38,806 nt of DNA from contig JAHFDP010000041.1 in the NCBI GenBank assembly GCA_023248955.1, positions 1 through 38,806 on the forward strand, given 5' to 3'. Within the stretch, counting starts at the first letter, position 1. The number at the start of each line of letters is the position of its first letter. The notes below the pieces were generated by a model. The model was not told the DNA's origin, did no database searches, and saw nothing but the letters and a program-made list of their open reading frames with translations. Shown here piece after piece: positions 1-38,806 of the stretch. The translations under genes and the position numbers were made by a program. This stretch comes from Deltaproteobacteria bacterium. Lineage in GTDB: Bacteria > Myxococcota > Myxococcia > Myxococcales > JAHFDP01.

Positions 1-116
1 TGCACAAGCGCGCTTGGATGGGCGCGGAGCACGGCGAGATGATGCAGCTCCTCCGCGCGCTGAAGAAAACCTTCGATCCGCAAGGCATCCTGAATCCCGG
101 AAAGCTCGGCGTATGA
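1..116 (+). CDS. glcD: Glycolate oxidase FAD subunit GlcD, C-terminal end only (cut by window edge)
   Basis: Reading from base 3, the frame is open from the window edge to TGA at 114-116 and gives the last 37 residues of a protein. The tail has a Lys/Arg-rich helix, then a helix ending in KKTFDPQGILNPGK. The DPxGILNPGK ending is characteristic of the FAD-linked oxidase C-terminal domain of the GlcD/D-lactate dehydrogenase family. In this family the subunit oxidises glycolate or another 2-hydroxy acid to the 2-oxo acid using FAD. The stop overlaps the start of the next gene (ATGA at 113-116), and glcE and glcF follow, which supports GlcD over a stand-alone D-lactate dehydrogenase. The rest of the gene lies outside the window. 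Confidence 0.85.
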   Translation, partial: HKRAWMGAEHGEMMQLLRALKKTFDPQGILNPGKLGV

Positions 117-1252
117 CATCCGCGATCGAACCGATCATGAATGCATTACGCGAGGCTTCGGTGGGCGACGTCTCGCAATTGGGTGAGGGCGTGTTGGTGC
201 GGCCCGGTGGCGGAATCGAAGCGGCGCGCGCCGTGGAGATGGCGCAGAAAATCTCCTGCAAACTACGCGTGCGCGGCGAGGGCGACATGCTGCACGCGCC
301 GGCGCCAGGTGCACTGGTCATGGATTTGTCGCGGCTCGAGCGCGTGCTCGCCATCGACAAGCAGAGCGCGGTGGCGCGGGTGGAAGCGGGTTGTCAGGTT
401 TCCGCGTTGGAGAATCAGGCACGGAGGGCGGGGTTGACCGTCGGCGAGCTGTTGCCGAGTACGTTGCGCGGATCGGTCGGTGCGTGGCTGGCCGGACCAA
501 CGCGGGGTGCGCGCGCGGTACCGCCGGGCCGTTTGGAAACTGCTGCGCTGGCGGTGGAGATCGTGCTTCCCGACGGAACGCGTGCGCAAAGCCGCGCGGC
601 GCCGCGTTCGGCCATGGGTCCCGATCTCGACCAGCTGGTGGTGGGTGGACAAGGGCGCATTGCGGTGCTTCTCGCGGCAGCGGTGCGACTCCTTCCGGTG
701 GGCGAGATCGCCGATTCGGTTCATGCCTTTGCCGACCGAACGGCCGCGCTCTCGGCGTTGGCGGGGCTCTGCCGCTTGCCACTGCCTCCGGCGCGCGTGC
801 GTGTGGAGTGCGCGGCCAACGGCGTAACTGTGGCGTTACGCTACGGCGGACCGCGAGCTTGGCGCGAAAGTGCGCACGCGAGTGACTGGTTGCACAAGCT
901 TGGCGCCATGCCGCTCGGCAACGCCGAAACGACGCAGGCCCAAGCGCGTCTAGCGGCGCCCGTTCCCTCGACGATCGACATGGAGGCCGACTGGTCCGCG
1001 TTGCCAGCGCTGCTTGACCACGGTGCCGGCGAGGCCGATCTCGTCGCGCTGCACGTGGACGGCGCCTTCGTTTCGCTCTCCACCACCGAGAGTGTCGATT
1101 CGATCGGCTCGGTCGCGGCCGCGGCGGGCGCGCGCATTCTCTGGCCGACGCGGCTTGCACCGACCGATTTCTGGAAACGCTGGGGCGTCGAGGGATCCGC
1201 CGCTTTCGACGCGCTGCAGCTTCTGCTTGATCCCGCGGGGACGCTTCGATGA
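113..1252 (+). CDS. glcE: Glycolate oxidase FAD-binding subunit GlcE
   Basis: This 379-aa protein has a p-cresol-methylhydroxylase/GlcD-type FAD-binding domain (FAD_binding_4). Around residues 120-185 it carries an LPSTLRGSVGAWLAGPTRG stretch that matches the FAD pyrophosphate-binding loop, followed by an LVVGGQGRIAVLLAAAVRLL segment equivalent to the family's VGSEGTLGVITEA motif. GlcE is the second flavin-binding component of the membrane-associated glycolate oxidase and has no independent catalytic domain, so about 350-380 aa is the usual length. The frame is open further upstream to base 14, but ATG 113 is chosen because it overlaps the glcD stop and the residues before it are an implausible Arg-rich run. 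The gene ends by overlapping glcF (ATGA at 1249-1252), so glcDEF are translationally coupled. Confidence 0.87.
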   Translation: MTSAIEPIMNALREASVGDVSQLGEGVLVRPGGGIEAARAVEMAQKISCKLRVRGEGDMLHAPAPGALVMDLSRLERVLAIDKQSAVARVEAGCQVSALENQARRAGLTVGELLPSTLRGSVGAWLAGPTRGARAVPPGRLETAALAVEIVLPDGTRAQSRAAPRSAMGPDLDQLVVGGQGRIAVLLAAAVRLLPVGEIADSVHAFADRTAALSALAGLCRLPLPPARVRVECAANGVTVALRYGGPRAWRESAHASDWLHKLGAMPLGNAETTQAQARLAAPVPSTIDMEADWSALPALLDHGAGEADLVALHVDGAFVSLSTTESVDSIGSVAAAAGARILWPTRLAPTDFWKRWGVEGSAAFDALQLLLDPAGTLR

Positions 1253-2391
1253 GCACGCGTCTTCCCCTCGTTCCCCAGACGGCCGCGGCGGCGTCACGCC
1301 TCTGCGTTTACTGTCCGAAGATGTGCCGCTTCTCCTGCCCCGTGTCGGAAGCGACGCGCAGCGAAACGGTGACGCCGTGGGGAAAGATGACCATGCTGGC
1401 GTTGACCGCCGCGGCGGGTCGCGCGCCTACCGTGCCGGAAGAGGCGGAGGCGCTCTACGCCTGCTCGGGTTGTCTGCGTTGCCAGACCTACTGCACGCAT
1501 GAGAACGACGTGCCGGCCGCGCTCTACGCGGGTCGTGCGGCAGCAGTGCGTGCGGGTGTTGCGCCGGCTGCTGCGGTGTCGGTCGGTGCAGCGTTTCGCG
1601 CGCGCGGATCGCTAGAGGCGATCGATTTGCAATCCGCGGCCACGCGCTGGACGGGGCCAAGAAAACGCGGCGGGGTCTTGTTCGCTGGCTGCGAAGCGCT
1701 GGCCCGCGAACCGCACACCATCGACGCGATGCTGTCAGCGACGAAAGCGCTCGGTGTACCCTTATCGGTGCACACAGCCGCGCCGCTCTGTTGCGGTCGG
1801 CCGTTGCTGGAAGCTGGGTTCGCGGAAGCGTTCGCGGCCCGGGCCGAGCGCGTCGCCACGTCGCTGCGCACGCACGCGGGTGGCCGGGCGGGGCGCGTTG
1901 TCGTGCTCGAGCCGCGTTGCGCGGAGACGATGGTGCGCCACTACGCAAGCGTCGGCGTGGAACTCGCGTTGACGGTGAACACGGCGACAACCTTTCTCGC
2001 TCAACACTTGCCGGCAGCGCCGGATCGTTCGCCGTTTCCTGGGCACGCCGTCTACCACGATGCTTGCGCGCTAGCGCGGGGACTCGCGGAAACCGAAGCG
2101 CCGCGCGAGTTGCTCAAGGCTGCTTTTGCGGGCGGCGTTCATGCGCCCGAAGGTTCCGACGTCCTTTGCTGCGGGGCAGGAGGGCTGATGCCGCGCACGC
2201 TTCCCCTCGTGGCAGCAGGGATGGCGCGGCGGTTGGCGCAGACGCTGCCGGCCGGCGCCGATGACATGGTGGTGAGTGCGAGCGGAGCATGCCGGCGCCA
2301 CCTCGCGGATGTGGGCACCTCGGTCGTTGATCTGGTTGCCGTGGTCTCCCGTTGGCTGGCCGGGGGAAACAAGGGGGTAATGCATGGTTGA
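1249..2391 (+). CDS. glcF: Glycolate oxidase iron-sulfur subunit GlcF
   Basis: This 380-aa protein is the electron-transfer subunit of glycolate oxidase. The N-terminal ferredoxin-like part has two cysteine clusters: CVYCPKMCRFSCP near residue 19 and CSGCLRCQTYC near residue 71. Each ends in a CP/CT pattern typical of a 4Fe-4S site. The C-terminal half has the two cysteine-rich CCG domains of the GlcF/HdrD/GlpC family, seen as PLCCGRPLLE around residue 180 and VLCCGAGGLMPR around residue 305. Electrons from the flavin subunits would pass through these clusters to the membrane quinone pool. The start overlaps the glcE stop, and the 3' end overlaps the next gene by 8 bp. Confidence 0.88.
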   Translation: MSTRLPLVPQTAAAASRLCVYCPKMCRFSCPVSEATRSETVTPWGKMTMLALTAAAGRAPTVPEEAEALYACSGCLRCQTYCTHENDVPAALYAGRAAAVRAGVAPAAAVSVGAAFRARGSLEAIDLQSAATRWTGPRKRGGVLFAGCEALAREPHTIDAMLSATKALGVPLSVHTAAPLCCGRPLLEAGFAEAFAARAERVATSLRTHAGGRAGRVVVLEPRCAETMVRHYASVGVELALTVNTATTFLAQHLPAAPDRSPFPGHAVYHDACALARGLAETEAPRELLKAAFAGGVHAPEGSDVLCCGAGGLMPRTLPLVAAGMARRLAQTLPAGADDMVVSASGACRRHLADVGTSVVDLVAVVSRWLAGGNKGVMHG

Positions 2392-3325
2392 TCGAAAGTA
2401 TTACTTTGTAATCAACCCCCAAAGCGCCAATGGCGCCACCGGGCGAAATTGGGGATCGATGGCGCGCGCCGTTTCGCGCGAGCTTGGCGATTTCGACTAC
2501 GCGTTCACACGCGCGCCGATGGAGGCAGCGGCGGTGACGCGCACCGCGCTCGAGCGTGGATTCGACACCATCGTGGCGGTGGGTGGCGATGGAACTTTGC
2601 ACGAAGTCGTGAATGGATTTTTCGCGCCGAACGACGGCGGTCCGGCGAAGCCAGTGGCCCCAGGAGCAGCGCTGGGCCTCATCCCGCGCGGAACCGGTGG
2701 CGATTTTCGCCGATCCTTGGGACTCGACCTGGAGCTCGGAAGCGCGTTGGCGTTGATCAAGTCGGGTCACACTAAACCGCTGGACGTCGGTCGCGCGACC
2801 TATCGAAATGCCGCGGGGAGGGACGAGCAGCGCTACTTCGTCAATGAGACTTCGTTCGGCATTTCCGCCGAAGCCGCGCGCGAGGTGAACGCCCGATCGA
2901 AAGCGCTTGGTCCGAAGCTGACCTTTGCGTTGGGATCGTTTCGTGCGCTGCTCAATTACCGCGATCGTCGCGTGCGGATTTCACTCGACGGCGCGCCGGC
3001 GAGAGCGTTGACGATCACGAGTGTCACCGCCGCGAACGGACGATTTTTTGGCGGCGGTATGAAGGTCGCGCCCGCGGCGGCGCTCGGCGACGGACTTTTT
3101 TCCATCACCATTTGGAGCGGAATGGGACTCGGCGCCTTCCTCAAACACAACAGTAAACTCTACAGCGGCGCGCACGTGTCGTTGCCGGGGACGCGGTGCG
3201 AGACCGCGAAGAAGCTCGTAGCCGAGAGTGACGAACGCGTGCTGCTGGAGCTAGACGGCGAGCAGCCCGGAACGCTGCCTTGCACAATCGAGATGGTGCC
3301 GTCGGCGATACGACTACTGTGCTAG
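2384..3325 (+). CDS. Diacylglycerol/sphingosine kinase-family lipid kinase (YegS/BmrU type)
   Basis: This 313-aa protein has the DAGK catalytic fold. An INPQSANG motif at residues 10-17 and the VGGDGTLHEVVNG nucleotide-binding loop near residue 66 are hallmarks of the family, and a GLIPRGTGGDFRRSLG segment follows. A C-terminal beta-sandwich includes FFGGGMKVAPAAALGDGLF, another standard family signature. These enzymes phosphorylate diacylglycerol or related lipids at the inner membrane leaflet; the substrate cannot be read from sequence. ATG 2384 lies 8 bp inside glcF and is preceded by AAGGGGG at 2371-2377, a good ribosome-binding site. Co-transcription with glcDEF is likely, although no metabolic link is obvious. 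It converges on polA with a gap of only 10 bp. Confidence 0.87.
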   Translation: MVDRKYYFVINPQSANGATGRNWGSMARAVSRELGDFDYAFTRAPMEAAAVTRTALERGFDTIVAVGGDGTLHEVVNGFFAPNDGGPAKPVAPGAALGLIPRGTGGDFRRSLGLDLELGSALALIKSGHTKPLDVGRATYRNAAGRDEQRYFVNETSFGISAEAAREVNARSKALGPKLTFALGSFRALLNYRDRRVRISLDGAPARALTITSVTAANGRFFGGGMKVAPAAALGDGLFSITIWSGMGLGAFLKHNSKLYSGAHVSLPGTRCETAKKLVAESDERVLLELDGEQPGTLPCTIEMVPSAIRLLC

Positions 3326-3335
3326 CGATTTGCTC

Positions 3336-6023
3336 CTAGTGCACGTCCGCCCAGGCGTGTCCGATGCGAGCATCCACCACCAGCGGTACGTCCAGCGTCG
3401 CCGCGCCTTGCATCGCTTCGATCGCCAGCGCGCGTGCCTTCTGTGCATCTTCTCGCGGTGACTCCACGATTAACTCATCGTGAACTTGTAGGACGATGCG
3501 CGCCGTCGGCAGGTCGCGGGTTAGCGCCGCGTCGAGACGAATCATCGCGAGCTTGATCAAGTCCGCCGCGGTTCCCTGAATCGGCGTATTCACCGCGGCT
3601 CGCTCCGCGGCCTGCCGCGCCGCTGGATTGCGCGAGGCGAGGTCCGGAAAAAATCGCCGCCGGCCGAAGAGTGTGCGCAGTTCACCCTCGTTGCGCGCGC
3701 GCGTCACCGTTTCCTCGAGCCAGCGTTTCACGCCGGCGTAGCGTTCAAAGTAGCGATCGATGATCGCCTTCGCTTCCGCGGGCGGCATGCTCATGCGTGT
3801 CGCGAGGCCATACGCGGAGAGTCCGTAGGCGATGGCGTAGTTGAGCATCTTGGCCGTGTCGCGCATGGGCCGCGTGACGAGCTCCGGTGCCACGCTAAAA
3901 ACTTCGGCGGCGGTGCGCGCGTGTACGTCTTCGTTCTTCGCGAAACTTTCGCGTAACATCGCGTCGCCCGACATGTGCGCAAGCAGCCGCAGCTCGATCT
4001 GTGAATAGTCCGCGCTGATCAACGTCGCGTCCGGCTCGGCGACGAAGGCCTCGCGAATGCGCTTGCCCAGCGGTGTGCGAATCGGAATGTTTTGGAGATT
4101 GGGATCGACCGAGGAGAGGCGGCCGGTGGCGGCCACCGTTTGCGCGAAGGTGGTGTGCAAGCGGCCGTCCGCGCCGACCAGCGGCGGCAGCGCATCGACA
4201 TAGGTTCCCTTGAGCTTCGAGAGTTGCCGATAGTCGCAGACCTTCGCCGGAAGCGGATGCTGCTCGGCGAGTTTGTCCAGCACTTCCTGATCGAGTGTCG
4301 GACCGCTTTTGCCTCGGCGAATCACCGGGAGGTTCAGCTCCTCGAAAATAACTTTGGAGAGTTGCGGGAGTGAAAGAATATTGAATGTATGGCCGGCGAG
4401 CGCGTGAATCTCGGCCATGCTCGCGGCGAGTTGCTGATCGATCTCCCGCGCAATCTCCGCCAGCCGATCCAGATCGAGTCGCATGCCGGTCAGCTCGATG
4501 CGCGCCAAGATCGTGGCCAGCGGACGCTCGATGGACGTGTAGAGATCCCAGAGTTGTGCCTCGCGCAGATCGCTTTCCAAAAGCGGCGCTAGCTTCGCGG
4601 CCGCGGCGGCATGACCGCCCGCGACTTCCGCCGCCAACTCCGGCACGGTGCTCGCCGCGCGCGCCTTTTTCCCTTCACCAAGATGTTCGGCCCACGTCGG
4701 CAACTCCCATGACAACCGATCGCGCGCTACCCGATCGATGGTGTTGTCGCGGCCGGTGGCATCGAGCAGATAGCTCGCGAGCTGTACGTCGAGGCCTGCT
4801 CCGGCCAGCTTGAGCCCGCGCCGGGCCAGCGCAATCTCGACCGCTTTGAGATCGTGCCCGTGCTTGGCAATGCTGGAATTTTCGAGCGCTCCTCGAAGCG
4901 CGGACAGCGCATCCTCGGCGGCGTAGGGCGGCGCGGCGGCGACGAGATCGCGTGGCCAGACGAGCGGTACGTACGCTGCATCGCCGTCGTCCATCGCGAG
5001 CGCGAGGCCGATGAGCTCGTCGGAGAGTGGCGCACCTTCGCTGGTCACACAACAAACGCCGAGCGCGGTAGCCGTTTGCGCGCGTCGCCCGATCGCGTCC
5101 AATGCTTCGCGGCTGTTCACCAATGCGCGCGCGCCCGTCGGTGGGGTCGGCTTGGGCCGCGGCAAATCTTTGAGCAGCCGCGTGAACTCCAGTTCCGTGA
5201 AGAGCGATCGGCACGCGGGCTCGTCGAGCGGTTGCGCCACAAGCGTGTCGAGCGTTGGACACGCGGGAACTTCGATGAGCTCCACCAATTGTCGCGCCAG
5301 CAGCACCTGATCGCGACCCGCTTTCACCAACTCGCGCAACTTCGGCTTCTTGATGGCGTCCGCGTTTTCTAAAATCGCTGACAACGATCCAAATTCCGCG
5401 AGCAGCGCAACGGCGGTCTTCGGCCCCACGCCTTTGAGGCCCGCGACGTTGTCGATGGAATCGCCCATCAGTGCGAGGAGATCGCCCACCTGCTCGGGCG
5501 GCACGCCCCACTTTCCGATCACTTCCGCGCGTGTATACCATTTGTCATACATGGCATCAAAGCAGCGAACGCGGGTCGCGCCAGGCGTCGCGGGATCGCA
5601 AACCAACTGCAAGAGATCTTTGTCACCGCTGATCACCACCACGTCCCATCCGCCCTCGGCCACGCAGCGTCTGGCGAGCGTGGCGATCAGATCGTCCGCC
5701 TCGTAACCGACGCTTTCGATCTCCGGAACGTTCATCGCCTGGCAGACGCGCCGGACCAGTTGAAATTGCGATCGCAGATCTTCCGGCGGCGGCGGACGCG
5801 TGGCTTTGTAGCTTTCCGACAACGCTTCGCGCTGGCCCTTTCCCTCGAGGTCGAAAGCCACCGCGGTATGCGTCGGTTGCGTCTCGCGAATTGCCTTGAG
5901 CAACATGGTGGTGAACCCGAGCGCCGCGTTGGTGGCGGTGCCGTTGCGCGTCGAGAGGTAGGGAATGGCGTGGTAGGCGCGAAAGATGGCGTGCGGGCCA
6001 TCCATCAGAAGGAGCGTCGGCAT
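3336..6023 (-). CDS. polA: DNA polymerase I
   Basis: This 895-aa protein has full-length three-domain Pol I architecture. The 5' nuclease domain (about 1-290) carries MDGPHAIFRAYHA, YEADDLI and ISGDKDLLQLV. A 3'-5' exonuclease-like domain (about 305-480) is followed by a family A polymerase domain with motif A (DYSQIELRLLAHMSGD), motif B (RDTAKMLNYAIAYG) and motif C (QVHDELIVES). Aligned by eye to E. coli Pol I, the exonuclease residues D355, E357 and D424 become Cys, Val and Val, and only the D501 equivalent survives, so proofreading is probably lost. The motif B residue equivalent to E. coli F762/Taq F667 is Tyr. The protein would act in Okazaki fragment processing and excision repair. It is the last gene of a minus-strand run, 18 bp after the double-FHA gene, so it may be partly co-transcribed with secretion genes. 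Confidence 0.97.
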   Translation of the reverse strand: MPTLLLMDGPHAIFRAYHAIPYLSTRNGTATNAALGFTTMLLKAIRETQPTHTAVAFDLEGKGQREALSESYKATRPPPPEDLRSQFQLVRRVCQAMNVPEIESVGYEADDLIATLARRCVAEGGWDVVVISGDKDLLQLVCDPATPGATRVRCFDAMYDKWYTRAEVIGKWGVPPEQVGDLLALMGDSIDNVAGLKGVGPKTAVALLAEFGSLSAILENADAIKKPKLRELVKAGRDQVLLARQLVELIEVPACPTLDTLVAQPLDEPACRSLFTELEFTRLLKDLPRPKPTPPTGARALVNSREALDAIGRRAQTATALGVCCVTSEGAPLSDELIGLALAMDDGDAAYVPLVWPRDLVAAAPPYAAEDALSALRGALENSSIAKHGHDLKAVEIALARRGLKLAGAGLDVQLASYLLDATGRDNTIDRVARDRLSWELPTWAEHLGEGKKARAASTVPELAAEVAGGHAAAAAKLAPLLESDLREAQLWDLYTSIERPLATILARIELTGMRLDLDRLAEIAREIDQQLAASMAEIHALAGHTFNILSLPQLSKVIFEELNLPVIRRGKSGPTLDQEVLDKLAEQHPLPAKVCDYRQLSKLKGTYVDALPPLVGADGRLHTTFAQTVAATGRLSSVDPNLQNIPIRTPLGKRIREAFVAEPDATLISADYSQIELRLLAHMSGDAMLRESFAKNEDVHARTAAEVFSVAPELVTRPMRDTAKMLNYAIAYGLSAYGLATRMSMPPAEAKAIIDRYFERYAGVKRWLEETVTRARNEGELRTLFGRRRFFPDLASRNPAARQAAERAAVNTPIQGTAADLIKLAMIRLDAALTRDLPTARIVLQVHDELIVESPREDAQKARALAIEAMQGAATLDVPLVVDARIGHAWADVH

Positions 6024-6041
6024 GGGGGTTCCTACTACGCG

Positions 6042-7877
6042 CTAATTACAAGCCCCGAGTTTTTTCTTTGCCTTCTGGTGCGCGGGCGAATCGTCGCGTG
6101 TGATTTTAAGCGCGGTCTGCACGTCGTCGCAGCTTCCGGAGTCGGCGAGCCCATCTGCTATTTTGTCAAGTCGGGCCAAACCGTCGGAAATGGCTGGATC
6201 GTTGCGTGCGACGTCGAATCCCGTCGCGAACGATTGGTAGGCCGAGGTGTAGGCGCCGCTGTCGAGATCATGCTCGCCTTTTTTGGCATACGCTTGCGCC
6301 AACTGTGAGCGCATCTGGTCACCATAAAAACTCCGCAGGCCGCTTGGTAAAATCCGTGCGTCTGCGGCCAACGCTTCGCGCCACCGTTGGCTGGCGCCCT
6401 CGAGATCGCCGCGCAGAAAAGTCGCCTGGCCATCGCGGTAGCGACCATCGATGACCTGGAACGCCTCGCGCATGGCCTCGGCGCTAGCGTTGTTGCGATC
6501 GAGCGCACTCAGCGCGTGGCGAGCGCCGTCGAGATCGCCCTGCGCGTACCGAGACGCGGCCTCGCGCAGGGCGGGTTCGCGGTAGCGCTCGGCGAGTTGC
6601 GAATCGGGCGCTGCCTCCGTGGCGGCGCTGGTCGCCGTGCCTCCGAACCAGCGTACGGTATCGGCGGGACAACTCCATGCGACATGCGGTTTTGTCAAGT
6701 GCTGTTCTGCGTCGCGCAGAAGGCGCAACGTTCCTTCGTCGGGCTCCACCGCACAGCGCAAATCGAGCGCGCGGGCGCACGTTTCCGCGGCGCGCGTCCA
6801 CTCGCTGTTGCGGCAAGCGTTTTGGCAGCTCTGCTGAAAACGGCGCGAGAGAAGCGCGGCCAAGCCTAACGCTTGAATGCGTGCGCGCGAGTAGGCCCGG
6901 CTGTCGGGGTCGACCGTGAGGAGTAGTTTCAACGCTTCCTCTTCGTGGCCAAGCTGGGTGCGGGATTCCGCGGCGTGGATCACTTGCTTGAGCTCAGCCT
7001 CGCGCTTGGCGCGACGCAGCGCCGTCCGCGCGCGCTCGTTGATGGGATCGTTGTCGAGAGCCACGGCCAATTCGCGCGCCGCTTCGTCGTAGCGTTCCTC
7101 GTCCAGAAATTCGATCCCGCGTTCGAGCGGATCAACCGTGGTGCCGCGCGCGCCTTCTTGCGGCGTCTGCGTGCGGTGCTTGACGGCGTACATACCCGCG
7201 AAAAAAACGAGAAGCGTCGCACCAAGACCGAGCAAGCGCCGCTGGCGTTTTTGTCCGCGCTTCGACGGCGTGGCGGTAGGCGAGACAAAAATCAACTCGA
7301 CCTCGCCGAAGCGCACTTTCTGCCCGTCCGTGAGCGACGTGTCGCGCGCGATGCGCCGTCCGCCGACGAACGTTCCATTGGCGGAGCCAAGGTCCACCAC
7401 CACATAGCTCCCTTGCGGCGTGCGGCGAAGCTCGGCGTGTTTGCGCGAAACCGAATCGTCGTTGAGCACGACCTCGCAACCGAGATCGCGCCCAACGATC
7501 GCGCGCGCCCCCAAGCGGACCGTTGCGTTGGGCTCCTTGCCAACACCCCGGAGAAAGGGACCGCCGGCGTCGACGCCGCCCTGCGCCGCGCCGCTCAAGT
7601 GCATTCGAAATTCGGCGATTTCAATGGAAGCGCTGCTGCTAATTTCGCAGCGGCCGGTGATTCGTTTTCCATTGACGAAAACGCCGTTTTGACTCTGTAA
7701 ATCTTCCACGAAGACGTGGCCAGCCTCCGCAAAAATACGCGCATGGCGCCGTGAGGCCTCACCTGACTTGAGCACCACATCGCAGTCATCACCACGCCCG
7801 CACACGAGCCCTTTCGGCTCGGGAATCGGATAGGTGGCCACGGCGCAGTCCGGGCTTTTGACGGTGAGCGTCAGCAT
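6042..7877 (-). CDS. Double-FHA domain membrane protein with C-terminal helical repeats
   Basis: This 611-aa protein has two forkhead-associated domains. FHA1 (about 1-95) shows GRGDDCDVVL, RRHARI and LQSQNGVFVNG; FHA2 (about 110-210) shows VGRDLGCEVVL, SRKHAEL and LGSANGTFVGG. A basic patch precedes one membrane span (LLGLGATLLVFFAGMYAV, about 217-234). The rest is an Ala/Arg/Glu-rich helical region resembling TPR repeats, predicted to lie on the other side of the membrane. FHA domains bind phosphothreonine, so the cytoplasmic part probably reads Ser/Thr-kinase signals. The frame extends 7 codons upstream to a TTG at 7898. ATG 7877 is preferred because it gives an MLTLTV start, like the MLRIVI start of the adjacent CpaF, and the frame before it is weak. 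It is likely a regulator or scaffold of the Tad-like machinery encoded beside it; function is inferred from context. Confidence 0.8.
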   Translation of the reverse strand: MLTLTVKSPDCAVATYPIPEPKGLVCGRGDDCDVVLKSGEASRRHARIFAEAGHVFVEDLQSQNGVFVNGKRITGRCEISSSASIEIAEFRMHLSGAAQGGVDAGGPFLRGVGKEPNATVRLGARAIVGRDLGCEVVLNDDSVSRKHAELRRTPQGSYVVVDLGSANGTFVGGRRIARDTSLTDGQKVRFGEVELIFVSPTATPSKRGQKRQRRLLGLGATLLVFFAGMYAVKHRTQTPQEGARGTTVDPLERGIEFLDEERYDEAARELAVALDNDPINERARTALRRAKREAELKQVIHAAESRTQLGHEEEALKLLLTVDPDSRAYSRARIQALGLAALLSRRFQQSCQNACRNSEWTRAAETCARALDLRCAVEPDEGTLRLLRDAEQHLTKPHVAWSCPADTVRWFGGTATSAATEAAPDSQLAERYREPALREAASRYAQGDLDGARHALSALDRNNASAEAMREAFQVIDGRYRDGQATFLRGDLEGASQRWREALAADARILPSGLRSFYGDQMRSQLAQAYAKKGEHDLDSGAYTSAYQSFATGFDVARNDPAISDGLARLDKIADGLADSGSCDDVQTALKITRDDSPAHQKAKKKLGACN

Positions 7878-7908
7878 GTGGTGTGTATTCGGATGCAATA
7901 CAAACGAT

Positions 7909-9657
7909 CTATCCCTCTCGGAAAATCTCCATGTTCACGGCCAGGCCGCGCTTCTGCAGATCGTCATAGAACTTCGGCACGAAGCCGGTGGCCACGTAGC
8001 GACCTTGCACGCGTGCGTTGGCGTCGAAGCCTTCCTGCTTGAAGTTGAAGATGTCCTGCAGCGTGATCACTTCGGTCTCCATACCGGTCACTTCGGAGAT
8101 GTGCGTCACGCGGCGCGAACCGTCGGAGAAGCGCGTCTGCTGCAAGATGATGTCGACCGCGCTGGCGATCTGTTCGCGAATGGCGCGCATCGGAAGTTCC
8201 ATGCCGCTCATCAGCACCATCGTTTCCAAACGCGCCAGAGCGTCGCGCGGTGTGTTGGCGTGCAGCGTGGTGAGCGATCCGTCGTGTCCGGTGTTCATGG
8301 CTTGCAGCATGTCGAGCGCTTCACCGCCGCGGCACTCGCCCACCACGATGCGATCGGGTCGCATGCGCAAGCTGTTGCGCACCAGATCGCGAATAGAGAC
8401 GAGCCCGGTTCCTTCGATGTTGGCCGGACGGCTCTCGAGTGAAACGACGTCCTCTTGCGGCAGCTGCAATTCGGCTGCGTCCTCGATGGTGACGATGCGT
8501 TCATGGTCCGGGATGAAACTTGCGATGACGTTGAGCAGCGTCGTCTTTCCCGAACCGGTGCCGCCGGAGATGACGATGTTTTTGCGCGCCTTCACGCAGG
8601 CGTCCAAAAATTCCGCCATCGGTTCGGTGAGCGTTCCGAAGCGCACCAGATCCTTGATACCGAGTCGCTCGCGCGAAAATTTACGAATGGTGATCGACGG
8701 CCCCTTGAGCGCCAGCGGCGGAATGATGGCGTTGACGCGGCTCCCATCTTTGAGGCGAGCGTCGACCAACGGTGAAGATTCATCGATGCGACGACCGAGC
8801 GGCGCCACGATTCGCTCGATCACGTTGAGTACGGTCTGGTTCGAACTGAAAAGTTTGTCCGCGCGTTCGAGGCGGCCTTTACGCTCGACGAAAATCTGGT
8901 GCGCGTTGTTCACCATGATTTCGGAAATGTCGTCGTCCTTGAGGTACTGCTCGAGCGGGCCCAATCCGAGCGCCTCGTTGACCACGTCTTCGATGAGCGT
9001 CTCGACACTGACGTCGAGCAGATCGCCTGCTGCGTCGAGGCTTTGCACGATGCTGCGCACGGTGGCGGTTGTCTTTTGGTGCAGCTCATCGGAGCCGAGC
9101 GCATCGACGTCGAGGCGCCGCAGGTCGAGTTTTTCTATCAGCTGATCGTGGACGCTCTTGAGGAGCGCACCGTAACGCTCCATCGCTGGGGCCAGCGTTG
9201 GGCCTCCGTTGTTTGGCGCGCCGTTCTTCGGATTGATAGGTGCCGTGCCACGCGGCAGCGGTGCCTGCGTGGTGTTCGTTGCTGCACGAGGTGGCCGCGC
9301 CGGTTCGACGGGCGGCGGCGTGGGAATGCTCTCTTCCTCGACAACGGCCGCAGCGGGGTGTTGCTCCTCTTGCAACTCCACGTTGAGTCCGAAGTCGCCG
9401 ATGGAAATTTGGCTCTCGCGGCTGACAACTTGCGGCGCGCTGACGCGCTCACCGTCGAGAAAAGTGCCGTTGGTGGATTTCAGATCGATGAGGACGACGG
9501 CGCCGTCTTTGGCCACCATGCGCGCGTGCTTTTTCGAGACGTTGCCTTTTGGCAAGCAGATGTCGTTCTCCTCGACGCGTCCGATGGTGATTTCGTCTTT
9601 GTCGAATTCGAAGCGGCGCGGGTCGCCGCCCTTCTCGGTGATCACGATGCGCAGCAT
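7909..9657 (-). CDS. cpaF: CpaF/TadA secretion ATPase with N-terminal FHA domain
   Basis: This 582-aa protein starts with an FHA domain (about 1-95: TIGRVEENDICL, SKKHARM, LKSTNGTFLDG). A Pro/Ala/Thr-rich linker (about 100-160) and a type II/IV secretion ATPase of the TadA/CpaF family follow. Walker A is GGTGSGKTT at 365-373. Downstream are the Asp box (VTIEDAAELQL), Walker B (RIVVGECRGGEALDML, about 437-451) and a His box (TTLHANTPRDALARLE). In Tad/Flp systems this hexameric ATPase powers pilus assembly at the inner membrane. The FHA fusion suggests control by threonine phosphorylation. The upstream operon supplies secretin and prepilin peptidase, but the usual TadB/TadC platform proteins are not adjacent. 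The start ATG is unambiguous, and the gene begins 9 bp after the YfhO-like gene. Confidence 0.92.
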   Translation of the reverse strand: MLRIVITEKGGDPRRFEFDKDEITIGRVEENDICLPKGNVSKKHARMVAKDGAVVLIDLKSTNGTFLDGERVSAPQVVSRESQISIGDFGLNVELQEEQHPAAAVVEEESIPTPPPVEPARPPRAATNTTQAPLPRGTAPINPKNGAPNNGGPTLAPAMERYGALLKSVHDQLIEKLDLRRLDVDALGSDELHQKTTATVRSIVQSLDAAGDLLDVSVETLIEDVVNEALGLGPLEQYLKDDDISEIMVNNAHQIFVERKGRLERADKLFSSNQTVLNVIERIVAPLGRRIDESSPLVDARLKDGSRVNAIIPPLALKGPSITIRKFSRERLGIKDLVRFGTLTEPMAEFLDACVKARKNIVISGGTGSGKTTLLNVIASFIPDHERIVTIEDAAELQLPQEDVVSLESRPANIEGTGLVSIRDLVRNSLRMRPDRIVVGECRGGEALDMLQAMNTGHDGSLTTLHANTPRDALARLETMVLMSGMELPMRAIREQIASAVDIILQQTRFSDGSRRVTHISEVTGMETEVITLQDIFNFKQEGFDANARVQGRYVATGFVPKFYDDLQKRGLAVNMEIFREG

Positions 9658-9666
9658 GCGTGAATG

Positions 9667-11985
9667 TTACTGCGCGCGGGCGGGTCGCCCAAATTTGAGG
9701 ACGAGGAGCGCGATCACGAAAAGACCGATCAACGAAAACGCTGCGCCGACCGCGAGTCCGGGCGTTTGGTAGTTCCACGCGAGACGATGTTTTCCCTCGG
9801 GAACGGCGATCGCACGGAGCGCACCGTCAGCGGTTATCGAGATCGAATCCGCACCGTCGAGCGTGACGCGCCAGCCTGCACTCGCCGCATCGGAAAGGAG
9901 CGCTAACGAGGGTGCCGTGGCTTCGATTTCGGCTTCGAGGTGTTCGGGCTCATCCAACGTGATTCTCGCTGAGCCGCGCGGGGCCTTCCTTTTCTCGATC
10001 TCAGCGCAATCGCGCGCCATTGGAAAGTTCGCTGGAAGTCGCGCCACGTCACCCGCCGAAAGCCACGCGGCGTTACACGGTGGAACGAGTCCGGCAGCGT
10101 TGGAGCCGGCGAGCGCTCCTACCAAACGCAAGCGATCGTGCGCAGCAGCGTTTTTCCAAACGTGAACGAGACCTCCCGCTGCTGTCCCGAGCTCGGTGAA
10201 ACCGGCGCGTGCGTAGGGCGAGGCGCGGACGTCTGTTCCGTAGGCGATGCCGTAGCGCACGCCGAGTAGATCGAAAACCGCCGCGGGTGGCGCCGCCCCA
10301 AAAAGTGATTTGAGGTCACCTGGTGTGAAGCCCGAATAGCCACGCGCAGTCGAGAGGCCGTCGACGGCCGACGAGGCGCCGTAGAGCGCGAGATGGCGCA
10401 ACCAAAACAGTTTGCGCGGACGCGGCCACGTTGCGTCGCCCGCGGCTTCGACGTCCGCGGCCGACGCATGGTGTTCGACATCGATGCGATAATTTCGATC
10501 GGCTTGCGCGGCGTCGTCGCGAATGACTTTGGAAAGTGGTGACGGGGTGGTCACCGCGGCGGCGGGAAGGAAAAAATCGAGCCGCGAGGCGGGAACGGCG
10601 AGATCCACGAGCAGGATGGCGCTGCCAATAAAGGCCGCCGTACGTGCGCGCAAACGTCCAAGTGCAGCGAGCAGAAGCGTGAAGATCGCGACGGCGATGA
10701 GCGCAAATTCGGTGGCCGCCGAGGGAATGAGCGTCGCTGTAAGCGCGGTCGCCCGCTGCGTGCCCAGTCGCGCTGCGAACCAAGATTCCGCGAAAAAAAG
10801 GAGACCACCCGCGACGATCGCCAAGAGGGCCGCGCCGCTTGCGGCCATCGCGAGCGCGCGAAAGGACTCGAGCGTGGCGCGCTTCGGAAATTCACGAATC
10901 ACTTCCCAACCTGCGCCAGCCTGGATGGCGATCGCCAGCGCGAGTGGAATCACCAGCTTCTCGGGAAAACGAATGAGCTGCACCAGAGGGAATGCGCGAA
11001 AGAGAAACGCGTAGAGCGGCGTGTAGGCGCCGAAGGCCAGCGGAAGAAGCGCGGTCGAGGCCAGGACGAGAACCATGCGCGGCACGCGTGCGACGGAAGA
11101 TCGAAAGCCGGCGAACGCGAGCAGCAGCACCACGCCACCCGCGTAAATCTCCTGCACGTAGGGTCGTTGCAAACCGGGATTGAGTGACCAACTCGAAGCG
11201 CCCGGCGAATCGACCGCACCCGCGAAAAAGGGGAAGAGAAGATTCAGCAGACGAAGGGGATGAAGCGAATAGTCGGTGGCCTCCGCAAAGGACCAACCAG
11301 TCGCGCGCGAAGAGTGGCGCAGAAAAAGCGCGGTCGGTAAAATCTGCACGGCGGCGATGATCGCGCCGAGAAGCAGAGTGCTGAAAAAAACTGCGCCCGT
11401 CCGAACGCGTGTACCTGACTGCGCAACGCTCACGGCAAAGAGCGCCGCGAGGAAGATCGCACAGGCGCCAACTTCCGGCGTTCCGGAAAAAAAGAGAAGC
11501 GCCGCGACCAAGGCCGCGCTCGCCGCGGTTCGCCTCGACGGCGATCGTCCGAGAAAAACGCCGGTGGCGCAGAGCCACGGTAACCAGCTCGGCGCAATGG
11601 ATTGGCCGCTGGCAACGAGCGAGACGTAGGTTCCGCTCCAGGCGAAGGCGAGCGCGGCGACCACGCTTCCGGTTCGATCGATGCCGAGCGCGCGGCTCAG
11701 AGCGAACGTGCCGGCCACCGCTACCGCTGCATGCACGGCAACGAAGAGCGCGAAGCCGAGCGGGAGCGGAACGAGATAGGTGAGAAGCGAGAGCGGATGA
11801 AAGGCGTTGAAGTTGGGATCGACGAGCAATGGCGTGCCGCCATATTCGAATGGATTCCACTGGGGCAACCGGCCCGCGCGCAGCGCTTCGGCGAGCAGCA
11901 CTTTGTGCGGATAAAAATAGAGTCCGGCGTCGCGAAAGTAGAGTGCGTTTCCGAAAAAAAGGACCGGCGCAAAAAACAACAGCAC
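9667..11985 (-). CDS. YfhO-like multi-span membrane protein (GT-C-type fold)
   Basis: This protein of about 772 aa is dominated by hydrophobic segments (roughly 11-13 spans). An early non-cytoplasmic loop reads DAGLYFYPHKVLLAEALRAG and RLPQWNPFEYGGTPLL, the typical first loop of YfhO/GT-C proteins. The C-terminus has a beta-rich domain (LSDAASAGWRVTLDG and VPEGKHRLAWNYQTPG), a last span, and a basic tail. YfhO relatives transfer sugars from lipid-linked donors, for example in lipoteichoic acid glycosylation, but the substrate here is unknown. The start is uncertain: GTG 11985 falls inside the first hydrophobic segment, and the frame stays open upstream through KAGRLWVVLAIALP without an ATG, so the true start may lie near the secretin stop at 12059. 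Its place between secretin and ATPase genes hints at glycosylation of secreted or surface protein, but this is inference. Confidence 0.78.
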   Translation of the reverse strand: MLLFFAPVLFFGNALYFRDAGLYFYPHKVLLAEALRAGRLPQWNPFEYGGTPLLVDPNFNAFHPLSLLTYLVPLPLGFALFVAVHAAVAVAGTFALSRALGIDRTGSVVAALAFAWSGTYVSLVASGQSIAPSWLPWLCATGVFLGRSPSRRTAASAALVAALLFFSGTPEVGACAIFLAALFAVSVAQSGTRVRTGAVFFSTLLLGAIIAAVQILPTALFLRHSSRATGWSFAEATDYSLHPLRLLNLLFPFFAGAVDSPGASSWSLNPGLQRPYVQEIYAGGVVLLLAFAGFRSSVARVPRMVLVLASTALLPLAFGAYTPLYAFLFRAFPLVQLIRFPEKLVIPLALAIAIQAGAGWEVIREFPKRATLESFRALAMAASGAALLAIVAGGLLFFAESWFAARLGTQRATALTATLIPSAATEFALIAVAIFTLLLAALGRLRARTAAFIGSAILLVDLAVPASRLDFFLPAAAVTTPSPLSKVIRDDAAQADRNYRIDVEHHASAADVEAAGDATWPRPRKLFWLRHLALYGASSAVDGLSTARGYSGFTPGDLKSLFGAAPPAAVFDLLGVRYGIAYGTDVRASPYARAGFTELGTAAGGLVHVWKNAAAHDRLRLVGALAGSNAAGLVPPCNAAWLSAGDVARLPANFPMARDCAEIEKRKAPRGSARITLDEPEHLEAEIEATAPSLALLSDAASAGWRVTLDGADSISITADGALRAIAVPEGKHRLAWNYQTPGLAVGAAFSLIGLFVIALLVLKFGRPARAQ

Positions 11986-12058
11986 CGGTAGCGCGATGGC
12001 CAGAACGACCCAAAGGCGTCCCGCCTTCTCCTCGTTCTTCGAGACGAAAATGGTCTTC

Positions 12059-13486
12059 TCAGTCGAAGATACTGAACGAAACCTGATCGCCGGCGGACTT
12101 GTAGAGATCCTTGGCGTCCTCGATCAGCTTCTGAATGCGCTCGCTGTCGGGATTGACAATTTTCGGCGTGACGAAAATCGCCAGCTCCGTTTTCTTGTCG
12201 AGAAAGCCGCGGCTCTTCAAGAGCTCGCCGATGATCGGGATGTGGCCGAGCAACGGAAACTTCGAAACGTTCTTCTGTTCGTCGTAGTTGAAAATCCCCG
12301 AAAGCACGATGGTCTCGCCATGCTTCACGGTGACCTGCGTCTTCACTTCACGAATGGAGAAGCCGGGCACATTGTTCACGGTGAGCGTGCGATCGATATC
12401 GCTCACTTCGGAATCGATATCGGTGGTGATGTTGCCCTGCTTGTCGGCGTTGGGCTTCAACTTGAGGAGCACGCCGAACCGTTTGAACTCGATCGCCGTG
12501 GTGTTGGCGGTGACCGTAACGATGGGGATCTCGCCGCCGACGTGGAACGAGGCCTCTTCACCGGACGCACACACCAGGCGCGGTTGCGAGAGCACGCGCC
12601 CGTATCCATTGTTCTGACCAGCACCGAAGGCGAAGCTGCTGCCAGCCGAGACGACGCCACCCACATTGAGCGTGTTGGCGGGATTTCCAGGCAGGGGAAA
12701 CCAATCGTGCGCGACGTTGCCGGTACCGGTGACCGCGCTGCCTTGCCAATTGAGCGGCAGCTGCACACCGAACTTGAGATCGTTGCTCTTGCGAAGCTCG
12801 ACGAACTGCACTTCGACGAGAACCATCCGCTTGATGCCCACCGTCAACAGGTTGTGCGCGCTTTCGCCGAGTGCGTGCACCAAGAGATCGGCCTTCTGCA
12901 ACTCTTCTTTCGACTCGACGCTGCCCTCGAGAAAAATCGTGGCGCCGTAAACGTTCACGCTGATGTTCTTCATGCCCGCTTTCTGAAAGGAGCCGACGAG
13001 ATTTTGCGCGGCCAACTTTTTGGCGTTGTTGCTCGCCCGTACGAAGCTTCTGACGTTGGGATAGAGCTGCGTGATCTGCTGCACGCGTTCGAAGTCGTCG
13101 GTGGTGAGCGCCTCTCCATCCATGTAAATGCGATCGCCGACGATGCGCAGTTGCACGCCTTCGCGATCGCCGAGGAGGGCGCGCACTTCACTGACAACCT
13201 CGCGCGGATCCTGCCGGTGAACGACGACCGAGTAGGTGATGCGGCCGCTCGACTTGAACAACAAGAGCGACGTGCGTCCTTCGGAAAGACCGGTGAGTAA
13301 AATTTCGCTGGCGCCAACGGACTTCACGCTGGCCACTTCTTCGTTGCCGATGGAGGCCTTAGTCACGCCTGGGACGGAGAGTGTCTTCTGCTGTCCGATG
13401 CCGAGGGTGATGTTGCCGCCTTCTTGCGCGGCGGCGCTCGGGACAACCGACAAAAACGTGAACGTGGCGAGGAGAGCGGAGCGCAT
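12059..13486 (-). CDS. cpaC: CpaC/RcpA-type outer-membrane secretin
   Basis: This 475-aa protein starts with a Sec signal peptide (MRSALLATFTFLSVVPSAAAQ). An N-terminal pilus-secretin domain (about 25-95, with LSVPGVTKASIGNEEVASV and LLTGLSEGRTSLLLF) and a BON-like segment follow. The secretin core (about 215-440) has SQPRLVCASGEEASFHVGGE, VTVKHGETIVLSG and FPLLGHIPIIGELLKSRGF, the canonical secretin C-terminal signature, followed by ELAIFVTPKIV. In Tad systems the secretin multimer forms the outer-membrane channel for the pilus. ATG 13486 is chosen over an in-frame ATG at 13522 because it places the signal peptide at the N-terminus and has GGGAGA about 12 nt upstream on the coding strand. 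It lies 39 bp downstream of the prepilin peptidase gene and belongs to the same run. Confidence 0.91.
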   Translation of the reverse strand: MRSALLATFTFLSVVPSAAAQEGGNITLGIGQQKTLSVPGVTKASIGNEEVASVKSVGASEILLTGLSEGRTSLLLFKSSGRITYSVVVHRQDPREVVSEVRALLGDREGVQLRIVGDRIYMDGEALTTDDFERVQQITQLYPNVRSFVRASNNAKKLAAQNLVGSFQKAGMKNISVNVYGATIFLEGSVESKEELQKADLLVHALGESAHNLLTVGIKRMVLVEVQFVELRKSNDLKFGVQLPLNWQGSAVTGTGNVAHDWFPLPGNPANTLNVGGVVSAGSSFAFGAGQNNGYGRVLSQPRLVCASGEEASFHVGGEIPIVTVTANTTAIEFKRFGVLLKLKPNADKQGNITTDIDSEVSDIDRTLTVNNVPGFSIREVKTQVTVKHGETIVLSGIFNYDEQKNVSKFPLLGHIPIIGELLKSRGFLDKKTELAIFVTPKIVNPDSERIQKLIEDAKDLYKSAGDQVSFSIFD

Positions 13487-13525
13487 GGGGGACGGAATTC
13501 TCCCTGAGAAAATGAAATACATACG

Positions 13526-13984
13526 TTATACGACGTTATACTCGACGAGCAAGGAAACGAGGGCGCCCGTGGCGATGGCGACGCCGTAGGGAAGATGTTT
13601 GGGCGCGGGCTTCTTGCGCAGGCGCGCGGCGGCAATCCAGAGAATGCCTTGAAGGCCGCCGGCAATGGAGACCGCGAGAAGGAGGCCCAGCGCGAAGGGC
13701 CAACCTTTGAGCGCGCCGGCCGCGGCCATCAGTTTGACGTCGCCATCGGCCATCCATCCGAAAAAAAAGGCGGCAAGAAAAGGAGCCGCGGCCACAGTGG
13801 TTCCGAGGAGTGACGATTGCAATTCCAACCAGCCGCCCAGGAAATGCAGACCGATCCCGACCCCCAGCGCCGACAAGGTAACGACATCGTAAATATGCCG
13901 CGATCGCAGATCGGTAACCACGCAAATGGCGAGCGCCAAAACGAGAACGACATTCGCTGCGTATACGGTAAACGGTGCGATCAC
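13526..13984 (-). CDS. TadV/CpaA-type prepilin peptidase (A24 family)
   Basis: This 152-aa membrane protein has about five or six hydrophobic segments. Both catalytic aspartates of the type IV prepilin peptidase family are present: TDLRSRHIYD near residue 25, and MADGDVKLM near residue 80, which aligns with the family GxGD motif although the first Gly is Ala here. It lacks the N-methyltransferase domain of PilD, as is normal for the short TadV/CpaA form (about 150-170 aa). It would cleave leaders of Flp-type prepilins at the inner membrane, but no pilin gene is in the window. The start overlaps the upstream FHA gene by 4 bp, so the two are translationally coupled. Confidence 0.86.
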   Translation of the reverse strand: MIAPFTVYAANVVLVLALAICVVTDLRSRHIYDVVTLSALGVGIGLHFLGGWLELQSSLLGTTVAAAPFLAAFFFGWMADGDVKLMAAAGALKGWPFALGLLLAVSIAGGLQGILWIAAARLRKKPAPKHLPYGVAIATGALVSLLVEYNVV

Positions 13985-14790
13985 CTAAACACGCAGGTCA
14001 GTTTTTCGGAGCAGATGAAGTATTCGTCGCCGTCTTCAATTTTTCGCCGCGTGATGCGCCGTTTGTCGAACCAGGTCCCGTTCGACGATCCGAGATCTTC
14101 GATGTAGTAGGCCTCGCCTTCGCGCACGATGGCCGCGTGCTCGCGGGAAACTTTTCCCGAATTAATGACGAGGTCGCAGTGCTTGCCGCGCCCCAGAACG
14201 AAGCGATCTTTTCCCACCCGCTCTAGTTCGCGACCGTCGCCCATGATGATCAGAATCGGGTCGGGTAACGCTGTTGAAGGCGAAACCGCCGCCTGCTCTC
14301 CGGTGTCGGAAGGTGGCGCGGCGTCGTCGCCGAGCAGAGAGTCATCGATCTGTTTCTCGTCAACGATCGGTTCCGCCTGCTCCGGCGCGCGGTCGCTCCA
14401 ATTTTCTCGGCTCTCGAGCTCCAACGGTGGTTCCAGTGTCGCCGCCCGTTTTTCAGGCACGGCAATCGGCGCGGCCTCTACAACCGGTTGCTGCGAGGGC
14501 GACGTTGGACTTGGAAACGAAGTCCCGGAGACGTTCGCGCGTGGATCGGCGAAGAGCCCTGGCTCCTTGGTTTCGTGCGCTGAACCAATCGGCGCCTCGA
14601 CCTCATTTTCATTCGGCGTGATCGAAACGTCGGCCGTTTTGGGCGCGACGTAGCCCGCCGCATGCGCGAAAAAGTGAACCGCTTGCGCCACTAAAATTTC
14701 CCGGTCGATGCCCATGTCGCGCGACATCGCGGTCAGCGCGTCCCAGAGGTGATCGGGAATCGTGACGAGTTTTCCGTTGGCTTCGGCCAT
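13981..14790 (-). CDS. FHA-domain protein with N-terminal ribbon-helix-helix-like segment
   Basis: This 269-aa protein is predicted to be soluble and is the first gene of the minus-strand run. Residues 1-50 (KLVTIPDHLWDALTAMSR, then DREILVAQAVHFFAH) have the strand-helix-helix pattern of a CopG/RHH-like unit. A long acidic, Pro/Ser-rich linker (about 55-165) follows. The C-terminal FHA domain (about 170-269) shows VLGRGKHCDLVI, VSREHAAIV and LGSSNGTWFDKRRI, the conserved Gly, Arg, Ser-x-x-His and Asn-Gly residues of the fold. It probably combines dimerisation or DNA binding with phosphothreonine recognition; whether it binds DNA is not shown. The coding strand has GGTGAG just before the ATG. 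It may regulate the Tad-like genes it leads. Confidence 0.82.
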   Translation of the reverse strand: MAEANGKLVTIPDHLWDALTAMSRDMGIDREILVAQAVHFFAHAAGYVAPKTADVSITPNENEVEAPIGSAHETKEPGLFADPRANVSGTSFPSPTSPSQQPVVEAAPIAVPEKRAATLEPPLELESRENWSDRAPEQAEPIVDEKQIDDSLLGDDAAPPSDTGEQAAVSPSTALPDPILIIMGDGRELERVGKDRFVLGRGKHCDLVINSGKVSREHAAIVREGEAYYIEDLGSSNGTWFDKRRITRRKIEDGDEYFICSEKLTCVFR

Positions 14791-15032
14791 GACTCACCGT
14801 GGGTTCGAGGAACGTTGATTCTCAAGTCATCTGTGGGCCCCGGTCAAATTGTTGGCCGTGAGCGAGCGCGCAAGCGGCTGTCCGGCATACCCCTTGCTGC
14901 ACTCCATCTCGATGCATTCAAAAGGCGTTGTTCGAGTCCCAATTCTTCCGATTTGCGCCGAACATCCGGGCAAATCGCGCGGGTCGTGGGGAGAATTCGA
15001 CGGATAAGCGCACGTTCAACACGGGAGTCCAG
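14791..15032 (+). promoter_or_regulatory. Divergent intergenic region between the Tad/FHA operon and the sigma-54 regulator
   Basis: This 242-bp stretch separates two divergent genes and must hold the promoters of both. I could not identify a convincing -35/-10 or -24/-12 pair on either strand. The only clear signal is a ribosome-binding site, GGGAG at 15023-15027, five bases before ATG 15033. It decides the start of the response regulator against an in-frame ATG at 14928. Confidence 0.5.
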
Positions 15033-16547
15033 ATGGATCGACCCACTAGCGTGCTCGTGATCGATGACGATGTCGATGTGCGCGACTACCTCACCGAATT
15101 TCTGACGACCGAGGGATTTCGCGTGACGACCGCTGCCGATGGTGAAGCGGCGCTTGCGGCGTTGACCGAAGGGCCGCGCCGACCTGCGCTGGTGCTGCTC
15201 GATTTGCGGATGCCGGGGCTTGATGGATTCGAAGTGCTGCGCAGGTACCGGATGAACGACCAACAGACACCGGTGATCGCGCTCTCCGCGTTGGGCGAGG
15301 CGGAGACCGTGGTGCGCGCCATGAAGCTCGGCGCGAGCGACTACTTGGCGAAACCATTCGACGTCGATCAGCTTCGCGATGCGCTGGCGCGCGTTCTAGC
15401 GGTGGCAAGTCCCATTGCCACGTCGGTCGAGTTGAAACCCGAGCGACGTGGTCGTCTCGCACCGCCCGATTACGTTTCCGCCAGTCCCGCGATGGAACGC
15501 ATCTGGGAAATGGTGGAGCGCGTCGCGCACACCGATGTTCCGATTCTGATTCGCGGCGAGAGCGGCGTTGGCAAGGAAGTCGTGGCGCGCCAGCTGCACA
15601 CGCGCTCGAATCGCAACGGCCGGCCGTTTATCAAAATCAATTGCGCCGCATTGCCCGCAGAACTCTTGGAGAGCGAGCTTTTCGGTCACGAACGTGGTGC
15701 GTTTACGGGCGCCACCAGCGAAAAGCCCGGCAAGTTCGAATTGGCCAACACCGGCACGATCTTTCTCGACGAGATCGGCGAGATGCATCCGTCGCTGCAA
15801 GCGAAGATGTTGCAGGTTTTGCAGGACGAGGAATTTTACCGAATCGGCGGCAAGCGACCGGTGCGCGTGGATGCGCGCGTGGTAACGGCCACCAACCGCG
15901 CGCTCGAGGAGGAGATCGCACGCGGTAATTTTCGCGAGGATCTTTATTACCGTTTGAACGTTGTCTCGATCGCGGTGCCGCCGCTTCGCGAGCGACGCGG
16001 CGATGTCGCGCTTTTGGTGGAACACTTTCTCAAAAAATATGGCGACAAATACAAAGGCGGCGCGTTTTCGGTTCCGCCAGAAGTGATGCAGGTTTTCGCG
16101 TCGTATGCGTGGCCGGGCAATGTGCGCGAGTTGGAAAACATGGTGCGGCGATTGGTGGTGCTGCGCGACACCTCGCTGGTGTTGGAAGAGCTTGCGGGGC
16201 GCCGGCCCTCAAGCAGTGCGATCTCGACGGCGATGTCGCCGGGATCGAGCATGGCCGCCGCGCCGCGCACCAGCGTGCTTGCCGAGAATTCGGAGGAGGG
16301 ATCTGGGGCGGCCATCGGGTCCGTGACGTCGCTGCAGCCGGAGTCGGTTAGCCTGAAAGCGATCGGCCGCCACGCAGCGATGCTTGCGGAGCGCGAAGCG
16401 ATTCACCGCATGCTGCAGAAGACCAACTGGAACAAGCGCAAAGCCGCGGTGCTGTTGCAGATCAGCTACAAGGCGCTGCTCTACAAAGTGAAGGAGTGCG
16501 GGATCATCGATCCGCGCGAGCAGGCCAGTACGTTGGCGAGTGGGTAA
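15033..16547 (+). CDS. Sigma-54-dependent response regulator (NtrC family)
   Basis: This 504-aa protein has all three NtrC-family modules. The receiver domain (about 1-120) has the acidic pocket VIDDD, the phospho-acceptor Asp at residue 57 (LVLLDLRMPG) and the Lys in YLAKPFD. The AAA+ domain (about 150-385) has Walker A GESGVGKE, the sigma-54-contacting loop GAFTGA in ELFGHERGAFTGA, Walker B IFLDEIGEM, and the FREDLYYRLNV and WPGNVRELEN motifs. A Fis-type helix-turn-helix (NWNKRKAAVLLQISYKALLYKV) lies at the C-terminus. Such activators drive open-complex formation at sigma-54 promoters when phosphorylated. The gene lies upstream of an EPS operon with a -24/-12 promoter at 17003-17018, so that operon is the likely target. 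No partner histidine kinase is nearby. The resemblance to PrsR-type regulators of EPS clusters is by arrangement only. Confidence 0.93.
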   Translation: MDRPTSVLVIDDDVDVRDYLTEFLTTEGFRVTTAADGEAALAALTEGPRRPALVLLDLRMPGLDGFEVLRRYRMNDQQTPVIALSALGEAETVVRAMKLGASDYLAKPFDVDQLRDALARVLAVASPIATSVELKPERRGRLAPPDYVSASPAMERIWEMVERVAHTDVPILIRGESGVGKEVVARQLHTRSNRNGRPFIKINCAALPAELLESELFGHERGAFTGATSEKPGKFELANTGTIFLDEIGEMHPSLQAKMLQVLQDEEFYRIGGKRPVRVDARVVTATNRALEEEIARGNFREDLYYRLNVVSIAVPPLRERRGDVALLVEHFLKKYGDKYKGGAFSVPPEVMQVFASYAWPGNVRELENMVRRLVVLRDTSLVLEELAGRRPSSSAISTAMSPGSSMAAAPRTSVLAENSEEGSGAAIGSVTSLQPESVSLKAIGRHAAMLAEREAIHRMLQKTNWNKRKAAVLLQISYKALLYKVKECGIIDPREQASTLASG

Positions 16548-16555
16548 GCGTGGGT

Positions 16556-16783
16556 TCAACTCGTCGCGTGCATTGGTACGAGTTTGGTCTGCACACGGTG
16601 CACAACAGGCTCTGGGGCCTGTGGCGTTAACGTGTGGCGCAGCACCGGCGCCCCGGCCATCAGCATTGCTCCAGACGCGATGAGCAGCGTCGGCTCCAGA
16701 ACACCGATGTTGGTCTTGAATGCTGCCAGCGCCGCGGCTGCCGTGGCGAACGTCAACGTCGTCCAAACCGCTGTACGGATCAT
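16556..16783 (-). CDS. Small predicted membrane protein, 75 aa
   Basis: The sequence is not recognised as a known family. It has two hydrophobic stretches, AVWTTLTFATAAAALAAF (about 5-22) and VLEPTLLIASGAMLMAGAPVL (about 28-48), then a polar tail with several Pro, His and Gln residues. ATG 16783 is chosen because the coding strand has GGGGGAG immediately upstream, a strong ribosome-binding site; an in-frame upstream extension to 16840 has no such signal. The gene converges on the sigma-54 regulator with 8 bp between stops and diverges from the EPS operon. A near-consensus -24/-12 element lies 53 bp upstream of its ATG. Two spans, a clear RBS and an otherwise empty interval support a real gene, but there is no homology evidence. 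Confidence 0.5.
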   Translation of the reverse strand: MIRTAVWTTLTFATAAAALAAFKTNIGVLEPTLLIASGAMLMAGAPVLRHTLTPQAPEPVVHRVQTKLVPMHATS

Positions 16784-16835
16784 GTGCTCCCCCGAAACAA
16801 GGCGGGCCCCCCCGCGAGCTTGCACAGTCAAGAGA

Positions 16836-16851
16836 TCCAACTGCCGTGCCA
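16836..16851 (-). promoter_or_regulatory. Candidate sigma-54-like promoter for the small membrane protein gene
   Basis: On the minus strand the sequence reads TGGCAC-N5-TTGGA. The -24 half is a perfect match to the sigma-54 consensus TGGCAC-N5-TTGCW and the spacing is right. The -12 dinucleotide is GG instead of the near-invariant GC, which would weaken or abolish activity. It points towards ATG 16783. It may be a decayed or non-standard site, or a chance match. Confidence 0.3.
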
Positions 16852-16894
16852 GCGCGCTCGCCTGAGCCTTCTGGTTGTCCGCCTAAGAACGTGG

Positions 16895-16977
16895 GCGCGA
16901 TCACGGTTCAACGTCGCTCGTCCTAGGAAACATTTTTCTACAGCGCGGAATCACGCTGCCTTTCATGGTCGTCGCTC
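16895..16977 (+). repeat. Paired direct repeats, candidate upstream activator sites
   Basis: Two motif pairs recur in the region between the divergent promoters. GCGCGATCACG (16895-16905) is followed by CGTCGCTC (16912-16919). GCGCGGAATCACG (16943-16955) is followed by CGTCGCTC (16970-16977). They lie 30-120 bp upstream of the -24/-12 promoter at 17003. Sigma-54 activators normally bind repeated sites somewhat upstream of the promoter, so these are candidates for the response regulator. The repeats are short and no binding specificity is known. Apart from these and the two promoter elements I see nothing else in 16784-17064. Confidence 0.3.
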
Positions 16978-17002
16978 CTCTCGACTCCTCGCACAACTGC
17001 TG

Positions 17003-17018
17003 TGGCACAGCGCCTGCT
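17003..17018 (+). promoter_or_regulatory. Sigma-54 (-24/-12) promoter of the EPS operon
   Basis: The sequence reads TGGCAC-N5-CTGCT, compared with the consensus TGGCAC-N5-TTGCW. The invariant GG (17004-17005) and GC (17016-17017) have the exact 10-bp spacing, and only one of the conserved positions differs. Transcription would start near 17029, giving a leader of about 36 nt before the first EPS gene at 17065. That gene has GGAGG at 17055-17059, five bases ahead of its ATG. The adjacent sigma-54 activator gene makes this functionally coherent. Confidence 0.75.
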
Positions 17019-17064
17019 TGGTTCTCAAAAGCGTGGCGGATCCGCGTCACGACCGGAGGCGAGC

Positions 17065-17613
17065 ATGCGGGCAGGATGGCTCTTTGTTCTGGCTTGGGGA
17101 TGCGCGCACGGAACGAATTTACCGACGGCGCCGCCGAAGGCATTGGTGAGCGACTACCGCGTGGGTGCCGGCGACGTCTTGGAGATCGCGGTGTGGCGCA
17201 ATGGCGAGATGTCGCGCATCGTTCCGGTTCGGCCCGATGGACGCGTGACGTTGCCGCTCGTGGGCGACGTGGAAGTCGCTGACCAAACGCCCGTGCAGAT
17301 TGGCGCCGCGATCGAAAAGCGGCTGGTGGGCCTCGTTCAAGATCCGCAGGTGGCGGTGATTGTGCGCGAGGTCAATGCGTCTCACTTTTATGTGGTGGGT
17401 GAAGTCGAAAAACCGGGCGTTTATCCGATCCACGAAGCGATCACGCTCTTGCAAGGACTGGCCATGGCCGGCGGCGCGGGGCCCTTTTCTTCACGCGATG
17501 AAGTGCAGGTGGTTCGCGGTGTCGGCGTCCGTTACCGCGTGGACTACGCCGATCTCCTCAACGGCAAAACCACCATGCCCATCGAGCCTGGCGACACGAT
17601 TTACGTGCCTTGA
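17065..17613 (+). CDS. Wza-family outer-membrane polysaccharide export protein
   Basis: This 182-aa protein is short, as the smaller OPX proteins are. The N-terminus (MRAGWLFVLAWGC) looks like a lipoprotein signal with a non-canonical lipobox (Ala-Trp-Gly-Cys). The poly-export domain (about 30-105) reads YRVGAGDVLEIAVW and RPDGRVTLPLVGDVEVADQT. An SLBB-like domain (about 108-180) begins with FYVVGEVEKPGVYP and ends with PGDTIYVP. In Wzx/Wzy systems this class moves polymer across the periplasm and outer membrane; a form without a C-terminal alpha-helical barrel often works with a separate beta-barrel, which fits the next gene. ATG 17065 has a strong RBS (GGAGG). It is the first gene after the sigma-54 promoter. 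Confidence 0.9.
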   Translation: MRAGWLFVLAWGCAHGTNLPTAPPKALVSDYRVGAGDVLEIAVWRNGEMSRIVPVRPDGRVTLPLVGDVEVADQTPVQIGAAIEKRLVGLVQDPQVAVIVREVNASHFYVVGEVEKPGVYPIHEAITLLQGLAMAGGAGPFSSRDEVQVVRGVGVRYRVDYADLLNGKTTMPIEPGDTIYVP

Positions 17614-17642
17614 CAAAAAATCAAGTCGCTAAACGAGCCGCC

Positions 17643-18872
17643 ATGCGCCACCTGATCCCATCGATTCCAATCGCGGCGCTGCTTGTTGCGGTGTTGCTCG
17701 CCGCGGCGCAGGCCAACGCGGCGCGCACCGCGCTGGACAGTCGATTCACCCTCGGCGGCGCTTACGACTCCAACGTGCTCTTGTCGGGAGACGGCGGCGA
17801 TCTCATCGCGAGCGTGACACCCGATCTGATGTTGACGGTTCGCGGGGAACGCGTTGCCGGCGATATCGACTATACCGGCGATCTTCTCTGGTACGGCGGA
17901 CGCGGCGCTCGGGTGCTCGATCACGATCTGCACCTGCTTGGGCAGGTGTGGGGAACACCGCGGTTGCTGGTGCGGTGGGACGCGCGCGGACGTTACGCTA
18001 GCGACGAACTGGCGCTTGCGCGGTGGGGGTTCTTGCGCCCACAAAGTGCGGCGGCCCTTGGTGATGGCGAATTCGGCATCACGTTTCGTTTCACGCCGAC
18101 CGACGAGCTCTTCGCTGGCGTTCGCGAGGACGCGCTCGTTTTCGTTCCCGAAGATGGCACCTCGACCATCCGACTTTCTCCCTACAACGGCTGGTTCAAA
18201 TCGCTGGACCCGCGTGACGTGCTGGGCGTTGTCGGCCGCGCGCAGCTCTTCATGCTCGCGTCAACCAGCGTCATCGGCACTGGGCTCGGCCTCTCTGCCG
18301 AGTGGAAACGGCGGGTGAGTGAGCACGTTGATCTCGATCTGCTGCTTGGACCGCAAATGTACGACGAGGGGCATCACGCTTTTTTTCTCCCACGCGCTTC
18401 CGCCGCCATTGAGATCGCGTGGCGTGAAAGCCGCGGGCTGCATGCCGATCTGATCCACGACTTGGTCATCGGCGCCAATCATGCTGGTGCGCTGGTGGGC
18501 GACATCGCGGAGGGCGGCGGCTTTTGGTGGCTTACGCCGTCGCTCCGTCTCTCCGGCCGCGTTGGTTATTACGGCAATAGCAGCGTCTCCAACCCGGCCG
18601 AGGGGTGGGAGGCGCCAGCTTGGCTGGCAACGGGTGGAGCGAGAGGGCGCGGAGCAGTGGAGGAGGCGCCAGCTTTGCTGGCAACGGGCGGAGCGCGAAG
18701 GCGCGGAGCAATGGTCGATGGTTACGTTGTCGAGGCGCGCGGTGAATACGCGCTGACACATGGATTTTTTTTCGGCGTTGGCGCGACGCGTGTTTCTGGA
18801 TTCGGCGCCGCCGCGCTCGAGCGAAATCTCGTGAATGCGAATGTTGGCTGGTCGTCCACTCGTCGTCGCTAG
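17643..18872 (+). CDS. Outer-membrane beta-barrel protein of the EPS export system
   Basis: This 409-aa protein has a signal peptide (MRHLIPSIPIAALLVAVLLAAAQANA), then alternating amphipathic strands rich in Tyr, Trp and Gly, starting FTLGGAYDSNVLL, as in barrel proteins of EPS loci. It ends in strand-like NVGWSSTRRR. No enzymatic motif is seen. Such barrels are thought to provide the outer-membrane pore for short OPX proteins; that role here is inferred from position. ATG 17643 is preferred over TTG 17610 because it starts the signal peptide. Residues about 323-358 are two copies of an 18-residue repeat (APAWLATGGARGRGA, APALLATGGARRRGA) encoded by a tandem DNA element at 18608-18715. They look like an insertion in an extra-membrane loop. 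Confidence 0.75.
   Translation: MRHLIPSIPIAALLVAVLLAAAQANAARTALDSRFTLGGAYDSNVLLSGDGGDLIASVTPDLMLTVRGERVAGDIDYTGDLLWYGGRGARVLDHDLHLLGQVWGTPRLLVRWDARGRYASDELALARWGFLRPQSAAALGDGEFGITFRFTPTDELFAGVREDALVFVPEDGTSTIRLSPYNGWFKSLDPRDVLGVVGRAQLFMLASTSVIGTGLGLSAEWKRRVSEHVDLDLLLGPQMYDEGHHAFFLPRASAAIEIAWRESRGLHADLIHDLVIGANHAGALVGDIAEGGGFWWLTPSLRLSGRVGYYGNSSVSNPAEGWEAPAWLATGGARGRGAVEEAPALLATGGARRRGAMVDGYVVEARGEYALTHGFFFGVGATRVSGFGAAALERNLVNANVGWSSTRRR
18608..18715 (+). repeat. Tandem pair of GGAG-hairpin repeat elements, 54-bp period, inside a gene
   Basis: Unit A is 18608-18661 and unit B is 18662-18715, with 48 of 54 bases identical. Each begins GGAG, then GC, then a perfect 6-bp hairpin GCCAGC-TTK-GCTGGC (K is G in A, T in B). 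The 3' half in unit B contains GGAG-CGCG-AAGG-CGCG-GAG. The period of 18 codons keeps the gene in frame. Single-base changes fall mainly outside the first stem. Related copies occur at 20702-20734 (same strand) and 30343-30392 (opposite strand). Confidence 0.85.
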
Positions 18873-18894
18873 AGCTCCATGAAGGGAGAACGTG

Positions 18895-20259
18895 ATGGAT
18901 CGCGCGTACACCGTTTTCGAAATGTTGGCCGTGGTGCGGCGCCGCTTGCGGCTGATGGCCGCGACGGCGGCGATGGTGATCGCGGGCGCGGCGGTGGTAA
19001 TCGCGGCGTTGCCCACAGAGTACCGCGTGGGTGCGGTAGTGCTCGCCGAGCCCAACCGGCCACACGCGGATCTGATCACGCCGGCGGTAACCTGGACTGT
19101 CGAAGATCGCGTGAAGTCCGTGCGCCAGCAGCTCCTGGCGCGCTCCACGCTCGAGCGGGTCATCACCGAACTCGATCTCTACCAGAGGGATCGCGCGCGC
19201 CATGGCGCGGATGCGGCGGTGGCGCTGTTGCGACGCCATCTCGAGATCAACGCGGACGGAGAGGGCGTGTTCAGCGTCTACTTTACATTCGACAATCCGC
19301 AGCAGGCCGCGCGCGTGGTCAACCGGTTGGCGGCGATTTTCATCGAGGACAATCTCGCGCTCCGCGAGCGACAGGCCTCGCGCACCAAATCGATCGTCAG
19401 CGTTGCGCTCAGCGAGATGCGCGATCAAGTGGAGCAGACGGAGCGGCGCATCGATGCGTTCAAACGCGCCCATGCCACCGAGCTGCCGGAAGCGGTGGAA
19501 GGAAATCTGCGCGAGCTGGATCGCCACAACAAGCTGGTGGAGATCGCGGAGACGTTCCGACGCGAAGCGGAACATCGACGCGCCATGATCGGTGTCGGCG
19601 AACCGGGCCACGACACCGAGGTTGGACGGCTCACCGCTTTGCGCGAAACCGCTGTGGCCAACGTGCGCGCGCTCTCGGCGCAATACACGGACGACTTCCC
19701 CGATGTGGCCGCGGCCCGGCGCGAGATGGCGGCGATCGAGGCAAGTCTCACTTCGGCACGCGCGCGTGCGGCACAAGACGATCTCGAGTTGCGGCGCATG
19801 AATTCAGAGGTGCGCAAGAGCGAAGACGACATCGTGAACCACCAGAAGCAGATGGGTTTCATTCAAGCGCACGTTGACGCCGCGCCGAAATGGGGCGCGT
19901 CACTTTCCGTGCTTACGCGTGAGCAGGAAGTTCTCAGGGCGAAGTATGGACAACTCCTCTCCAAGCAGGTGGAGGCCGAGGTCGCGCTTGAGCTCGAGCG
20001 CAAATCGGACGCGGCAAGTTACCGCCTGATCGACGCGGCGAAGGTTCCCGATGCGCCGTCGGGACCGGATCGCGCGCACGATTTCACGCTGGCGTTTCTC
20101 GCGGCGCTCGTGCTCGCGGGTGTGGTGGCCTTTGCCGTGGATGCACGCGACACGAGTTTGCGGAGCAGTGGAGAAGCGGCGGCGGCGGCGCGGCTTCCCG
20201 TGTTGGCCTTGGTGCCCAGCATGGATCACGTCGTCGCTCGCGGACCGAGCGGATCGTGA
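18895..20259 (+). CDS. Polysaccharide co-polymerase (Wzz/GNVR-type chain-length determinant)
   Basis: This 454-aa protein has two membrane spans, LMAATAAMVIAGAAVVIAAL near residue 22-41 and DFTLAFLAALVLAGVVAFAV near residue 400-420. They enclose a long periplasmic region rich in heptad-like helices (about 150-345), such as RDQVEQTERRIDAFKRAHA and LTREQEVLRAKYGQLLSKQ. The first span is preceded by VRRRLRL, and the domain after it resembles the Wzz family. These proteins set polymer length and connect to the outer-membrane exporter and the tyrosine kinase. The cytoplasmic C-terminus is short and carries no kinase, which is encoded separately next door. ATG 18895 has AGGGAG about 6 nt upstream; GTG 18892 is a possible alternative. 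Confidence 0.88.
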   Translation: MDRAYTVFEMLAVVRRRLRLMAATAAMVIAGAAVVIAALPTEYRVGAVVLAEPNRPHADLITPAVTWTVEDRVKSVRQQLLARSTLERVITELDLYQRDRARHGADAAVALLRRHLEINADGEGVFSVYFTFDNPQQAARVVNRLAAIFIEDNLALRERQASRTKSIVSVALSEMRDQVEQTERRIDAFKRAHATELPEAVEGNLRELDRHNKLVEIAETFRREAEHRRAMIGVGEPGHDTEVGRLTALRETAVANVRALSAQYTDDFPDVAAARREMAAIEASLTSARARAAQDDLELRRMNSEVRKSEDDIVNHQKQMGFIQAHVDAAPKWGASLSVLTREQEVLRAKYGQLLSKQVEAEVALELERKSDAASYRLIDAAKVPDAPSGPDRAHDFTLAFLAALVLAGVVAFAVDARDTSLRSSGEAAAAARLPVLALVPSMDHVVARGPSGS

Positions 20260-20293
20260 CCATCTTTTGTCCCCGCACTTCTTAGGAGCGAAC

Positions 20294-21073
20294 ATGGGCG
20301 AAAAAGCTGTAGTGGGTCGGGCCTCATTTCTGGAGCGGATCGACGGCAATGGGCGCGGGTTGGCGCTGGACGCAACGTGCGTTGCGGTGACCGATTCAGC
20401 GAGCGCGACGGCGGAACAATTTCGCGTGCTCTACCACCGACTGGCGCGCATGCGAGCGTCGGAAACGCTTCCCGTCATTGCGATCACCAGCGCCATGCAC
20501 GGAGAGGGGAAGACCTTCACCGCGGTGAACCTCGCACTGACCGCGGCACGCGCGAACCGCGACCGGCGCGTGGCGCTCATCGATTGCGATCTTCGCCGCC
20601 CGAGTGTCGGCGCGCTGTTGGGACTCGTGGGCCACACCGGGCTGGCACAGGTTCTCGCCGGCCGAGCGGAACTTGAAGTTGCCATGAGCACAGTTGAGGA
20701 CCTGGCGACGGGCGTAGCGCGAAGGCGCGGAGCATCCAACAGTGCGCTGACGGTGATCGCTGCGGGCGAACTCGCTGGTGAAGGCAGCGCAGCGCTGCTT
20801 AGCTCGCGTCGCATGACGCTCTTCCTCGAAGACTTGCGTGGATCGTTCGACGAGATCTACCTCGACGCGCCGCCAGCGATTGGCAACGCCGACGGGCCGA
20901 TCGTCTGCGCCCAAGCGGACGCAACGCTGATGGTGGTGCGCGCGAACGACACGCAGCGTGAGTCGGTGATGCAAGCGCTCGACTCGTTGGGCGGCGTGGC
21001 CGTGGTGGGGTTGGTTCTCAATCGCGTCGAGCTACGGTCGGTTCCGCGGCGCGCGTTGGGCAACGGTCGCTAG
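20294..21073 (+). CDS. CpsD/CapB-type bacterial tyrosine kinase-like ATPase
   Basis: This 259-aa protein is a P-loop protein of the BY-kinase/ParA superfamily. Walker A is HGEGKTF at residues 69-75, Walker A' is ALIDCDLRRPS near 95, and Walker B is EIYLDAPPAI near 190. It would be the cytoplasmic partner of the co-polymerase gene just upstream. The C-terminus (VELRSVPRRALGNGR) has no tyrosine cluster, unlike typical autophosphorylating kinases, so it may control export by ATP cycling or phosphorylate other proteins. Residues about 137-147 (LATGVARRRGA) match the repeat-encoded peptide in the beta-barrel gene and sit in a loop before LTVIAAGE. ATG 20294 is chosen for AGGAG at 20284-20288; a longer frame from 20051 is an overlap artefact. 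Confidence 0.87.
   Translation: MGEKAVVGRASFLERIDGNGRGLALDATCVAVTDSASATAEQFRVLYHRLARMRASETLPVIAITSAMHGEGKTFTAVNLALTAARANRDRRVALIDCDLRRPSVGALLGLVGHTGLAQVLAGRAELEVAMSTVEDLATGVARRRGASNSALTVIAAGELAGEGSAALLSSRRMTLFLEDLRGSFDEIYLDAPPAIGNADGPIVCAQADATLMVVRANDTQRESVMQALDSLGGVAVVGLVLNRVELRSVPRRALGNGR
20702..20734 (+). repeat. Partial copy of the dispersed coding repeat in the tyrosine-kinase gene
   Basis: These 33 bases match 18678-18710 (unit B of the tandem pair) at 31 positions. They are in the same strand and the same reading frame, and encode LATGVARRRGA versus LATGGARRRGA. The GGAG foot and first hairpin are missing or degraded; only TTGAGGAC precedes it. It is best explained as the 3' part of an old insertion. 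Confidence 0.75.
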
Positions 21074-21088
21074 CGGCGTGGAGGCAAA

Positions 21089-22417
21089 ATGGTCAGCGTT
21101 TTCTCCCACTACTGCTCGCCGCGGCAGATCGGACTTTTTGCGCTCGAAGCATTTGCGCTGGCCGCAGCGATTTCGATCGCGCTTCTCCTCTCCGGCGCAC
21201 CCGTGCTCGTCGCGACGGTTGGCGCACCGCTGAGCGTTTTGTTGGGATTGTTTTACCTCGTGGATCTCTACGACCTTTCGCGCGCCGCAACAGAGGCGCG
21301 GAGTGGCCCGCGACTCCTCGTCGCGCTGGGAGCGTCCGCGGGCGCGTGCGGGGCCATGGCGCTGCTGCTTCGTCTCTCATTCCCGCCGGGCGCGCTGCTG
21401 GCGTCCTTTGGTGGTGCGTGCGGTGCGGCGTTGCTGGTGCGAACGGCGTGGGCCGCGGCGCAACCGGGACGCCTCGTTCGCTTGCTCGTTTTCGGCGCCG
21501 GTGCTCGGGCGCGCGAGTTGGCGCGTTCCATCACCAGCGGCGCCGGCAGCGAATATGAGATCGCCGGCTTCATCGGCGAGAACGACGCACAGGTTCTCAG
21601 CGGGGACAAGGATCTGCTCTCCCTCGCGCGCCGCGTTGGCGCGTCGATCGTTGTTGTGGCGCCGGACGATCGCCGCGGCAGTCCGGTCGAACAGCTCCTG
21701 CGTTGCCGCGCGTCGGGTGTTCAGGTGCTGGAGATGTCGACGTTCTCCGAACGCGCGCTGCGGCGGCTTCCCCTCGCGGTGTTGCGGCCCTCGGAGCTGG
21801 CGTTCCAAGATGGATTCGCGCAGTCGGTGCTGGCTGACTCGTTGCTCCGCATAGGCGACGTCGCGATGTCACTCATCATCCTCATTCTCTCCGCGCCGGC
21901 GCTCGCGCTGGTGAGCATCCTCATCAAACTCGATTCGCCGGGGCCACTCCTGTACCGGCAAGATCGCGTCGGGCAGGGCGGTCGTACGTTCGAAATCATC
22001 AAGCTGCGCACCATGTGTTGCGACGCCGAAGCCGGCACCGGCCCTGTCTGGGCGGGTGAGCGCGATGCACGCATGACTCGGCTCGGCGCGCTCTTGCGAA
22101 AATGTCGTGTCGACGAAATTCCGCAAGTTTGGTGTGTCTTGCGCGGCGACATGTCCTTCGTGGGTCCGCGACCGGAGCGGCCCTTCTTCGTCGATCAGCT
22201 CGCGCGGCAGATTCCTTTTTACCGTCTGCGCGAAGCGGTCAAACCAGGCATCACCGGCTGGGCACAGATTCGCTACCCCTACGGCGCCAGCATCGAAGAC
22301 GCGCGCGCCAAGTTGGAGTTCGATCTTTATTACATGAAGCACCGCTCCCTTTTTCTCAACCTGCTGGTCATCTTCCACACCGGCAAGACGGTGCTCTTCG
22401 GAAAGGGTGCGCGATGA
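21089..22417 (+). CDS. Initiating sugar-phosphate transferase (polyprenyl glycosylphosphotransferase)
   Basis: This 442-aa protein has four or five N-terminal spans (about 15-130), a Rossmann-like CoA_binding_3 segment (LVFGAGARARELARSI near residue 133), another span near 250, and the cytoplasmic bacterial sugar transferase domain. That domain has DSPGPLLYRQDRVGQGG, FEIIKLRTM, DEIPQVWCVLRGDMSFVGPRPERP and KPGITGWAQI, all hallmarks of the WcaJ/WbaP family. It transfers a sugar-1-phosphate to undecaprenyl phosphate to start each repeat unit at the inner membrane; the sugar is not predictable. The arrangement resembles the EpsB-type transferases of exosortase-associated EPS clusters. ATG 21089 has GGAGG at 21080-21084. 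The stop overlaps the next gene by 4 bp. Confidence 0.93.
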   Translation: MVSVFSHYCSPRQIGLFALEAFALAAAISIALLLSGAPVLVATVGAPLSVLLGLFYLVDLYDLSRAATEARSGPRLLVALGASAGACGAMALLLRLSFPPGALLASFGGACGAALLVRTAWAAAQPGRLVRLLVFGAGARARELARSITSGAGSEYEIAGFIGENDAQVLSGDKDLLSLARRVGASIVVVAPDDRRGSPVEQLLRCRASGVQVLEMSTFSERALRRLPLAVLRPSELAFQDGFAQSVLADSLLRIGDVAMSLIILILSAPALALVSILIKLDSPGPLLYRQDRVGQGGRTFEIIKLRTMCCDAEAGTGPVWAGERDARMTRLGALLRKCRVDEIPQVWCVLRGDMSFVGPRPERPFFVDQLARQIPFYRLREAVKPGITGWAQIRYPYGASIEDARAKLEFDLYYMKHRSLFLNLLVIFHTGKTVLFGKGAR

Positions 22418-23643
22418 GAAGCGGACTTCAGACGTCGCGTGTCGCGCTTGTGCAAACGTCGCGCAACGACGCTGGCGCGCCGCGCATCGTGCCCGCGGAA
22501 GGAGGCGCGCTCCATTGCGCCGTGGAGGTGCGTGAAGGTCGCGAAGCTTTTGCTTCCGCGCAGAAAGCTTGGAACGGCGTGCTCGCCGAAGGACCGCGCC
22601 GCGATCCCTTTTTTCGTCACGAGTACCAGCGAATCTGGCTCGAGAACTTCGCGCCGTCCGCTTCACCGCTGACTTACCTCGTTCGCGCCGGCGGACGCGT
22701 TCGGTTGGCGGCGGCGCTGGTTCCGCAGCAGGGACGGGTGCTCGGCGTACCCGTGCGAATGTTGACGTTACCCGCGAACGACCATTCGAATCGCAGCGGA
22801 TTCGCGCTCGGCGAAGGCGATGCTGCACCAGCGCTGGCGGCGCTGTGGCAACGGGTGCGCGAGGCAACGTGGGATGTGCTTTTGCTGCGCGATCTTCCGG
22901 AAGGCGCACCGGAGCTCTCGGTGATTTCCAAGCTTGCCGCGGACGACGGCCATCCGACGGGAACCTGGTGCTCGCAGCGTTCGCCCTACGTTGCGCTGGA
23001 AGAATTCTCGCAAGGCTCAGGCACGGCCGCGGAGCGCGTTTTCGCCAAGCTGCCCGCGCACTTCCGCGCGAATCTGCGACGTCGCCGAAAAAAATTATCC
23101 ACGCATGGCGCCGTGGAGTTCGAACGCGCCGACGGATCACGTGACCTGGAAGCGCTGCTCGAAGAAGCGTTTCGTCTCGAAGCCTCGGGCTGGAAAGGGC
23201 GCGGCAAAACAGCGATCGCCACAGCCCCGCAGACGGTCGGATTTTATTCAGCGCTGGCACGTTGGGCGGCGCGTGAAAAAATGCTGTCGCTCTCGTTTCT
23301 CAAAGTCGGCGCCACGCGCGTGGCCTTTCACTTCGGGCTCATGAGCGATCGAAAATATTATATTCTAAAGTGCGGCTTCGACGAAGCCACCAGCGACTGC
23401 TCGCCCGGGCAACAACTGCTCGGCGACGTGTTGACCGACTGCGTGGATCGCAACTTATTGGAACTCGATTTTCTCGGCCCCAGCATGCCGTGGAAGCTCG
23501 ACTGGACCAGCACCGTGCGCGCCCACCGCTGGCTCACCATTTTTCGCCCCACGCCCATGGGCCGCGCATTGTGCGCGGCGAAATTTACGGTGGCGCCACT
23601 CGTGAAAGGCTGGACTCGTGGACATGCGCGCGTTGAACGTTGA
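22414..23643 (+). CDS. FemAB/CelD-like (Acetyltransf_6) acyltransferase, first copy
   Basis: This 409-aa protein has a GNAT-like fold of the Acetyltransf_6/CelD (BcsL) group. The diagnostic region is KYYILKCGFDEATSDCSPG around residue 310, then QQLLGDVLTDCVDRNLLELD and FLGPSMPWKLDW. A basic segment FRANLRRRRKKL near residue 220 precedes the domain, also typical. Members of this group occur in polysaccharide operons and are thought to transfer acyl or aminoacyl groups; the donor and acceptor here are unknown. ATG 22414 overlaps the transferase stop (ATGA), so a longer upstream frame is discarded. A second homologous gene lies at 24832-25992. Confidence 0.8.
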   Translation: MRSGLQTSRVALVQTSRNDAGAPRIVPAEGGALHCAVEVREGREAFASAQKAWNGVLAEGPRRDPFFRHEYQRIWLENFAPSASPLTYLVRAGGRVRLAAALVPQQGRVLGVPVRMLTLPANDHSNRSGFALGEGDAAPALAALWQRVREATWDVLLLRDLPEGAPELSVISKLAADDGHPTGTWCSQRSPYVALEEFSQGSGTAAERVFAKLPAHFRANLRRRRKKLSTHGAVEFERADGSRDLEALLEEAFRLEASGWKGRGKTAIATAPQTVGFYSALARWAAREKMLSLSFLKVGATRVAFHFGLMSDRKYYILKCGFDEATSDCSPGQQLLGDVLTDCVDRNLLELDFLGPSMPWKLDWTSTVRAHRWLTIFRPTPMGRALCAAKFTVAPLVKGWTRGHARVER

Positions 23644-24835
23644 TTCAGACTTCGTGCGCCGTGTCGCGCTGAAACCGGTTCCACAGGCGATCGGGGGGGC
23701 AACGCGTCTGATTCCGTCGTTGCCAACACTGTGGCCGCACATGCTGCTGCCCAACGCGAACGTGCGTGCCGAGTCGTTGCCGCCGCCGTTCGGAATTCGT
23801 TCCGCGCGCTACTGGTACTTCGCGCGCAATGCAGTGTGGCACGCGGCCAATCTTTTCGATTTGGCGGGCAGCGAGATGTTGATGCCGGCCTATTTTCACG
23901 GCGTCGAAGTGGACGCGCTTCGCGCGGCGGGTGTGCACCTTGTCTGGGTGCGCGTCGATCGGCGCATGCAACTCGATCTCGCCGATGCGCGCGCTAAGTG
24001 CACGCCGCGAACGCGCGCCATCTACGCGATTCACTACGCCGGTTTTCCGCAAGACCTCGACGGGCTCTCGGACCTTTGTCGCGAGCGCGGGCTTTTTCTC
24101 CTCGAGGATTGCGCGCTGTCGTTGTTGTCGTCGCACCGCGGACGTTGGCTGGGGACCGTTGGCGACGCGGCGATTTTTTGTCTCTACAAAACGTTGCCCG
24201 TCCCCAATGGTGGCGCGCTGGTGGTGAAAGATCGCGACCTAGCGTTCTTGTCGGCGTCGCATGCGCCGACGCTGCTCACGACTGCCTCGCACGCCGCATC
24301 ACAGTTGATGGCGAATCTCGAATTGCGCGCGGGCGCGTGGACGACGCCGTTGCGAACGGGCTTGCGCGAAGCGGCGCGTTGGATGGCGCGGCAGCGCGGT
24401 GCGGTGCGCGTGTCGACGGGAACGCAGCGGTTCGAGGTGGGCAACGCCGATCTCGGCATGAGCGCGCTCTCGGATCAGATCATCCGCGGACTCGATCTGG
24501 CCGCCATTGTTCAGCGCCGGCGCCGCAACTACCAGCGACTTGCCGCGGCGTTCGAGGGCTCTTCGTTCAACCGGGATCTTTCTGACGGCGTCTGTCCGCT
24601 CTTCGTTCCGCTGGAGACGCTCGACAAGTCGCGGGTACTGGCGCGGCTCTTGGCACGTGGCATTTCCGCCATCGATTTTTGGCGCACGCCGCATCCGCAC
24701 GGTCCGGCGCTCGGCACCTTTCCCGAAGTCGACGCGCTGCGCGAAACGGTGCTGGAGCTGCCGTGCCATCAGGATCTCGAGGACGAGGACATCGACCGGA
24801 TGATCGTCGAAGTGCGGGCGGCGGTGCGCGGATGA
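23618..24835 (+). CDS. DegT/DnrJ/EryC1-type PLP-dependent aminotransferase homologue
   Basis: This 405-aa protein has the fold-type I sugar aminotransferase pattern. A conserved acidic motif LLEDCALSLLSS near residue 165 would hold the PLP ring nitrogen. The lysine in IFCLYKTLPVPNGG near residue 190 lies seven residues before the Gly-Gly, as the Schiff-base lysine does in the DegT family. An early IRSARYWYFARNAVW segment replaces the usual family start. These enzymes aminate keto sugars or, in some lineages, act as dehydratases. The gene starts inside the preceding one; GTG 23618 has AAAGG about 10 nt upstream, and ATG 23624 is an alternative. It likely supplies an amino sugar for the EPS, or works with the flanking acyltransferases to install an acylated amino group. 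Confidence 0.82.
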   Translation: MDMRALNVDSDFVRRVALKPVPQAIGGATRLIPSLPTLWPHMLLPNANVRAESLPPPFGIRSARYWYFARNAVWHAANLFDLAGSEMLMPAYFHGVEVDALRAAGVHLVWVRVDRRMQLDLADARAKCTPRTRAIYAIHYAGFPQDLDGLSDLCRERGLFLLEDCALSLLSSHRGRWLGTVGDAAIFCLYKTLPVPNGGALVVKDRDLAFLSASHAPTLLTTASHAASQLMANLELRAGAWTTPLRTGLREAARWMARQRGAVRVSTGTQRFEVGNADLGMSALSDQIIRGLDLAAIVQRRRRNYQRLAAAFEGSSFNRDLSDGVCPLFVPLETLDKSRVLARLLARGISAIDFWRTPHPHGPALGTFPEVDALRETVLELPCHQDLEDEDIDRMIVEVRAAVRG

Positions 24836-25992
24836 AGGCGCTGCGTTTGACCGTCGTCGAGAACAGCTCCGCGCTCACGAAAGCAACGCCCGCGTGGGAG
24901 TCGCTGTGGGAGGAGAGCGCGGCGCTGAATTTTTTTCTGTCACCGACCTGGTGCCTCGCCTGGTGGCGCCACTTTGGTTCCGGTCGGCAGCTGCGCGTGG
25001 TGTGCGCCTACGAAGACGAGAAAATGGTTGGACTGTGGCCGCTCTTCGAGGAGCGCGTGTGGCGATCGGGTCTCTTGCTCAACCGGTGGGCGTTCCTCGG
25101 CGATGGTCCATCTGGTGCGGACTATCTCGACGCCCTAGCACCGACGGGAAAAGAGGCGGTCGTGGTCCGAGCGCTTGCCATGCATGTGCATGCAGGTAGC
25201 TGGGATCTTCTTGAGCTCGACGGAATCGACGGTGCCAGCCCGGCGCTCTCGACGTTGGCGGATCTCTTTCCCGCGGGTCCTTCGGCGGAGCGACAGCGCG
25301 TGTGCGAGCCACGGTTCGTCTGTCCGCACGTTCGTTGCGTTGGAACGTTCGATTCGTTTTTGGCAGCGTCGGGACGTGCGGAAAATTTGCGCCGCCGTGA
25401 GCGGTGGTTCGCGCCGCTGCCGGGCTTCCGTATCGAGGTGACCCAAGATCCGGCGGCGGTTCCTGTCGCGCTGGAGCACTTCTTCACGCTGCACGCAGCG
25501 CGCTGGTCCGCGGACGGCGGCTCCGACGGCATTCGTGGCGACGCGCTCCTTCGTTTTCATCGCGAAGTCGCCGACCGTCTCGCCGCGCGAGGCGAACTGC
25601 GGCTCTACACCCTCTTCTGCGCGGACCGCGCGTTGGCCAGCGTCTACGCCATCCACGCCGGCCGCAAACTTCTCTACTACCAGTCGGGGTACGATCCAGT
25701 TTGGCGCAACAAAAGCCCGGGACTGGTGCTGCTCGGCCGCGTGATGCGCGATGCCTTCGAATGGGGATGCACCGAGCTGGATTTTCTGCGCGGTTCGGAG
25801 CCCTACAAATTCGAGTGGGCGCAAGCGAGCCGACAGACCGTATGTTTCACCGTCCGGGCTTCGGCGCGTGCGCGATTGGCGGCACAGGGCGCGAGCGTGG
25901 GGCGTCTCCTCAGACGATCCACGCAACGTGTGTTGGGTGAACGCGCCGTTCACGCGGTGCGGACGTGGCGCCGCGCGGGAGAATCCTTGTGA
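24832..25992 (+). CDS. FemAB/CelD-like (Acetyltransf_6) acyltransferase, second copy
   Basis: This 386-aa protein belongs to the same Acetyltransf_6 group as 22414-23643 and carries the more canonical signature: KLLYYQSGYDPVWRNKSPG near residue 280, then VLLGRVMRDAFEWGCTELDF and LRGSEPYKFEWA. The N-terminal half has FFLSPTWCLAWWRHFG near residue 33, a conserved start of this family. It would acylate a sugar intermediate or a surface molecule in the cytoplasm. ATG 24832 overlaps the aminotransferase stop (ATGA), and the deacetylase gene starts at its own stop codon, so the three genes are tightly coupled. Confidence 0.82.
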   Translation: MKALRLTVVENSSALTKATPAWESLWEESAALNFFLSPTWCLAWWRHFGSGRQLRVVCAYEDEKMVGLWPLFEERVWRSGLLLNRWAFLGDGPSGADYLDALAPTGKEAVVVRALAMHVHAGSWDLLELDGIDGASPALSTLADLFPAGPSAERQRVCEPRFVCPHVRCVGTFDSFLAASGRAENLRRRERWFAPLPGFRIEVTQDPAAVPVALEHFFTLHAARWSADGGSDGIRGDALLRFHREVADRLAARGELRLYTLFCADRALASVYAIHAGRKLLYYQSGYDPVWRNKSPGLVLLGRVMRDAFEWGCTELDFLRGSEPYKFEWAQASRQTVCFTVRASARARLAAQGASVGRLLRRSTQRVLGERAVHAVRTWRRAGESL

Positions 25993-27110
25993 TCACACTG
26001 TCCACATCGTTGCGTCGCGCGGCGAAAGCGACGTTCGCCAAAATTCTAGAGCACACCGGCGCGCGGCCGCGACTGTCCCAATGGAGCCACGTTTCGGAGG
26101 ATGGCGTGCGTGTCCTAATCGTCAGCTACCACCGCATTGTTGCCGACTTTGCCACCGATGCGCCGACGGGCTTGTCCACCTTGATGACCAGCCGTGACAC
26201 GTTTCGGCGTCAGGTGCGTCAACTTTGCAACGCGTTCGAAGTTGTGTCGCTCGACACCGCGCTCGAGGTCCTCGCTGGCCGCCGCCGCGCCGCGCGCGAT
26301 CTCGCGGTCATCACGTTCGACGACGGCTACCGCGACAATTTCCAGCACGCCTATCCGGTGCTGCGTGAGGCAGCCGTTCCCGCGCATGTCTTTTTGCCGA
26401 CCGACTACATCGGCACGGAGCGCGCGCTGCCGCACGATCGCTTGTACCGCGCGTTGCAAATCTTGAATCGAGATCGCGGAGATTGGCGCGACCTTGGACT
26501 GGACGCGTCCGCGGTGACCGCGCTGGCCGAGGTGCAGGGCTTGAACGCGAACCGGCAGATCGATCGCTTGCTCGCCAAGCACCCGACGCCAAGGGTGGTG
26601 CGGATCACCGAACAGCTCGAGCGCCGCTTCGGACTGCTGCCGATCGAAGGAGTGCCGGACGGCGCGCGGCCGCTCTCGTGGGATCAGTGCCGGGAGATGC
26701 AAGCCCACGGCGTGGACTTCGGTGGTCATACCGCTGGTCATACCGTGCTCGTTCATGAATCGCCGGACGCGGTGGTGCGGGAGATCGGGCGCTGCAGCGA
26801 CGCGATCGCCGAGCATCTCGGCAGCGCGCCGCGCCACTTCGCCTATCCAAATGGGTACCACCATCCCGCCATCGTGAAGGCGCTTCGCGCGGCGCATTTT
26901 ATCTCGGCGGTCACCACGGAAGATCGTCCCAACCGGCCGGGCGCGGGCTCGTTTCGGTTGGGACGAAAAGTGTTGTGGGAGGATTTTTCACTCGGTGCGG
27001 GCGGCCGCTATTCCGACGCGTTGACCGCCTGTCACTTCGACGACGTCTTCGGAACGCTCGCGCTCAATCGCCCGGTGAGTGGGCTCGGCGGAATGAGCCC
27101 GAGCGACTAA
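25989..27110 (+). CDS. Polysaccharide deacetylase (NodB-homology, CE4)
   Basis: This 373-aa protein has the CE4 NodB motifs. Motif 1 is TFDDGYRDNF near residue 107, holding the catalytic base Asp and metal Asp. Motif 2 is HTAGH near residue 245, holding the metal histidines. Motif 3 is FAYPNGYH near 286. It probably removes N-acetyl groups from hexosamines in the polymer or an intermediate. The N-terminus is basic and has no clear signal peptide, so it may act in the cytoplasm or be poorly predicted. GTG 25989 is chosen: it overlaps the upstream stop (GTGA) and has GGGAG about 7 nt ahead. In-frame codons upstream to 25965 are less likely. The stop overlaps the flippase ATG. Confidence 0.88.
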   Translation: MITLSTSLRRAAKATFAKILEHTGARPRLSQWSHVSEDGVRVLIVSYHRIVADFATDAPTGLSTLMTSRDTFRRQVRQLCNAFEVVSLDTALEVLAGRRRAARDLAVITFDDGYRDNFQHAYPVLREAAVPAHVFLPTDYIGTERALPHDRLYRALQILNRDRGDWRDLGLDASAVTALAEVQGLNANRQIDRLLAKHPTPRVVRITEQLERRFGLLPIEGVPDGARPLSWDQCREMQAHGVDFGGHTAGHTVLVHESPDAVVREIGRCSDAIAEHLGSAPRHFAYPNGYHHPAIVKALRAAHFISAVTTEDRPNRPGAGSFRLGRKVLWEDFSLGAGGRYSDALTACHFDDVFGTLALNRPVSGLGGMSPSD

Positions 27111-28555
27111 TGCGCCCGCGTTCGCTCCTCTCGCAGGCCACGCCGCTCCTCGTCGGGCGAGGCTTCTCGGCGGCGTTGTCCTTCGCGCTTCCGCTGGTGC
27201 TTGCGCGACGCCTCGATGCCACGGGCTACGGCACGTACAAGCAGATTTTCTTGATCAGCAACACGGCCTTTTACCTCTTGCAATTAGGGATGGCGCAGTC
27301 GCTGTATTACTTTGTACCACGATCCGAAGACACCGAAACGCGCCGCACTTTTGTAGCGCAAACGTATCTTTTTCTGGCCGTGGCAGGCGCAGTGGCCGCG
27401 GTCGCCATGGTTTTTCTGGCCGGGCCTTTTGCCCGCGCCATGTCCAATCCCGAGCTCGTGCCGCTGGCGCCGCTGACAGCGCTCATGACCTGGCTCCTCA
27501 TCGCCACCGCGGCGCTCGAAATTCAGCTCACCGCCGAAGGACGTTTGGTCGCAGCGGGGCTCGCCTACGGCGTTCTCGATGCGGTGCGCGTGAGCTTCGC
27601 GCTGGTTCCGATTCTTTTCGGCGCGGGACTCTCCGGATTTCTGTGGGGCAGCATCGCGGCGTTGGCGATTCGCGCGGCGATCGGTGTCGGACTCGTGTGG
27701 CGCGGATCGTGGCCACAACTTTCGTGGCAACGTTTTCGCGATCAACTCGGCTACGCGCTTCCCTTCGGTGCAGCGATGTTGCTCTCCATTCCGCAACAGC
27801 AGTTCCACCAATACGCCGTGGGCTGGTCCGTCGATCCCGCCACGTTCGCGCTCTACACCGTCGGCTGCTTCCAAATCCCAATCGTCAACTTGCTTTACTC
27901 GCCGGTCTCCGATGTCTTGCAAGTGCGCTTGGCCAAGCTTGCGATCAGCGACAGTCGCGGAGCGTTGGCGTTGCTTCACGAAGCCGTCGATTGGCTCGCG
28001 TTCTTTTTCTTGCCCTTGAGCATCGGTCTCGTCGCGTCGGCGCCAGAACTGATTCCGGCGCTTTTCACCGATCGCTACGCCGCGGCGGTTCCGCTTTTTC
28101 GATTGGCTGTGTTGGCGGTTCCGCTAGCCGCGTTGCCGCTGGACGGCGTCCTCCGCGCACGCGGAAACACGCGCTACCTGTTCAGATTTTATTTCGCCAA
28201 GTTGGCGATCACTGTTCCGGCGGTGCTGCTTGGAATCCGCGTGGGTCTCCTCGGTGCGATCGCCGCAACGACTACCGTCGAAGTGTTCACGCGCATCATG
28301 ATGCTCGCACGCGTGCGGCATGATCTGAATTTGACCTGGCGCGAACTTCTTCCGTGGCGCAAGCTCACGACGCTTACTGGCTGGAGTGCGCTCTGTATTG
28401 GCGCCGTGTGGAGCGTGCGTATGCTGCCATCGATGTCCGCCATGCGAAGCGCGCTGCTCGAGTGTGGCGCGTACGGCGCGCTGTATCTCGGAGGATACGG
28501 TGCCTTCGGCCTGCTTCGCCGCCGCGAAATTTTCCGGCCCGCTACGGCTTCATGA
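27110..28555 (+). CDS. Wzx-like polysaccharide flippase (PST/MOP superfamily)
   Basis: This 481-aa integral membrane protein has about 12-14 hydrophobic segments, no large soluble domain, and a basic-rich C-terminus. The beginning (LLVGRGFSAALSFALPLVLARRLDATGYGTYKQIF) is the standard opening of PST/oligosaccharide flippases, with the conserved GYGTYK. It would move the lipid-linked repeat unit across the inner membrane. ATG 27110 overlaps the deacetylase stop (TAATG). It ends the tightly coupled gene block that begins at the initiating transferase. The matching Wzy polymerase is not present in the window. Confidence 0.9.
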   Translation: MRPRSLLSQATPLLVGRGFSAALSFALPLVLARRLDATGYGTYKQIFLISNTAFYLLQLGMAQSLYYFVPRSEDTETRRTFVAQTYLFLAVAGAVAAVAMVFLAGPFARAMSNPELVPLAPLTALMTWLLIATAALEIQLTAEGRLVAAGLAYGVLDAVRVSFALVPILFGAGLSGFLWGSIAALAIRAAIGVGLVWRGSWPQLSWQRFRDQLGYALPFGAAMLLSIPQQQFHQYAVGWSVDPATFALYTVGCFQIPIVNLLYSPVSDVLQVRLAKLAISDSRGALALLHEAVDWLAFFFLPLSIGLVASAPELIPALFTDRYAAAVPLFRLAVLAVPLAALPLDGVLRARGNTRYLFRFYFAKLAITVPAVLLGIRVGLLGAIAATTTVEVFTRIMMLARVRHDLNLTWRELLPWRKLTTLTGWSALCIGAVWSVRMLPSMSAMRSALLECGAYGALYLGGYGAFGLLRRREIFRPATAS

Positions 28556-28724
28556 TCCCGGCCAACTTCGCAGACATCCTTCTCCTACCGATTCGGATTG
28601 CGGCTCGCGGTGAACACCACGCTTGTTCGAGTCGTTTTCATTGGCTCTCCGAAAACCGCATGAAAAGGGCGAACCGTGACGCGAGGAAATTTTCTCGGCT
28701 GCCGTCGTGATGTAAAATGAAAAA
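28556..28724 (+). promoter_or_regulatory. Intergenic region with a candidate -10 element for the 64-aa gene
   Basis: This 169-bp gap after the flippase is more AT-rich than its neighbours. TAAAAT at 28713-28718 matches the TATAAT box at five of six positions and lies seven bases before ATG 28725, so a transcript would be nearly leaderless. A -35 box at the right spacing is poor (TTTTCT at 28690). No terminator hairpin with a T-run is present, so EPS transcription could read through. Confidence 0.35.
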
Positions 28725-28919
28725 ATGGATTCTGGGCCACATCGCGGCAGCGACGTTTTTGACCTCTACGACATCGGCGCGAAAATCATGCGCCAGAATC
28801 TTCGCCGCCGTTTTCTTTCCGAGACAGAGGAGCAGATCGAGAAGCGCCTGCACGCGTGGCTGCTCGAGCGACCGAGCGACGGTAACGGACCCGGTAAGAC
28901 GGTGACGTGGCCGCGGTAA
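28725..28919 (+). CDS. Small conserved-looking protein, 64 aa, possibly antitoxin-like
   Basis: The product is acidic at its start and then strongly amphipathic: DVFDLYDIGAKIMRQNLRRR, then ETEEQIEKRLHAWLLERP. The MRQNLRRR followed by a Glu-rich helix and a W-L-x-x-RP ending resembles, from memory, small proteins found beside nucleotidyltransferase-type (AbiEii-like) toxins in high-GC bacteria; I cannot verify this. No such partner is adjacent: the next gene is a lipoprotein and the previous one a flippase. An alternative frame from ATG 28717 (62 aa, beginning MKKWILGHIAAATFLTSTTSA) looks like a signal peptide but continues as Arg/Ser-rich sequence, so the 28725 frame is preferred. The call is tentative. 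Confidence 0.5.
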   Translation: MDSGPHRGSDVFDLYDIGAKIMRQNLRRRFLSETEEQIEKRLHAWLLERPSDGNGPGKTVTWPR

Positions 28920-28961
28920 ATCCAGTCGAGGAAACGCTTCGTCGCGCCCTGAGAGGAATGA

Positions 28962-30260
28962 ATGCCGCACGCTGAAGTTAGGGCTTCGCGACCATCTATT
29001 CTCGTTCTGATGCTTGCAGTTGCGGGCTGCTCGCGCGGGCAGCCTGGTGGGTCGGTCAATGGATTCGACGGTGGCCCGGATGCTGGACCCTCAGATGGCG
29101 GCAGGCCAAGCACGCCCCCACGGCTTTGCAAAGAGCCCGTCCTTCAACGGATGCCTGTGCCGGTCGAGTACGTCCATTTCATGGGGCAACTCGGAAGTCT
29201 GGTGCCACCCGATCACACTTTTCCAACGCCACACTTTTATTTTTATACTAAAAATCCCTTCGACGCGACGGACATCGAAGCGCCCGTTTTCGCGCCGGCG
29301 GACCTGGTGTTGGAGTACCTGGGCCTGCGCCACTACGCTCGGCTTCGAGGCGGAACCGCCGACTACACCGACTATTATTTGACGGCCCGCGTTTGCGACG
29401 ACGTCGACCTCTATTTCATTCACCTTCGTTCCATCACGGAACCATCCCTTGCCGCGCTCATCGACGCCCAACGTGCGCGGTGCGCCTGGCTCGCGGACGC
29501 AGGAAGCAATACGGGTGGCGGTACGGAGGAGCAGACCTGCGACGTCACGCTCCCCGGTGATCCCGTCCTGGTCCGCGCTGGTGAGCCCATCGGCACGGCG
29601 GGCGACATCCGTGGGGTCGGAGGGCTCGACATGGGGCTCCACGACATGCGCGATAGAGATGGTCGCGATTTCGCGAAACCAGATCACATGTGCCCGACTG
29701 GATACGGAGCGCCCATTCATCCGCAGTGCTACGCAGAATGTCCCCTCGACTATGTGGATGAAATGTTGGCCGCTCCGTATCGCGCTCTGTTTGGCTACGG
29801 ACCCGATCAGCCTGCCCAAGTCGAGCCGCTTTGCGGAAAAGTGCATTGGGATATCGCCGGCACCGCGCAGGGTTATTGGTTTACGGCGACGCCCACCTTG
29901 GCCGGGGAAAGCGAACAGGACAAATTGTTCATGGCGCGCAGTCCGCTCACGGACGCGGTCTACGTGTTTTCAATGGACAACGCATTGGCTGGAGTTGCGG
30001 GCGGTCTGTACGGATTTGCGCCGCGCAACGGAGGGCAGGTGAATCGGAGGTTTGGGGAAATATCCGATCAGTCGGTCTATTGCTTCGAAGGTCCAGGCCA
30101 CGGAGAGGGCGCCGTGCTGCGTGGCTGGCAACCGTGGCCATTCGTGCTCGTTCTCGGATTTACGCCCGACGGAGTTCTCCAAATCCAAAAACAGGATCGT
30201 GAAGACTGTGGCAACGGTCCGTATGCGTTCTTGGAGAACCCAGCGAGGTTTACGCGCTGA
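28962..30260 (+). CDS. Secreted lipoprotein of unknown function
   Basis: This 432-aa protein has a lipoprotein signal with lipobox LAVAGC at about residue 22. A low-complexity linker (GGSVNGFDGGPDAGPSDGG) follows, typical of surface lipoproteins in Myxococcota. The mature part has an early VHFMGQLGSLVPPDHTFPTPHFYFY segment, several Cys residues that could form disulfides, and a late CGKVHWDIAGTAQGYWF segment. The Gly-x-Leu, Pro-x-x-H and GTAQG-x-WF features recall uncharacterised extracytoplasmic proteins with an M23-like beta fold, but the metal-binding pattern is not clear and no enzymatic activity is claimed. ATG 28962 has GAGAGGA about 4 nt upstream. It sits inside the EPS locus between the flippase and a glycosyltransferase, with its own gaps either side. 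Confidence 0.7.
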   Translation: MPHAEVRASRPSILVLMLAVAGCSRGQPGGSVNGFDGGPDAGPSDGGRPSTPPRLCKEPVLQRMPVPVEYVHFMGQLGSLVPPDHTFPTPHFYFYTKNPFDATDIEAPVFAPADLVLEYLGLRHYARLRGGTADYTDYYLTARVCDDVDLYFIHLRSITEPSLAALIDAQRARCAWLADAGSNTGGGTEEQTCDVTLPGDPVLVRAGEPIGTAGDIRGVGGLDMGLHDMRDRDGRDFAKPDHMCPTGYGAPIHPQCYAECPLDYVDEMLAAPYRALFGYGPDQPAQVEPLCGKVHWDIAGTAQGYWFTATPTLAGESEQDKLFMARSPLTDAVYVFSMDNALAGVAGGLYGFAPRNGGQVNRRFGEISDQSVYCFEGPGHGEGAVLRGWQPWPFVLVLGFTPDGVLQIQKQDREDCGNGPYAFLENPARFTR

Positions 30261-30321
30261 GTCTTCTTAATGCACTGGCAGCCAAGCAGTTCGGTGCCTA
30301 GTTTTCGCCACGGAGGATTCG

Positions 30322-31404
30322 ATGGCGGATGAAAGCGATTATCCACGGCTCCGCGCCTTCGCGCTCCGCCCGTCGCCAGCGAAGCTGCCTCCTTCGCGAA
30401 TCCTTCTCATTGCCGATTATCCGCCGCCCGCGGGTGGCGTCGCGGTTCACGCCGCCGGCTTGGCGCAAGCGATTCGCGAAGCGGGCGGAACGGTCGTGGT
30501 GCTCGACATTGGCAAAGGTCAGCTGCCGGCGGCCGACGTTTTGCCAGCGGGTGGGTACGCCCAATTTGGCGCAACCGTGGCGCGCCATGTACGTGCTGGC
30601 TTTCGTCTGCACCTGCACACCAGCGGTGCGAATTGGAAAAGTTGGGCGCTCGCCGAATTCGTCGCAGCGGCGCCGCACGGCCCCGCGCCGGTGGTGACGC
30701 TGCACTCTGGACTCTTACCGGCGTGGCTAACGGGACGCGTGCGCCGCTCGATCGCGCGACTCGCGTGTTCTGGCTTCGGTGCCGTGCTTTGCGTGAGCGA
30801 GCAGCTCGCCTCCGCGATCGTGCGGTGTGGCGTGGAGCCGAGATCGGTTCATGTGGTCACGCCGTTTGTCGGGTTTGTCGGCGCACCTGGCGCCGTTCCT
30901 CCTGCAGTCGCTCCGTTCGTCGCGAATCATGCGCTCGTGATCACCGCAGCGTTGGGACCTGGCGCGGAATACGCCGCGCCGCTCCTCGTGGAAGCGGTGC
31001 GCAAGCTGCGCGCGGAGGGTGTCGATGCGGCGCTCGTTGCCTACGGATCGGGCAGCCATTCACGTGCAATACAAAGTATTGCATTGTCGATCGGTAACGC
31101 CGCACTGCTTTTGGGTGCGGTCGATCGTCCCACCGCCATCGCGGTGATGAAGTCGGCGCAAATCTTTGTTCGGCCGACACTGGCGGATGGTGACGCGCTC
31201 AGCGTGCGCGAGGCTTTGTCGCTAGGTCGGACGGTAGTGGCGAGCGATGCCGTGTCGCGACCACCGGGCGTGATCTTGTTCAAGAGCGGCGATGCCACCG
31301 CGTTGGCGAGTGCGCTTCTCGTCGCGCATGTCACACCAGTCGTTGCGCAAATGCAGCCGGACGGCGCGGCCGAGGTGCTGCAGATCTACCGGGAGTGCGC
31401 TTAG
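30322..31404 (+). CDS. Glycosyltransferase, GT4/GT-B type, with repeat-derived N-terminus
   Basis: This 360-aa protein has a GT-B fold. The N-terminal Rossmann start is ILLIADYPPPAGGVAVHAAGLAQAI at about residue 26-50. The C-terminal donor-binding part has LLLGAVDRPTAIAVMKSAQIFVRPTLADGDALSVREALSLGRTVVASD (about 268-315), which contains the Glu-x7-Glu-like GT4 region although the first position is Asp. It would transfer a sugar in assembling the EPS repeat. ATG 30322 has GGAGG at 30312-30316, so residues 1-25 are made; residues about 8-24 (PRLRAFALRPSPAKLPP) come from an inverted copy of the dispersed element at 30343-30392. The previous gene ends 61 bp upstream and asparagine synthase starts directly after. 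Confidence 0.82.
   Translation: MADESDYPRLRAFALRPSPAKLPPSRILLIADYPPPAGGVAVHAAGLAQAIREAGGTVVVLDIGKGQLPAADVLPAGGYAQFGATVARHVRAGFRLHLHTSGANWKSWALAEFVAAAPHGPAPVVTLHSGLLPAWLTGRVRRSIARLACSGFGAVLCVSEQLASAIVRCGVEPRSVHVVTPFVGFVGAPGAVPPAVAPFVANHALVITAALGPGAEYAAPLLVEAVRKLRAEGVDAALVAYGSGSHSRAIQSIALSIGNAALLLGAVDRPTAIAVMKSAQIFVRPTLADGDALSVREALSLGRTVVASDAVSRPPGVILFKSGDATALASALLVAHVTPVVAQMQPDGAAEVLQIYRECA
30343..30392 (-). repeat. Inverted copy of the dispersed coding repeat at a glycosyltransferase N-terminus
   Basis: Read on the minus strand, these 50 bases align with unit B (18662-18714) at 46 positions, with one 3-bp gap (GCC missing) that preserves frame. The GGAG foot is present, the first hairpin is shortened to CAGC-TTC-GCTG, and the 26 bases of the 3' GGAG/CGCG portion are identical to unit B. 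The plus-strand gene reads through it, encoding a peptide different from that in the other copies. Confidence 0.85.
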
Positions 31405-31406
31405 CC

Positions 31407-33305
31407 ATGTGCGCAATCGCGGGGCGCGTGGAAGGTGACGGTCGCAACGCTGATCGAGCGCTGGTCGAGCACATGACAAAAACGCAAGTCCATCGCGGGC
31501 CCGACGCGGGCGGCTTTTACGCGGACGGTCCCTGCGCGCTCGGCCATCGCCGCCTGTCGATCATCGATCTCGCCGCCGGTGCGCAGCCGATGGGCAACGA
31601 AGATGGCAGTGTGCAGGTGGTCTTCAACGGAGAGATTTACAACCACGCCGATTTGCGCGCAGAGCTCGTGGCTGCGGGGCACACCTTCGCCACACGCGCC
31701 GACACCGAAGTGCTCGTGCACGGTTACGAAGCGTGGGGTGAGCAGCTCCCCGAGCGGCTCTGCGGCATGTTTGCGTTGGCGATCTGGGACACGCGGAAGC
31801 GGCGGCTTTTTCTCGCGCGCGATCGCGTGGGCATCAAACCGCTTTACTTCGCCCAATTCGATCGCGGTCTCTCCTTCGCGTCCGAGCCGAAAGCGCTCCT
31901 CTGCGATTCACGCCTCGAGGTGGCCGTCGACGAAGCTGCGATCGATCTCTATCTCTCGTTGCGCTACGTCCCCGGTCCACGCACGGCGTTCGCAGCGATC
32001 AACAAACTGTTGCCTGGACATCTCGCTGTCTACGAACGCGGCAAACTCTCGATGCGGCGTTACTGGGAAGTCCACCAGGCGCCGCTCACCGAAGGCGATG
32101 GCCGCGCGGACGAATCGCTCGACGAATCGCTGGCCCAAGTGCTTCACCAGCGTGCGCGCGCTTGCGTGACGTCGCACCTGATGTCCGACGTTCCCGTCGG
32201 CGTTTTCCTCTCCGGTGGACTCGATTCCTCCTCGGTGGCGGCGATGATGGTCGACGCGGCGCGCGGTGGAAAGGTGACCAGCTTCGCGGTGGGCTATCCG
32301 GCGGCCGACGGCGCCTCGGAATTGGATGCCGCGCGAACCGTGGCGGAGGCGCTGGGTACACGGCACCGCGAAGTGACGGTGACCGCGGCGATGTTTGGCG
32401 CGGCCATTGGCGACGTGGCCTGGTACCTCGACGAACCGATCGCCGACGCGGCCTGTATTTCATTGTATTACCTCGCCAAACGCGCCCGCGAAGAGGTGAC
32501 GGTGGTGCTCTCAGGAGAGGGCGCCGACGAAATTCTCGGTGGCTATCCGATCTACCGGCGCATGCTAGCGCTCGAGCGCAGTCGCGAACTTTGCGGATCG
32601 GCCGTGGATCGCGCCGCGCCGCTGATTCGTTTTCTCGCGCATCCCAAGTTGGCCAAATACGCAACGTGGCTCTCGCAACCGCTGGCCGTACGTTACCGCG
32701 GTGTCTCCGTGGCCTTCAGCGATGCGGAGCGTGCGCGTTTCGGATTGGGCTCACCGCTGCGCGCCGTGGAGCTGGCCTCGGAAATTTTCAGCGAGACGGC
32801 GCAGCAGAGCGCGCTGGAGCGGATGCTCGAGTTCGATCGCCGCGTTTGGCTGCCCGACGATCTGCTCGTCAAAGCCGACAAGATGACCATGGCCGCTTCG
32901 CTCGAACTGCGCGTGCCGTTCCTCGATCACTGCCTGCTCGAGTGGTGCACGCAATTGCCCGGCAGCATGAAAATCCGCGGCGGCGTCGGTAAGTGGCTGC
33001 TTCGTCGCGCCATGCGGCACCGATTGGCGCCGGCGGTGATCAACGGATCGAAGAAGGGCTTTACGGTGCCACTCGCACATTGGCTTCGAACGTCCCTGCA
33101 CGATCGGCTGCGTGACGAATTGAGCGCGGCCGATGGTTACGTGCGTGAACGCTGCGGCCTGCGCACGGTGGTGACGCTGCTCGACGAACACCGCAAAGGC
33201 GCGGCCGATCGCACCGAAGAGCTGTGGGCGTTGTGGATGCTGCAAACATGGCACCGGCGTTTCATTGGCGCCGAGGGCCGCATGACATTTCGTCAAGTCG
33301 GATAA
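31407..33305 (+). CDS. Asparagine synthase (glutamine-hydrolysing)-type amidotransferase
   Basis: This 632-aa protein has an N-terminal class II glutamine amidotransferase domain (about 2-210) that begins with the catalytic Cys2 (MCAIAGRVEG). It continues with RGPDAGG, GHRRLSIIDL, FNGEIYNH and ARDRVGIKPLY. The C-terminal ATP-dependent synthase domain (about 235-600) has the PP-loop PVGVFLSGGLDSSSV and a LSGEGADEILGGYP motif. ATG 31407 is used instead of an upstream TTG (31395) because mature Cys must follow Met. Within EPS loci such enzymes probably amidate a uronic acid or other carboxyl group of the sugar, not free aspartate; that role is inferred from neighbours. Exosortase-type EPS clusters carry a comparable gene. 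Confidence 0.92.
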   Translation: MCAIAGRVEGDGRNADRALVEHMTKTQVHRGPDAGGFYADGPCALGHRRLSIIDLAAGAQPMGNEDGSVQVVFNGEIYNHADLRAELVAAGHTFATRADTEVLVHGYEAWGEQLPERLCGMFALAIWDTRKRRLFLARDRVGIKPLYFAQFDRGLSFASEPKALLCDSRLEVAVDEAAIDLYLSLRYVPGPRTAFAAINKLLPGHLAVYERGKLSMRRYWEVHQAPLTEGDGRADESLDESLAQVLHQRARACVTSHLMSDVPVGVFLSGGLDSSSVAAMMVDAARGGKVTSFAVGYPAADGASELDAARTVAEALGTRHREVTVTAAMFGAAIGDVAWYLDEPIADAACISLYYLAKRAREEVTVVLSGEGADEILGGYPIYRRMLALERSRELCGSAVDRAAPLIRFLAHPKLAKYATWLSQPLAVRYRGVSVAFSDAERARFGLGSPLRAVELASEIFSETAQQSALERMLEFDRRVWLPDDLLVKADKMTMAASLELRVPFLDHCLLEWCTQLPGSMKIRGGVGKWLLRRAMRHRLAPAVINGSKKGFTVPLAHWLRTSLHDRLRDELSAADGYVRERCGLRTVVTLLDEHRKGAADRTEELWALWMLQTWHRRFIGAEGRMTFRQVG

Positions 33306-33324
33306 TGACGCGAAAGGATCGCCC

Positions 33325-34512
33325 ATGGTCGCTCGTAACGCCGCCGTTCGGCTGGAGTCCGCGCCGCCGCTGGTCGGTCGCGACATCGTCTGCTTCTCCA
33401 ACGACTGGCACGGCGATCCACTTTCGAAGACGCACTTGATGCGCATCCTGGCGCGCGACAACCGCGTGCTGTGGGTCAACTCGCTCGGGCTGCGCGGACC
33501 GCAAGCCACTGCGCGAGATGTGCGTCGAATCGCCGATCGGATTTCTCGCATCACGCAGGGTGTGCGCGAAGTGGAACCAAATCTTTTCGTCCTTTCGCCG
33601 CTCGCTTTGCCACCTTCGGAAACGCCGTTCATCGTCGCGGCCAACCGTGAAATCGTGGGTGCGCAGGTGCGCCTGGCCATGCGCTGGCTTCGTTTTTCGC
33701 ATCCGATCTCGTGGAGTTTCTTACCTTCGTCCGCGCCGATTTCCGGCGAGCTCGGAGAAGATCTCGTCATCTACCAGTGTGTCGACGAGTTCAGTGCCTT
33801 CGAGGGCACCGCGCGCCAAACGGTGCTGGCCCTGGAGGAGCGTCTGTGCCGCCGCGCCAACCTGGTCTTCGCCAGCGCGGAACGATTGGTGGAGACCAAG
33901 CGCTTGTGGAATCCGCGCACGTTTCTCGTCCTACACGGCACGGACTACGCTCACTTCTCTCGCGCGCTCGATCCGGAAACGCCGATGCCGCCTGAGCTGG
34001 CGCAGGTTCCAAAACCGGTGCTCGGTTTTTTCGGGCTGCTCGCCGAGTGGATCGATTGGCCGCTCGTTCGCTACGTGGCGGATCAATTCCCGCACGGCAC
34101 GGTGGTGTTGGTTGGTCAGCCCAAAGCAGATCTCAGCGCGCTCAAGGGTGCGCCGAACATTCGGATCCTCGGCCGCCGTCCCTATGCGCGGCTTCCGTCG
34201 TTCTGCAAAGCGTTCGACGTGGCGCTGCTCCCCTTTGCGGTGAATGAGCTCACACTTGCTTCCAATCCGCTGAAGGTGCGCGAGTATCTGGCGGCGGGGC
34301 TGCCCGTGGTTTCGACGCCGATCCCAGAGGTGGAATCGCTCGGGCTCTGCCACATCGCGCGGACGAAAGAGGAATTCGTGAACGCCATTCGTGCGGCGCT
34401 GGCCGCGGGCGGTGGACCCCAGCGCAAGATCGCGGAGTCCATTCGCCACGAAAGTTGGGAGGCGCGCGTGGAGGAGATTCGCGTCCGTCTGCGCGACCTC
34501 AGCCTCGCGTAA
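33325..34512 (+). CDS. Glycosyltransferase, GT-B type (TuaH-like)
   Basis: This 395-aa protein begins with IVCFSNDWHGDPLSKTHLMRILARDNRVLWVNSLGLR, a start I associate with TuaH-like and similar EPS-cluster glycosyltransferases. The C-terminal GT-B part contains LGFFGLLAEWIDWPLVRYVADQFP, VVLVGQPKADLSAL, LGRRPYARLPSFCKAFDVALLPF, and NPLKVREYLAAGLPVVSTPIPEVESL, where the Lys-x-x-Glu motif is typical of GT4 donor binding. It would add a sugar of the repeat unit in the cytoplasm. ATG 33325 has AAAGGA about 6 nt ahead. Together with 30322-31404 this makes only two glycosyltransferases in the window, so the repeat unit is either small or completed by genes elsewhere. Confidence 0.83.
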   Translation: MVARNAAVRLESAPPLVGRDIVCFSNDWHGDPLSKTHLMRILARDNRVLWVNSLGLRGPQATARDVRRIADRISRITQGVREVEPNLFVLSPLALPPSETPFIVAANREIVGAQVRLAMRWLRFSHPISWSFLPSSAPISGELGEDLVIYQCVDEFSAFEGTARQTVLALEERLCRRANLVFASAERLVETKRLWNPRTFLVLHGTDYAHFSRALDPETPMPPELAQVPKPVLGFFGLLAEWIDWPLVRYVADQFPHGTVVLVGQPKADLSALKGAPNIRILGRRPYARLPSFCKAFDVALLPFAVNELTLASNPLKVREYLAAGLPVVSTPIPEVESLGLCHIARTKEEFVNAIRAALAAGGGPQRKIAESIRHESWEARVEEIRVRLRDLSLA

Positions 34513-34515
34513 TAC

Positions 34516-36501
34516 ATGGATGATCTAAAGTATTACACGTCGATTGCGCGCGCACTTGGTCCTTGGTCCTTTGGCCAAGCGGTGGTTCGTCGCGTGCGGC
34601 GTCTGGTTCGGACGGAGGCGGCGCCGCGCGAAATCGTGTCGGACGCGGCCGCCGCGCGATTTCCACTCGATGACGGCTTGCAGTGGGCGCCCGCGCTGTC
34701 CGCGTTGCTTCCGGGCGCTGCGGATCGTTTACGTCACGAAGCAATCACCCTTTTGAACGGTGAGACCGACTGTTTTGGCCAGACCGTTCCCATCGCGTTT
34801 GATCGCGATCCCATCAGCAAGAAAATATTTGCGCTTGGTTCCAGCGCACAAATCGATCTCTTCGTAGGAGGCGCGGACCCGCGCGGGGCTTGGGAGATCG
34901 GTCGGCTTACACATCTGCTGACACTTGCTCGCGCGCATGCGGCCGATCTCGTTCACGGTGCCGACGTCGCTTTCGTCGAGGGTGTCCGCGCCTTTGCGAA
35001 AGCCTGTCCGACTGGGCGAGGCGTGCAGTGGACCTGCACCGAAGAGGTAGCGCTTCGCGCCGTCAATCTCGCGCTTGGCTACGGACTCTTGCGAGAAACA
35101 GCATCGGGGCGCGCCATCAAGACCCAGATGCATTCGCTCCTCGATGCGCACGGCCGTCACATCGAAGCCAACCTCGAGGACGGTGGCGCTGTTCTCACCA
35201 ACCATTACGTCGGAGATCTGCTCGGCCTGCTCGCCATCGGCACGCTCTTTCCGGCATTGCCGCGCGCACACCGCTGGGCCGAGATGAGCAAACGAGAATT
35301 GTCCGCTCAGATCGTGCAGCAGATCCGCGGGGACGGCGGCCACTTCGAATCCTCCACCGGCTATCACCGATTGGCGTTGGAGCTTTTTCTCGCTGCGGAA
35401 TTGATCTGCCGCTCCGCGGGATCGTCGTTGGGCCCCGAGGGTTTCGCGCGCCTCGTTGCCATGATCACGTTTGCGCGCGGCTACCTCAAGCCGGGCGGGC
35501 GCGCGCCGCAGGTTGGCGACACCGACTCCTGCCGTGCGTTGTGGCTTGGTTCGCGTCACACGCTCGATCACAGCTATCTCCCCGCGCTCGGGGCCGTGCT
35601 CTTCGGCGATGCGCGATTGAAAATTCCGGACACCGACGCGCCGGAGGAGCTGTTTTGGATTGCGGGCGCAGACGGCGTTCGCCGTTACCGCGGTTTGGCC
35701 CCAGGCGACAAAATGTCAAGTGTATGTTTTCCGGAAAGTGGCCTCGCCATCCTGCGTTCTGGCGACGACTACGTCAGCTTCGCCTGCACGCCGAACGGGC
35801 AGGGTGGCTGCGGTGGCCACGCGCACAATGACAAGTTGGCCCTCGAGGTGGTGTTCGACGGCCGCGACTGCATTGTCGATCCCGGCAGCTTCGTCTACGC
35901 GCGCGATCCCGTGCTGCGCGATCGCTTTCGCGCCACGGCCGCGCACAGCACGGTGCAGGTGGACGGCCGCGAACAGGCCGAGTTTGTCCACGGACGTCTC
36001 TTCGCGTTGCCCGAGCAGGCGGAGGCGCGGATCACCACTTTTGAAACGGCGGATGAATTCGATCGCGTGGTCGGCGAGCACACCGCGTGGCGACCGATCA
36101 TTCATCGTCGCGAAGTCACGCTGCACAAGCGATTGGGAATCATTGTGGTCCGAGACCGCTTAGAAGCAGACGGCCGCCATCTCCTCGAATCACGCTGGGC
36201 ATTGGCAGATACTAAATGTCGATCGCGCCAGGCCACGCTCACGGAGGTTGCGGCGATGTCGAGGGTTTGCGGCAACGCTGCACTCGCGTTTGATCGCGCT
36301 GTGGAGATTGGCCCGGCCGCGGCGCCGATCGCGCTGCTCCTCTTCTCGACGATTCCGACGGCTTCGATTCACTTCGACGAATCCTGGTACGCGCCTGGTT
36401 ATGCCCAGCGCGTTTCCTCGACGACGATTCGACGTCGCGCCATCACCAACGGCCCGATCACGTTGACGATGGTGCTTTTTCCCCTGCGGTCAAAATGTTG
36501 A
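34516..36501 (+). CDS. Heparinase II/III-like polysaccharide lyase
   Basis: This 661-aa protein has an N-terminal alpha/alpha toroid (about 90-370), with segments such as NLEDGGAVLTNHYVGDLLGLLAIG, where Asn-His-Tyr are typical, and GDGGHFESSTGYHRLALELFL. The C-terminal beta-sheet part carries GGCGGHAHNDKLALEV, the signature histidines of the Hepar_II_III family, then DPGSFVYARDP and a FRATAAHSTVQVDG stretch. No signal peptide is seen at the N-terminus (MDDLKYYTSIARALGPW). In EPS loci such lyases process or trim uronic acid-containing polymers. Pairing with an amidotransferase fits an acidic polymer. The gene follows 33325-34512 within 4 bp of its stop. Confidence 0.88.
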   Translation: MDDLKYYTSIARALGPWSFGQAVVRRVRRLVRTEAAPREIVSDAAAARFPLDDGLQWAPALSALLPGAADRLRHEAITLLNGETDCFGQTVPIAFDRDPISKKIFALGSSAQIDLFVGGADPRGAWEIGRLTHLLTLARAHAADLVHGADVAFVEGVRAFAKACPTGRGVQWTCTEEVALRAVNLALGYGLLRETASGRAIKTQMHSLLDAHGRHIEANLEDGGAVLTNHYVGDLLGLLAIGTLFPALPRAHRWAEMSKRELSAQIVQQIRGDGGHFESSTGYHRLALELFLAAELICRSAGSSLGPEGFARLVAMITFARGYLKPGGRAPQVGDTDSCRALWLGSRHTLDHSYLPALGAVLFGDARLKIPDTDAPEELFWIAGADGVRRYRGLAPGDKMSSVCFPESGLAILRSGDDYVSFACTPNGQGGCGGHAHNDKLALEVVFDGRDCIVDPGSFVYARDPVLRDRFRATAAHSTVQVDGREQAEFVHGRLFALPEQAEARITTFETADEFDRVVGEHTAWRPIIHRREVTLHKRLGIIVVRDRLEADGRHLLESRWALADTKCRSRQATLTEVAAMSRVCGNAALAFDRAVEIGPAAAPIALLLFSTIPTASIHFDESWYAPGYAQRVSSTTIRRRAITNGPITLTMVLFPLRSKC

Positions 36502-36526
36502 CGCGTTGACGGATTGACTTCATAAA
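36498..36526 (+). promoter_or_regulatory. Candidate promoter for the J-domain gene, overlapping the lyase stop codon
   Basis: TTGACG at 36498-36503, a 17-bp spacer and CATAAA at 36521-36526 form a plausible housekeeping promoter (-35 five of six, -10 four of six). The -35 box contains the lyase stop codon. TTGAC recurs three times at 36498, 36506 and 36515. Transcription would begin near 36533, next to ATG 36535, giving a near leaderless message. No terminator for the EPS operon is visible in this 33-bp gap. Confidence 0.35.
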
Positions 36527-36534
36527 AAAAGGGC

Positions 36535-36948
36535 ATGGATGCTCTGCTCTGCACGCATTGTGAAGTTCGCTTGGAGTCGCGGTCCTACTCCGCGGTGAGC
36601 TATCACCGCTGTCCTTCCTGCGCGCGGACTTACGCTTCCACGTACGACGAGGCATTTCGCCACCGTGCGGGTGTGCGCCGTGTTCCCGAGCGCGTGATGT
36701 CCGCCGAACAGGACGCGCAGTTCGCGCGGCTCAAGTCGAGGCTCGAGTCCTTTCTGCGACGCATCGACAGCAGTGCGCAAACAGAGCCGCACTTTGTGTT
36801 GGGCGTTCGCGCGGGTGCGCGCGCGGACGAGATCAAGGCGCGCTACCGTGAGTTGGCCATGCGGCATCACCCCGATCGCGGCGGCGATCCCGAGCAGATG
36901 CGGCGCGTGAACGAAGCCTACCGGCAACTGCGGCCCGCCGCAGGTTGA
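36535..36948 (+). CDS. J-domain protein with N-terminal zinc ribbon
   Basis: This 137-aa protein begins with CTHC (residues 6-9) and CPSC (about 27-30), a two-CxxC zinc ribbon. A short middle helix region follows, then a C-terminal J domain (about 85-137) with YRELAMRHHPDRGGDPEQMRRVNEAY, where the HPD that stimulates DnaK ATPase is intact. This is the reverse of the usual DnaJ order and has no Gly/Phe or substrate domain, so it is a class C-like J protein, probably recruiting DnaK to a specific client. ATG 36535 lacks a good Shine-Dalgarno sequence. It is not clearly part of the EPS operon. Confidence 0.85.
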   Translation: MDALLCTHCEVRLESRSYSAVSYHRCPSCARTYASTYDEAFRHRAGVRRVPERVMSAEQDAQFARLKSRLESFLRRIDSSAQTEPHFVLGVRAGARADEIKARYRELAMRHHPDRGGDPEQMRRVNEAYRQLRPAAG

Positions 36949-36980
36949 GCCGCGTCTCCAGCTCTGCTATTGCGCGGCGC

Positions 36981-37541
36981 ATGATGCGTCTCTCCGGAAT
37001 CGCCATCGTTGCCCTTTGCGCCTTCGCCTGCGAGCAGGCCGACCACATTGAAATCGACCCCAAACAGCCGATGCTCAAGCGCCGCGGCGAGGCGTTACAG
37101 CTTCACGGCAAAGTGATGAACCGGCGCGGCGTGCAGATCGCCGGCGAGTTTCCGACGTGGAAAAGCTCGCAGCCCTTCGTGGCCACGGTCGACGAGCACG
37201 GCAGCGTGATGGCGGTCGCCAGCGGCCACGCGCTGCTCAACGCGACGTACGGAAGTGTGACAGCTGAGGTCCCAGTAGATGTGGTGCTGGTCGAAGCCGT
37301 GCGCGCGACGCCGACGTCGTTCCATCTTAAACCCGACGGCGATCCGGTGAAGCCCGCGGTGAGTGCGATCGGTTTGAACGGCCGCGTACTCGCCGATCGG
37401 CAAGTCGCGCTCAAGTCGGACAATTCCGACGTGGTCCACATCGACAGCGAAGGAAAGCTGTGGCCGGCAGCGAAGGGCGAAACGAAAGTGCGCGCGACGT
37501 GCGAAGATCACGAAGTCGTCCTCGACGTCGTTGTCGAGTAG
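36981..37541 (+). CDS. Lipoprotein with bacterial Ig-like (BIG2-like) domains
   Basis: This 186-aa protein starts MMRLSGIAIVALCAFAC, a lipoprotein signal with an Ala-Phe-Ala-Cys lipobox. The remainder has two beta-rich stretches that resemble BIG2 repeats. The first has WKSSQPFVATVDEHGSVMAVASGHALLNATYG (about 60-95), the second has LKSDNSDVVHIDSEGKLWPAAKGETKVRATC (about 145-178); both show the S-x-V-x-V-d-x-x-G-x-v-x-a-x-x-x-G pattern of the fold. A structural or adhesive envelope role is likely but not shown. The frame opens at TTG 36945 overlapping the J-domain stop, but ATG 36981 (or 36984) starts the signal. No strong RBS is visible. Confidence 0.75.
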   Translation: MMRLSGIAIVALCAFACEQADHIEIDPKQPMLKRRGEALQLHGKVMNRRGVQIAGEFPTWKSSQPFVATVDEHGSVMAVASGHALLNATYGSVTAEVPVDVVLVEAVRATPTSFHLKPDGDPVKPAVSAIGLNGRVLADRQVALKSDNSDVVHIDSEGKLWPAAKGETKVRATCEDHEVVLDVVVE

Positions 37542-37565
37542 CGGCACGAGTAGCGGCGAGTAGCG

Positions 37566-37594
37566 TTGACCCAAAGCGGCGCCCGGTGTAGACC
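37566..37594 (+). promoter_or_regulatory. Candidate promoter for tRNA-Lys
   Basis: TTGACC at 37566-37571, an exact 17-bp spacer, and TAGACC at 37589-37594 stand just upstream of the tRNA, with the predicted start about 6 nt before its first base. The -35 box matches the consensus at five of six positions; the -10 box is weak. Confidence 0.4.
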
Positions 37595-37606
37595 GCCACG
37601 GCAAAC

Positions 37607-37679
37607 GAGCCGCTAGCTCAACTGGTAGAGCAATGGCCTTTTAAGCCATTGGCTGGGGGTTCGAGTCCCCCGCGGCTCA
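37607..37679 (+). tRNA. tRNA-Lys (anticodon UUU)
   Basis: A full cloverleaf can be folded. The acceptor stem is GAGCCGC with GCGGCTC, the D stem is GCTC/GAGC, and the anticodon stem is ATGGC/GCCAT around loop CTTTTAA, so the anticodon is TTT. The T arm is GGGGG-TTCGAGT-CCCCC. The discriminator base is A, and CCA is not encoded. It would read AAA and AAG. Confidence 0.96.
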
Positions 37680-37848
37680 TTAAGACGTCTATTCTGGAAG
37701 GATCGAATCCTTGTACCTTTTAGTACCTGTTCCCGTTTGTATTGGAGGGGGAGTTCACTCCCCCTCCAGGCCACCCCCAAGAGCGAATTTACGCTGCGGC
37801 TTTTCTTGGTCGTTGATCGTCGAGTTCTCGTCTTTGCCTTCCAGTTAC
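37680..37848 (+). other. Gap between the two tRNA genes with two inverted repeats
   Basis: This 169-bp gap contains AAGGAT-CGA-ATCCTT at 37698-37712, whose middle (TCGAATCC) looks like a tRNA T arm. It is followed by GTACCTTTTAGTAC at 37713-37726, and by the long hairpin listed separately at 37743-37768. There is no credible protein-coding gene; an antisense frame through tRNA-Lys is spurious. The two small inverted repeats may be processing signals or the trace of an old integration. Confidence 0.4.
37743..37768 (+). terminator. Strong hairpin downstream of tRNA-Lys
   Basis: An 11-bp perfect stem (TGGAGGGGGAG with CTCCCCCTCCA) closes a 4-nt loop, TTCA. It is very GC-rich and should halt or stabilise RNA ends. 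No U-run follows (AGGCCACCCCC), so a classical Rho-independent terminator is not certain; it could also act as a processing or pausing element. Confidence 0.45.
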
Positions 37849-37924
37849 GTCCCTGTCGTCTAGAGGCCCAGGACACGGCCCTTTCAAGGCTGTAACCGGG
37901 GTTCGAATCCCCGCAGGGACGCCA
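37849..37924 (+). tRNA. tRNA-Glu (anticodon UUC), integration target
   Basis: The cloverleaf has acceptor stem GTCCCTG/CAGGGAC and anticodon loop CTTTCAA, so the anticodon is TTC (37883-37885). The T arm is CGGGG-TTCGAAT-CCCCG, the discriminator base is G, and CCA is encoded at 37922-37924. The 3' half overlaps the end of the integrase gene on the opposite strand. Confidence 0.96.
37884..37924. other. Probable attachment site (attL) at the 3' end of tRNA-Glu
   Basis: The segment from the anticodon loop to CCA is shared by tRNA-Glu and the last codons of the integrase, which reads GFEPRLQP then stop. The integrase stop codon is the complement of TCA at 37884-37886 in the anticodon loop. Tyrosine recombinases of integrated elements commonly use a tRNA 3' end as att core. 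The element should extend right, beyond the window, with a direct repeat of this segment at its far end. Confidence 0.65.
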
Positions 37925-38806
37925 AAATACTTGAGTTGTTCTGAAGTATTGCGGCAGGTGGCAACATGGTGGCTACATGGTCACCGCCGCTCTCCTCCGA
38001 GGCGTCGGCCGCGCTGAGGGCGATCACCTGGCCTCTGGCCTCCCGGCGCACCTGGAGTTTCGCCACCTCAGCGGAGAGGACTTCCCAGTCGAACGTCGAA
38101 TAGAGATCCATCATGTCGGAGGCGCTGGGCGCGTGCGTTACACGCTTGAGCAGGTCGCCACGTGCGCCATCGGTGCGGGCCAACGAAATGAACGTTCGGC
38201 GCAGGTCGTAGGCACGGCGGTGACGCAGGCCCAGCATCGCGAGGTCGCGCACAAATCGGTACTTAACGGCATTTCGGTCGCGCATTGTTCCCGCTTCCAC
38301 GCGCAGGCCCTTGGGCAGTGGGACGATGAGGTCGTCGTCTGCCGCAGCTCGCCCCATCATCGCTGGCCAGCCGCTTACGCGCCATCTGGCGAGCATGTCG
38401 GCAAGAGTTGGGTGCACCGGCACTTGCCGGTTCGTGTCCGTTTTGGTGCGCCCGGTGTCGTAGCTCGTCGCTATGACGAGCTTCCCGAGAGGCTTCTCCG
38501 CGGCGTCCAGATGCTTCCAGCGCAGTCCACAGGCTTCTCCATTACGCAGCCCAGCGAGGCCCTGGAGCGCGTAATAGACCTGCCGGTCGAACGGTATGCG
38601 GGCGTCTGAGATCAACGCTTCCAACTCAGGACGCTTGAACAGCGCGGTGGCGCGCCAGAGCGGGTCCTTGTCCTTGATTGAGCCGAGCTGCCGCTTCGTG
38701 AGGATGCAGGGAGAGCGGTCGATGATGCCGGCGATCTCCGCGTCTCTGAACATTGCGGAGAGCACCGAGTAGCAATTGCGCACCGTGCGCGGCGCGACTC
38801 TACCGC
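37884..38806 (-). CDS. Tyrosine recombinase/integrase (5' end cut by window edge)
   Basis: The frame is open to the window end, so at least the N-terminal arm is missing; about 307 residues are visible. The catalytic domain has the first Arg in GLRNGEACGLRW, a likely beta-hairpin Lys in TGRTKTDTNRQVPVHP, and Arg in YDLRRTF. THAPSASDMMDLYSTFDWE follows, containing a His and the nucleophilic Tyr (DLY). The usual His of the HxxR motif is Tyr here. It mediates site-specific integration and excision of a mobile element. The C-terminal tail NNSSILASLRGFEPRLQP is encoded by the region up to and within tRNA-Glu. The internal GTG at 38783 is not the likely start because the frame continues upstream as APRTVRNCYSVL. 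Confidence 0.88.
   Translation of the reverse strand, partial: GRVAPRTVRNCYSVLSAMFRDAEIAGIIDRSPCILTKRQLGSIKDKDPLWRATALFKRPELEALISDARIPFDRQVYYALQGLAGLRNGEACGLRWKHLDAAEKPLGKLVIATSYDTGRTKTDTNRQVPVHPTLADMLARWRVSGWPAMMGRAAADDDLIVPLPKGLRVEAGTMRDRNAVKYRFVRDLAMLGLRHRRAYDLRRTFISLARTDGARGDLLKRVTHAPSASDMMDLYSTFDWEVLSAEVAKLQVRREARGQVIALSAADASEESGGDHVATMLPPAAILQNNSSILASLRGFEPRLQP

Follow-up and report, generated by a model that had tools for sequence, protein, structure and literature searches.

What kind of operon begins at position 17065 of this window (the whole stretch of 38,806 nucleotides that was analysed), and what switches it on? The first-pass annotation of this DNA had placed a near-consensus sigma-54 promoter, with GG and GC at exact spacing, directly before an EPS operon, and had suggested that the NtrC-family regulator encoded beside it switches on the polymer machinery in response to an unknown kinase.

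The operon itself comprises:
17065-17613, plus strand: short exoA-like OPX lipoprotein (domain and profile matches, synteny)
17640-18872, plus strand: exoB-like outer-membrane protein, weak TIGR03016 match (profile match, synteny)
18895-20259, plus strand: Wzc-type chain-length protein without kinase domain (profile match, synteny)
20204-21073, plus strand: tyrosine autokinase of the Wze/CapB type, start approximate (profile match, synteny)
21089-22417, plus strand: polyprenyl glycosylphosphotransferase, TIGR03013/TIGR03025 (profile and domain matches, synteny)
22414-25992, plus strand: FemAB-type GNAT, DegT aminotransferase and second GNAT, ordered as in the exo operons of relatives (domains, synteny)
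25965-28555, plus strand: polysaccharide deacetylase and Wzx flippase, followed by a 407-bp gap (domains, synteny)

Twenty relatives from this bacterial order keep much of the gene arrangement. The Myxococcus-like relatives share the series OPX, beta-barrel, Wzc, kinase, glycosylphosphotransferase, GNAT, DegT and GNAT, a likeness to the exo operon of M. xanthus (MXAN_3225-3233; PMC2875238, PMC4320627). From the distance to an act-like locus, together with the literature, we infer that the relatives' locus corresponds to MXAN_3225-3233 and that the operon of the window is of the exo (spore-coat polysaccharide) type. The polymer operon of the first-pass annotation stood, and its generic EPS label was refined to exo type. 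The EPS (EpsY/EpsX) and BPS (WzaB/WzpB) systems of M. xanthus also pair an OPX protein with a beta-barrel protein (PMC9601211). Paralogous OPX proteins from the genomes compared here, however, share only about 30-40% identity with the query, and their genes have neither the promoter nor the enhancer described below.

Other gene sets were observed around the operon. After the 407-bp gap, 28962-36501 (plus strand) encodes a lipoprotein, glycosyltransferases, an asparagine-synthase-like protein and a heparinase II/III; these genes may form a second unit of the polymer locus. Upstream of the regulator, 6042-14790 (minus strand) holds a Tad-like pilus set with FHA-domain proteins, a type II/IV secretion ATPase with an FHA domain, a secretin and a prepilin peptidase. 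A tyrosine-recombinase-like gene (37884-38804, minus strand) stands at the window end.

The candidate promoter precedes the first gene of the operon:
17003-17018, plus strand: predicted sigma-54 (-24/-12) promoter of the exo-type operon, TGGCACAGCGCCTGCT (motif, and conservation in 39/41 orthologous promoters)

The site reads TGGCAC-N5-CTGCT, a single mismatch from TGGCAC-N5-TTGCW, with GG at -24, GC at -12 and 10 bp between them. It is separated by 46 bp from the ATG at 17065 of the OPX gene, which follows a GGAGG ribosome-binding site, and the predicted transcription start falls near 17029. In Aquincola, the same -24/-12 pair (TGGCAC and CTGCTT) precedes a mapped RpoN-dependent start (PMC9850573). 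The genome encodes one full rpoN (411 bits, cut-off 277); no sigma-70-like promoter was found in 16500-17100, and no Rfam RNA in 14600-29000. Among Markov sequences as long as the 281-bp gap, 0.4-0.5% contained a plus-strand site with one mismatch (p about 0.004-0.005). At two mismatches, the 18 sites in the whole window were not above the 17.3 expected by chance, and genome-wide matches showed no enrichment over the reversed pattern. The motif alone is thus weak evidence, and the strength of the case comes from conservation across the order.

We oriented the loci of relatives by tblastn before scanning their promoters. Among 41 orthologous exoA upstream regions, 29 contained a one-mismatch site and 10 a two-mismatch site; the site was kept at about the same place in 39/41 (19/20 genera, 8/9 families), nearly always 59-132 bp ahead of the exoA start codon. 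At an equal level, sites occurred in 6% of shuffles and in 2/27 paralogous OPX promoters (orthologues vs. paralogs, Fisher p = 4e-14). The conserved promoter forms an island, with strongly diverged flanking DNA among the orthologues. The two exoA regions without it belong to G007, the sole genome of family f8, and to G026, where the exoA match begins at residue 23. A coincidental likeness, with another promoter (e.g., one controlled by FruA/MrpC) driving the operon, would fit the FruA binding reported ahead of the exo promoter in M. xanthus (PMC4320627) and the lack of genome-wide motif enrichment. It is hard to reconcile with a fixed place in 19/20 genera, compared with paralogs and shuffles, and with a 16500-17100 interval free of sigma-70-like promoters, and we regard it as highly improbable. 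The predicted sigma-54 site is almost certainly real. Its description as near-consensus with exact spacing was borne out, and the order-wide conservation adds support.

The regulator and the region ahead of it contain:
14883-14898, plus strand: weak -24/-12-like site, CGGCATACCCCTTGCT, 150 bp before the regulator (matching position in relatives)
15033-16547, plus strand: NtrC-type response regulator, probable ActB orthologue (receiver, AAA+ with GAFTGA, Fis-type HTH)

All the features of an NtrC-type enhancer-binding protein are present (receiver, AAA+ domain with intact GAFTGA, Fis-type HTH), so the domain matches agree with the class first proposed. The protein showed 56-66% identity to one orthologue per genome, with a clear score gap to paralogs. 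In a regulator alignment from which several antisense rows were left out, its HTH was nearly invariant where the operator is kept. No genome outside the source's order had the regulator in a sample of 146 from the phylum. Its gene adjoins exoA in families f3, f5, f7 and f9. In f4, the Myxococcus-like family (9-Mb genomes), 10-20 kb separate the orthologue from exoA downstream of it, and the gene directly before the orthologue encodes a 317-aa GGDEF ActA-like protein, a neighbour seen in f4 only. This resembles M. xanthus, where actB (MXAN_3214; PMC8570273) is preceded by actA (302 aa, GGDEF; PMC4877007); perfect TGGCACA-N4-TTGCT sites upstream of the act-like genes in f4 also match the published M. 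xanthus act promoter (PMC9765219). The window differs from this arrangement, with the regulator directly before exoA and no GGDEF gene beside it. Because gene order and act promoter match M. xanthus, we take the regulator for an ActB orthologue and assign the operon to the exo type; this orthology is probable, and was assigned from gene order rather than from a named M. xanthus sequence. No kinase gene adjoins the regulator and, for this reason, the unknown kinase of the first proposal stands as the presumed source of the input signal.

In f2, f4 and f7, the regulator gene itself is preceded by a perfect TGGCACA-N4-TTGCT promoter, which is degraded in the window (CGGCATACCCCTTGCT, 14883-14898). 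At locus L097 (G007:C40), the ActB-like regulator of f8 appears to have no receiver domain, and the exoA of this genome has no sigma-54 site.

A protein of this class needs a place to bind, and the upstream DNA offers a candidate:
16926-16960, no strand: predicted enhancer formed by a pair of GGAA-N6-TTCC-like dyads, GGAAACATTTTTCT and GGAATCACGCTGCC, at a 21-bp spacing (motif search and genome-wide rank)

We searched upstream of the -24 element for every palindrome that combines 4-bp half-sites with a spacer of 0-11 bp (3072 patterns). GGAA-N6-TTCC ranked first and was exact in 13 genomes of 5 families. Within one mismatch, it was present in 34/39 orthologues vs. 1/27 paralogs and 10% of shuffles. 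Among tandem spacings of 14-35 bp, those of 21 and 22 bp stood out in the orthologues only, with none in the paralogs. The window pair reads GGAAACATTTTTCT-ACAGCGC-GGAATCACGCTGCC. Two dimer sites two helical turns apart are a usual layout for sigma-54 activators. The pair was the top tandem-motif match in the whole source genome, and the exo site also ranked top genome-wide in G043, G028, G025, G005 and G013, although the motif was built partly from these same promoters and their scores are not independent. Since exo sites rank top within whole genomes, the tandem element appears specific; it was hard to make out in f3, f9 and part of f4. These dyads are a probable enhancer. A perfect tandem-operator copy was also observed at L210 (G029:C59, operator at about 5219, reverse strand), followed by a one-mismatch sigma-54 site; both precede a 210-aa gene with no assigned function, downstream of a GGDEF-like protein. 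This gene is a possible second target in G029.

Does the adjacent regulator use this enhancer? Across 60 genomes, an ActB-type regulator was found in 38/42 exoA-positive vs. 0/18 exoA-negative genomes (Fisher p = 8e-12, a value inflated by the relatedness of the genomes in a test confounded by phylogeny). Regulator and exoA are both missing in parts of f3, f4, f5 and f7, and this joint absence argues for functional coupling. Among exo-positive genomes, G005, G014 and G015 had no full ActB-type regulator and G012 gave a partial match, some genomes being incomplete; G007 has exoA with neither the site nor a neighbouring regulator.

A real promoter could also be served by a different sigma-54 activator, for example of the Nla6 or Nla28 type, which would bind the dyads while the adjacent regulator targets other genes. 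Genomes of this order encode many NtrC-type regulators each, and G005, G012 and G014 keep the promoter despite a missing or partial ActB orthologue. Nla6 is reported to bind exo-type promoters in M. xanthus (Saha and Kroos, 2024), which would count in the same direction, and recent work on M. xanthus exo reportedly adds, besides Nla6, a more complex role for FruA. Weighing against it, the ActB-type gene adjoins exoA in four families and is absent jointly with exo, the HTH is nearly invariant wherever the operator is conserved, and the Nla28 half-sites CT(C/G)CG(C/G)AG (PMC9765219) are unlike GGAA-N6-TTCC. We consider this alternative unlikely.

In M. xanthus, ActB has been tied to csgA and exo to FruA (PMC4048283, PMC4320627). 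FruA reportedly both binds ahead of the exo promoter and regulates the operon (PMC4320627), so other regulators act at M. xanthus exo. No statement on ActB binding to or controlling exo was found in the M. xanthus literature, in a selection that covers the older act/exo work in part. Our comparisons suggest that ActB-type proteins probably turn on the exo operon directly. For the window, we hold with good confidence that 17003-17018 is a working sigma-54 promoter and that the ActB-type regulator of the adjacent gene, via the dyads at 16926-16960, activates the exo-type operon. The link between promoter and activator first suggested for this locus is supported by the conservation of the site, by a conserved tandem operator inside 16784-17000, and by the co-occurrence of ActB and exo.

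In the mechanism that we propose, sigma-54 RNA polymerase would wait at 17003-17018 in a closed complex. The regulator, once phosphorylated, would bind the tandem dyads as dimers, assemble its AAA+ ring, contact sigma-54 through GAFTGA and open the promoter. Transcription would begin near 17029, and the products of the exo-type operon would assemble and export a cell-surface polysaccharide, whose spore-coat identity is predicted from the operon type. The same enhancer probably also serves a weaker opposite-strand sigma-54 promoter that would drive a small membrane protein.

The divergent elements are:
16556-16783, minus strand: small gene encoding a predicted two-helix membrane protein of 75 aa (position and strand kept in most relatives; ribosome-binding site)
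16836-16851, minus strand: -24/-12-like site, TGGCACGGCAGTTGGA, lacking the C in its -12 GC; the start codon of the small gene follows after 52 bp (similar site in 18/39 promoters)

The small gene has 58-75 codons across the order and lies between regulator and exoA; the 75-aa protein had no Pfam match. The dyads stand between the 17003 site and the opposite-strand site. A site facing the small gene was found in 18/39 promoters including the window, mainly in f4 and f7, often with the -12 C replaced. It is quite possible that 16836-16851 is not a promoter and that the exo promoter alone is real, with the small gene expressed otherwise: the -12 GC has lost its C in the window and in f4 (TTGRW), and a good minus-strand site is absent in f2, f3, f5, f6 and f9. 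On the other side, f1, f4 and f7 keep a similar site at the matching location, properly positioned before a conserved small gene. On balance, we lean towards a divergent sigma-54 promoter weaker than the 17003 site.

The layout proposed here parallels the PrsK/PrsR-sigma-54 circuit of PEP-CTERM systems, in which an NtrC-type regulator acts with an upstream motif 1 followed by the -24/-12 element (PMC1569441, PMC9850573). In the layout seen here, about 55-160 bp separate the upstream motif from the -24/-12 element and about 70 bp separate that element from the start codon, an arrangement parallel to the circuit of Haft 2006 (PMC1569441). Both systems are linked to TIGR03013-type polysaccharide genes. 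PEP-CTERM motif 1 ends in TTTACA, whereas the window motif is GGAA-N6-TTCC. Membership in the PrsR/PEP-CTERM system, raised by TIGR03013/03027/03007-type matches, was rejected: the regulator scored 360.3 bits against PrsR (TIGR02915), below the cut-off of 502.6, no PrsR passed the cut-off in 60 relatives, and neither PrsK nor an exosortase was found in the source genome. Because no member of the PrsR, PrsK or exosortase families was found, the window circuit would work like the PEP-CTERM/PrsR one without belonging to it.

The regulatory unit itself is of a known kind, and the pairing of ActB-type regulators with exo is a new link within that kind. Which proteins directly activate the spore-coat operon of myxobacteria is a question under active study, and our results give an exact prediction that can be tested in a laboratory organism, plus a candidate binding motif for ActB-type proteins. 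They contribute a precise link from an ActB-type activator to a spore-coat-type operon, for which we do not claim priority, and a new conserved small gene, probably under common control with the polymer machinery. More broadly, there is an even chance that ActB-type regulators are, ancestrally and order-wide, dedicated direct activators of the spore-coat-type polysaccharide operon, acting on a tandem GGAA-N6-TTCC enhancer from which the conserved divergent gene for a micro-membrane protein is driven as well. If this is true, C-signal timing in Myxococcus would be a later or additional task of ActB.

Follow-up and report, generated by a model that had tools for sequence, protein, structure and literature searches.

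The window, by which we mean the whole stretch of 38,806 nucleotides analysed here, harbours four copies of a repeat of about 50–54 bp, all of them located inside open reading frames whose frame is preserved. The repeat noticed in the original prediction is real: a covariance model trained on 25 copies recovers the four with E values between 9e-16 and 2e-8. Copies, hairpins and host ORFs are arranged as follows.

17643-18872, plus strand: host ORF of copies 1 and 2, lying upstream of the EPS genes and predicted to encode an outer-membrane protein; inferred start
18608-18661, plus strand: element copy 1, core 18608-18656 plus tail; E 1.4e-12
18662-18715, plus strand: element copy 2, core 18662-18710 plus tail; E 9e-16
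18668-18682, plus strand: hairpin 1 of copy 2, GCCAGC-TTT-GCTGGC, based on folding and compensatory changes
18688-18709, plus strand: hairpin 2 of copy 2, GC-GGA-GCGC-GAAG-GCGC-GGA-GC, based on folding and compensatory changes
20294-21073, plus strand: host ORF of copy 3, BY-kinase/CpsD-like P-loop kinase
20695-20734, plus strand: element copy 3, about 9 nt of hairpin 1 gone, reads EDLATGVARRRGA; E 2e-8
30322-31404, plus strand: host ORF of copy 4, group 1/4 glycosyltransferase
30347-30395, minus strand: element copy 4, within the N-terminal coding region of its host gene and antisense to it; E 2.9e-14

Copies 1 and 2 form a tandem pair with a period of 54 bp and are read in frame as EAPAWLATGGARGRGAVE and EAPALLATGGARRRGAM, respectively. 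The peptides contributed by the window copies with the host frame kept include EAPAWLATGGARGRGAVEEAPALLATGGARRRGA, EDLATGVARRRGA and, from the antisense copy, RLRAFALRPSPAKLPP. The tandem pair stands as first described, the inverted copy is now placed at 30347-30395, and what had been taken for a 33-bp partial copy is a whole element at 20695-20734 that has suffered an in-frame loss of about 9 nt within hairpin 1. When the kinase ORF is compared with VpsO and BceF, the insert of copy 3 appears as a 13-residue gap in a kinase loop, one of the places named in the original prediction as tolerant of extra residues. The ORF hosting copies 1 and 2 has no Pfam match. Rfam returns no match to the element within the window and recognizes only two tRNA genes, at 37607-37679 and 37849-37921, towards the right end.

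Structure and distribution of the element

The unit is characterized by a core of about 49 nt (48–51 nt) with the arrangement GGAGGA-hairpin 1-GACGG-hairpin 2, followed by a short tail, and by a period of 53–57 bp. In this genome the core has the consensus GGAGGA-GCCAGC-TTC-GCTGGC-GACGG-GC-GGA-GCGC-GAAG-GCGC-GGA-GC-A. Hairpin 1 has a consensus stem of 6 bp (a GC stem of 6–7 bp) and a loop of 3 nt, and hairpin 2 contains a symmetric internal loop, GGA/GGA. Other subfamilies have the stem of hairpin 1 swapped for GGGC..GCCC or CGGC..GCCG and that of hairpin 2 for GGCC..GGCC or GCCC..GGGC. Each of positions 1–4, GGAG, is conserved in more than 90% of 61 distinct copies, and the GACG after hairpin 1 in 95–98%. 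The REP-like layout of GGAG followed by a palindrome is an apt description of the 5' half of the element, to which the second conserved hairpin, overlooked at first, must be added. The two ends, GGAGGA and GGAGCA, are not inverted, and the terminal inverted repeats that are a feature of MITEs are thus absent.

Both hairpins are maintained through compensatory changes: in 42 gap-free copies 98.2% of cells are paired and 43 cells show two-sided changes, a figure equalled by 0 of 500 shuffles, and sliding the stem partners lowers pairing to 29–50%. Wobble at pair 9-19 is one-sided (GT 15, AC 1), which points to the plus strand as the folded strand, with a possible contribution of shared descent. 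The folding energy of the single strand is by itself unremarkable (z about -0.9 to -2.0), so that the structural claim rests on covariation.

The family extends across the genome of this soil bacterium, one of the two possibilities raised at first. The 20-mer GGAGCGCGAAGGCGCGGAGC finds 39 matches with at most 3 mismatches in the 3.83-Mb genome and the reversed control 6, and the covariance model detects at least 41 copies at 19 sites, which are spread over 12 contigs and both strands and have unrelated flanks. Within the main subfamily, dispersed copies are mostly 84–98% identical. Nine relatives belonging to the same order contain 3 to 42 copies each by the covariance model and other relatives one or two, some of which are weak; in a survey of the phylum 14 of 195 genomes are positive, every one a member of that order. 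A scan of named genomes with a strict 26-base pattern matched only the soil Deltaproteobacteria MAGs DP_8 and DP_11, although this pattern is narrow and a wider presence of the element is still possible. No copies were found in the viral contigs and plasmids searched. Dispersal takes the form of lineage-specific subfamilies, and, with many subfamilies and sites that are empty within one genus, the family has apparently been active recently.

Copies also stand in head-to-tail arrays, in which matches recur at a spacing of 54 bp up to about ten times; one array is interrupted by a run of N, which leaves its size uncertain. In several arrays the linker between copies is identical to the tail that closes the array, and the right flank of these arrays opens with GGAG or GAGG, like the element itself (TCCAAA|GGAGG, ATGGAG, TAGGAGA and TCCGGTCGAGG). 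The pattern of linker and flank is less clear in the arrays on contigs C89, C57 and C52. Head-to-tail arrays fit local duplication at GGAG microhomology. One array of three copies (L034, G000:C80:33000-33155) is situated directly 3' of a putative tRNA gene, judged from its sequence.

Insertion inside genes and before start codons

Comparison with relatives bears out the expectation that orthologues would differ in the presence of the insert. The site G013:C74 lacks 54 nt in four aligned relatives and G018:C122 lacks 51 nt in four, with more absent in two others. At G035:C275, the 3' end of a gene labelled as membrane-fusion type from reading its translation, the aligned relatives have an empty site, and so does a paralogue that is 54 nt shorter. 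Insert lengths relative to the empty orthologous sites are exactly 51 or 54 nt, and the sites come from different species of one genus. The site G035:C282 is also occupied in G018 and G044, and hence some copies are inherited. The alignments indicate that copies move or, at the very least, arise by insertion. The sites share no clean target-site duplication: GGAGG flanks both ends at G013:C74 and G035:C275 but not at other sites, and at some the right junction is ATCGAG instead of GGAG.

Within genes the element adds about 18 residues to the reading frame, with predicted peptides such as EEPASLATGGAR, and the consensuses of four subfamilies are free of stop codons in all six frames. Besides the EPS genes, hosts in this genome encode RseP, an LptD_N protein (two copies), a RecD-like helicase and TPR proteins; in an acyl-CoA dehydrogenase gene the element lies just 5' of the conserved domain. 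In a sirtuin (Sir2) the copy adds 17 residues relative to CobB. In relatives the element occurs in genes for NuoC, TsaB and RecN and in a Y-family polymerase-like gene, RecN and the polymerase being named from reading their translations. So varied a range of hosts, from RseP and LptD_N to NuoC, Sir2 and RecN, speaks against the local role in the EPS locus that had been envisaged as one option. The heaviest intragenic load seen outside single arrays is that of a TPR-protein ORF (L031, G000:C35:3892-7293), with five element copies in three places.

Gene context, called with a simple and rough codon model, assigns 32 of 109 sites to the intragenic in-frame class, though some sites are orthologous and the site counts are not fully independent. 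These insertions are oriented 26 sense to 6 antisense (p=0.0005), and sense-frame usage is 16/9/1 (p=0.0015), the avoided frame being rich in Arg and Trp. The bias in orientation and frame fits survival of tolerated insertions, and provides indirect evidence that the insertions are probably translated. Annotators who meet repeated EEPASLATGGARRRGA-like segments in these genomes should regard them as insertions, not domains.

Outside genes, the 3' end of the element usually faces a start codon, a position that had escaped the original prediction, as had the mode of array formation. Where a same-strand gene lies 3' of the element and there is no in-frame coding 5' of it, an in-frame ATG or GTG occurs within 30 nt past the 3' end at 34 of 51 sites; the mirror-image case gives 11 of 24. 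GGAG, GAGG or AGGA is found upstream of the start in 26 of 27 hand-listed start-proximal sites, mostly 4–10 nt away. In 11 of the hand-listed sites this motif is the element's own terminal GGAG and in most of the remainder it comes immediately after the element, GCA-TAGGAGGAACGAC-GTG being an example. Taking all sites, GGAG is present within 16 nt to the right of the element in 44 of 109, as against 4–10 in other windows and 1 for the reverse complement. With GGAG at Shine–Dalgarno distance, the 3' end of the element can, on sequence grounds, act as a ribosome-binding site. The GGAG beside the 3' junction may reflect target choice, the tail of the element or selection, and placement before start codons could be explained by selection without any insertion preference.

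Relation to known palindromic repeats

The GTAG-1 REPs of Pseudomonas and other bacteria consist of a tetranucleotide tag, an unpaired GA, a short GC-rich stem, a tiny loop and a 3-nt tail (PMC3733652). The element shares their layout, GGAG-GA-stem(6)-loop(3)-stem-GAC, with support from covariation, and likewise has subfamilies generated via compensatory stem changes and some intragenic copies. It departs from them in its tag, GGAG instead of GTAG, and in a second conserved hairpin that is always attached. Whereas GTAG-1 REPs are RAYT-associated, occur in inverted pairs and lie downstream of genes, the element has no RAYT association, forms head-to-tail arrays and is often intragenic or placed before start codons. 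GTAG REPs in general measure 20–40 bp and are mainly extragenic inverted dimers, a description that the element, with its 48–51-nt core and 32 of 109 sites intragenic, does not match.

CGTC REPs, which include Rickettsia RPE-4 and RPE-6, are without a dedicated transposase (PMC3733652). As in this class, the minus strand of the element displays a nearly invariant CGTC against a palindrome (hairpin 1), there is no repeat-flanked transposase, and copies are found in frame inside genes. However, CGTC REPs have a stem of 8–9 bp with AT pairs at its base and a CCA tail, while on the minus strand the element has a GC stem of 6–7 bp, no AT base pairs and TCCTCC in place of the CCA tail; two hairpins and tandem arrays set it further apart. 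The element is placed in neither the GTAG nor the CGTC class, since it lacks defining features of both, among tag, tail, stem length, dimer type and RAYT.

The Rickettsia palindromic elements of Ogata and Claverie, as cited in PMC3733652, are palindromic DNA located in frame in unrelated protein genes. The resemblance to them that had been pointed out holds for in-frame insertion into unrelated, probably functional proteins and for absence from orthologues. The present element belongs to another phylum, has another sequence, is about 54 bp long and adds the placement before start codons; the sequence comparison with RPEs covers their CGTC tag. REPINs consist of two inverted REPs, lie in extragenic space and are accompanied by a RAYT (PMC3116915); the element is similarly very short, non-autonomous and palindromic, with some tandem clusters (PMC3116915), but its two hairpins differ from each other and are not inverted copies.

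Miniature elements derived from IS200/IS605 carry two subterminal hairpins and insert in fixed orientation at short motifs. The element has the two-hairpin form in common with them, yet no Y1 gene is found in the genome and its ends match no IS there. Our verdict is that the repeat is a new, clade-specific, REP/RPE-like translated palindromic element. To our knowledge, descriptions of short palindromic repeats that enter protein genes come mainly from Rickettsia and from a few genomes rich in REPs, and we know of no enzyme that moves the CGTC class. A separate family with a positional rule, before start codons and with an end usable as a ribosome-binding site, makes the movement of such elements, and the entry of new peptide segments into conserved proteins, directly testable.

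Mobility and competing explanations

The repeat probably represents a REP-like, non-autonomous mobile element about 50 nt long, recognized in the form of its folded plus strand with two hairpins. It would be moved by a trans-acting enzyme operating on single-stranded DNA, a guess that rests on the hairpins, and preferred insertion next to a Shine–Dalgarno-like GGAG(G) would leave GGAG beside the 3' junction. Since the element has GGAGG at its start and GGAG at its end, a gene whose ribosome-binding site is hit would still have a usable one, and many insertions would thus be tolerated. Inside genes, the survivors would be solely frame-keeping insertions with tolerated peptides. Arrays would then grow locally, by duplication between the 5' GGAGG of the element and the GGAG in its right flank. 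A more specific proposal, that the element is specialized for ribosome-binding sites, with fixed-orientation insertion beside GGAGG, a ready-made Shine–Dalgarno end, in-frame spill-over into coding sequence and a mover other than RAYT, is advanced tentatively.

Mobilization by a RAYT (Y1/HUH), as for a typical REP family and as first conjectured for this repeat, is unlikely. It would require that the enzyme is missing because the MAG, 95.6% complete, happens to lack the gene, or because it was recently lost. The GTAG-1 layout of the 5' half (tetranucleotide, unpaired GA, stem-loop and 3-nt tail; PMC3733652) and the Y1 genes carried by 37 of 60 relatives, many of them in family f7, are compatible with this idea. 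However, the tag is GGAG, not GTAG, head-to-tail arrays are rare among REPs (PMC3733652), and this genome has no match to Y1_Tnp or NF047646. Nor does the covariance model find a significant copy beside the Y1 genes in 22 locus records of relatives, a single weak match (E 0.024) having been rejected. Copy number does not track the number of Y1 genes, the present genome (G000) having none and at least 41 copies and G029 having 15 and two copies.

Family f7 genomes (loci L096-L107 in G026, G032, G029, G035 and G044) show up to 21 Y1 matches per genome, with MKQLAMKFRSWGGKRKGAGRKPKG as the typical N-terminus, and the Y1 loci read there are without an adjoining element. Among other candidate movers, IS110 (PF02371) has no match in this genome. 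The sole reverse transcriptase found is a 457-aa group II intron-like maturase (L248, G000:C11:21064-21681); no strong copy lies within 1.5 kb of it, and its presence is assumed to be a coincidence.

Less probable again is a cis-acting RNA leader, either a ribosome-binding-site module or a protein-binding 5' UTR hairpin, that selection favours before genes and that leaves intragenic copies as by-products. Such a leader would account for the compensatory stems, the G-U pairs tolerated on the plus strand (pair 9-19), the repeated GGA motifs and the strong pre-start-codon placement with GGAG at Shine–Dalgarno distance. It sits uneasily with the many copies that occupy conserved coding regions or the 3' ends of genes, the empty orthologous sites, the tandem arrays, the unrelated host functions and, within the window, the absence of any Rfam family matching the element. 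Local tandem or microsatellite-like duplication without dispersal, highly improbable, would explain the perfect arrays of 53–57-bp period but not the 19 sites with unrelated flanks on 12 contigs and both strands, nor the 84–98% identity of most dispersed main-subfamily copies. A conserved protein motif encoded by similar DNA, suggested by the preserved frame and recurrent EEPASLATGGARRRGA-like peptides, can practically be dismissed, given that at least two sense frames plus antisense frames are in use, hosts are unrelated, intergenic copies exist, the DNA stems covary and homologues (kinase, sirtuin) lack the insert; nor are the four window copies the only ones in the genome.

The window also contains a 28-bp inverted repeat, GTAATRCATGGNTGATCNAAAGTATTAC, at 2377-2404 and 34509-34536, over two ORF start codons (ATG at 2384 and 34516), with a diverged copy on the minus strand at 133-149. 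These two sites are its only close matches in the genome, and it is possibly a local operator or a product of duplicated gene starts.
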